Position numbers and translations under genes: made by a program. Below the pieces are notes generated by a model. The model was not told the origin of the DNA, did no database searches, and saw nothing but the letters and a program-made list of their open reading frames with translations. Positions 1 through 64,000 of a stretch of DNA of 64,000 bases are shown in pieces. The stretch comes from Fasciola hepatica (taxonomy: Eukaryota; Platyhelminthes; Trematoda; Plagiorchiida; Fasciolidae). The DNA is taken from assembly GCA_948099385.1 (NCBI GenBank), contig CANUEZ040000159.1, positions 6,962,501-7,026,500 of the forward strand, in the 5' to 3' direction. Numbering within the stretch: position 1 is the first letter of the stretch; every line of letters starts with the position of its first letter.

Positions 1-233
1 CATGATATAGCACCCTTCCGTCACTGGCTTTGAACGGTAACAACCCGCTTCCCACACAGCGATCCACTCCTATGATGGATGACTTCTCTGTAGGGGCCTA
101 AGTACAACGAACGCATTCCGTTATGAACAACCTACACAGCTCGGTTACTGTTTGCAATTGAGTTGTAGGAGATTAGATTTGTATATGATATGATTCATCA
201 TGCAGCTTGAACGCTCAACTCACCATTGAAAAG

Positions 234-294
234 CATGGAAGCATTGTACAGCTGTTTCATCCTTGTTGGGAATCATCAGCAGTGCACATCCACC
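234..294 (-). ncRNA. Hammerhead ribozyme, leftmost copy
   Basis: The core strands CUGAUGA and GAA, stem II and the ACAGCUGU stem III match the reference. Inner stem I has one C-A mismatch because the plus strand reads GCATTG instead of GCACTG. The same GCATTG variant recurs in several units of the first 6 kb and is not compensated on the other strand. Confidence 0.7.
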
Positions 295-367
295 GATCCC
301 CCACAGGGAATCGAACCCGGGATGAACGATTGTGAATCGAACACCTTAACCACAAGGCTATCCGGGC
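293..367 (-). ncRNA. tRNA-like element, leftmost complete copy
   Basis: This is a class A element in the first unit. The anticodon-loop region and D arm match the reference. The acceptor end belongs to the CCACCGA variant (plus strand), so the encoded CCA is replaced. The outer stem I of the overlapping ribozyme (234-294) is altered at the same bases but can still pair through TGGA/TCCA and a G-U pair. Confidence 0.8.
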
Positions 368-3300
368 TGGCTCTCAACGGTTTGTTCAACATCTACACTA
401 CATGATATAGCACCCTTCCGTCACTGGCTTTGAACGGTAACAACCCGCTTCCCACACAGCGATCCACTCCTATGATGGATGACTTCTCTGTAGGGGCCTA
501 AGTACAACGAAGGCATTCCGTTATGAACAACCTACACAGCTTGGTTACTGTTTGCAATGGAGTTGTAGGAGATTAGATTTGTATATGATATGATTCATCA
601 TGCAGCTTGAACGCTCAACTCACCATTGAAAAGCATGGAAGCATTGTACAGTTGTTTCATCCTTGTTGGGAATCATCAGCAGTGCACATCCATGGAACCT
701 CCACGGGAACTTGAACCCGGGATGAACGATTGCGAATCGAACACCTTAACCACAAGGCTATCCGGGCTGGCTCTCAACGGTTTGTTCAACATCTACACTA
801 CATGATATAGCACCCTTCCGTCACTGGCTTTGAACGGTAACAACCCGCTTCCCACACAGCGATCCACTCCTATGATGGATGACTTCTCTGTAGGGGCCTA
901 AGTACAACGAACGCATTCCGTTATGAACAAACTACACAGCTTGGTTACTGTTTGCAATTGAGTTGTAGGAGATTAGATTTGTATATGATATGATTCATCA
1001 TGCAGCTTGAACGCTCAACTCACCATTGAAAAGCATGGAAGCACTGTACAGCTGTTTCATCCTTGTTGGGAATCATCAGCAGTGCACATCCACCGAGCCC
1101 CCACGGGGACTCGAACCCGCGGTGAACGATTGTGAATCGAACACCTTAACCACAAGGCTATCCGGGCTGGCTCTCAACGGTTTGTTCAACATCTACACTA
1201 CATGATATAGCACCCTTCCGTCACTGGCTTTGAACGGTAACAACCCGCTTCCCACACAGCGATCCACTCCTATGATGGATGACTTCTCTGTAGGCGCCTA
1301 AGTACAACGAACGCATTCCGTTATGAACAACCTACACAGCTTGGTTACTGTTTGCAATTGAGTTGTAGGAGATTAGATTTGTATATGATATGATTCATCA
1401 TGCAGCTTGAACGCTCAACTCACCATTGAAAAGCATGGAAGCATTGTACAGCTGTTTCATCCTTGTTGGGAATCATCAGCAGTGCACATCCATGGAGCAC
1501 CAACGGGGGCTCGATCCCGCGGTGAACGATTGTGAATGGAACACCTTAACCACAAGGCTATCCGGGCTGGCTCTCAACGGTTTGTTCAACATCTACACTA
1601 CATGATATAGCACCCTTCCGTCACTGGCTTTTAACGGTAACAACCCGCTTCCCACACAGCGATCCACTCCTATGATGGATGACTTCTCTGTAGGGGCCTA
1701 AGTACAACGAAGGCATTCCGTTATGAACAAACTACACAGCTTGGTTACTGTTTGCAATTGAGTTGTAGAAGATTAGATTTGTATATGATATGATTCATCA
1801 TGCAGCTTGAACGCTCAACTCACCATTGAAAAGCATGGAAGCACTGTACAGCTGTTTCATCCTTGTTGGGAATCATCAGCAGTGCACATCCACCGAGCCC
1901 CCACGGGGACTCGAACCCGGGGTGAACGATTGTGAATCGAACACCTTAACCACAAGGCTATCCGGGCTGGCTCTCAACGGTTTGTTCAACATCTACACTA
2001 CATGATATAGCACCCTTCCGTCACCGGGTTTGATCGGTAACAACCCGCTTCCCTTACAGCGATCCACTCATATGATGGATGACTTCTCTGTAGGGGCCTC
2101 AGTACAACGAAGGCATTCCGTTATGAACAAACTACACAGCTTGGTTACTGTTTGCAATTGAGTTGTAGGAGATTAGATTTGTATATGATATGATTCATCA
2201 TGCAGCTTGAACGCTCAACTCACCATTGAAAAGCATGGAAGCACTGTACAGCTGTTTCATCCTTGTTGGGAATCATCAGCAGTGCACATCCACCGAGCCC
2301 CCACGGGGAATCGAACCCGCGGTGAACGATTGTGAATCGAACACCTTAACCACAAGGCTATCCGGGCTGGCTCTCAACGGTTTGTTCAACATCTACACTA
2401 CATGATATAGCATCCTTCCGTCACTGGCTTTGATCGGTAACAACCCGCTTCCCACACAGCGATCCACTCATATGATGGATGACTTCTCTGTAGGGGCCTC
2501 AGTACAACGAAGGTATTCCGTTATGAACAACCTACACAGCTTGGTTACTGTTTGCAATTGAGTTGTAGGAGATTAGATTTGTATATGATATGATTCATCA
2601 TGCAGCTTGAACGCTCAACTCACCATTGAAAAGCATGGAAGCACTGTACAGCTGTTTCATCCTCATTGGGAATCATCAGCATTGCACATCCACCGAGCCC
2701 CCACGGGGACTCGAACCCGGGGTGAACGATTGTGAATCGAACACCTTAACCACAAGGCTATCCGGACTGGCTCTCAACGGTTTGTTCAACATCTACACTA
2801 CATGATATAGCACCCTTCCGTCACTGGCTTTTAACGGTAACGACCTGCTTCCCACACAGCGATCCACTCCTATGATGGATGACTTCTCTGTTGGGGGCCT
2901 AAGTACAACGAACGCATTCCGTTATGAACAAACTACACAGCTTGGTTACTGTTTGCAATTGAGTTGTAGGAGATTAGATTTGTATATGATATGATTCATC
3001 ATGCAGCTTGAACGCTCAACTCACCATTGAAAAGCATGGAAGCACTGTACAGCTGTTTCATCCTTGTTGGGAATCATCAGCAGTGCACATCCACCGAGCC
3101 CCCACGGGGACTCCAGCACGGGGTGAACGATTGTGAATCGAACACCTTAACCACAAGGCTATCCGGGCTGGATCTCAACGATTTGTTCAACATCTACACT
3201 ACATGATATACCACACTTCCGTCACTGGCTTTCAACGGTAACCACCCGCTTCCCACACAGCGATCCACTCCTATGATGGATGACTTCTCTGTAGGCGCCT

Positions 3301-3601
3301 AAGTACAACGAAGGCATTCCGTTATGAACAACCTACACAGCTTGGTTACTGTTTGCAATTGAGTTGTAGGAGATTAGATTTGTATATGATATGATTCATC
3401 ATGCAGCTTGAACGCTCAACTCACCATTGAAAAGCATGGAAGCACTGTACAGCTGTTTCATCCTTGTTGGGAATCATCAGCAGTGCACATCCACCGAGCC
3501 CCCACGGGGACTCGAACCCGGGGTGAACGATTGTGAATCGAACACCTTAACCACAAGGCTATCCGGGCTGGCTCTCAACGGTTTGTTCAACATCTACACT
3601 A

Positions 3602-6600
3602 CATGATATAGCACCCTTCCGTCACTGGCTTTGAACGGTAACAACCCGCTTCCCACACAGCGATCCACTCCTATGATGGATGACTTCTCTGTAGGGGCCT
3701 AAGTACAACGAAGGCATTCCGTTATGAACAACCTACACAGCTTGGTTACTGTTTGCAATTGAGTTGTAGGAGATTAGATTTGTATATGATATGATTCATC
3801 ATGCAGCTTGAACGCTCAACTCACCATTGAAAAGCATGGAAGCATTGTACAGCTGTTTCATCCTTGTTGGGAATCATCAGCAGTGCACATCCATGGAGCA
3901 CCCACAGGAACTTGAACACGGGATGAACGATTGTGAATCGAACACCTTAACCACAAGGCTATCCGGGCTGGCTCTCAACGGTTTGTTCAACATCTACACT
4001 ACATGATATAGCACCCTTCCGTCACTGGCTTTGAACGGTAACAACCCGCTTCCCACACAGCGATCCACTCCTATGATGGATGACTTCTCTGTAGGGGCCT
4101 AAGTACAACGAAGGCATTCCGTTATGAACAACCTACACAGCTTGGTTACTGTTTGAAATTGAGTTGTAGAAGATTAGATTTGTATATGATATGATTCATC
4201 ATGCAGCTTGAACGCTCAACTCACCATTGAAAAGCATGGAAGCACTGTACAGCTGTTTCATCCTTGTTGGGAATCATCAGCAGTTCACATCCATGGAGCC
4301 CCCACGGGGACTCGAACCCGGGGTGAACGATTGTGAATCGAACACCTTAACCACAAGGCTATCCGGACTGGCTCTCAACGGTTTGTTCAACATCTACACT
4401 ACATGGTATAGCACCCTTCCGTCACTGGCTTCGAACGGTAACAACCCGCTTCCCACACAGCGATCCACTCCTATGATGGATGACTTCTCTGTAGGGGCCT
4501 AAGTACAACGAACGCATTCCGTTATGAACAACCTACACAGCTTGGTTACTGTTTGCAATTGAGTTGTAGGAGATTAGATTTGTATATGATATGATTCATC
4601 ATGCAGCTTGAACGCTCAACTCACCATTGAAAATTATGGAAGCACTGTACAGTTGTTTCATCCTTGTTGGGAATCATCAGCAGTGCACATCCACCGAGCC
4701 CCCACGGGGAATCGAACCCGCGGTGAACGATTGTGAATCGAACACCTTAACCACAAGGCTATCCGGGCTGGCTCTCAACGGTTTGTTCAACATCTACACC
4801 ACATGATATAGCACCCTTCCGTCACTGGCTTTGAACGGTAACAACCCGCTTCCCACACAGCGATCCACTCCTATGATGGATGACTTCTCTGTAGGGGCCT
4901 AAGTACAACGAAGGCATTCCGTTATGAACAACCTACACAGCTTGGTTACTGTTTGAAATTGAGTTGTAGGAGATTAGATTTGTATATGATATGATTCATC
5001 ATGCAGCTTGAACGCTCAACTCACCATTGAAAAGCATGGAAGCACTGTACAGCTGTTTCATCCTTGTTGGGAATCATCAGCAGTGCACATCCATGGAGCA
5101 CCCACGGGGACTCGAACCCGGGGTGAACGATTGTGAATCGAACACCTTAACCACAAGGCTATCCGGACTGGCTCTCAACGGTTTGTTCAACATCTACACT
5201 ACATGGTATAGCACCCTTCCGTCACTGGCTTCGAACGGTAACAACCCGCTTCCCACACAGCGATCCACTCCTATGATGGATAACTTCTCTGTAGGTGCCT
5301 AAGTACAACGAAGGCATTCCGTTATGAACAAACTACACAGCTTGGTTACTGTTTGCAATTGAGTTGTAGGAGATTAGATTTGTATATGATATGATTCATC
5401 ATGCAGCTTGAACGCTCAACTCACCATTGAAAAGCATGGAAGCATTGTACAGCTGTTTCATCCTTGTTGGGAATCATCAGCAGTGCACATCCATGGAGCA
5501 CCCACGGGAACTTGAACACGGGATGAACGATTGTGAATCGAACACCTTAACCACAAGGCTATCCGGGCTGGCTCTCAACGGTTTGTTCAACATCTACACT
5601 ACATGATATAGCACCCTTCCGTCACTGGCTTTGAACGGTAACAACCCGCTTCCCACACAGCGATCCACTCCTATGATGGATGACTTCTCTGTAGGGGCCT
5701 AAGTACAACGAAGGCATTCCGTTATGAACAACCTACACAGCTTGGTTACTGTTTGAAATTGAGTTGTAGAAGATTAGATTTGTATATGATATGATTCATC
5801 ATGCAGCTTGAACGCTCAACTCACCATTGAAAAGCATGGAAGCACTGTACAGCTGTTTCATCCTTGTTGGGAATCATCAGCAGTTCACATCCATGGAGCT
5901 CCCACGGGGACTCGAACCCGGGGTGAACGATTGTGAATCGAACACCTTAACCACAAGGCTATCCGGACTGGCTCTCAACGGTTTGTTCAACATCTACACT
6001 ACATGGTATAGCACCCTTCCGTCACTGGCTTCGAACGGTAACAACCCGCTTCCCACACAGCGATCCACTCCTATGATGGATGACTTCTCTGTAGGGGCCT
6101 AAGTACAACGAACGCATTCCGTTATGAACAACCTACACAGCTTGGTTACTGTTTGCAATTGAGTTGTAGGAGATTAGATTTGTATATGATATGATTCATC
6201 ATGCAGCTTGAACGCTCAACTCACCATTGAAAATTATGGAAGCACTGTACAGTTGTTTCATCCTTGTTGGGAATCATCAGCAGTGCACATCCACCGAGCC
6301 CCCACGGGGAATCGAACCCGCGGTGAACGATTGTGAATCGAACACCTTAACCACAAGGCTATCCGGACTGGCTCTCAACGGTTTGTTCAACATCTACACT
6401 ACATGGTATAGCACCCTTCCGTCACTGGCTTCGAACGGTAACAACCCGCTTCCCACACAGCGATCCACTCCTATGATGGATGAATTCTCTGTAGGTGCCT
6501 AAGTACAACGAACGCATTCCGTTATGAACAAACTACACAGCTTGGTTACTGTTTGCAATTGAGTTGTAGGAGATTAGATTTGTATATGATATGATTCATC

Positions 6601-6801
6601 ATGCAGCTTGAACGCTCAACTCACCATTGAAAAGCATGGAAGCACTGTACAGCTGTTTCATCCTCATTGGGAATCATCAGCATTGCACATCCATGGAGCC
6701 TCCACGGGGACTCGAACCCGGGGTGAACGATTGTGAATCGAACACCTTAACCACAAGGCTATCCGGGCTGGCTCTCAACGGTTTGTTCAACATCTACACT
6801 A
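3602..6801. repeat. Array segment 2: 800/1600-bp higher-order pattern
   Basis: Units at 4002, 4802 and 5602 share GTTTGAAATT, CCGGACTG and a following ACATGGTATA. Units at 4402 and 6002 share AAATTATGG and GAATCGAACCCGCGG. Units at 3602 and 5202 share GCATTGTAC and CTTGAACACGGGATG in their second halves. The equal steps show that multi-unit blocks, not single units, were duplicated. Reading frames such as 4227-4502, 5027-5302 and 5827-6102 are only this repeat read in one open frame. Confidence 0.85.
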
Positions 6802-9800
6802 CATGATATACCACACTTCCGTCACTGGCTTTCAACGGTAACCACCCGCTTCCCACACAGCGATCCACTCCTATGATGGATGACTTCTCTGTAGGGGCCT
6901 AAGTACAACGAAGGCATTCCGTTATGAACAACCTACACAGCTTGGTTACTGTTTGCAATTGAGTTGTAGGAGATTAGATTTGTATATGATATTATTCATC
7001 ATGCAGCTTGAACGCTCAACTCACCATTGAAAAGCATGGAAGCACTGTACAGCTGTTTCATCCTTGTTGGGAATCATCAGCAGTGCACATCCATGGAGCA
7101 CCCACGGGGACTCGAACCCGGGGTGAACGATTGTGAATCGAACACCTTAACCACAAGGCTATCCGGACTGGCTCTCAACGGTTTGTTCAACATCTACACT
7201 ACATGATATAGCACCCTTCCGTCACTGGCTTTTAACGGTAACAACCCGCTTCCCACACAGCGATCCACTCCTATGATGGATGACTTCTCTGTAGGGGCCT
7301 AAGTACAACGAACGCATTCCGTTATGAACAACCTACACAGCTTGGTTACTGTTTGCAATTGAGTTGTAGGAGATTAGATTTGTATATGATATGATTCATC
7401 ATGCAGATTGAACGCTCAACTCACCATTGAAAAGCATGGAAGCACTGTACAGCTGTTTCATCCTTGTTGGGAATCATCAGCAGTTCACATCCATGGAACC
7501 TCCACGGGAATTTGATCCCGGGATGAACGATTGTGAATCGAACACCTTAACCACAAGGCTATCCGGGCTGGCTCTCAACGATTTGTTCAACATCCACACT
7601 ACATGATATAGCACCCTTCCGTCACTGGCTTTCAACGGTAACAACCCGCTTCCCACACAGCGATCCACTCCTATGATGGATGACTTCTCTGTAGGCGCCT
7701 AAGTACAACGAAGGCATTCCGTTATGAACAACCTACACAGCTTGGTTACTGTTTGAAATTGAGTTGTAGGAGATTAGATTTGTATATGATATGATTCATC
7801 ATGCAGCTTGAACGCTCAACTCACCATTGAAAAGCATGGAAGCACTGTACAGCTGTTTCATCCTTGTTGGGAATCATCAGCATTGCACATCCACCGAGCC
7901 CCCACGGTAAGTTGAACCCGGGATGAACGATTGTGAATCGAACACCTTAACCACAAGGCTATCCGGACTGGCTCTCAACGGTTTGTTCAACATCTACACT
8001 ACATGATATTGCACCCTTCCGTCACTGGCTTCGAACGGTAACAACCCGCTTCCCACACAGCGATCCACTCTTATGATGGATGAATTCTCTGTAGGGGCCT
8101 AAGTACAACGAAGGCATTCCGTTATGAACAACCTACACAGCTTGGTTACTGTTTGCAATTGAGTTGTAGAAGTTTAGATATGTATATGATATGATTCATC
8201 ATGCAGCTTGAACGCTCAACTCACCATTGTAAAGCTTGGAAGCACTGTACAGCTGTTTCATCCTTGTTGGGAATCATCAGCAGTGCACATCCATGGAGCA
8301 CCCACGGGGACACGAACCCACGGTGAACGATTGTGAATCGAACACCTTAACCACAAGGCTATCCGGACTGGCTCTCAACGGTTTGTTCAACATCTACACT
8401 ATATGATATAGCACCCTTCCGTCACTGGCTTCGAACGGTAACAACCCGCTTCCCACACAGCGATCCACTCCTATGATGGATGACTTCTCTGTAGGGGCCT
8501 CAGTACAACGAAGGCATTCCGTTATGAACAACCTACACAGCTCGGTTACTGTTTGCAATTGAGTTGTAGGAGATTAGATTTGTATATGATATGATTCATC
8601 ATGCAGCTTGAACGCTCAACTCACCATTGAAAAGCATGGACGCACTGTACAGCTGTTTCATCCTTGTTGGGAATCATCAGCAGTGCACATCCAGGGAGCC
8701 CCCACGGGGACTCGAACCCACGGTGAACGATTGTGAATCGAACACCTTAACCACAAGGCTATCCGGGCTGGCTCGCAACGATTTGTTCAACATCTACACT
8801 ACATGATATAGCACCCTTCCGTCACTGGCTTTGAACGGTAACAACCAGCATCCCACACAGCGATCCACTCCTATGATGGATGACTTCTCTGTAGGCGCCT
8901 AAGTACAAAGAAGGCATTCCGTTATGAACAACCTACACAGCTTGGTTACTGTTTGAAATTGAGTTGTAGGAGATTAGATTTGTATATGATATGATTCATC
9001 ATGCAGCTTGAACGCTCAACTCACCATTGAAAAGCATGAAAGCACTGTACAGCTGTTTCATCCTTGTTGGGAATCATCAGCAGTGCACATCCACCGAGCC
9101 CCCACGGGGACTCGAACCCGGGGTGAACGATTGTGAATCGAACACCTTAACCACAAGGCTATCCGGGCTGGCTCTCAACGGTTTGTTCAACATCTACACT
9201 ACATGATATAGCACACTTCCGTCACTGGCTTTGAACGGTGACAACCCGCTTCCCACACAGCGATCCACTCCTATGATGGATGACTTCTCTGTAGGGGCCT
9301 AAGTACAACGAACGCATTCCGTTATGAACAAACTACACAGCTTGGTTACTGTTTGCAATTGAGTTGTAGGAGATTAGATTTGTATATGATATGATTCATC
9401 ATGCAGCTTGAACGCTCAACTCACCATTGAAAAGCATGGAAGCACTGTACAGCTGTTTCATCCTTGTTGGGAATCATCAGCAGTGCACATCCACCGAGCC
9501 CCCACGGGGACTCGAACCCGGGGTGAACGATTGTGAATCGAACACCTTAACCACAAGGCTATCCGGGCTGGCTCTCAACGGTTTGTTGAACATCTACACT
9601 ATATGATATAGCACCCTTCCGTCACTGGCTTTGAACGGTAACAACCCGCTTCCCACACAGCGATCCACTCCTATGATGGATGACTTCTCTGTAGGGGCCT
9701 AAGTACAACGAACGCATTCCGTTATGAACAACCTACACAGCTTGGTTACTGTTTGCAATTGAGTTGTAGGAGATTAGATTTGTATATGATATGATTCATC

Positions 9801-12800
9801 ATGCAGCTTGAACGCTCAACTCACCATTGAAAAGCATGAAAGCACTGTACAGCTGTTTCATCCTTGTTGGGAATCATCAGCAGTGCACATCCACCGAGCC
9901 CCCACGGGGACTCGAACCCGCGGTGAACGATTGTGAATCGAACACCTTAACCACAAGGCTATCCGGACTGGCTCTCAACGGTTTGTTCAACATCTACACT
10001 ACATGGTATAGCACCCTTCCGTCACTGGCTTTCAACGGTAACAACCCGCTTCCCACACAGCGATCCACTCCTATGATGGATGACTTCTCTGTAGGGGCCT
10101 AAGTACAACGAAGGCACTCCGTTATGAACAACCTACACAGCTTGGTTACTGTTTGAAATTGAGTTGTAGAAGTTTAGATATGTATATGATATGATTCATC
10201 ATGCAGCTTGAACGCTCAACTCACCATTGAAAAGCATGAAAGCACTGTACAGCTGTTTCATCCTTGTTGGGAATCATCAGCAGTGCACATCCATGGAACC
10301 TCCACGGGGACTCGAACCCGGGGTGAACGATTGTGAATCGAACACCTTAACCACAAGGCTATCCGGGCTGGCTCTCAACGATTTGTTCAATTTATACACT
10401 ATATGATATAGCACCCTTCCGTCACTGGCTTTGAACGGTAACAACCCGCTTCCCACACAGCGATCCACTCCTATGATGGATGAATTCTCTGTAGGGGCCT
10501 AAGTACAACGAAGGCATTCCGTTATGAACAACCTACACAGCTTGGTTACTGTTTGCAATGGAGTTGTAGGAGATTAGATTTGTATATGATATGATTCATC
10601 ATGCAGCTTGAACGCTCAACTCACCATTGAAAAGCATGGAAGCACTGTACAGCTGTTTCATCCTTGTTGGGAATCATCAGCAGTGCACATCCACCGAGCC
10701 CCCACGGGGACTCGAACCCGGGGTGAACGATTGTGAATCGAACACCTTAACCACAAGGCTATCCGGGCTGGCTCTCAACGGTTTGTTCAACATCTACACT
10801 ACATGATATAGCACACTTCCGTCACTGGCTTTGAACGGTAACAACCCGCTTCCCACACAGCGATCCATTCGTATGATGAATGACCTCTCTGTAGGCGCCT
10901 AAGTACAACGAAGGCATTCCGTTATGAACAACCTACACAGCTTGGTTACTGTTTGCAATGGAGTTGTAGGAGATTAGATTTGTATATGATATGATTCATC
11001 ATGCAGCTTGAACGCTCAACTCACCATTGAAAAGCATGGAAGCACTGTACAGCTGTTTCATCCTTGTTGGGAATCATCAGCAGTGCACATCCATGGAGCC
11101 TCCACGGGGACTCGAACCCGGGTTGAACGATTGTGAATCGAACACCTTAACCACAAGGCTATCCGGGCTGGCTCTCAACGGTTTGTTCAACATCTACACT
11201 ACATGATATAGCACCCTTCCGTCACTGGCTTCGAACGGTAACAACCCGCTTCCCTTACAGCGATCCACTCATATGATGGATGACTTCTCTGTAGGGGCCT
11301 AAGTACAACGAACGCATTCCGTTATGAACAACCTACACAGCTTGGTTACTGTTTGCAATTGAGTTGTAGGAGATTAGATTTGTATATGATATGATTCATC
11401 ATGCAGCTTGAACGCTCAACTCACCATTGAAAAGCATGGAAGCACTGTACAGCTGTTTCATCCTTGTTGGGAATCATCAGCAGTGCACATCCACCGAGCC
11501 CCCACAGGGACTCCAACACGGGGTGAACGATTGTGAATCGAACACCTTAACCACAAGGCTATCCGGGCTGGCTCTCAACGGTTTGTTCAACATCTACACC
11601 ACATAATATAGCACCCTTCCGTCACTGGCTTTGAACGGTAACAACCCGCTTCCCACACAGCGATCCACTCCTATGATGGATGACTTCTCTGTAGGGGCCT
11701 AAGTACAACGAACGCATTCCGTTATGAACAACCTACACAGCTTGGTTACTGTTTGCAATGGAGTTGTAGGAGATTAGATTTGTATATGATATGATTCATC
11801 ATGCAGCTTGAACGCTCAACTCACAATTGAAAAGCATGAAAGCACTGTACAGCTGTTTCATCCTTGTTGGGAATCATCAGCATTGCACATCCACCGAGCC
11901 CCCACGGGGACTCGAACCCGCGGTGAACGATTGTGAATCGAACACCTTAACCACAAGGCTATCCGAGCTGGCTCTCAACGATTTGGTGACCATCAACACT
12001 ACATGATATAGCACCCTTCCGTCACTGGCTTCGAACGGTAACAACCCGCTTCCCACACAGCGATCCACTCCTATGATGGATGACTTCTCTGTAGGCGCCT
12101 AAGTACAACGAAGGCATTCCGTTATGAACAACCTACACAGCTTGGTTACTGTTTGAAATTGAGTTGTAGGAGAATAGATTTGTATATGATATGATTCATC
12201 ATGCAGCTTGAACGCTCAACTCACCATTGAAAAGCATGGAAGCACTGTACAGCTGTTTCATCCTTGTTGGGAATCATCAGCAGTGCACATCCACCGAGCC
12301 CCCACGGGGACTCGAACCCGCGGTGAACGATTGGGAATCGAACACCTTAACCACAAGGCTATCCGGGCTGGCTCTCAACGGTTTGTTCAACATCTACACT
12401 ACATGATATAGCACCCTTCCGTCACTGGCTTCGAACGGTAACAACCCGCTTCCCACACAGCGATCCACTCCTATGATGGATGACTTCTCTGTAGGGGCCT
12501 AAGTACAACGAAGGCATTCCGTTATGAACAAACTACACAGCTTGGTTACTGTTTGCAATTGAGTTGTAGGAGATTAGATTTGTATATGATATGATTCATC
12601 ATGCAGCTTGAACGCTCAACTCACCATTGAAAAGCATGGAAGCACTGTACAGCTGTTTCATCCTTGTTGGGAATCATCAGCAGTGCACATCCATGGAGCC
12701 TCCACGGGGACTCGAACCCGGGTTGAACGATTGTGAATCGAACACCTTAACCACAAGGCTATCCGGGCTGGCTCTCAACGGTTTGTTCAACATCTACACT

Positions 12801-15800
12801 ACATGATATAGCACCCTTCCGTCACTGGCTTCGAACGGTAACAACCCGCTTCCCACACAGCGATCCACTCCTATGATGGATGACTTCTCTGTAGGGGCCT
12901 GAGTACAACGAAGGCATTCCGTTATGAACAACCTACACAGCTTGGTTACTGTTTGCAATTGAGTTGTAGGAGATTAGATTTGTATATGATATGATTCATC
13001 ATGCAGCTTGAACGCTCAACTCACCATTGAAAAGCATGGAAGCACTGTACAGCTGTTTCATCCTTATTGAGAATCATCAGCGGTGCACATCCATGGAGCA
13101 CCCACGGGAAATCGAACCCGGGGTGAACGATTGTGAATCGAACACCTTAACCACAAGGTTATCCTGGCTGGCTGTCAAAGGTTTGTTCAACATCTACACT
13201 ACATGATATAGCACCCTTCCGTCACTGGCTTTGAACGGTAACAACCCGCTTCCCACACAGCGATCCACTCCTATGATGGATGACTTCTCTGTAGGTGCCT
13301 AAGTACAACGAAGGCATTCCCTTATGAACAACCTACACAGCTTGGTTACTGTTTGCAATTGAGTTGTAGGAGATTAGATTTGTATATGATATGATTCATC
13401 ATGCAGCTTGAACGCTCAACTCACCATTGAAAAGCATGGAAGCACTGTATAGCTGTTTCATCCTTGTTGGGAATCATCAGCAGTGCACATCCACCGAGCC
13501 CCCACGGGGACTCGATCCCGGGGTGAACGATTGTGAATCGAACACCTTAACCACAAGGCTATCCGGGCTGGCTCTCAACGGTTTGTTCAACATCTACACT
13601 ACATGATATAGCATCCTTCCGTCACTGGCTTCGAACGGTAACAACCCGCTTCCCACACAGCGATCCACTCCTATGATGGATGAATTCTCTGTAGGGGCCT
13701 AAGTACAACGAAGGCATTCCGTTATGAACAACCTACACAGCTTGGTTACTGTTTGCAATTGAGTTGTAGGAGATTAGATTTGTATATGATATGATTCATC
13801 ATGCAGCTTGAACGCTCAACTCACCATTGAAAAGCATGGAAGCACTGTACAGCTGTTTCATCCGTGTTGGGAATCATCAGCAATGCACATCCATGGAGCC
13901 TCCACGGGGACTCGAACACGGGGTGAACGATTGTGAATCGAACACCTTAACCACAAGGCTATCCGGACTGGCTCTCAACGGTTTGTTCAACATCTACACC
14001 ACATGATATAGCATCCTTCCGTCACTGGCTTCGAACGGTAACAACCCGCTTCCCACACAGCGATCCACTCCTATGATGGATGACTTCTCTGTAGGGGCCT
14101 AAGTACAACGAACGCATTCCGTTATGAACAACCTACACAGCTTGGTTACTGTTTGCAATTGAGTTGTAGGAGATTAGATTTGTATATGATATGATTCATC
14201 ATGCAGCTTGAACGCTCAACTCACCATTGAAAAGCATGGAAGCACTGTACAGCTGTTTCATCCTTATTGGGAATCATCAGCAGTGCACATCCATGGAGTC
14301 CCCACGGGGACTCGATCCCGGGGTGAACGATTGTGAATCGAACACCTTAACCACAAGGCTATCCGGGCTGGCTCTCAACGGTTTGTTCAACATCTACACT
14401 ACATGATATAGCATCCTTCCGTCACTGGCTTCGAACGGTAACAACCCGCTTCCCACACAGCGATCCACTCCTATGATGGATGACTTCTCTGTAGGGGCAT
14501 AAGTACAACGAAGGCATTCCGTTATGAACAACCTACACAGCTTGGTTACTGTTTGCAATTGAGTTGTAGGAGATTAGATTTGTATATGATATGATTCATC
14601 ATGCAGCTTGAACGCTCAACTCACCATTGAAAAGCATGGAAGCACTGTACAGCTGTTTCATCCGTGTTGGGAATCATCAGCAATGCACATCCATGGAGCC
14701 TCCACGGGGACTCGAACCCGGGGTGAACGATTGTGAATCGAACACCTTAACCACAAGGCTATCCGGGCTGGCTCTCAACGGTTTGTTCAACATCTACACC
14801 ACATGATATAGCATCCTTCCGTCACTGGCTTCGAACGGTAACAACCCGCTTCCCACACAGCGATCCACTCCTATGATGGATGACTTCTCTGTAGGGGCCT
14901 AAGTACAACGAACGCATTCCGTTATGAACAACCTACACAGCTTGGTTACTGTTTGCAATTGAGTTGTAGGAGATTAGATTTGTATATGATATGATTCATC
15001 ATGCAGCTTGAACGCTCAACTCACCATTGAAAAGCATGGAAGCACTGTACAGCTGTTTCATCCTTGTTGGGAATCATCAGCAGTGCACATTCATGGAGCA
15101 CCCACGGGGACTCGAACCCGGGGTGAACAATTGTGAATCGAACACCTTAACCACAAGGCTATCCGGGCTGGCTCTCAACGGTTTGTTCAACATCTACACT
15201 ACATGATATAGCACCCTTCCGTCACTGGCTTTCAACGGTAACAACCCGCTTCCCACACAGCGATCGACTCCTATGATGGATGACTTCTCTGTAGGGTCCT
15301 AAGTACAACGAACGCATTCCGTTATGAACAACCTACACAGCTTGGTTACTGTTTGCAATTGAGTTGTAGGAGATTAGATTTGTATATGATATGATTCATC
15401 ATGCAGCTTGAACGCTCAACTCACCATTGAAAAGCATGGAAGCACTGTACAGCTGTTTCATCCTTGTTGGGAATCATCAGCAGTGCACATCCATGGAGCA
15501 CCCACGGGAACGTGAACCCGGGGTGAACGATTGTGAATCGAACACCTTAACCACAAGGCTATCCGGGCTGGCTCTCAACGGTTTGTTGAACATCTATACT
15601 ACATGATATAGCACCCTTCCGTCACTGGCTTTGAACGGTAACAACCCGCTTCCCACACAGCGATCCACTCCTATGATGGATGAATTCTCTGTAGGGGCCT
15701 AAGTACAACGAAGGCATTCCGTTATGAACAACCTACACAGCTTGGTTACTGTTTGCAATTGAGTTGTAGGAGATTAGATTTGTATATGATATGATTCATC

Positions 15801-18800
15801 ATGCAGCTTGAACGCTCAACTCACCATTGAAAAGCATGGAAGCACTGTACAGCTGTTTCATCCTTGTTGGGAATCATCAGCAGTGCACATCCATGGAGCA
15901 CCCACGGGGACTCGAACCCGGGGTGAACGATTGTGAATCGAACACCTTAACCACAAGGCTATCCGGACTGGCTCTCAACGGTTTGTTGAACATCTACACT
16001 ATATGATATAGCACCCTTCCGTCACTGGCTTTGAACGGTAACAACCCGCTTCCCACACAGCGATCCACTCCTATGATGGATGACTTCTCTGTAGGCGCCT
16101 AAGTACAACGAAGGCATTCCGTTATGAACAACCTACACAGCTTGGTTACTGTTTGAAATTGAGTTGTAGGAGATTAGATTTGTATATGATATGATTCATC
16201 ATGCAGCTTGAACGCTCAACTCACCATTGAAAAGCATGGAAGCACTGTACAGCTGTTTCATCCTTATTGGGAATCATCAGCAGTGCACATCCATGGAGCA
16301 CCCACGGGAACTCGAACCCGGGGTGAACGATTGTGAATCGAACACCTTAACCACAAGGCTATCCGGGCTGGCTCTCAACGGTTTGTTCAACATCTACACT
16401 ACATGATATAGCACCCTTCCGTCACTGGCTTTCAACGATAACAACCCGCTTCCCACACAGCGATCCCCTCCTATGATGGATGACTTCTCTGTAGGGGCCT
16501 GAGTACAACGAAGGCATTCCGTTATGAACAACCTACACAGCTTGGTTACTGTTTGCAATTGAGTTGTAGGAGATTAGATTTGTATATGATATGATTCATC
16601 ATGCAGCTTGAACGCTCAACTCACCATTGAAAAGCATGGAAGCACTGTACAGCTGTTTCATACTTGTTGGGAATCATAAGCACTGCACATCCACCGAGCC
16701 CCCACGGGGACTCGAACCCGGGGTGAACGATTGTGAATCGAACACCTTAACCACAAGGCTATCCGGGCTGGCTCTCAACGGTTTGTTCAACATCTACACT
16801 ACATGATATAGCCTCCTTCCGTCACTGGCTTCGAACGGTAACAACCCGCTTCCCACACAGCGATCCACTCCTATGATGGATGACTTCTCTGTAGGGGCCT
16901 GAGTACAACGAAGGCATTCCGTTATGAACAACCTACACAGCTTGGTTACTGTTTGCAATTGAGTTGTAGGAGATTAGATTTGTATATGATATGATTCATC
17001 ATGCAGCTTGAACGCTCAACTCACCATTGAAAAGCATGGAAGCACTGTACAGCTGTTTCATCCTTCTTGGGAATCATCAGCAGTGCACATTCATGGAGCA
17101 ACCACGGGGACTCGAACCCGGGCTGAACGAATGTGAATCGAACACCTTAACCACAAGGCTATCCGGGCTGGCTCTCAACGTTTAGTTCAACATCTACACT
17201 ACATGATATAGCATCCTTCCGTCACTGGCTTCGAACGGTAACAACCCGCTTCCCACACAGCGATCGACTCCTATGATGGATGACTTCTCTGTAGGGGCCT
17301 AAGTACAACGAAGGCATTCCGTTATGAACAAACTACACAGCTTGGTTACTGTTTGCAATTGAGTTGTAGGAGATTAGATTTGTATATGATATGATTCATC
17401 ATGCAGCTTGAACGCTCAACTCACCATTGAAAAGCATGGAAGCACTGTACAGCTGTTTCATCCTTATTGGGAATCATCAGCAGTGCACATCCATGGAGCA
17501 CCCACGGGAAATCGAACCCGGGGTGAACGATTGTGAATCGAACACCTTAACCACAAGGCTATCCGGGCTGGCTCTCAACGGTTTGTTCAACATCTACACT
17601 ACATGATATAGCACCCTTCCGTCACTGGCTTCGAACGGTAACAACCAGCTTCCCACACAGCGATCCACTCCTATGATGGATGACTTCTCTGTAGGAGCCT
17701 CAGTACAACGAAGGCATTCCGTTATGAACAACCTACACAGCTTGGTTACTGTTTGCAATTGAGTTGTAGGAGATTAGATTTGTATATGATATTATTCATC
17801 ATGCAGCTTGAACGCTCAACTCACCATTGAAAAGCATGGAAGCACTGTACAGCTGTTTCGTCCTTGTTGGGAATCATCAGCAGTGCACATCCATGGAGCA
17901 CCCACGGGGACTCGAACCCCGGGGTGAACGATTGTGAATCGAACACCTTAACCACAAGGCTATCCGGGCTGGCTCTCAACGGTTTGTTCAACATCTACAC
18001 TACATGATATAGCACCCTTCCGTCACTGGCTTTCAACGGTAACAACCCGCTTCCCACACAGCGATCCACTCCTATGATGGATGACTTCTCTGTAGGGGCC
18101 TGAGTACAACGAAGGCATTCCGTTATGAACAACCTACACAGCTTGGTTACTGTTTGCAATTGAGTTGTAGGAGATTAGATTTGTATATGATATGATTCAT
18201 CATGCAGCTTGAACGCTCAACTCACCATTGAAAAGCATGGAAGCACTGTACAGCTGTTTCATCCTTGTTGGGAATCATCAGCAGTGCACATCCATGGAGC
18301 CCCCACGGGGACTCGAACCCGGGGTGAACGATTGTGAATCGAACACCTTAACCACAAGGCTATCCGGGCTGGCTCTCAACGGTTTGTTCAACATCTACAC
18401 TACATGATATAGCCTCCTTCCGTCACTGGCTTCGAACGGTAACAACCCGCTTCCCACACAGCGATCCACTCCTATGATGTATGACTTCTCTGTAGGGGCC
18501 TAAGTACAACGAAGGCATTCCGTTATGAACAACCTACACAGCTTGGTTACTGTTTGCAATTGAGTTGTAGGAGATTAGATTTGTATATGATATGATTCAT
18601 CATGCAGCTTGAACGCTCAACTCACCATTGAAAAGCATGGAAGCACTGTACAGCTGTTTCATCCTTGTTGGGAATCATCAGCAGTGCACATCCATGGAGC
18701 AACCACGGGGACTCGAACCCGGGCTGAACGAATGTGAATCGAACACCTTAACCACAAGGCTATCCGGGCTGGCTCTCAACGTTTAGTTCAACATCTACAC

Positions 18801-21800
18801 TACATGATATAGCACCCTTCCGTCACTGGCTTCGAACGGTAACAACCCGCTTCCCACACAGCGATCCACTCCTATGATGGATGACTTCTCTGTAGGCGCC
18901 TAAGTACAACGAAGGCATTCCCTTATGAACAACCTACACAGCTTGGTTACTGTTTGCAATTGAGTTGTAGGAGATTAGATTTGTATATGATATGATTCAT
19001 CATGCAGCTTGAACGCTCAACTCACCATTGAAAAGCATGGAAGCACTGTACAGCTGTTTCATCCTTGTTGGGAATCATCAGCAGTGCACATCCATGGAGC
19101 ACCCACGGGAAATCGAACCCGGGGTGAACGATTGTGAATCGAACACCTTAACCACAAGGCTATCCGGGCTGGCTCTCAACGGTTTGTTCAACATCTACAC
19201 TACATGATATAGCACCCTTCCGTCACTGGCTTCGAACGGTAACAACCCGCTTCCCACACAGCGATCCACTCCTATGATGGATGACTTCTCTGTAGGAGCC
19301 TCAGTACAACGAAGGCATTCCGTTATGAACAACCTACACAGCTTGGTTACTGTTTGCAATTGAGTTGTAGGAGATTAGATTTGTATATGATATGATTCAT
19401 CATGCAGCTTGAACGCTCAACTCACCATTGAAAAGCATGGAAGCACTGTACAGCTGTTTCATCCTTGTTGGGAATCATCAGCAGTGCACATCCATGGAGC
19501 AACCACGGGAATTCGAACCCGGGCTGAACGAATGTGAATCGAACACCTTAACCACAAGGCTATCCGGGCTGGCTCTCAACGTTTAGTTCAACATCTACAC
19601 TACATGATATAGCACCCTTCCGTCACTGGCTTCGAACGGTAACAACCCGCTTCCCACACAGCGATCCACTCCTATGATGGATGACTTCTCTGTAGGGGCC
19701 TAAGTACAACGAAGGCATTCCCTTATGAACAACCTACACAGCTTGGTTACTGTTTGCAATTGAGTTGTAGGAGATTAGATTTGTATATGATATGATTCAT
19801 CATGCAGCTTGAACGCTCAACTCACCATTGAAAAGCATGGAAGCACTGTACAGCTGTTTCATCCTTATTGGGAATCATCAGCAGTGCACATCCATGGAGC
19901 ACCCACGGGAAATCGAACCCGGGGTGAACGATTGTGAATCGAACACCTTAACCACAAGGCTATCCGGGCTGGCTCTCAACGGTTTGTTCAACATCTACAC
20001 TACATGATATAGCACCCTTCCGTCACTGGCTTCGAACGGTAACAACCCGCTTCCCACACAGCGATCCACTCCTATGATGGATGACTTCTCTGTAGGAGCC
20101 TCAGTACAACGAAGGCATTCCGTTATGAACAACCTACACAGCTTGGTTACTGTTTGCAATTGAGTTGTAGGAGATTAGATTTGTATATGATATTATTCAT
20201 CATGCAGCTTGAACGCTCAACTCACCATTGAAAAGCATGGAAGCACTGTACAGCTGTTTCGTCCTTGTTGGGAATCATCAGCAGTGCACATCCATGGAGC
20301 ACCCACGGGGACTCGAACCCGGGGTGAACGATTGTGAATCGAACACCTTAACCACAAGGCTATCCGGGCTGGCTCTCAACGGTTTGTTCAACATCTACAC
20401 TACATGATATAGCACCCTTCCGTCACTGGCTTTGAACGGTAACAACCCGCTTCCCACACAGCGATCCACTCCTATGATGGATGACTTCTCTGTAGGGGCC
20501 TGAGTACAACGAAGGCATTCCGTTATGAACAACCTACACAGCTTGGTTACTGTTTGCAATTGAGTTGTAGGAGATTAGATTTGTATATGATATGATTCAT
20601 CATGCAGCTTGAACGCTCAACTCACCATTGAAAAGCATGGAAGCACTGTACAGCTGTTTCATCCTTATTGGGAATCATCAGCAGTGCACATCCATGGAGC
20701 ACCCACGGGAAATCGAACCCGGGGTGAACGATTGTGAATCGAACACCTTAACCACAAGGCTATCCGGGCTGGCTCTCAACGGTTTGTTCAACATCTACAC
20801 TACATGATATAGCACCCTTCCGTCACTGGCTTCGAACGGTAACAACCAGCTTCCCACACAGCGATCCACTCCTATGATGGATGACTTCTCTGTTGGAGCC
20901 TCAGTACAACGAAGGCATTCCGTTATGAACAACCTACACAGCTTGGTTACTGTTTGCAATTGAGTTGTAGGAGATTAGATTTGTATATGATATTATTCAT
21001 CATGCAGCTTGAACGCTCAACTCACCATTGAAAAGCATGGAAGCACTGTACAGCTGTTTCATCCTTGTTGGGAATCATCAGCAGTGCACATCCATGGAGC
21101 ACCCACGGGGACTCGAACCCGGGGTGAACGATTGTGAATCGAACACCTTAACCACAAGGCTATCCGGGCTGGCTCTCAACGGTTTGTTCAACATCTACAC
21201 TACATGATATAGCACCCTTCCGTCACTGGCTTTGAACGGTAACAACCCGCTTCCCACACAGCGATCCACTCCTATGATGGATGACTTCTCTGTAGGGGCC
21301 TGAGTACAACGAAGGCATTCCGTTATGAACAACCTACACAGCTTGGTTACTGTTTGCAATTGAGTTGTAGGAGATTAGATTTGTATATGATATGATTCAT
21401 CATGCAGCTTGAACGCTCAACTCACCATTGAAAAGCATGGAAGCACTGTACAGCTGTTTCATCCTTGTTGGGAATCATCAGCAGTGCACATCCATGGAGC
21501 CCCCACGGGGACTCGAACCCGGGGTGAACGATTGTGAATCGAACACCTTAACCACAAGGCTATCCGGGCTGGCTCTCAACGGTTTGTTCAACATCTACAC
21601 TACATGATATAGCCTCCTTCCGTCACTGGCTTCGAACGGTAACAACCCGCTTCCCACACAGCGATCCACTCCTATGATGGATGACTTCTCTGTAGGGGCC
21701 TAAGTACAACGAAGGCATTCCGTTATGAACAACCTACACAGCTTGGTTACTGTTTGCAATTGAGTTGTAGGAGATTAGATTTGTATATGATATGATTCAT

Positions 21801-24001
21801 CATGCAGCTTGAACGCTCAACTCACCATTGAAAAGCATGGAAGCACTGTACAGCTGTTTCATCCTTGTTGGGAATCATCAGCAGTGCACATCCATGGAGC
21901 AACCACGGGGACTCGAACCCGGGGTGAACAATTGTGAATCGAACACCTTAACCACAAGGCTATCCGGGCTGGCTCTCAACGGTTTGTTGAACATCTACAC
22001 TACATGATATAGCACCCTTCCGTCACTGGCTTCGAACGGTAACAACCCGCTTCCCACACAGCGATCCACTCCTATGATGGATGACTTCTCTGTAGGAGCC
22101 TCAGTACAACGAACGCATTCCGTTATGAACAACCTACACAGCTTGGTTACTGTTTGCAATTGAGTTGTAGGAGATTAGATTTGTATATGATATGATTCAT
22201 CATGCAGCTTGAACGCTCAACTCACCATTGGAAAGCATGGAAGCACTGTACAGCTGTTTCATCCTTGTTGGGAATCATCAGCAGTGCACATCCATGGAGC
22301 ACCCACGGGGACTCGAACCCGGGTTGAACGATTGTGAATCGAACACCTTAACCACAAGGCTATCCGGGCTGGCTCTCAACGGTTTGTTCAACATCTACAC
22401 TACATGATATAGCACCCTTCCGTCACTGGCTTCGAACGGTAACAACCCGCTTCCCACACAGCGATCGGCTCCTATGATGGATGACTTCTCTGTAGGGGCT
22501 GAGTACAACGAAGGCATTCCGTTATGAACAACCCACACAGCTTGGTTACTGTTTGCAATTGAGTTGTAGGAGATTAGATTTGTATATGATATGATTCATC
22601 ATGCAGCTTGAACGCTCAACTCACCATTGAAAAGCATGGAAGCACTGTACAGCCGTTTCATCCTTGTTGGGAATCATCAGCAGTGCACATCCATGGAGCA
22701 CCCACGGGAAATCGAACCCGGGGTGAACGATTGTGAATCAAACACCTTAACCACAAGGCTATCCGGGCTGGCTCTCAACGGTTTGTTGAACATCTACACT
22801 ACATGATAGAGCACCATTCCGTCACTGGCTTTGAACGGTAACAACCCGCTTCCCACACAGCGATCCACTCCTATGATGGATGACTTCTCTGTAGGGGCCT
22901 AAGTACAACGAAGGCATTCCGTTATGAACAACCTACACAGCTTGGTTACTGTTTGCAATTGAGTTGTAGGAGATTAGATTTGTATATGATATGATTCATC
23001 ATGCAGCTTGAACGCTCAACTCACCATTGAAAAGCATGGAAGCACTGTACAGCTGTTTCATCCTTGTTGGGAATCATCAGCAATGCACATCCATGGAGCA
23101 CACACGGGGAATCCAACACGGGGTGAACGATTGTGAATCGAACACCTTAACCACAAGGCTATCCGGGCTGGCTCTCAACGGTTTGTTGAACATCTACACT
23201 ACATGATATAGCACCCTTCCGTCACTGGCTTTCAACGGTAACAACCCGCTTCCCACACAGCGATCCACTCCTATGATGGATGACTTCTCTGTAGGGGCCT
23301 AAGTACAACGAAGGCATTCCCTTATGAACAACCTACACAGCTTGGTTACTGTTTGCAATTGAGTTGTAGGAGATTAGATTTGTATATGATATGATTCATC
23401 ATGCAGCTTGAACGCTCAACTCACCATTGAAAAGCATGGAAGCACTGTACAGCTGTTTCATCCTTGTTGGGAATCATCAGCAGTGCACATCCATGGAGCC
23501 CCCACGGGGACTCGAACCCGGGGTGAACAATTGTGAATCGAACACCTTAACCACAAGGCTATCCGGGCTGGCTCTCAACGGTTTGTTCAACATCTTCACT
23601 ACATGATATAGCACCCTTCCGTCACTGGCTTTGAACGGTAACAACCCGCTTCCCACACAGCGATCCACTCCTATGATGGATGACTTCTCTGTAGGGGCCT
23701 AAGTACAACGAAGGCATTCCGTTATGAACAACCTACACAGCTTGGTTACTGTTTGCAATTGAGTTGTAGGAGATTAGATTTGTATATGATATGATTCATC
23801 ATGCAGCTTGAACGCTCAACTCACCATTGAAAAGCATGGAAGCACTGTACAGCTGTTTCATCCTTGTTGGGAATCATCAGCAGTGCACATCCATGGAGCA
23901 CCCACGGGAAATCGAACCCGGGGTGAACGATTGTGAATCGAACACCTTAACCACAAGGCTATCCGGGCTGGCTCTCAACGGTTTGTTCAACATCTACACT
24001 A
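6802..24001. repeat. Array segment 3: 43 class A units
   Basis: All tRNA-like elements here are class A. The CCACCGAG 3' end gives way gradually to CCATGGAG. Local sub-patterns: an 800-bp pair at about 13.2-14.8 kb (CCGTGTTGG and CAATGCAC recur at 13,602 and 14,402). At 17-22 kb, GTAGGAGCCTCAG and TATTATTCATC recur at 17,602, 20,003 and 20,803, and GCAACCACGGG with GGCTGAACGAATG recurs at 16,802 and 18,403 (and, with GGAATTCG, at 19,203). Indels: +1 in the unit at 17602 and -1 in the unit at 22403. Confidence 0.88.
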
Positions 24002-26000
24002 CATGATATAGCATCCTTCCGTCACTGGCTTCGAACGGTAACAACCCGCTTCCCACACAGCGATCCACTCCTATGATGGATGACTTCTCTGTAGGGGCCT
24101 AAGTACAACGAACGCATTCCGTTATGAACAACCTACACAGCTTGGTTACTGTTTGCAATTGAGTTGTAGGAGATTAGATTTGTATATGATATGATTCATC
24201 ATGCAGCTTGAACGCTCAACTCACCATTGAAAAGCATGGAAGCACTGTACAGCTGTTTCATCCTTGTTGGGAATCATCAGCAGTGAACATCCATGGAGCA
24301 CCCACGGGGACTCGAAACCGGGGTGAACCATCGTGAAAGAAAAACCTTAACCACAAGGCTTTCCGGGCTGGCTCTCATTGGTTGGTTCAACATCTACACT
24401 ACATGATATAGCACCCTTCCGTCACTGGCTTCGAACGGTAACAACCCGCTTCCCACACAGCGATCCACTCCTATGATGGATGACTTCTCTGTAGGGGCCT
24501 AAGTACAACGAAGGCATTCCGTTATGTACAACCTACACAGCTTGGTTACTGTTTGCAATTGAGTTGTAGGAGATTACATTTGTATATGATATGATTCATC
24601 ATGCAGCTTGAACGCTCAACTCACCATTGAAAAGCATGGAAGCACTGTACAGCCGTTTCATCCTTGTTGGGAATCATCAGCAGTGCACATCCATGGAGCA
24701 CCCACGGGGACTCGAACCCGGGGTGAACCATCGAGAAAGAAACACATACAACACAAGGCTATCCGGGCTGGCTCTCAACGGTTTGTTGAACATCTACACT
24801 ACATGATATAGCACCCTTCCGTCACTGGCTTTGAACGGTAACAACCCGCTTCCCACACAGCGATCGACTCCTATGATGGATGACTTCTCTGTAGGGGCCT
24901 AAGTACAACGAAGGCATTCCCTTATGAACAACCCACACAGCTTGGTTACTGTTTGCAATTGAGTTGTAGGAGATTAGATTTGTATATGATATGATTCATC
25001 ATGCAGCTTGAACGCTCAACTCACCATTGAAAAGCATGGAAGCACTGTACAGCTGTTTCATCCTTGTTGGGAATCATCAGCAGTGCACATCCATGGAGCA
25101 CCCACGGGGACTCGAACCCGGGGTGAACTATTGTGAATCGGACACCTTAACCACAAGGCTATCCGAGCTGGCTCCCAACGGTTTGTTCAACATCTACACT
25201 ACATGATATAGCACCCTTCCGTCACTGGCTTCGAACGGTAACAACCCGCTTCCCACACAGCGATCCACTCCTATGATGGATGACTTCTCTGTAGGGGCCT
25301 AAGTACAACGAAGGCATTCCGCTATGAACAACCTACACAGCTTGGTTACTGTTTGAAATTGAGTTGTAGGAGATTAGATTTGTATATGATATGATTCATC
25401 ATGCAGCTTGAACGCTCAACTCACCATTGAAAAGCATGGAAGCACTGTACAGCTGTTTCATCCTTGTTGGGAATCATCAGCAGTGAACATCCATGGAGCA
25501 CACACGGGGATTTAAACCGGGGTGAACCATCTTGAGAGAAACACATTAAACACATGTCTATCCGGGCTGGCTCTCAACGGTTTGTTGAACATCTACACTA
25601 CATGATATAGCACCCTCCCGTCACTGGCTTCGAACGGTAACAACCCGCTTCCCACACAGCGATCCACTCCTATGATGGATGACTTCTCTGTAGGGGCCTA
25701 AGTACAACGAAGGCATTCCGTTATGAACAACCCACACAGCTTGGTTACTGATTGCAATTGAGTTGTAGGAGATTAGATTTGTATATGATATGATTCATCA
25801 TGCAGCTTGAACGCTCAACTCACCATTGAAAAGCATGGAAGCACTGTACAGCTGTTTCATCCTTGTTGGGAATCATCAGCAGTGCACATCCATGGAGCAC
25901 ACACGGGGACTCGAACCCGCGGTGAACGATTGTGAATCGAACAACTTAACCACAAGGCTATCCGGGCTGGCTCTCAACGGTTTGTTCAACATCTACACTA

Positions 26001-27600
26001 CATGATATAGCACCCTTCCGTCACTGGCTTCGAACGGTAACAACCCGCTTCCCACACAGCGATCCACTCCTATGATGGATGACTTCTCTGTAGGCGCCTA
26101 AGTACAACGAACGCATTCCGTTATGAACAACCTACACAGCTTGGTTACTGTTTGCAATTGAGTTGTAGGAGATTAGATTTGTATATGATATGATTCATCA
26201 TGCAGCTTGAACGCTCAACTCACCATTGAAAAGCATGGAAGCACTGTACAGCTGTTTCATCCTTGTTGGGAATCATCAGCAGTGCACATCCATGGAGCCC
26301 CAACGGGGAATCGAAACCGGGGTGAACCATCGTGAGAGAAACACATTGAACACAGGGCCATCCGGGCTGGCTCTCATTGGTTAGTTCAACATCTACACTA
26401 CATGACATAGCACCCTTCCGTCACTGGCTTTGAACGGTAACAACCCGCTTCCCACACAGCGATCCACTCCTATGATGGATGACTTCTCTGTGGGGGCCTA
26501 AGTACAACGAAGGCATTCCGTTATGAACAACCCACACAGCTTGGTTACTGTTTGCAATGGAGTTGTAGGAGATTAGATTTGTATATGATATGATTCATCA
26601 TGCAGCTTGAACGCTCAACTCACCATTGAAAAGCATGGAAGCACTGTACAGCTGTTTCATCCTTGTTGGAAATCATCAATATTGCACATCCACCGAGCCC
26701 ACACGAGGACTCGAACCCGGGGTGAACGATTGTGAATCGAACACATTAACCACAAGGCTATCCGGACTGGCTCTCAACGGTTTGTTCAACATCTACACTA
26801 CATGATATAGCATCCTTCCGTCACTGGCTTTGAACGGTAACAACCCGCTTCCCACACAGCGATCCACTCCTATGATGAATGACCTCTCTGTAGGCGCCTA
26901 AGTACAACGGAGGCATTCCGTTATGAACAAACTACACAGCTTGGTTACTGTTTGCAATTGAGTTGTAGGAGATTAGATTTGTATATGATATGATTCATCA
27001 TGCAGCTTGAACGCTCAACTCACCATTGAAAAGCATGGAAGCACTGTACAGCTGTTTCATCCTTGTTGGGAATCATCAGCAGTGCACATCCATGGAGCCC
27101 CAACGGGGAATCGAAACCGGGGTGAACCATCGTGAGAGAAACACATTGTACACAGGGCTATCCGGGCTGGCTCTCATTGGTTAGTTCAACATCTACACTA
27201 CATGATATAGCACCCTTCCGTCACTGGCTTCGAACGGTAACAACCAGCTTCCCACACAGCGATCCACTCCTATGATGGATGACTTCTCTGTAGGGGCCTA
27301 AGTACAACGAAGGCATTCCGTTATGAACAACCCACACAGCTTGGTTACTGTTTGCAATGGAGTTGTAGGAGATTAGATTTGTATATGATATGATTCATCA
27401 TGCAGCTTGAACGCTCAACTCACCATTGAAAAGCATGGAAGCACTGTACAGCTGTTTCATCCTTGTTGGAAATCATCAATAGTGCACATCCACCGAGCCC
27501 ACACGAGGACTCGAACCCGGGGTGAACGATTGTGAATCGAACACCTTAACCACAAGGCTATCCGGGCTGGCTCTCAACGGTTTGTTGAACATCTACACTA
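26001..27600. repeat. Dimeric higher-order repeat, 2 x 800 bp
   Basis: Units 26001 and 26801 share CCCCAACGGGGAATCG, the class B element and TTAGTTCAAC. Units 26401 and 27201 share GGAAATCATCAAT and CCCACACGAGGACTCG. The second unit of each pair carries a C3-to-U change in the hammerhead core. Confidence 0.88.
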
Positions 27601-28400
27601 CATGATATAGCACCCTTCCGTCACTGGCTTCGAACGGTAACAACCCGCTTCCCACACAGCGATCCACTCCTATGATGGATGACGTCTCTGTAGGAGCCTA
27701 AGTACAACGAAGGCATTCCGTTATGAACAACCTACACAGCTTGGTTACTGTTTGCAATTGAGTTGTAGGAGATTAGATTTGTATATGATATGATTCATCA
27801 TGCAGCTTGAACGCTCAACTCACCATTGAAAAGCATGGAAGCACTGTATAGCTGTTTCATCCTTGTTGGGAATCATCAGCAGTGCACATCCATGGAGCAC
27901 CCACGGGGAATCGAACCCGGGGTGAACCATCGTGAAAGTTACACATCTAGGACAAGGCTATCCGGGCTGGCTCTCAACGGTTTGTTGAACATCTACACTA
28001 CATGATATAGCACCCTTCCGTCACTGGCTTCGAACGGTAACAACCCGCTTCCCACACAGCGATCCACTCCTATGATGGATGACTTCTCTGTGGGGGCCTA
28101 AGTACAACGAACGCATTCCGTTATGAACAACCCACACAGCTTGGTTACTGTTTGCAATTGAGTTGTAGGAGATTAGATTTGTATATGATATGATTCATCA
28201 TGCAGCTTGAACGCTCAACTCACCATTGAAAAGCATGGAAGCACTGTACAGCTGTTTCATCCTTGTTGGGAATCATCAGCAGTGCACATCCATGGAGCAC
28301 CCACGGGGACCTGAAACCGGGGTGAACGATTGTGAATCGAACACCATAACCACAAGGCTATCCGAGCTGGCTCTCAACGATTTGGTGACCATCTACACTA

Positions 28401-31400
28401 CATGATATAGCACCCTTCCGTCACTGGCTTTGAACGGTAACAACCCGCTTCCCACACAGCGATCCACTCCTATGATGGATGACTTCTCTGTAGGGGCCTA
28501 AGTACAACGAAGGCATTCCGTTATGAACAACCTACACAGCTTGGTTACTGTTTGCAATTGAGTTGTAGGAGATTAGATTTGTATATGATATGATTCATCA
28601 TGCAGCTTGAACGCTCAACTCACCATTGAAAAGCATGGAAGCACTGTACAGCTGTTTCATCCTTGTTGGGAATCACCACAAGTGAACATACATGGAGACC
28701 CAACGGGGAATCGAAACCGGGGTGAATCATCGTGAGAGAAACACATTGGACACAGGGCTATCCGGGCTGGCTCTCATTGGTTAGTTCAACATCTACACTA
28801 CATGACATAGCACCCTTCCGTCGCTGGCTTTGAACGGTAACAACCCGCTTCCCACACAGCGATCCACTCCTATGATGGATGACTTCTCTGTAGGGGCCTA
28901 AGTACAACGAAGGCATTCCGTTATGAACAACCTACACAGCTTGGTTACTGTTTGCAATTGAGTTGTAGGAGATTAGATTTGTATATGATATGATTCATCA
29001 TGCAGCTTGAACGCTCAACTCACCATTGAAAAGCATGGAAGCACTGTACAGCTGTTTCATCCTTGTTGGGAATCATCAGCAGTGCACATCCATGGAGCAC
29101 CCACGGGGACTCGAACCCGGGTTGAACGATTGTGAATCGAACACCATAACCACAAGGCTATCCGAGCTGGCTCTCAACGGTTTGTTGAACATCTACACTA
29201 CATGATATAGCACCCTTCCGTCACTGGCTTTGAACGGTAACAACCCGCTTCCAACACAGCGATCCACTCCTATGATGGATGACTTCTCTGTAGGGGCCTC
29301 AGTACAACGAACGCATTCCGTTATGAACAACCCACACAGCTTGGTTACTGTTTGCAATGGAGTTGTAGGAGATTAGATTTGTATATGATATGATTCATCA
29401 TGCAGCTTGAACGCTCAACTCACCATTGAAAAGCATGGAAGCACTGTACAGCTGTTTCATCCTTGTTGGGAATCATAAGCACTGCACATCCATGGAGCCC
29501 CAACGGGGACTCGAACCCGGGGTGAACCTCCGTGAGAGAAACACATTAAACACAAGGCTATCCGGGCTGGCTCTCATTGGTTGTTTCAACATCTACACTA
29601 CATGATATAGCATCCTTCCGTCACTGGCTTCGAACGGTAACAACCCGCTTCCCACACAGCGATCCACTCCTATGATGGATGACTTCTCTGTAGGGGCCTA
29701 AGTTCAACGAAGGCATTCCGTTTTGAACAACCTACACAGCATGGTTACTGTTTGCAATTGAGTTGTAGGAGATTAGATTTGTATATGATATGATTCATCA
29801 TGCAGCTTGAACGCTCAACTCACCATTGAAAAGCATGGAAGCACTGTACAGCTGTTTCATCCTTGTTGGGAATCATCAGCAGTGCCCGTCCATGGAGTCC
29901 CCACGGGGACTCGAACCCGGGGTGAACGATTGTGAATCGAACACCTTAACCACAAGGCTATCCGGGCTGGCTCTCATTGGTTAGTTCAACATCTACACTA
30001 CATGATATAGCACCCTTCCGTCGCTGGCTTTGAACGGTAACAACCCGCTTCCCACACAGCGATCCACTCCTATGATGGATGACTTCTCTGTAGGGGCCTA
30101 AGTACAACGAACGCATTCCGTTATGAACAACCTACACAGCTTGGTTACTGTTTGCAATTGAGTTGTAGGAGATTAGATTTGTATATGATATGATTCATCA
30201 TGCAGCTTGAACGCTCAACTCACCATTGAAAAGCATGGAAGCACTGTACAGCTGTTTCATCCTTGTTGGGAATCACCACAAGTGAACATACATGGAGCCC
30301 CAACGGGGAATCGAAACCGGGGTGAATCATCGTGAGAGAAACACATTGAACACAGGGCCATCCGGGCTGGCTCTCATTGGTTAGTTCAACATCTACACTA
30401 CATGACATAGCACCCTTCCGTCGCTGGCTTTGAACGGTAACAACCCGCTTCCCACACAGCGATCCACTCCTATGATGGATGACTTCTCTGTAGGGGCCTA
30501 AGTACAACGAAGGCATTCCGTTATGAACAACCTACACAGCTTGGTTACTGTTTGCAATTGAGTTGTAGGAGATTAGATTTGTATATGATATGATTCATCA
30601 TGCAGCTTGAACGCTCAACTCACCATTGAAAAGCATGGAAGCACTGTACAGCTGTTTCATCCTTGTTGGGAATCATCAGCAGTGCACATCCATGGAGCAC
30701 CCACGGGGACTCGAACCCGGGTTGAACGATTGTGAATCGAACACCATAACCACAAGGCTATCCGAGCTGGCTCTCAACGATTTGGTGACCATCTACACTA
30801 CATGATATAGCACCCTTCCGTCACTGGCTTTGAACGGTAACAACCCGCTTCCCACACAGCGATCCACTCCTATGATGGATGACTTCTCTGTAGGGGCCTG
30901 AGTACAACGAAGGCATTCCGTTATGAACAACCTACACAGCTTGGTCACTGTTTGCAATGGAGTTGTAGGAGATTAGATTTGTATATGATATGATTCATCA
31001 TGCAGCTTGAACGCTCAACTCACCATTGAAAAGCATGGAAGCACTGTACAGCTGTTTCATCCTTGTTGGGAATCATAAGCACTGCACATCCATGGAGCCC
31101 CAACGGGGACTCGAACCCGGGGTGAACTTCCGTGAGAGAAACACATTAAACACAAGGCTATCCGGGCTGGCTCTCATTGGTTACTTCAACATCTACACTA
31201 CATGATATAGCATCCTTCCGTCACTGGCTTCGAACGGTAACAACCCGCTTCCCACACAGCGATCCACTCCTATGATGGATGACTTCTCTGTAGGAGCCTA
31301 AGTACAACGAAGGCATTCCGTTATGAACAACCTACACAGCATGGTTACTGTTTGCAATTGAGTTGTAGGAGATTAGATTTGTATATGATATGATTCATCA

Positions 31401-31600
31401 TGCAGCCTGAACGCTCAACTCACCATTGAAAAGCATGGAAGCACTGTACAGCTGTTTCATCCTTGTTGGGAATCATCAGCAGTGCCCGTCCATGGAGTCC
31501 CCACGGGGACTCGAACCCGGGGTGAACCATCGTGAAAGAAACACATTGAACACAGGGCTATCCGGGCTGGCTCTCATTGGTTAGTTCAACATCTACACTA
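28401..31600. repeat. Four-unit higher-order repeat, 2 x 1600 bp
   Basis: Units 28401/30001 share AATCACCACAAGTGAACATA. Units 28801/30401 share CATGACATAG, TCGCTGG and ACACCATAACC. Units 29201/30801 share CATAAGCACTGC. Units 29601/31201 share GCATGGTTACTG and AGTGCCCGTCCATGGAGTC. The order of four private variants is kept at a 1600-bp step, so this is a block duplication. Confidence 0.92.
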
Positions 31601-34600
31601 CATGACATAGCACCCTTCCGTCACTGGCTTTGAACGGTAACAACCCGCTTCCCACACAGCGATCCACTCCTATGATGGATGACTTCTCTGTAGGGGCCTA
31701 AGTACAACGAACGCATTCCGTTATGAACAACCTACACAGCTTGGTTACTGTTTGCAATTGAGTTGTAGGAGATTAGATTTGTATATGATATGATTCATCA
31801 TGCAGCTTGAACGCTCAACTCACCATTGAAAAGCATGGAAGCACTGTACAGCTGTTTCATCCTTTTTGGGAATCATCAGCAGTGAACATCCATGGAGCAC
31901 ACACAGGGACTCGAACCCGGGGTGAACCATCGTGAAAGAAACACATTAAGCACAAGGCTATCCGGGCTGGCTCTCAACGGTTTGTTGAACATCTACACTA
32001 CATGACATAGCTCCCTTCCGTCACTGGCTTTGAACGGTAACAACCCGCTTCCCACACAGCGATCCACTCCTATGATGGATGACTTCTCTGTAGGGGCCTA
32101 AGTACAACGAAGGCATTCCGTTATGAGCAACCTACACAGCTTGGTTACTGTTTGCAATTGAGTTGTAGGAGATTAGATTTGTATATGATATGATTCATCA
32201 TGCAGCTTGAACGCTCAACTCACCATTGAAAAGCATGGAAGCACTGTACAGCTGTTTCATCCTTGTTGGGAATCATCAGCAGTGCACATACATGGAGTCC
32301 CCACGGGGACTCGAACTCGGGGTGAACCATCGTGAAAGAAACACATTAAGCACAAGGCTATCCGGGCTGGCTCTCAACGGTTTGTTGAACATCTACACTA
32401 CATGACATAGCTCCCTTTCGTCACTGGCTTCGAACGGTAACAACCTGCTTCCCACACAGCGATCCACTCCTATGATGGATGACTTCTCTGTAGGAGCCTC
32501 AGTACAACGAAGGCATTCCGTTATGAACAACCTACACAGCTTGGTTACTGTTTGCAATGGAGTTGTAGGAGATTAGATTTGTATATGATATGATTCATCA
32601 TGCAGCTTGAACGCTCAACTCACCATTGAAAAGCATGGAAGCACTGTACAGCCGTTTCATCCTTGTTGGGAATCATCAGCAGCGCACATCCATGGAGCAC
32701 ACACGGGGACTCGAACCCGGGGTGAACGATTGTGAATCGAACACCATAACCACAAGGCTATCCGAGCTGGCTCTCAACGATTTGGTGACCATCTACACTA
32801 CATGATATAGCACCCTTCCGTCACTGGCTTCGAACGGTAACAACCCGCTTCCCACACAGCGATCCACTCCTATGATGGATGACTTCTCTGTAGGAGCCTA
32901 AGTACAACGAAGGCATTCCGTTATGAACAACCTACACAGCTTGGTTACTGTTTGCAATTGAGTTGTAGGAGATTAGATTTGTATATGATATGATTCATCA
33001 TGCAGCTTGAACGCTCAACTCACCATTGAAAAGCATGGAAGCACTGTACAGCTGTTTCATCCTTGTTGGGGATCATCAGCAGTGCACATCCATGGAGCAC
33101 CCACGGGGACTCGAACCCGGAGTGAAAGATTGTGAATCGAAAAGTTCATACACAAGGCTATCCGGGCTGGCTCTCAACGGTTTGTTGAACATCTACACTA
33201 CATGATATAGCACCCTTCCGTCACTGGCTTCGAACGGTAACAACCCGCTTCCCACACAGCGATCCACTCCTATGATGGATGACGTCTCTGTAGGGGCCTA
33301 AGTACAACGAAGGCATTCCGTTATGAACAACCTACACAGCTTGGTTACTGTTTGCAATTGAGTTGTAGGAGATTAGATTTGTATATGATATGATTCATCA
33401 TGCAGCTTGAACGCTCAACTCACCATTGAAAAGCATGGAAGCACTGTACAGCTGTTTCATCCTTTTTGGGAATCATCAGCAGTGCACATCCATGGAGCTC
33501 CCACGGGGACTCGAACTCGGGGTGAACCTCCGTGAGAGAAACACATTAAACACAAGGCTATCCGGGCTGGCTCTCAACGGTTTGTTCAACATCTACACTA
33601 CATGATATAGCACCCTTCCGTCACTGGCTTTGAACGGTAACAACCCGCTTCCCACACAGCGATCCACTCCTATGATGAACGACTTCTCTGTAGGGGCCTA
33701 AGTACAACGAACGCATTCCGTTATGAACAACCTACACAGCTTGGTTACTGTTTGCAATTGAGTTGTAGGAGATTAGATTTGTATATGATATGATTCATCA
33801 TGCAGCTTGAACGCTCAACTCACCATTGAAAAGCATGGAAGCACTGTACAGCTGTTTCATCCTTGTTGGGAATCATCAGCAGTGCACATCCATGGAGCCC
33901 CCAAGAGGAATGGAACCCGGAGTGAAAGATTGTGAATCGAACAGTTCATACACAAGGCTATCCGGGCTGGCTCTCAACGGTTTGTTCAACATCTACACTA
34001 CATGATATAGCACCCTTCCGTCACTGGCTTCGAACGGTAACAACCCGCTTCCCACACAGCGATCCACTCCTATGATGGATGACGTCTCTGTAGGAGCCTA
34101 AGTACAACGAAGGCATTCCGTTATGAACAACCTACACAGCTTGGTTACTGTTTGCAATTGAGTTGTAGGAGATTAGATTTGTATATGATATGATTCATCA
34201 TGCAGCTTGAACGCTCAACTCACCATTGAAAAGCATGGTAGCACTGTACAGCTGTTTCATCCTTGTTGGGAATCATCAGCAATGCACATCCATGGAGCCC
34301 CCACGGGGATTCGAACCCGGGGTGAACCATCGTGAAAGAAACACCTTAACCACAAGGCTATCCGGGCTGGCTCTCAACGGTTTGTTGAACATCTACACTA
34401 CATGATATAGCACCCTTCCGTCACTGGCTTTGAACGGTAACAACCCGCTTCCCACACAGCGATCCACTCCTATGATGGATGATTTCTCTGTAGGCGCCTA
34501 AGTACAACGAAGGCATTCCGTTATGAACAACCTACACAGCATGGTTACTGTTTGCAATGGAGTTGTAGGAGATTAGATTTGTATATGATATGATTCATCA

Positions 34601-37600
34601 TGCAGCTTGAACGCTCAACTCACCATTGAAAAGCATGGAAGCACTGTACAGCTGTTTCATCCTTGTTGGGAATCATCAGCAATGCACATCCATGGAGCAC
34701 CCACGGGGACTCGAACCCGGGGTGAACGATTGTGAATCGAACACCTTAACCACAAGGCTATCCGGGCTGGCTCTCAACGGTTTGTTGAACATCTACACTA
34801 CATGATATAGCACCCTTCCGTCACTGGCTTCGAACGGTAACAACCCGCTTCCCACACAGCGATCCACTCCTATGATGGATGACTTCTCTGTAGGGGCCTC
34901 AGTACAACGAAGGCATTCCTTTATGAACAACCTACACAGCTCGGTTACTGTTTGCAATTGAGTTGTAGGAGATTAGATTTGTATATGATATGATTCATCA
35001 TGCAGCTTGAACGCTCAACTCACCATTGAAAAGCATGGAAGCACTGTACAGCTGTTTCATCCTTCTTGGGAATCATCAGCAGTGCACATCCATGGAGTCC
35101 CCACGTGAACTCGAACCCGGAGTGAACGATTGTGAATCGAACACATTAACCACAAGGCTATCCGGGCTGGCTCTCAACGGTTAGTTCAACATCTACACTA
35201 CATGATATAGCACCCTTCCGTCACTGGCTTCGAACGGTAACAACCCGCTTCCCACACAGCGATCCACTCCTATGATGGATGACTTCTCTGTAGGAGCCTA
35301 AGTACAACGAAGGCATTCCGTTATGAACAACCTACACAGCTTGGTTACTGTTTGCAATTGAGTTGTAGGAGATTAGATTTGTATATGATATGATTCATCA
35401 TGCAGCTTGAACGCTCAACTCACCATTGAAAAGCATGGAAGCACTGTACAGCTGTTTCATCCTTGTTGGGAATCATCAGCAGTGCACATCCATGGAGCAC
35501 CCACGGGGACTCTAACCCTGGGTGAACGATTGTGAATCGAACACCTTAACCACAAGGCTATCCGGGCTGGCTCTCAACGGTTTGTTCAACATCTACACTA
35601 CATGATATAGCACCCTTCCGTCACTGGCTTCGAACGGTAACAACCCGCTTCCCACACAGCAATCCACTCCTATGATGGATGACTTCTCTGTAGGGGCCTC
35701 AGTACAACGAAGGCATTCCGTTATGAACAACCTACACAGCTTGGTTACTGTTTGCAATTGAGTTGTAGGAGATTAGATTTGTATATGATATGATTCATCA
35801 TGCAGCTTGAACGCTCAACTCACCATTGAAAAGCATGGAAGCACTGTACAGCTGTTTCATCCTTGTTGGGAATCATCAGCAGTGCACATCCATGGAGCAC
35901 CCACGAGGACTCGAACCCGGGGTGAACGATTGTGTATCGAACAACTTAACCACAGGGCTATCCGGGCTGGCTCTCAATGGTTTGTTCAACATCTACACTA
36001 CATGATATAGCACCCTTCCGTCACTGGATTCGAACGGTAACAACCCGCTTCCCACACAGCGATCCACTCCTATGATGGATGACTTCTCTGTAGGGGCATA
36101 AGTACAACGAAGGCATTCCGTTATGAACAACCTACACAGCTTGGTTACTGTTTGCAATTGAGTTGTAGGAGATTAGATTTGTATATGATATGATTCATCA
36201 TGCAGCTTGAACGCTCAACTCACCATTGAAAAGCATGGAAGCACTGTACAGCTGTTTCATCCTTGTTGGGAATCATCAGCAGTGCACATCCATGGAGCAC
36301 CCACGGGGACTCTAACCCTGGGTGAACGACTGTGAATCAAACACCTTAACCACAAGGCTATCCGGGCTGGCTCTCAACGGTTTGTTCAACATCTACACTA
36401 CATGATATAGCACCCTTCCGTCACTGGCTTCGAACGGTAACAACCCGCTTCCCACACAGCAGTCCACTCCTATGATGGATGACTTCTCTGTAGAGCCTCA
36501 GTACAACGAAGGCATTCCGTTATGAACAACCTACACAGCTTGGTTACTGTTTGCAATTGAGTTGTAGTAGATTAGATTTGTATATGATATGATTCATCAT
36601 GCAGCTTGAACGCTCAACTCACCATTGAAAAGCATGGAAGCACTGTACAGCTGTTTCATCCTTGTTGGGAATCATCAGCAGTGCACATCCATGGAGTCCC
36701 CACGTGAACTCGAACCCGGGGTGAACGATTGTGAATCGAACACATTAACCACAAGGCTATCCGGGCTGGCTCTCAACGGTTTGTTCAACATCTACACTAC
36801 ATGATATAGCACCCTTCCGTCACTGGATTCGAACGGTAACAACCCGCTTCCCACACAGCGATCCACTCCTATGATGGATGACTTCTCTGTAGGGGCCTAA
36901 GTACAACGAAGGCATTCCCTTATGAACAACCTACACAGCTTGGTTACTGTTTGCAATTGAGTTGTAGGAGATTAGATTTGTATATGATATGATTCATCAT
37001 GCAGCTTGAACGCTCAACTCACCATTGAAAAGCATGGAAGCACTGTACAGCTGTTTCATCCTTGTTGGGAATCATCAGCAGTGCACATCCATGGAGCACC
37101 CACGGGGACTCGAACCCGGGGTGAACAATTGTGAATCGAACACCTTAACCACAAGGCTATCCGGGCTGGCTCTCAACGGTTTGTTCAACATCTACACTAC
37201 ATGATATAGCACCCTTCCGTCACTGGCTTCGAACGGTAACAACCCGCTTCCCACACAGCAATCCACTGCTATGATGGATGACTTCTCTGTAGGGGCGTAA
37301 GTACAACGAACGCATTCCGTTATGAACAACCCACACAGCTTGGTTACTGTTTGCAATTGAGTTGTAGGAGATTAGATTTGTATATGATATGATTCATCAT
37401 GCAGCTTGAACGCTCAATTCACCATTGAAAAGCATGGAAGCACTGTACAGCTGTTTCATCCTTGTTGGGAATCATCAGCAGTGCACATCCATGGAGCACC
37501 CACGGGGACTCGAACACGGGGTGAACGATTGTGAATCGGACACCTTAACCACAAGGCTAACCGGGCCGGCTCTCAACGGTTTGTTCAACATCTACACTAC

Positions 37601-39427
37601 ATGATATAGCACCCTTCCGTCACTGGCTTCGAACGGTAACAACCCGCTTCCCACACAGCGATCCACTCCTATGATGGATGACTTCTCTGTAGGGGCCTCA
37701 GTACAACGAAGGCATTCCGTTATGAACAACCTACACAGCTTGGTTACTGTTTGCAATGGAGTTGTAGGAGATTAGATTTGTATATGATATGATTCATCAT
37801 GCAGCTTGAACGCTCAACTCACCATTGAAAAGCATGGAAGCACTGTACAGCTGTTTCATCCTTGTTGGGAATCATCAGCAGTGCACATCCATGGAGCACC
37901 CACGGGGACTCGAACCCGGGGTGAACGATTGTGAATCGGACACCTTAACCACAAGGCTATCCGGGCCGGCTCTCAACGGTTTGTTCAACATCTACACTAC
38001 ATGATATAGCACCCTTCCGTCACTGGCTTCGAACGGTAACAACCCGCTTCCCACACAGCGATCCACTCCTATGATGGATGACTTCTCTGTAGGGGCCTAA
38101 GTACAACGAAGGCATTCCGTTATGAACAACCCACACAGCTTGGTTACTGTTTGCAATTGAGTTGTAGGAGATTAGATTTGTATATGATATGATTCATCAT
38201 GCAGCTTGAACGCTCAACTCACCATTGAAAAGCATGGAAGCACTGTACAGCTGTTTCATCCTTGTTGGGAATCATCAGCAATGCACATCCACCGAGCCCC
38301 CACAGGGACTCCAACACGGGGTGAACGATTGTGAATCGAACACCTTAACCACAAGGCTATCCGGGCTGGCTCTCAACGGTTTGTTCAACATCTACACTAC
38401 ATGATATAGCACCCTTCCGTCACTGGCTTTGAACGGTAACAACCCGCTTCCCATACAGCGATCCACTCCTATGATGGATGACTTCTCTGTAGGGGCCTAA
38501 GTACAACGAAGGCATTCCGTTATGAACAACCTACACAGCTTGGTTACTGTTTGCAATTGAGTTGTAGGAGATTAGATTTGTATATGATATGATTCATCAT
38601 GCAGCTTGAACGCTGAACTCACCATTGAAAAGCATGGAAGCACTGTACAGCTGTTTCATCCTTGTTGGGAATCATCAGCAGTGCACATCCATGGAGCTCC
38701 CACGGGGACTCGAACTCGGGGTGAACCTCCGTGAGAGAAACACATACAACACAAGGCTATCCGGGCTGGCTCTCAACGGTTTCTTGAACATCTACACTAC
38801 ATGATATAGCCTCCCTCCGTCACTGGCTTCGAACGGTAACAACCCGCTTCCCACACAGCGATCCACTCCTATGATGGATGACCTCTCTGTAGGGGCCTGA
38901 GTACAACGAAGGCATTCCGTTATGAACAACCTACACAGCTTGGTTACTGTTTGCAATGGAGTTGTAGGAGATTAGATTTGTATATGATATGATTCATCAT
39001 GCAGCTTGAACGCTCAACTCACCATTGAAAAGCATGGAAGCACTGTACAGCTGTTTCATCCTTGTTGGGAATCATCAGCAGTGCACATCCATGGAGCACA
39101 CACGGGGACTCGAACCCGGGGTGAACCATCGTGAAAGAAACACATTAAGCACAAGGCTATCCGGGCTGGCTCTCAATGGTTTGTTCAACATCTACACTAC
39201 ATGATATAGCACCCTTCCGTCACTGGCTTTGAACGGTAACAACCCGCTTCCCACACAGCGATCCACTCCTATGATGGATGACTTCTCTGTAGGGGCCTAA
39301 GTACAACGAACGCATTCCGTTATGAACAACCTACACAGCTTGGTTACTGTTTGCAATTGAGTTGTAGGAGATTAGATTTGTATATGATATGATTCATCAT
39401 GCAGCTTGAACGCTCAACTCACCATTG

Positions 39428-39431
39428 AAAA
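39428..39431 (-). terminator. T4 Pol III termination signal after the ribozyme
   Basis: Minus-strand TTTT begins one base past the last base of stem I, so tRNA-like element, hammerhead and T4 form a closed cassette of about 140 nt. Four Ts is the minimal Pol III signal and is leaky in many eukaryotes, so read-through into the 400-nt unit is plausible. The run is shortened at about 8229 and 22,230 and broken at about 57,427. Confidence 0.5.
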
Positions 39432-39432
39432 G

Positions 39433-39493
39433 CATGGAAGCACTGTACAGCTGTTTCATCCTTGTTGGGAATCATCAGCAGTGCACATCCATG
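39433..39493 (-). ncRNA. Type I hammerhead ribozyme (one per unit)
   Basis: Read on the minus strand, outer stem I CAUGGA pairs with UCCAUG at the 3' end. An asymmetric internal loop (UGU opposite U) follows, then inner stem I GCACUG pairs with CAGUGC. The catalytic core CUGAUGA comes next. Stem II is UCC/GGA closing a CAACAA loop, with a U-U apposition at positions 10.1/11.1. The second core strand is GAA. Stem III is the palindrome ACAGCUGU, giving AC/GU with an AGCU loop in cis. Cleavage is predicted after A17 of the GUA triplet, between minus-strand 39446 and 39445. The type I layout and the UCCCAA...GGA stem-loop II closely resemble what I recall of the schistosome satellite hammerhead; no search was run. 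The stem I internal loop is where natural hammerheads dock with loop II. All conserved core bases are present. The U-U at 10.1/11.1, normally G-C, may lower activity. Confidence 0.85.
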
Positions 39494-39505
39494 GAGCCCC
39501 CACGG

Positions 39506-39516
39506 GGACTCGAACC
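39506..39516 (-). promoter_or_regulatory. Pol III B box of the tRNA-like element
   Basis: Minus-strand GGTTCGAGTCC is an exact match to the B-box consensus GGTTCGANTCC. It lies 32 bases downstream of the A box, which is normal tRNA-gene spacing. It is kept in many units. Others change one base, for example GGTTCGATTCC or GGTTCGAATTC. Confidence 0.75.
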
Positions 39517-39548
39517 CGGGGTGAACGATTGTGAATCGAACACCTTAA

Positions 39549-39559
39549 CCACAAGGCTA
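39549..39559 (-). promoter_or_regulatory. Pol III A box of the tRNA-like element
   Basis: Minus-strand TAGCCTTGTGG fits the A-box pattern TRGYNNANNNG except that the usual A14 is T. It lies at tRNA positions 8-19. Class B units lose the final G of the GTGG motif (GTGC or GTGT), which should weaken the box further. Confidence 0.6.
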
Positions 39560-40799
39560 TCCGGGCTGGCTCTCAACGGTTTGTTCAACATCTACACTAC
39601 ATGATATAGCACCCTTCCGTCACTGGCTTCGAACGGTAACAACCCGCTTCCCACACAGCGATCCACTCCTATGATGGATGACTTCTCTGTAGGGGCCTAA
39701 GTACAACGAAGGCATTCCGTTATGAACAACCCACACAGCTTGGTTACTGTTTGCAATTGAGTTGTAGGAGATTAGATTTGTATATGATATGATTCATCAT
39801 GCAGCTTGAACGCTCAACTCACCATTGAAAAGCATGGAAGCACTGTACAGCTGTTTCATCCTTCTTGGGAATCATCAGCAGTGCACATCCATGGAGCTCC
39901 CACGGGGACTCGAACTCGGGGTGAACCTCCGTGAGAGAAACACATACAACACAAGGCTATCCGGGCTGGCTCTCAACGGTTTCTTGAACATCTACACTAC
40001 ATGATATAGCCTCCCTCCGTCACTGGCTTCGAACGGTAACAACCCGCTTCCCACACAGCGATCCACTCCTATGATGGATGACTTCTCTGTAGGGGCCTAA
40101 GTACAACGAACGCATTCCGTTATGAACAACCTACACAGCTTGGTTACTGTTTGCAATTGAGTTGTAGGAGATTAGATTTGTATATGATATGATTCATCAT
40201 GCAGCTTGAACGCTCAACTCACCATTGAAAAGCATGGAAGCACTGTACAGCTGTTTCATCCTTGTTGGGAATCATCAGCAGTGCACATCCATGGAGCACA
40301 CACGGGGACTCGACCTCGGGGTGAACCTCCGTGAGAGAAACACATTAAACACAAGGCTATCCGGGCTGGCTCTCAACGGTTTGTTCAACATCTACACTAC
40401 ATGATATAACCTCCCTCCGTCAATGGCTTCGAACGGTAACAACCCGCTTCCCACACAGCGATCCACTCGTATGATGAATGACCTCTCTGTAGGCGCCTAA
40501 GTACAACGAAGGCATTCCGTTATGAACAACCTACACAGCTTGGTTACTGTTTGCAATTGAGTTGTAGGAGATTAGATTTGTATATGATATGATTCATCAT
40601 GCAGCTTGAACGCTCAACTCACCATTGAAAAGCATGGAAGCACTGTACAGCTGTTTCATCCTTGTTGGGAATCATCAGCAGTGCACATCCATGGAGCACC
40701 CACGGGAAATCGAACCCGGGGTGAACGATTGTGAATCGAACACCTTAACCACAAGGCTATCCGGGCTGGCTCTCAACGGTTTGTTCAACATCTACACTA

Positions 40800-43700
40800 C
40801 ATGATATAGCACCCTTCCGTCACTGGCTTCGAACGGTAACAACCCGCTTCCCACACAGCGATCCACTCCTATGATGGATGACTTCTCTGTAGGGGCCTAA
40901 GTACAACGAACGCATTCCGTTATGAACAACCTACACAGCTTGGTTACTGTTTGCAATTGAGTTGTAGGAGATTACATTTGTATATGATATGATTCATCAT
41001 GCAGCTTGAACGCTCAACTCACCATTGAAAAGCATGGAAGCACTGTACAGCTGTTTCATCCTTGTTGGGAATCATCAGCAGTGCACATCCATGGTGCACC
41101 CACGGGGACTCGAACCCGCGGTGAACGATTGTGAATCGGACACCTTAACCACAAGGCTATCCGGGCCGGCTCTCAACGTTTTGTTGAACATCTACACTAC
41201 ATGATATAGCACCCTTCCGTCACTGGCTTCGAACGGTAACAACCCGCTTCCCACACAGCGATCCACTCCTATGATGGATGACTTCTCTGTAGGGGCCTAA
41301 GTACAACGAAGGCATTCCGTTATGAACAACCCACACAGCTTGGTTACTGTTTGCAATTGAGTTGTAGGAGATTAGATTTGTATATGATATGATTCATCAT
41401 GCAGCTTGAACGCTCAACTCACCATTGAAAAGCATGGAAGCACTGTACAGCTGTTTCATCCTTGTTGGGAATCATCAGCAGTGCACATCCATGGAGCACA
41501 CACGGGGACTCGAACTCGGGGTGAACCTCCGTGAGAGAAACACATTCAACACAAGCCTATCCGGGCTGGCTCTCAACGGTTTCTTGAACATCTACACTAC
41601 ATGATATAGCCTCCCTCCGTCACTGGCTTCGAACGGTAACAACCCGCTTCCCACACAGCGATCCACTCGTATGATGAATGACCTCTCTGTAGGCGCCTAA
41701 GTACAACGAACGCATTCCGTTATGAACAACCTACACAGCTTGGTTACTGTTTGCAATGGAGTTGTAGGAGATTAGATTTGTATATGATATGATTCATCAT
41801 GCAGCTTGAACGCTCAACTCACCATTGAAAAGCATGGAAGCACTGTACAGCTGTTTCATCCTTGTTGGGAATCATCAGCAGTGCACATCCATGGAGCACC
41901 CACGGGGACTCGAACCCGGGGTGAACCATCGTGAAAGAAACACATTAAGCACAAAGCTATCCGGGCTGGCTCTCAACGGTTTGTTCAACATCTATACTAC
42001 ATGATATAGCACCCATCCGTCACTGGCTTTGAACGGTAACAACCCGCTTCCCATACAGCGATCCACTCCTATGATGGATGACTTCTCTGTAGGGGCCTAA
42101 GTACAACGAAGGCATTCCGTTATGAACAACCCACACAGCTTGGTTACTGTTTGCAATTGAGTTGTAGGAGATTAGATTTGTATATGATATGATTCATCAT
42201 GCAGCTTGAACGCTCAACTCACCATTGAAAAGCATGGAAGCACTGTACAGCTGTTTCATCCTTGTTGGGAATCATCAGCAGTGCACATCCATGGAGCACA
42301 CACGGGGACTCGACCTCGGGGTGAACCTCCGTGAGAGAAACACCTTAACCACAAGGCTATCCGGGCTAGCTCTCAACGTTTAGTTCAACATCTACACTAC
42401 ATGATATAGCACCCTTCCGTCACTGGCTTCGAACGGTAACAACCCGCTTCCCACACAGCGATCCACTCGTATGATGAATGACCTCTCTGTAGGCGCCTAA
42501 GTACAACGAAGGCATTCCGTTATGAACAACCTACACAGCTTGGTTACTGTTTGCAATTGAGTTGTAGGAGATTAGATTTGTATATGATATGATTCATCAT
42601 GCAGCTTGAACGCTCAACTCACCATTGAAAAGCATGGAAGCACTGTACAGCTGTTTCATCCTTGTTGGGAATCATCAGCAGTGCACATCCATGGAGCACC
42701 CACGGGGACTCGAACCCGGGGTGAACCATCGTGAAAGAAACACATTAAGCACAAGGCTATCCGGGCTGGCTCTCAACGGTTTGTTCAACATCTACACTAC
42801 ATGATATAACCTCCCTCCGTCACTGGCTTCGAACGGTAACAACCCGCTTCCCACACAGCGATCCACTCCTATGATGGATGACTTCTCTGTAGGGGCCTGA
42901 GTACAACGAAGGCATTCCGTTATGAACAACCTACACAGCTTGGTTACTGTTTGCAATTGAGTTGTAGGAGATTAGATTTGTATATGATATGATTCATCAT
43001 GCAGCTTGAACGCTCAACTCACCATTGAAAAGCATGGAAGCACTGTACAGCTGTTTCATCCTTGTTGGGAATCATCAGCAGTGCACATCCATGGAGCACC
43101 CACGAGGACTCGAAACCGGGGTGAACGATTGTGAATCGAACACCTTAACCACAAGGCTATCCGGGCTGGCTCTCAACGGTTTCTTGAACATCTACACTAC
43201 ATGATATAACCTCCCTCCGTCACTGGCTTCGAACGGTAACAACCCGCTTCCCACACAGCGATCCACTCCTATGATGGATGACTTCTCTGTAGGGGCCTGA
43301 GTACAACGAAGGCATTCCGTTATGAACAACCTACACAGCTTGGTTACTGTTTGCAATTGAGTTGTAGGAGATTAGATTTGTATATGATATGATTCATCAT
43401 GCAGCTTGAACGCTCAACTCACCATTGAAAAGCATGGAAGCACTGTACAGCTGTTTCATCCTTGTTGGGAATCATCAGCAGTGCACATCCATGGAGCACC
43501 CACGAGGACTCGAAACCGGGGTGAACGATTGTGAATCGAACACCTTAACCACAAGGCTATCCGGGCTGGCTCTCAACGGTTTCTTGAACATCTACACTAC
43601 ATGATATAGCACCCTTCCGTCACTGGCTTCGAACGGTAACAACCTGCTTCCCACACAGCGATCCACTCCTATGATGGATGACTTCTCTGTAGGGGCCTGA

Positions 43701-44398
43701 GTACAACGAAGGCATTCCGTTATGAACAACCTACACAGCTTGGTTACTGTTTGCAATTGAGTTGTAGGAGATTACATTTGTATATGATATGATTCATCAT
43801 GCAGCTTGAACGCTCAACTCACCATTGAAAAGCATGGAAGCACTGTACAGCTGTTTCATCCTTGTTGGGAATCATCAGCAGTGCACATCCATGGAGCACC
43901 CACGGGCCTCGAACCCGGGGTGAACGATTGTGAATCGAACACCTTAACCACAAGGCTATCCGGGCTGGCTCTCAACGGTTTGTTCAACATCTACACTACA
44001 TGATATAGCACCCTTCCGTCACTGGCTTCGAACGGTAACAACCCGCTTCCCACACAGCGATCCACTCCTATGATGGATGAATTCTCTGTAGGCGCCCAAG
44101 TACAACGAAGGCATTCCGTTATGAACAACCTACACAGCTTGGTTACTGTTTGTAATTGAGTTGTAGGAGATTAGATTTGTATATGATATGATTCATCATG
44201 CAGCTTGAACGCTCAACTCACCATTGAAAAGCATGGAAGCACTGTACAGCTATTTCATCCTTGTTGGGAATCATCAGCAGTGCACATCCATGGAGCACCA
44301 ACGGGGACTCGAACCCGGGGTGAACGATTGTGAATCGAACACCTTAACCACAAGGCTATCCGGGCTGGCTCTCAACGGTTTGTTCAACATCTACACTA
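40800..44398. repeat. Higher-order repeat block 1 (9 units, about 3.6 kb)
   Basis: Ordered unit markers: TGGTGCACCC with CCGGGCCGGC (40800); CATTCAACACAAGCC (41200); CTCCCTCC with TCGTATGATGAATGACC and CAAAGC (41600); CCCATCC with CCATACAGCG and CGACCTCGG (42000); TCGTATGATGAATG (42400); CGAGGACTCGAAACC with TTCTTGAAC (42800 and again 43200); CACGGGCCTCG (43600); GGCGCCCAAG with TGTAATTG and AGCTATTTC (43999). The doubled unit 42800/43200 is the only length difference from block 2. Confidence 0.93.
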
Positions 44399-47300
44399 CA
44401 TGATATAGCACCCTTCCGTCACTGGCTTCGAACGGTAACAACCCGCTTCCCACACAGCGATCCACTCCTATGATGGATGACTTCTCTGTAGGGGCCTAAG
44501 TACAACGAACGCATTCCGTTATGAACAACCTACACAGCTTGGTTACTGTTTGCAATTGAGTTGTAGGAGATTAGATTTGTATATGATATGATTCATCATG
44601 CAGCTTGAACGCTCAACTCACCATTGAAAAGCATGGAAGCACTGTACAGCTGTTTCATCCTTGTTGGGAATCATCAGCAGTGCACATCCATGGTGCACCC
44701 ACGGGGACTCGAACCCGCGGTGAACGATTGTGAATCAAACACCTTAACCACAAGGCTATCCGGGCCGGCTCTCAACGTTTTGTTGAACATCTACACTACA
44801 TGATATAGCACCCTTCCGTCACTGGCTTCGAACGGTAACAACCCGCTTCCCACACAGCGATCCACTCCTATGATGGATGACTTCTCTGTAGGGGCCTAAG
44901 TACAACGAAGGCATTCCGTTATGAACAACCCACACAGCTTGGTTACTGTTTGCAATTGAGTTGTAGGAGATTAGAATTGTATATGATATGATTCATCATG
45001 CAGCTTGAACGCTCAACTCACCATTGAAAAGCATGGAAGCACTGTACAGCTGTTTCATCCTTGTTGGGAATCATCAGCAGTGCACATCCATGGAGCACAC
45101 ACGGGGACTCGAACTCGGGGTGAACCTCCGTGAGAGAAACACATTCAACACAAGCCTATCCGGGCTGGCTCTCAACGGTTTCTTGAACATCTACACTACA
45201 TGATATAGCCTCCCTCCGTCACTGGCTTCGAACGGTAACAACCCGCTTCCCACACAGCGATCCACTCGTATGATGAATGACCTCTCTGTAGGCGCCTAAG
45301 TACAACGAACGCATTCCGTTATGAACAACCTACACAGCTTGGTTACTGTTTGCAATGGAGTTGTAGGAGATTAGATTTGTATATGATATGATTCATCATG
45401 CAGCTTGAACGCTCAACTCACCATTGAAAAGCATGGAAGCACTGTACAGCTGTTTCATCCTTGTTGGGAATCATCAGCAGTGCACATCCATGGAGCACCC
45501 ACGGGGACTCGAACCCGGGGTGAACCATCGTGAAAGAAACACATTAAGCACAAAGCTATCCGGGCTGGCTCTCAACGGTTTGTTCAACATCTATACTACA
45601 TGATATAGCACCCATCCGTCACTGGCTTTGAACGGTAACAACCCGCTTCCCATACAGCGATCCACTCCTATGATGGATGACTTCTCTGTAGGGGCCTAAG
45701 TACAACGAAGGCATTCCGTTATGAACAACCCACACAGCTTGGTTACTGTTTGCAATTGAGTTGTAGGAGATTAGATTTGTATATGATATGATTCATCATG
45801 CAGCTTGAACGCTCAACTCACCATTGAAAAGCATGGAAGCACTGTACAGCTGTTTCATCCTTGTTGGGAATCATCAGCAGTGCACATCCATGGAGCACAC
45901 ACGGGGACTCGACCTCGGGGTGAACCTCCGTGAGAGAAACACCTTAACCACAAGGCTATCCGGGCTAGCTCTCAACGTTTAGTTCAACATCTACACTACA
46001 TGATATAGCACCCTTCCGTCACTGGCTTCGAACGGTAACAACCTGCTTCCCACACAGCGATCCACTCGTATGATGAATGACCTCTCTGTAGGCGCCTAAG
46101 TACAACGAAGGCATTCCGTTATGAACAACCTACACAGCTTGGTTACTGTTTGCAATTGAGTTGTAGGAGATTAGATTTGTATATGATATGATTCATCATG
46201 CAGCTTGAACGCTCAACTCACCATTGAAAAGCATGGAAGCACTGTACAGCTGTTTCATCCTTGTTGGGAATCATCAGCAGTGCACATCCATGGAGCACCC
46301 ACGGGGACTCGAACCCGGGGTGAACCATCGTGAAAGAAACACATTAAGCACAAGGCTATCCGGGCTGGCTCTCAACGGTTTGTTCAACATCTACACTACA
46401 TGATATAACCTCCCTCCGTCACTGGCTTCGAACGGTAACAACCCGCTTCCCACACAGCGATCCACTCCTATGATGGATGACTTCTCTGTAGGGGCCTGAG
46501 TACAACGAAGGCATTCCGTTATGAACAACCTACACAGCTTGGTTACTGTTTGCAATTGAGTTGTAGGAGATTAGATTTGTATATGATATGATTCATCATG
46601 CAGCTTGAACGCTCAACTCACCATTGAAAAGCATGGAAGCACTGTACAGCTGTTTCATCCTTGTTGGGAATCATCAGCAGTGCACATCCATGGAGCACCC
46701 ACGAGGACTCGAAACCGGGGTGAACGATTGTGAATCGAACACCTTAACCACAAGGCTATCCGGGCTGGCTCTCAACGGTTTCTTGAACATCTACACTACA
46801 TGATATAGCACCCTTCCGTCACTGGCTTCGAACGGTAACAACCCGCTTCCCACACAGCGATCCACTCCTATGATGGATGACTTCTCTGTAGGGGCCTGAG
46901 TACAACGAAGGCATTCCGTTATGAACAACCTACACAGCTTGGTTACTGTTTGCAATTGAGTTGTAGGAGATTACATTTGTATATGATATGATTCATCATG
47001 CAGCTTGAACGCTCAACTCACCATTGAAAAGCATGGAAGCACTGTACAGCTGTTTCATCCTTGTTGGGAATCATCAGCAGTGCACATCCATGGAGCACCC
47101 ACGGGCCTCGAACCCGGGGTGAACGATTGTGAATCGAACACCTTAACCACAAGGCTATCCGGGCTGGCTCTCAACGGTTTGTTCAACATCTACACTACAT
47201 GATATAGCACCCTTCCGTCACTGGCTTCGAACGGTAACAACCCGCTTCCCACACAGCGATCCACTCCTATGATGGATGAATTCTCTGTAGGCGCCCAAGT

Positions 47301-47597
47301 ACAACGAAGGCATTCCGTTATGAACAACCTACACAGCTTGGTTACTGTTTGTAATTGAGTTGTAGGAGATTAGATTTGTATATGATATGATTCATCATGC
47401 AGCTTGAACGCTCAACTCACCATTGAAAAGCATGGAAGCACTGTACAGCTATTTCATCCTTGTTGGGAATCATCAGCAGTGCACATCCATGGAGCACCAA
47501 CGGGGACTCGAACCCGGGGTGAACGATTGTGAATCGAACACCTTAACCACAAGGCTATCCGGGCTGGCTCTCAACGGTTTGTTCAACATCTACACCA
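44399..47597. repeat. Higher-order repeat block 2 (8 units, about 3.2 kb)
   Basis: It repeats the ordered markers of block 1 at unit starts 44399, 44799, 45199, 45599, 45999, 46399, 46799 and 47198, with only scattered substitutions. Examples are ATCGGAC to ATCAAAC in the first unit and TAGATTT to TAGAATT in the second. It lacks the duplicate of the sixth unit. Confidence 0.93.
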
Positions 47598-50500
47598 CAT
47601 GATATAGCACCCTTCCGTCACTGGCTTTCAACGGTAACAACCCGCTTCCCACACAGCGATCCACTCCTATGATGGATGACCTCTCTGTAGGGGCCTAAGT
47701 ACAACGAAGGCATTCCGTTATGAACAACCTACACAGCTTGGTTACTGTTTGCAATTGAGTTGTAGGAGATTAGATTTGTATATGATATGATTCATCATGC
47801 AGCTTGAACGCTCAACTCACCATTGAAAAGCATGGAAGCACTGTACAGCTGTTTCATCCTTGTTGGGAATCATCAGCAGTGCACATCCATGGAGCACCCA
47901 CGAGGACTCGAACCCGGGGTGAACGATTGTGAATCGAACACCTTAACCACAAGGCTATCCGAACTGGCTCTCAACGGTTTGTTGAACATCTACACTACAT
48001 GATATAGCACCCTCCCGTCACTGGCTTCGAACGGTAACAACCCGCTTCCCACACAGCGATCCACTCCTATGATGGATGACTTCTCTGTAGGGGCCTAAGT
48101 TCAACGAAGGCATTCCGTTATGAACAACCCACACAGCTTGGTTACTGTTTGCAATTGAGTTGTAGGAGATTAGATTTGTATATGATATGATTCATCATGC
48201 AGCTTGAACGCTCAACTCACCATTGAAAAGCATGGAAGCACTGTACTGCTGTTTCACTCTTGTTGAGAATCATCAGCAGTGCACATCCATGGAGCACCAA
48301 CGGGGACTCGAACCCTGGGTGAACAATTGTGAATCGAACACCTTAACCACAAGGCTATCCGGGCTGGCTCTCAATGGTTTGTTCAACATCTACACTACAT
48401 GATATAGCACCCTTCCGTCACTGGCTTCGAACGGTAACAACCCGCTTCCCACAAGGCGATCCACCCCTATGATGGTTGACTTCTCCGTGTGTGTCTAAGT
48501 ACAACGAAGGCATTCCGTTATGAACAACCTACACAGCTTGGTTACTGTTTGCAATTGAGTTGTAGGAGATTAGATTTGTATATGATATGATTCATCATGC
48601 AGCTTGAACGCTCAACTCACCATTGAAAAGCATGGAAGCACTGTATAGCTGTTTCATCCTTGTTGGGAATCATCAGCAGTGCACATCCATGGAGCACCCA
48701 CGGGGACTCGAACCCGGGGTGAACGATTGTGAATCGAACACCCTAACCACAAGGCTATCCGGGCTGGCTCTCAACGGTTTGTTGAACATCTACACTACAT
48801 GATATAGCACCCTTCCGTCACTGGCTTCGAACGGTAACAACCCGCTTCCCACAAGGCGATCCACTGCTATGATGGATGACTTCTCTGTAGGTGCCTAAGT
48901 ACAACGAAGGCATTCCGTTATGAACAACCTACACAGCTTGGTTACTGTTTGCAATTGAGTTGTAGGAGATTAGATTTGTATATGATATGATTCATCATGC
49001 AGCTTGAACGCTCAACTCACCATTGAAAAGCATGGAAGCACTGTACAGCTGTTTCATCCTTGTTGGGAATCATCAGCAGTGCACATCCATGGAGCACCCA
49101 CGGGGACTCGAACCCGGGGTGAACGATTGTGAATCGAACACCCTAACCACAAGGCTATCCGGGCTGGCTCTCAACGGTTTGTTGAACATCTACACTACAT
49201 GATATAGCACCCTTCCGTCACTGGCTTCGAACGGTAACAACCCGCTTCCCACAAGGCGATCCACTGCTATGATGGATGACTTCTCTGTAGGTGCCTAAGT
49301 ACAACGAAGGCATTCCGTTATGAACAACCTACACAGCTTGGTTACTGTTTGCAATTGAGTTGTAGGAGATTAGATTTGTATATGATATGATTCATCATGC
49401 AGCTTGAACGCTCAACTCACCATTGAAAAGCATGGAAGCACTGTACAGCTGTTTCATCCTTGTTGGGAATCATCAGCAGTGCACATCCATGGAGCACCCA
49501 CGAGGACTCGAAACCGGGGTGAACGATTGTGAATCGAACACCTTAACCACAAGGCTATCCGGGCTGGCTCTCAACGGTTTGTTGAACATCTACACTACAT
49601 GATATAGCACCCTTCCGTCACTGGCTTCGAACGGTAACAACCTGCTTCCCACACAGCGATCCACTCCTATGATGGATGACTTCTCTGTAGGGGCCTGAGT
49701 ACAACGAAGGCATTCCGTTATGAACAACCTACACAGCTTGGTTACTGTTTGCAATTGAGTTGTAGGAGATTACATTTGTATATGATATGATTCATCATGC
49801 AGCTTGAACGCTCAACTCACCATTGAAAAGCATGGAAGCACTGTACAGCTGTTTCATCCTTGTTGGGAATCATCAGCAGTGCACATCCATGGAGTCCCCA
49901 CGTGAACTCGAACCCGGGGTGAACGATTGTGAATCGAACACCTTAACCACAAGGCTATCCGGGCTGGCTCTCAACGGTTTGTTCAACATCTACACTACAT
50001 GATATAGCACCCTTCCGTCACTGGCTTCGAACGGTAACAACCCGCTTCCCACACAGCGATCCACTCCTATGATGGATGAATTCTCTGTAGGCGCCCAAGT
50101 ACAACGAAGGCATTCCGTTATGAACAACCTACACAGCTTGGTTACTGTTTGTAATTGAGTTGTAGGAGATTAGATTTGTATATGATATGATTCATCATGC
50201 AGCTTGAACGCTCAACTCACCATTGAAAAGCATGGAAGCACTGTACAGCTATTTCATCCTTGTTGGGAATCATCAGCAGTGCACATCCATGGAGCACCAA
50301 CGGGGACTCGAACCCGGGGTGAACGATTGTGAATCGAACACCTTAACCACAAGGCTATCCGGGCTGGCTCTCAACGGTTTGTTCAACATCTACACCACAT
50401 GATATAGCACCCTTCCGTCACTGGCTTTCAACGGTAACAACCCGCTTCCCACACAGCGATCCACTCCTATGATGGATGACCTCTCTGTAGGGGCCTAAGT

Positions 50501-53196
50501 ACAACGAAGGCATTCCGTTATGAACAACCTACACAGCTTGGTTACTGTTTGCAATTGAGTTGTAGGAGATTAGATTTGTATATGATATGATTCATCATGC
50601 AGCTTGAACGCTCAACTCACCATTGAAAAGCATGGAAGCACTGTACAGCTGTTTCATCCTTGTTGGGAATCATCAGCAGTGCACATCCATGGAGCACCCA
50701 CGAGGACTCGAACCCGGGGTGAACGATTGTGAATCGAACACCTTAACCACAAGGCTATCCGGGCTGGCTCTCAACGGTTTGTTGAACATCTACACTACAT
50801 GATATAGCACCCTCCCGTCACTGGCTTCGAACGGTAACAACCCGCTTCCCACACAGCGATCCACTCCTATGATGGATGACTTCTCTGTAGGGGCCTAAGT
50901 TCAACGAAGGCATTCCGTTATGAACTACCCACACAGCTTGGTTACTGTTTGCAATTGAGTTGTAGGAGATTAGATTTGTATATGATATGATTCATCATGC
51001 AGCTTGAACGCTCAACTCACCATTGAAAAGCATGGAAGCACTGTACAGCTGTTTCATCCTTGTTGGGAATCATCGGCAGTGCACATCCATGGAGCACCAA
51101 CGGGGACTCGAAACCGGGGTGAACGATTGTGAATCGAACACCTTAACCACAAGGCTATCCGGGCTGGCTCTCAACGGTTTGTTCAACATCTACACTACAT
51201 GATATAGCGCCCTTCCGTCACTGGCTTCGAAGGGTAACAACCCGCTTCCCACACAGAGATACACTCCTATGATGAATGACTTCTCTGTAGGCGTCTAAGT
51301 ACAACGAAGGCATTCCGTTATGAACAACCTACACAGCTTGGTGACTGTTTGCAATTGAGTTGTAGGAGATTAGATTTGTATATGATATGATTCATCATGC
51401 AGCTTGAACGCTCAACTCACCATTGAAAAGCATGGAAGCACTGTACAGCTGTTTCATCCTTGTTGGGAATCATCAGCAGTGCACATCCATGGAGCACCCA
51501 CGGGCCTCGAACCCGGGGTGAACGATTGTGAATCGAACACCTTAACCACAAGGCTATCCGGGCTGGCTCTCAACGGTTTGTTCAACATCTACACTACATG
51601 ATATAGCACCCTTCCGTCACTGGCTTCGAACGGTAACAACCCGCTTCCCACACAGCGATCCACTCCTATGATGGATTACTTCTCTGTAGGGGCCTAAGTA
51701 CAACGAAGGCATTCCGTTATGAACAACCTACACAGCTTGGTTACTGTTTGTAATTGAGTTGTAGGAGATTAGATTTGTATATGATATGATTCATCATGCA
51801 GCTTGAACGCTCAACTCACCATTGAAAAGCATGGAAGCACTGTACAGCTATTTCATCCTTGTTGGGAATCATCAGCAGTGCACATCCATGGAGCACCAAC
51901 GGGGACTCGAACCCGGGGTGAACGATTGTGAATCGAACACCTTAACCACAAGGCTATCCGGGCTGGCTCTCAACGGTTTGTTCAACATCTACACCACATG
52001 ATATAGCACCCTTCCGTCACTGGCTTTCAACGGTAACAACCCGCTTCCCACACAGCGATCCACTCCTATGATGGATGACCTCTCTGTAGGGGCCTAAGTA
52101 CAACGAAGGCATTCCGTTATGAACAACCTACACAGCTTGGTTACTGTTTGCAATTGAGTTGTAGGAGATTACATTTGTATATGATATGATTCATCATGCA
52201 GCTTGAACGCTCAACTCACCATTGAAAAGCATGGAAGCACTGTACAGCTGTTTCATCCTTGTTGGGAATCATCAGCAGTGCACATCCATGGAGCACCCAC
52301 GAGGACTCGAACCCGGGGTGAACGATTGTGAATCGAACACCTTAACCACAAGGCTATCCGGGCTGGCTCTCAACGGTTTGTTGAACATCTACACTACATG
52401 ATATAGCACCCTCCCGTCACTGGCTTCGAACGGTAACAACCCGCTTCCCACACAGCGATCCACTCCTATGATGGATGACTTCTCTGTAGGGGCCTAAGTT
52501 CAACGAAGGCATTCCGTTATGAACTACCCACACAGCTTGGTTACTGTTTGCAATTGAGTTGTAGGAGATTAGATTTGTATATGATATGATTCATCATGCA
52601 GCTTGAACGCTCAACTCACCATTGAAAAGCATGGAAGCACTGTACAGCTGTTTCATCCTTGTTGGGAATCATCGGCAGTGCACATCCATGGAGCACCCAC
52701 GGGGACTCGAAACCGGGGTGAACGATTGTGAATCGAACACCTTAACCACAAGGCTATCCGGGCTGGCTCTCAACGGTTTGTTCAACATCTACACTACATG
52801 ATATAGCACCCTTCCGTCACTGGCTTCGAACGGTAACAACCCGCTTCCCACACAGAGATACACTCCTATGATGAATGACTTCTCTGTAGGCGTCTAAGTA
52901 CAACGAAGGCATTCCGTTATGAACAACCTACACAGCTTGGTGACTGTTTGCAATTCAGTTGTAGGAGATTAGATTTGTATATGATATGATTCATCATGCA
53001 GCTTGAACGCTCAACTCACCATTGAAAAGCATGGAAGCACTGTACAGCTGTTTCATCCTTGTTGGGAATCATCAGCAGTGCACATCCATGGAGCACCAAC
53101 GGGGACTCGAACCCGGGGTGAACCATCGTGAAAGAAACACAATAAGCACAATCCTATCCGGGCTGGCTCTCAACGGTTTGTTGAACATCTACACTA
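47198..53196. repeat. Third higher-order family: a three- to four-unit block present three times
   Basis: The order is TGTAATTG with AGCTATTTC, then GGCTTTCAACGG with GATGACCTCTC and CGAGGACTCGAACCC, then CCCTCCCGTC with AAGTTCAACG. It occurs from 47198, 49998 and 51597. The last two copies add a fourth unit with CAGAGATACACTCC, GGCGTCTAAG and GGTGACTG. Between copies one and two are units with ACAAGGCGATCC (48398, 48798, 49198), the last two nearly identical. Confidence 0.88.
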
Positions 53197-56100
53197 CATG
53201 ACATAGCACCCTTCCGTCACTGGCTTCGAACGGTAACAACCCGCTTCCCACACAGCGATCCACTCCTATGATGGATGACTTCTCTGTAGGGGCCTCAGTA
53301 CAACGAACGCATTCCGTTATGAACAACCTACACAGCTTGGTAACTGTTTGCAATGGAGTTGTAGGAGATTAGATTTGTATATGATATGATTCATCATGCA
53401 GCTTGAACGCTCAACTCACCATTGAAAAGCATGGAAGCACTGTACAGCTGTTTCATCCTTGTTGGGAATCATCAGCAGTGCACATCCATGGAGCACCCAC
53501 GGGGACTCGAACCCGGGGTGAACCTCCGTGAGAGAAACACATTCAACACAAGCCTATCCGGGCTGGCTCTCATTGGTTAGTTCAACATCTACACTACATG
53601 ATATAGCACCCTTCCGTCACTGGATTCGAACGGTAACAACCCGCTTCCCACACAGCGATCCACTCCTATGATGGATGACTTCTCTGTAGGCGCCTAAGTA
53701 CAACGAAGGCATTCCGTTATGAACAACCTACACAGCTTGGTTACTGTTTGCAATTGAGTTGTAGGAGATTAGATTTGTATATGATATGATTCATCATGCA
53801 GCTTGAACGCTCAACTCACCATTGAAAAGCATGGAAGCACTGTACAGCTGTTTCATCCTTGTTGGGAATCATCAGCAGTGCACATCCATGGAGCCCCCAC
53901 GGGGACTCGAACCCGGGGTGAACCATCGTGAGAGAAACACATTAAACACATGTCTATCCGGGCTGGCTCTCAACGGTTTCTTGAACATCTACACTACATG
54001 ATATAGCACCCTCACGTCACTGGCTTCGAACGGTAACAACCCGCTTCCCACACAGCGATCCACTCCTATGATGGATGACTTCTCTGTAGGGGCCTAAGTA
54101 CAACGAAGGCATTCCGTTATGAACAACGTACACAGCTTGATTACTGTTTGCAATTGAGTTGTAGGAGATTAGATTTGTATATGATATGATTCATCATGCA
54201 GATTGAACGCTCAACTCACCATTGAAAAGCATGGAAGCACTGTACAGCTGTTTCATCCTTGTTGGGAATCATCAGCAGTGCACATCAATGGAGCCCCCAA
54301 GAGGAATGGAACCCGGAGTGAACGAATGTGAATCGAACAGTTCAACCACAAGGCTATCCGGGCTGGCTCTCAACGGTTTGTTGAACATCTACACTACATG
54401 ATATAGCATCCTTCCGTCACTGGCTTTGAACGGTAACAACCCGCTTCCCACACAGCGATCCACTCCTATGATGGATGACTTCTCTGTAGGGGCCTAAGTA
54501 CAACGAACGCATTCCGTTATGAACAACCTACACAGCTTGGTTACTGTTTGCAATTGAGTTGTAGGAGATTAGATTTGTATATGATATGATTCATCATGCA
54601 GCTTGAACGCTCAACTCACCATTGAAAAGCATGGAAGCACTGTACAGCTGTTTCATCCTTGTTGGGAATCATCAGCAGTGCACATCCATGGAGCACCCAC
54701 GGGGACTCGAACCCGGGGTGAACCTCCGTGAGAGAAACACATTCAACACAAGCCTATCCGGGCTGGCTCTCAACGGTTTGTTGAACATCTACACTACATG
54801 ATATAGCACCCTTCCGTCACTGGCTTCGAACGGTAACAACCCGCTTCCCACACAGCGATCCACTCCTATGATGAATGACTTCTCTGTAGGGGCCTAAGTA
54901 CAACGAAGGCATTCCGTTATGAACAACCTACACAGCTTGGTTACTGTTTGCAATTGAGTTGTAGGAGATTAGATTTGTATATGATATGATTCATCATGCA
55001 GCTTGAACGCTCAACTCACCATTGAAAAGCATGGAAGCACTGTACAGCTATTTCATCCTTGTTGGGAATCATCGGCAGTGCACATCCATGGAGCACCCAC
55101 GGGGACTCGAACCCGGGGTGAACGAATTTGAATCGAACACCTTAACCACAAGGCTATCCGGGCTGGCTCTCAACGGTTTGTTCTACATCTACACTACATG
55201 ATATAGCACCCTTCCGTCACTGGCTTTGAACGGTAACAACCCGCTTCCCACACAGCGATCCACTCCTATGATGGATGATTTCTCTTTAGGGGCCTAAGTA
55301 CAACGAAGGCATTCCGTTGTGAACAACCTACACAGCTTGGTTACTGTTTGCAATGGAGTTTTAGGAGATTAGATTTGTATATGATATGATTCATCATGCA
55401 GCTTGAACGCTCAACTCACCATTGAAAAGCATGGAAGCACTGTACAGCTGTTTCATCCTTGTTGGGAATCATCAACAGTGCATATACATGAAGCACCCAC
55501 GGGGACTCGAACCCGGGGTGAACCTCCTTGAGAGAAACACATACAACACAAGCCTATCCGGGCTGGCTCTCATTGGTTAGTTCAACATCTACACTACATG
55601 ATATAGCACCCTTCCGTCACTGGCTTTGAACGGTAACAACCCGCTTCCCACACAGCGATCCACTCCTATGATGGATGACTTCTCTGTAGGGGCCTAAGTA
55701 CAACGAAGGCATTCCGTTATGAACAACCTACACAGCTTGGTTACTGTTTGCAATTGAGTTGTAGGAGATTAGATTTGTATAGGATATGATTCATCATGCA
55801 GCTTGAACGCTCAACTCACCATTGAAAAGCATGGAAGCACTGTACAGCTGTTTCATCCTTGTTGGGAATCATCAGCAGTGCACATCCACCGAGCCCCCAC
55901 GGGGAATCGAACCCGGGGTGAACCTCCGTGAGAGAAGCACATTAACCACAAGGCTATCCGGGCTGGCTCTCATTGGTTAGTGCAACATCTACACTACATG
56001 ATATAGCACCCTCCCGTCACTGGCTTTGAACGGTAACAACCCGCTTCACACACAGCGATCCACTCCTATGATGGATGACTTCTCTGTAGGGGCATAAGTA

Positions 56101-59100
56101 CAACGAAGGCATTCCGTTATGAACAACCTACACAGCTTGGTTACTGTTTGCAATGGAGTTGTAGGAGATTAGATTTGTATATGATATGATTCATCATGCA
56201 GCTTGAACGCTCAACTCACCATTGAAAAGCATGGAAGCACTGTACAGCTGTTTCATCCTTGTTGGGAATCATCAGCAGTGCACATCCTTGGAGCCCCCAA
56301 GAGGAATGGAACCCGGAGTGAACGATTGTGAATCAAACACCTTAACCACAAGGCTATCCGGGCTGGCTCTCAACGGTTTGTTGAACATCTACACTACATG
56401 ATATAGCATCCTTCCGTCACTGGCTTTGAACGGTAACAACCCGCCTTCCACAAAGCAATCCACTCCTATGATGGATGACTTCTCTGTAGGGGCCTAGGTA
56501 CAACGAAGGCATTTCGTTATGAACAACCTACACAGCTTGGTTACTGTTTGCAATTGAGTTGTAGGAGATTAGATTTGTATATGATATGATTCATCATGCA
56601 GCTTGAACGCTCAACTCACCATTGAAAAGCATGGAAGCACTGTACAGCTGTTTCATCCTTGTTGGGAATCATCAGCAGTGCACGTCCATGGAGCACCCAC
56701 GGGGACTCGAACCCGGGGTGAACGATTGTGAATCAAACACCTTAACCACAAGGCTATCCGGGCTGGCTCTCAACGGTTTGTTCAACATCTACACTACATG
56801 ATATAGCATCCATCCGTCACTGGCTTTGAACGGTAACAACCCGCTTCCCACACAGCGATCCACTCCTATGATGAATGACTTCTCTGTAGGGGCCTAAGTA
56901 CAACGAAGGCATTCCGTTATGAACAACCTACACAGCTTGGTTACTGTTTGCAATTGAGTTGTAGGAGATTAGATTTGTATATGATATGATTCATCATGCA
57001 GCTTGAACGCTAAACTCACCATTGAAAAGCATGGAAGCACTGTACAGCTGTTTCATCCTTGTTGGAAATCATCAGCAGTGCACATCCATGGAGCCCCAAC
57101 GGGGACTCGAACTCGGGGTGAACCTACGTGAGAGAAACACAATAAACCGAGGGCTATCCGGGCTGACTCTCAACGGTTTGTTCAACATCTACACTACATG
57201 ATATAGCACCCTTCCGTCACTGGCTTCGAACGGTAACAACCCGCTTCCCACACAGCGATCCACTCCTATGATGGATGACTTCTCTGTAGGGGCCTAAGTA
57301 CAACGAAGGCATTCCGTTATGAACAACCTACACAGCTTGGTTACTGTTTGCAATTGAGTTGTAGGAGATTAGATTTGTATATGATATGATTCATCATGCA
57401 GCTCGAACGCTCAACTCACCATTGAATAGCATGGAAGCACTGCGAAGCTGTTTCATCCTTGTTGGGAATCATCAGCAGTGCACATCCATGGAGCCCCCAC
57501 GGGGATTCGAACCAGGGGTGAACGATTGTGAATCGAACACCCTAACCACAAGGCTATCCGGGCTGGCTCTCAACGGTTTCTTGAACATCTACACCACATG
57601 ATATAGCACCCTTCCGTCACTGGCTTTGAACGGTAACAACCCGCTTCCCACACAGCAATCCACTCCTATGATGGATGACTTCTCTGTAGGGGCCTCAGTA
57701 CAACGAACGCATTCCGTTATGAACAACCTACACAGCTTGGTTACTGTTTGCAATTGAGTTGTAGGAGATTAGATTTGTATATGATATGATTCATCATGCA
57801 GCTTGAACGCTCAACTCACCATTGAAAAGCATGGAAGCACTGTACAGCTGTTTCATCCTTGTTGGGAATCATCAGCAGTGCACATCCATGGAGCCCCCAC
57901 GGGGAATCGAACCCGGGGTGAACGATTGTGAATCGGACACCTTAACCACAAGGCTATCCGGGCTGGCTCTCAACGGTTTGTTCAACATCTACACTACATG
58001 ATATAGCACCATTCCGTCACTGGCTTTGAACGGTAACAACCCGCTTCTCACAAAGCGATCCACTCCTATGATGGATGACTTCTCTGTAGGGGCCTAAGTA
58101 CAACGAAGGCATTCCGTTATGAACAACCTACACAGCTTGGTTACTGTTTGCAATTGAGTTGTAGGAGATTAGATTTGTATATGATATGATTCATCATGCA
58201 GCTTGAACGCTCAACTCACCATTGAAAAGCATGGAAGCACTGTACAGCTGTTTCATCCTTGTTGGAAATCATCAGCAGTGCACATCCATGGAGCACCCAC
58301 GGGGACTCGAACTCGGGGTGAACCTACGTGAGAGAAACACAATAAACCGAGGGCTATCCGGGCTGACTCTCAACGGTTTGTTCAACATCTACACTACATG
58401 ATATAGCACCCTTCCGTCACTGGCTTCGAACGGTAACAACCCGCTTCCCACACAGCGATCCACTCCTATGATGGATGACTTCTCTGTAGGGTCCTAAGTA
58501 CAACGAACGCATTCCGTTATGAACAACCTACACAGCTTGGTTACTGTTTGCAATTGAGTTGTAGGAGATTAGATTTGTATATGATATGATTCATCATGCA
58601 GCTTGAACGCTCAACTCACCATTGAAAAGCATGGAAGCACTGTACAGCTGTTTCATCCTTGTTGGGAATCATCAGCAGTGCACATCCATGGAGCACCCAC
58701 GGGGACTCGAACTCAGGTTGAACCTCCGTGAGATAAACACAATAAACGGAGGGCTATCCGGGCTGGCTCTCAACGGTTTGTTCAACATCTACACTACATG
58801 ATATAGCACCCTTCCGTCACTGGCTTTGAACGGTAACAACCCGCTTCCCACACAGCGATCCACTCCTATGATGAACGACTTCTCTGTAGGGGCCTAAGTA
58901 CAACGAACGCATTCCGTTATGAACAACCTACACAGCTTGGTTACTGTTTGCAATTGAGTTGTAGGAGATTAGATTTGTATATGATATGATTCATCATGCA
59001 GCTTGAACGCTCAACTCACCATTGAAAAGCATGGAAGCACTGTACAGCTGTTTCATCCTTGTTGGGAATCATCAGCAGTGCACATCAATGGAGCACCCAC

Positions 59101-62100
59101 GGGGACTCGAACCCGGGGTGAACAATTGTGAATCGAACACATTTAGCACAAGGCTATCCGGGCTGGCTCTCAACGGTTTGTTCAACATCTACACTACATG
59201 ATATAGCACCCTTCCGTCACTGGCTTCGAACGGTAACAACCCGCTTCCCACACAGCGATCCACTCCTATGATGGATGACTTCTCTGTAGGGGCGTAAGTA
59301 CAACGAAGGCATTCCGTTATGAACAACCTACACAGCTTGGTTACTGTTTGCAATTGAGTTGTAGGAGATTAGATTTGTATATGATATGATTCATCATGCA
59401 GCTTGAACGCTCAACTCACCATTGAAAAGCATGGAAGCACTGTACAGCTGTTTCATCCTTGTTGGGAATCATCAGCAGTGCACATCCATGGAGCACCCAC
59501 GGGAATTCGAACCCGGGGTGAACGATTGTGAATCGAACACCTTAACCACAAGGCTATCCGGGCTGGCTCTCAACGGTTTGTTCAACATCTACACTACATG
59601 ATATAGCACCCTTCCGTCACTGGCTTCGAACGGTAACAACCCGCTTCCCACACAGCGATCCACTCCTATGATGGATGATTTCTCTGTAGGGGCCTAAGTA
59701 CAACGAACGCATTCCGTTATGAACAACCTACACAGCTTGGTTACTGTTTGCAATTGAGTTGTAGGAGATTAGATTTGTATATGATATGATTCATCATGCA
59801 GCTTGAACGCTCAACTCACCATTGAAAAGCATGGAAGCACTGTACAGCTGTTTCATCCTTGTTTGGAATCATCAGCAGTGCACATCCATGGTGCACCCAC
59901 GGGGATTCGAACCCGGGGTGAACGATTGTGAATCGAACACCTTAACCACAAGGCTATCCGGGCTAGCTCTCAACGGTTTGTTCAACATCTACACTACATG
60001 GTATAGCACCCTTCCGTCACTGGCTTCGAACGGTAACAACCCGCTTCCCACACAGCGATCCACTCCTATGATGGAAGACTTCTCTGTAGGGGCCTCAGTA
60101 CAACGAACGCATTCCGTTATGAACAACCTACACAGCTTGGTTACTGTTTGCAATTGAGTTGTAGGAGATTAGATTTGTATATGATATGATTCATCATGCA
60201 GCTTGAACGCTCAACTCACCATTGAAAAGCATGGAAGCACTGTACAATTGTATCATCGTTGTTGGGAATCATCAGCAGTGCACATCCATGGATCCCCCAC
60301 GGGGAATCTAACCCGGGGTGAACGATTGTGAATCGGACACCTTAACCACAAGGCTATCCGGGCTGGCTCTCAACGGTTTGTTGAACATCTACACTACATG
60401 ATATAGCACCCTTCCGTCACTGGATTCGAACGGTAACAACCCGCTTCCCACACAGCGATCCACTGCTATGATGGATGATTTCTCTGTAGGGGCCTAAGTA
60501 CAACGAAGGCATTCCGTTATGAACAACCTACACAGCTTGGTTACTGTTTGCAATGGATTTGTAGGAGATTACATTTGTATATGATATGATTCATCATGCA
60601 GCTTGAACGCTCAACTCGCCATTGAAAAGCATGGAAGCACTGTACAGCTGTTTCATCCTTGTTGGGAATCATCAGCAGTGCACATCCATGGAGCACCCAC
60701 GAGGACTCGAAACCGGGGTGAACGATTGTGAATCGAACACCTTAACCACAAGGCTATCCGGGCTGGCTCTCAACGGTTTGTTGAACATCTACACTACATG
60801 ATATAGCACCCTTCCGTCACTGGCTTCGAACGGTAACAACCCGCTTCCCACACAGCGATCCACTCCTATGATGGATGACTTCTCTGTAGGGGCCTAAGTA
60901 CAACGAACGCATTCCGTTATGAACAACCTACACAGCTTGGTTACTGTTTGCAATTGAGTTGTAGGAGATTAGATTTGTATATGATATGATTCATCATGCA
61001 GCTTGAACGCTCAACTCACCATTGAAAAGCATGGAAGCACTGTACAGCTGTTTCATCCTTGTTGGGAATCATCAGCAGTGCACATCCATGGAGCACCCAC
61101 GGGAATTCGAACCCGGGGTGAACGATTGTGAATCGAACACCTTAACCACAAGGCTATCCGGGCTGGCTCTCAACGGTTTGTTCAACATCTACACTACATG
61201 ATATAGCACCCTTCCGTCACTGGCTTCGAACGGTAACAACCTGCTTCCCACAGAGCGATCCACTCCTATGATGGATGACTTCTCTGTAGGGGCCTCAGTA
61301 CAACGAAGGCATTCCGTTATGAACAACCTACACAGCTTGGTTACTGTTTGCAATTGAGTTGTAGGAGATTACATTTGTATATGATATGATTCATCATGCA
61401 GCTTGAACGCTCAACTCACCATTGAAAAGCATGGAAGCACTGTACAGCCGTTTCATCCTTGTTGGGAATCATCGGCAGTGCACATCCATGGAGCACCCAT
61501 GGGAACTCGAACCCGGGGTGAACGATTGTGAATCGAACACCTTAACCACAAGGCTATCCGGGCTGGCTCTCAACGGTTTGTTGAACATCTACACTACATG
61601 ATATAGCACCCTTCCGTCACTGGCTTCGAACGGTAACAACCCGCTTCCCACACAGCGATCCACTCCTATGATGGATGACTTCTCTGTAGGGGCCTAAGTA
61701 CAACGAAGGCATTCCGTTATGAACAACCCACACAGCTTGGTTACTGTTTGCAATTGAGTTGTAGGAGATTAGATTTGTATATGATATGATTCATCATGCA
61801 GCTTGAACGCTCAACTCACCATTGAAAAGCATGGAAGCACTGTACAGCTGTTTCATCCTTGTTGGTTATCATCAGCAGTGCACATCCATGGAGCACCCAC
61901 GGGGATTCGAATCCGGGGTGAACAATTGTGAATCGAACACATTTAGCACAAGGCTATCCGGGCTGGCTCTCAACGGTTTGTTGAACATCTACACTACATG
62001 ATATAGCACCCTTCCGTCACTGGCTTCGAACGGTAACAACCCGCTTCCCACACAGCGATCCACTCCTATGATGGATGACTTCTCTGTAGGGGCCTAAGTA

Positions 62101-63194
62101 CAACGAAGGCATTCCCTTATGAACAACCTACACAGCTTGGTTACTGTTTGCAATTGAGTTGTAGGAGATTAGATTTGTATATGATATGATTCATCATGCA
62201 GCTTGAACGCTCAACTCACCATTGAAAAGCATGGAAGCACTGTACAGCTGTTTCATCCTTGTTGGGAATCATCAGCAGTGCACATCCATGGAGCACCCAC
62301 GCGACTCGAACCCGGGGTGAACAATTGTGAATCGAACACCTCAACCACAAGGCTATCCGGGCTGGCTCTCAACGGTTTGTTCTACATCTACACTACATGA
62401 TATAGCACCCTTCCGTCACTGGCGTCGAACGGTAACAAGCCGATTCCCACACAGCGATCCACTCCTATGATGGATGACTTCTCTGTAGGGGCCTGAGTAC
62501 AACGAAGGCATTCCGTTATGTACAACCTACACAGCTTGGTTACTGTTTGCAATGGAGTTGTAGGAGATTAGATTTGTATAGGATATGATTCATCATGCAG
62601 CTTGAACGCTCAACTCACCATTGAAAAGCATGGAAGCACTGTACAGCTGTTTCATCCTTGTTGGGAATCATCAGCAGTGCACATCCATGGAGCACCCACG
62701 GGAATTCGAACCCGGGGTGAACGATTGTGAATCGAACACCTTAACCACAAGGCTATCCGGGCTGGCTCTCAACGGTTTGTTCAACATCTACACTACATGA
62801 TATAGCACCCTTCCGTCACTGGCTTTGAACGGTAACAACCCGCTTCCCACACAGCGATCCACTGCTATGATGGATGACTTCTCTGTAGGGGCCTCAGTAC
62901 AACGAAGGCATTCCGTTATGAACAAGCCACATAGCTTGGTAACTGTTTGCAATTGATTTGTAGAGATTAGATTTGTAAATGATATGATTCATCATGCAGC
63001 TTGAACGCTCAACTCACCATTGAAAAGCATGGAAGCACTGTACAGCTGTTTCATCCTTGTTGGGAATCATCAGCAGTGCACATACATGGAACACCCACGG
63101 GGACTCGAACCCGGGGTGAACAATTGTGAATCGAACACCTCAACCACAAGGCTATCCGGGCTGGCTCTCAACGGTTTGTTCAACATCTACACTA
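53197..63194. repeat. Array segment 5: 25 units, loosely ordered mosaic
   Basis: Mixed class A and B. Recurrent neighbours: AACCTACGTGAGAG with AATAAACCGAGGG at 56797 and 57997 (1200 bp); GGGAATTCGAACC at 59197 and 60797 (1600 bp); CAATTGTG with ACATTTAGCAC at 58797 and 61597; TGGCGTCGAACGG at 62396 and again at 63195. Several ribozyme copies here are damaged, for example at 57430-57490 and 60230-60290. Deletions of one base occur in units 61997 and 62796. Confidence 0.85.
53489..53563 (-). ncRNA. tRNA-like element, class B representative
   Basis: Class B differs from class A over tRNA positions 19-41. The anticodon loop is CUCACGG, keeping U33 and CAC. The inner stem pairs are U-G, C-G and U-A instead of C-G, G-C and A-U. 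The D arm is damaged: G19 is lost and the stem is weakened. The B box and CCA are unchanged. The first class B unit starts at 24,002. Class B units include those starting at 24402, 25202, 26001, 26801, 27601, 28401, 29201, 30001, 30801, 31201, 31601, 32001, 33201, 38400, 38800, 39600, 40000, 41200, 41600, 42000, 42400, 44799, 45199, 45599, 45999, 52797, 53197, 53597, 54397, 55197, 55597, 56797, 57997 and 58397. A sub-variant (CCATCGTGAAAG on the plus strand) keeps only the middle pair plus a wobble. Confidence 0.75.
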
Positions 63195-63480
63195 CATGAT
63201 ATAGCACCCTTCCGTCACTGGCGTCGAACGGTAACAACCCGCTTCCCACACAGCGATCCACTCCTATGATGGATGACTTCTCTGTAGGGGCCTCAGTACA
63301 ACGAACGCATTCCGTTATGTACAACCTACACAGCTTGGTTACTGTTTGCAATGGAGTTGTAGGAGATTAGATTTGTATATGATATGATTCATCATGCAGC
63401 TTGAACGCTCATCTCACCATTGAAAATCGTGGAATTCCTTAACATCTGTGATATTCTTGTTGGGAATCATCAGCAGAGCA
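63195..63480. repeat. Truncated, decayed terminal unit of the direct array
   Basis: The unit follows the consensus to about 63,425, then degenerates. The bases for the 3' half of the hammerhead (about 63,428-63,455) are heavily changed, while TTGTTGGGAATCATCAGCAG survives. Homology ends at about 63,480, before the tRNA-like element, which is therefore missing. This is typical of the edge of a satellite array. Confidence 0.85.
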
Positions 63481-63509
63481 AATTATTTTGTGCGTCATTT
63501 GTGCATTAA
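63481..63509. other. AT-rich spacer at the inversion junction
   Basis: About 29 bp that do not match the unit convincingly. TTTGTGC occurs twice, 11 bp apart (63487 and 63498). It may be diverged repeat rather than foreign DNA; the boundaries are good to a few bases. Confidence 0.6.
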
Positions 63510-63649
63510 TTGTACCTAGGCCCCTACAGTGAAGTCGCTCATCATAGCATTCCATCGCTCTTTGGGAAGCGGGATGTTACCATTCAATGCCAGTGAAGGA
63601 AGGATGCTATATCATGTAGTGTAGATGTTGAACAAACCGTTGAGAGCCA

Positions 63650-63724
63650 GCCCGGATAGCCTTGTGGTTAAGGTGTTCGATTCACAATCGTTCACCCCGG
63701 GTTCGAGTCCCCGTGGGTGCTCCA
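63650..63724 (+). ncRNA. tRNA-like element, class A, inverted copy
   Basis: It matches the reference class A element over its full 75 nt except for GGTGC at the acceptor end. G1 is 63650, U8 63657, U33 63682, the triplet CAC 63683-63685, the T loop 63702-63708 and CCA 63722-63724. The A box is 63657-63667 and the exact B box 63700-63710. Acceptor pairing is 4 of 7. Confidence 0.85.
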
Positions 63725-63783
63725 TGGATGTGCACTGCTGATGATTCCCAACAAGGATGAAACAGCTGTACAGTGCTTCCATG
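63723..63783 (+). ncRNA. Hammerhead ribozyme, inverted copy on the plus strand
   Basis: Outer stem I is 63723-63728 with 63778-63783. Inner stem I is 63732-63737 with 63771-63776. The core CTGATGA is 63738-63744. Stem II is 63746-63748 with 63755-63757, loop 63749-63754. The core GAA is 63759-63761. Stem III is within 63762-63769. Predicted cleavage is between 63770 and 63771. Every core base is intact, although the neighbouring partial unit has decayed. Confidence 0.85.
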
Positions 63784-63784
63784 C

Positions 63785-63788
63785 TTTT
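63785..63788 (+). terminator. T4 Pol III termination signal, inverted copy
   Basis: TTTT sits one base beyond the hammerhead, reproducing the cassette geometry of the direct units. Confidence 0.5.
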
Positions 63789-64000
63789 CAATGGTGAGCT
63801 GAGCGTTCAAGCTGCATGATGAATCATATCATATACAAATCTAATCTCCTACAACTCAATTGCAAACAGTAACCAAGCTGTGTATGTTGTTCATAACGAA
63901 ATGCCTTCGTTGTACTTAGGCCCCTAAAGAGAAATCATCCATCATAGGAGTGGATCGCTGTGTGGGAAGCGGGTTGTTACCGTTCAAAGCCAGTGACGGA

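What the first reader, a model, noticed from the sequence alone, without database searches (positions are those of the whole stretch)
39433..39493. Every satellite unit encodes a hammerhead ribozyme on the minus strand
Seen: CUGAUGA and GAA core strands, perfect 6-bp outer and 6-bp inner halves of stem I separated by an internal loop, stem II UCC/GGA, and a GUA cleavage triplet, at the same offset (233-293) in almost all of the roughly 160 units. Known: type I hammerheads occur in schistosome, newt and cave-cricket satellites and in retrozymes. Inferred: array transcripts self-cleave into 400-nt monomers with 2',3'-cyclic phosphate and 5'-OH ends, which could also be ligated into circles.
Basis: partly seen in the sequence, partly recalled or inferred. 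Interest (0 to 1): 0.95.

Follow-up and report, generated by a model that had tools for sequence, protein, structure and literature searches.

The report
tRNA-headed satellite with hammerhead ribozyme
A 240,000-base block of about 600 near-identical 400-base repeats, in a genome that is probably a flatworm's, carries a tRNA-like segment and a hammerhead ribozyme motif in nearly every repeat, so its RNA would likely cut itself into single repeats, much like the known Sm-alpha elements of blood flukes.

Summary
The motif is real: the nine core bases are intact in 146 of 160 window units, and 98 of 160 are perfect in core, triplet and stems. A matching descriptor hit once in 16 million shuffled strand-bases. 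(1) Each ribozyme directly follows a tRNA-Val(CAC)-like head, and the consensus unit's only TTTT starts at the second base past the ribozyme; head plus ribozyme is the layout of schistosome Sm-alpha. (2) Stem II begins with a U-U mismatch in 592 of 599 units, as in axolotl HHR_Amex2; no unit searched (window plus 135.5 kb) reaches Rfam's hammerhead cut-off. (3) The array spans 240 kb with one polarity switch. A palindromic stem III lets two copies co-fold as a double hammerhead (412 of 595 adjacent pairs), suggesting dimer-dependent cleavage. Cleavage, Pol III transcription and circles are untested. Against activity: 0 of 159 single motifs fold as a hammerhead in silico, a two-unit transcript is not predicted to form the double hammerhead, and array variation shows no clear selection. 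Verdict: new member of the Sm-alpha kind.

The parts
1..63483 (-). Left arm of the satellite as far as it lies in the window: 400-bp units, ribozyme on the minus strand
   Evidence: boundary
39167..39566 (-). Example unit (unit positions 1-400 counted from the tRNA-like head)
39495..39566 (-). tRNA-Val(CAC)-like head, unit 1-72
   Evidence: Rfam tRNA 33.1 bits; ARAGORN tRNA-Val cac
39549..39559 (-). A-box-like string UAGCCUUGUGG, unit 8-18 (one mismatch to the consensus as I recall it)
   Evidence: sequence; exact string in 534 of 599 units
39506..39516 (-). B box GGTTCGAGTCC, unit 51-61
   Evidence: GWTCRANNC (consensus recalled) at this place in 426 of 599 units
39433..39493 (-). Type I hammerhead motif, unit 74-134
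39472..39478 (-). CUGAUGA core strand
39454..39457 (-). GAAA core strand (G12-A13-A14-A15.1)
39458..39471 (-). Stem-loop II: U10.1-U11.1 mismatch, UCC/GGA, loop CAACAA
   Evidence: U-U in 592 of 599 units, no standard pair in any
39447..39454 (-). Stem III, palindrome ACAGCUGU: 2 bp plus tetraloop, or 8 bp between two copies
   Evidence: intact in 557 of 599 units; co-folding
39445..39446 (-). Predicted cut, between A (39446) and C (39445)
   Evidence: position from the motif; not tested
39428..39431 (-). TTTT, the only one in the consensus unit; candidate Pol III terminator
   Evidence: 157 of 160 units in the window; 574 of 599 in the array
39167..39427 (-). Unit body (unit 140-400), no recognised feature; the least variable 60 bases of the unit lie at its start
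63484..63501 (.). 18-bp spacer at the single polarity switch of the array
63502..64000 (+). Start of the right arm (plus strand), which runs on to about 166 kb
63650..63721 (+). tRNA-like head of the first inverted unit
   Evidence: 27.5 bits, below the cut-off of 29
63723..63783 (+). Hammerhead motif of the first inverted unit (Rfam match 63732-63776)

Best explanation
Each 400-bp unit is likely a non-autonomous, Sm-alpha-like element in which a tRNA-Val-like head is predicted to serve as an internal RNA polymerase III promoter for a type I hammerhead ribozyme placed directly behind it, and the element has been amplified into a 240-kb satellite. Shown by sequence: the order head (1-72), ribozyme (74-134), TTTT (136-139), body (140-400); the fixed U-U at 10.1/11.1; the palindromic stem III; the two arms of opposite polarity. 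Inferred: Pol III starts at the head and stops, or fails to stop, at TTTT, giving RNAs of about 139 + 400n nt. With n = 0 the ribozyme can only trim the last 18 nt. [quoted passage not shown] Because stems II and III are weak, cleavage probably needs two copies joined through ACAGCUGU, as reported for newt and axolotl repeats. Sealing into circles by a cellular RtcB-type ligase would be a further, untested step.
For: tRNA heads: 26 Rfam hits at or above cut-off in the window, 60 in 135.5 kb of the right arm; 10 ARAGORN calls, all Val-cac. Hammerhead: (E = 1.2e-4), core intact in 569 of 599 units, chance rate 1 in 16 million. TTTT almost only at unit 136/137. The co-folding minimum of two consensus motifs is exactly the double hammerhead, -45.1 against 2 x -19.6 kcal/mol, and so it is for 412 of 595 adjacent pairs. 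The ribozyme strand as a 400-nt circle folds more stably than 60 shuffles (z = -3.3); the opposite strand does not (z = -0.5). Literature: axolotl HHR_Amex2 has the same U-U mismatch and a 2-bp stem III with tetraloop, cuts weakly as monomer and better as dimer, and the axolotl repeats give circles (PMC7229834 section 15); a natural U10.1-U11.1 was described, and U-U supports more cleavage than any other mispair there (PMC3088659 passages); Sm-alpha is tRNA-Gln-derived (PMC2770079 passages), and schistosome hammerhead sequences carry boxes A and B (PMC2576457 passages).
Against: No hammerhead match reaches Rfam's cut-off in the window or in 135.5 kb of the right arm. The minimum-energy fold of the single motif is not a hammerhead in any of 159 units: the consensus fold keeps most of stems I and II but pairs the core CUG with CAG of stem III. 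Rfam's own consensus fails the same way. In a 539-nt two-unit transcript the inter-copy pairs have probability 0.00. Dimer control: with the four stem-III loop bases in 20 orders, 18 still pair stem I between strands, and the natural order's gain (-5.9 kcal/mol) is beaten by 4 of the 19 others; so strand pairing does not hang on this palindrome alone. The ribozyme is not more conserved than the body: rank 124 of 267 windows, core sites p about 0.09; stem changes break pairs 209 times on one side and 3 on both, against 106 and 2 kept. The tRNA head is the most variable part (4.9% against 1.4% and 2.0%), the B box is intact in only 426 of 599 units, and the A box has U where tRNAs keep A14 (recalled). 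No transcription data.
Confidence: 0.55

Rival explanations
1. Decayed passenger: the ribozyme and the tRNA head are fossils of an old mobile element, and the array grew and is homogenised purely by unequal exchange at DNA level, without RNA function.
For: No excess conservation of ribozyme or core and almost no compensatory changes in its stems; the head is the most variable part; U-U fixed; below the Rfam cut-off where scanned; the two arms differ at only 2 consensus positions, so homogenisation is strong.
Against: Core intact in 569 of 599 units and TTTT in 574; U-U ribozymes of similar layout cut in axolotl; the ribozyme strand is unusually stable as a circle (z = -3.3).
Confidence: 0.27
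2. Ordinary metazoan non-LTR retrozyme: transcription is Pol II or read-through, the tRNA part is only a relic, and the cut monomers circularise and are copied back by a Penelope-like element.
For: Tandem type I hammerhead repeats of 150-450 bp are the typical form of metazoan retrozymes (PMC7229834 passages and section 15); the unit is 400 bp.
Against: A 2016 analysis found no PBS or PPT motif in metazoan hammerhead repeats and a full tRNA-Gln only in schistosome ones (PMC4918200 passages); the head-ribozyme-TTTT order fits Pol III. Penelope elements of this genome could not be searched (tool busy).
Confidence: 0.16
3. Chance resemblance to a hammerhead.
For: Sub-threshold Rfam score.
Against: Descriptor rate 1 per 16 million strand-bases, E = 1.2e-4, and adjacency to a tRNA-like head as in Sm-alpha.
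Confidence: 0.02

Closest known systems
Sm-alpha SINE-like elements of Schistosoma (also W36.2_W001)
   Same: tRNA-derived head, boxes A and B, type I hammerhead, a few hundred bp, highly repeated
   Different: The S. mansoni head is tRNA-Gln; here Val-CAC. Here the 10.1/11.1 pair is U-U, the unit is 400 bp against 335 bp for W36.2_W001, and the array is 240 kb with one polarity switch. Dispersed copies and sequence homology to Sm-alpha could not be tested.
Axolotl HHR_Amex2 retrozyme (350-bp repeats)
   Same: U-U at the base of stem II, 2-bp stem III with tetraloop, tandem repeats
   Different: No tRNA head is mentioned in the section read; different animal group; I did not have its sequence.
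Newt satellite and viroid double hammerheads
   Same: Short stem III whose loop can pair between copies (passages)
   Different: Stem III of the amphibian satellite motifs is described as weaker (one pair); no tRNA head is described in the passages read.
pDo500 satellite of Dolichopoda cave crickets
   Same: Satellite with hammerhead; 146 of 198 copies fold as active hammerheads in that study (passages)
   Different: There the hammerhead is significantly more conserved than the rest of the repeat; here it is not.

Membership tests
Type I hammerhead ribozyme (Rfam RF00163) | Conserved core CUGANGA...GAA and UH before the cut | tested here: met
   core 569 of 599, triplet 595 of 599
Type I hammerhead ribozyme (Rfam RF00163) | Three stems with stem I open-ended | tested here: met
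   stem II 587, stem III 584, inner stem I 512 of 599; stem III is only 2 bp within one copy
Type I hammerhead ribozyme (Rfam RF00163) | Standard pair 10.1-11.1 at the base of stem II | tested here: not met
   UU 592, UC 6, CU 1 of 599. Natural U-U hammerheads are described, so this lowers rather than excludes membership
Type I hammerhead ribozyme (Rfam RF00163) | Score at or above Rfam's gathering threshold | tested here: not met
   best 33.0 of 34 bits in the window; none in 135.5 kb of the right arm; the rest of the array not scanned
Type I hammerhead ribozyme (Rfam RF00163) | Self-cleavage | not testable with these tools
   needs in vitro transcription
Type I hammerhead ribozyme (Rfam RF00163) | Loop I-loop II tertiary contact | not tested
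   an internal loop UGU/U six bp from the core and loop CAACAA are present; their contact was not modelled
Sm-alpha-like tRNA-headed hammerhead element | tRNA-derived head on the same strand as the ribozyme | tested here: met
Sm-alpha-like tRNA-headed hammerhead element | Pol III boxes A and B | tested here: inconclusive
   A-like string in 534, B box in 426 of 599 units; A box has one mismatch to the recalled consensus; transcription unknown
Sm-alpha-like tRNA-headed hammerhead element | Dispersed SINE-like copies with target-site duplications | not tested
   the one answered genome search scored 1 of 1010 first-look candidates and returned only this array
Sm-alpha-like tRNA-headed hammerhead element | Homology to Schistosoma Sm-alpha outside tRNA and core | not tested
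   I had no Sm-alpha sequence; the 1998 paper is not held
Metazoan non-LTR retrozyme | Tandem 150-450-bp repeats with type I hammerhead | tested here: met
   400-bp units, 599 copies spanning the motif
Metazoan non-LTR retrozyme | Circular monomer RNA in tissues | not testable with these tools
   needs RNA

The most novel reading that the evidence does not exclude
A self-limiting Pol III cassette: the tRNA-like head drives the ribozyme, and the only terminator of the unit starts at the second base beyond it. A single-unit transcript can therefore only shed its own U-tail, while each read-through adds one 400-nt unit and a second ribozyme. The fixed U-U and the palindromic stem III would then make cutting depend on two copies, so that only read-through RNAs yield tRNA-tagged monomers and circles.
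Probability: 0.15. Interest if true: 0.72.

Novelty: new member of a known kind. Interest (0 to 1): 0.5.

Why it matters
It puts a tRNA-headed hammerhead element in a 1.5-Gb genome that is probably a flatworm's, with a different tRNA (Val) and a weakened ribozyme fixed over about 600 copies. That makes the old question of whether satellite hammerheads act as dimers directly testable on one natural array with a predicted dimer interface, and would tie SINE-type Pol III transcription to retrozyme-type RNA processing. A complete 240-kb array with one polarity switch is also good material for studying how such satellites grow.

Tried and rejected
Viral contigs, prokaryote genome contigs and phage records: no match to the ribozyme patterns or the unit, as expected for an animal satellite. 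Chance resemblance: rejected. Selection on the ribozyme from array variation: not supported in 157 window units nor in 563 full units of the array. Double hammerhead in a two-unit transcript: not predicted; in that call the index set for the alternative pairing was off by one and its 0.00 is not used. The B-box count (146 of 160) is inflated, because the expression also matches GTTCGATTC in the anticodon arm; one search replaces it. The A-box expression returned 0 because the head has T at the fixed position; exact strings were counted instead. tRNA covariation: only the anticodon stem exceeds every shuffle, and that comes from one patch shared by 36 of 157 units, so it is not evidence of selection. 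Divergence counts for the first, last and inverted units include missing or foreign bases and are not used. Papers: the eight searches listed no title or abstract start reporting a tRNA-Val-headed hammerhead satellite; I read listings, passages and two named sections, not whole papers. PMC10702118 was seen as abstract and outline only; PMC10886601, PMC5993326 and PMC3653858 as passages that added nothing decisive. The 1998 Sm-alpha paper was not held. The species was not identified.

Full report
What is there. The window is a 400-bp tandem array (Tandem Repeats Finder 1-63480, 158.7 copies). I aligned 160 units, 159 on the minus strand and one inverted at the right edge. Counted along the minus strand from the tRNA-like start, the consensus unit reads: tRNA-like head 1-72, hammerhead motif 74-134, TTTT 136-139, body 140-400.

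The ribozyme motif. Of 160 units the nine core bases are intact in 146, the U-H triplet in 159, stem II in 154, stem III in 156, inner stem I in 136 and outer stem I in 123; 98 have everything. A descriptor for this layout hits once in 16 million shuffled strand-bases; it was written after seeing the sequence. Rfam's type I model matches at 28.8 bits, E = 1.2e-4 in 1.3 kb, but under its gathering score of 34. In the 64-kb search the same typical unit has E = 0.0057 and the best unit 33.0 bits. No hammerhead passes the cut-off in the window or in 135.5 kb of the right arm; the rest of the array was not scanned. The alignment marks the U-U at the base of stem II as the one non-standard pair.

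The head. Rfam finds 26 tRNAs above cut-off in the window and 60 in 135.5 kb of the right arm; ARAGORN, all Val-CAC. The B box at unit 51-61 fits GWTCRANNC in 426 of 599 units, and the A-box-like string is intact in 534. Both box consensus forms are recalled; the A box deviates at one position. The head is the most variable part of the unit: 4.9% against 1.4% for the ribozyme and 2.0% for the body. The consensus unit's only TTTT starts at the second base after the ribozyme and is kept in 574 of 599 units. One TTTT per 400 bp is what shuffles give (699 of 2000 shuffles have exactly one), so only its position is suggestive.

The whole array. The genome search answered once and placed the window at C159:6962501-7026500 of a 1.5-Gb, 656-contig assembly. 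With stretches, the array runs without interruption from 6952114 to 7192186. The left arm is 73.9 kb on the minus strand and the right arm 166 kb on the plus strand, with a single switch and an 18-bp spacer at window 63484-63501. Transcription from the heads would diverge from the switch. Of 599 units that span the motif the core is intact in 569; 534 look functional (core, triplet, stems II and III, at least 5 of 6 inner stem I pairs); 421 are perfect. The 10.1/11.1 pair is U-U in 592, U-C in 6 and C-U in 1, never a standard pair. The two arms' consensus sequences differ at 2 of 400 positions.

Does it work? The single motif does not fold as a hammerhead at minimum energy in any of 159 units: the fold favoured by the consensus keeps most of stems I and II but pairs the core CUG with CAG of stem III. 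The Rfam consensus shows the same gap of 5 kcal/mol, so that test has little weight. Two consensus copies co-fold exactly into a double hammerhead through the palindrome ACAGCUGU (-45.1 against 2 x -19.6 kcal/mol); this holds for 111 of 158 adjacent pairs in the window and 412 of 595 in the array. A control weakens the inference: with the four loop bases in 20 orders, 18 still pair stem I between the strands, and 4 of the 19 other orders gain more than the natural one. Also against it, a 539-nt transcript with two units is predicted to keep each motif in its local alternative fold, with inter-copy pairing at 0.00. Experiments on a like case favour activity: a repeat with axolotl HHR_Amex2, which has the same U-U and a 2-bp stem III with tetraloop, cut 22% in an hour as monomer and much more efficiently as dimer, and axolotl tissues hold circular forms (PMC7229834, section 15 read). 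A U10.1-U11.1 start of stem II was also described in a survey, with a note that U-U supports more cleavage than any other mispair there (PMC3088659, passages).

Selection. Variation inside the array does not show constraint on the ribozyme. In 563 full units its window ranks 124 of 267 and core sites are lower than random sites with p about 0.09. Stem changes break pairs 209 times on one side and 3 on both, against 106 kept on one side and 2 on both. In Dolichopoda the hammerhead is significantly more conserved than the rest of its satellite (PMC2837043, passages). The intact state here may reflect homogenisation alone.

Host. A reverse-transcriptase piece from the same contig is closest to a Fasciola hepatica protein, the only named one of 6 hits (58%). 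A transposase-like piece near the array has Paragonimus westermani as its best named hit (41%), followed among named hits by molluscs and fishes at 33-39% and others. So the host is probably a flatworm, likely a trematode. Mobile-element proteins are weak taxonomic evidence and the species was not identified.

Known relatives. Sm-alpha of Schistosoma mansoni is a SINE-like element derived from tRNA-Gln (PMC2770079 passages) with a type I hammerhead (PMC8490949 passages and section 11); schistosome hammerhead sequences carry Pol III boxes A and B (PMC2576457 passages). A 2016 study saw no PBS or PPT motif in metazoan hammerhead repeats except a full tRNA-Gln in schistosomes (PMC4918200 passages). 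The present unit works, by anatomy, like Sm-alpha. Whether it descends from it could not be tested, because I had no Sm-alpha sequence.

Judgement. I file it as a new member of a known kind: a tRNA-Val-headed, Sm-alpha-like hammerhead satellite with a weakened, likely dimer-dependent ribozyme. Anatomy is shown; cleavage, Pol III transcription and circles are inferred.

Noticed in passing
unit positions 13-51, in clusters of units between about 24000 and 59600: In 36 of 157 window units the D arm and anticodon arm of the tRNA-like head carry a different block that keeps the CAC anticodon and re-pairs the anticodon stem (30-40 GC to CG, 31-39 AT to TA in about half of them); the rest of the unit's consensus is unchanged. 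It looks like a conversion patch from another tRNA-Val-like template. By a stricter test 34 of 184 left-arm units and 0 of 415 right-arm units carry it.
   Followed up: partly
63420-63620: Single polarity switch of a 240-kb array: the left arm ends inside a unit at position 79, within the ribozyme, and the right arm begins at unit position 253, with 18 bp between.
   Followed up: partly
unit positions about 143-202 (e.g. 39365-39424): The least variable 60 bases of the unit lie just downstream of the ribozyme and TTTT, not in the ribozyme (0.5% against about 2% for the body; 131-190 in the window alone). Reason unknown.
   Followed up: no
about 24400-31200: A run of units in which patched and unpatched heads alternate one by one, which looks like a two-unit higher-order repeat.
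   Followed up: no
unit positions 26-34: A second B-box-like string GTTCGATTC in the anticodon arm of the head (seen when the regex count proved inflated).
   Followed up: no
L015 (C159:6950001-6952000), within 2 kb left of the array: Adjacent reading frames, 254 and 217 aa, split by a stop; the first resembles transposase-like proteins, best named relative Paragonimus westermani.
   Followed up: partly
L009 (C159:6500001-6502000): A reading frame that resembles the SH3 part of a discs-large protein (resemblance recalled, not searched).
   Followed up: no
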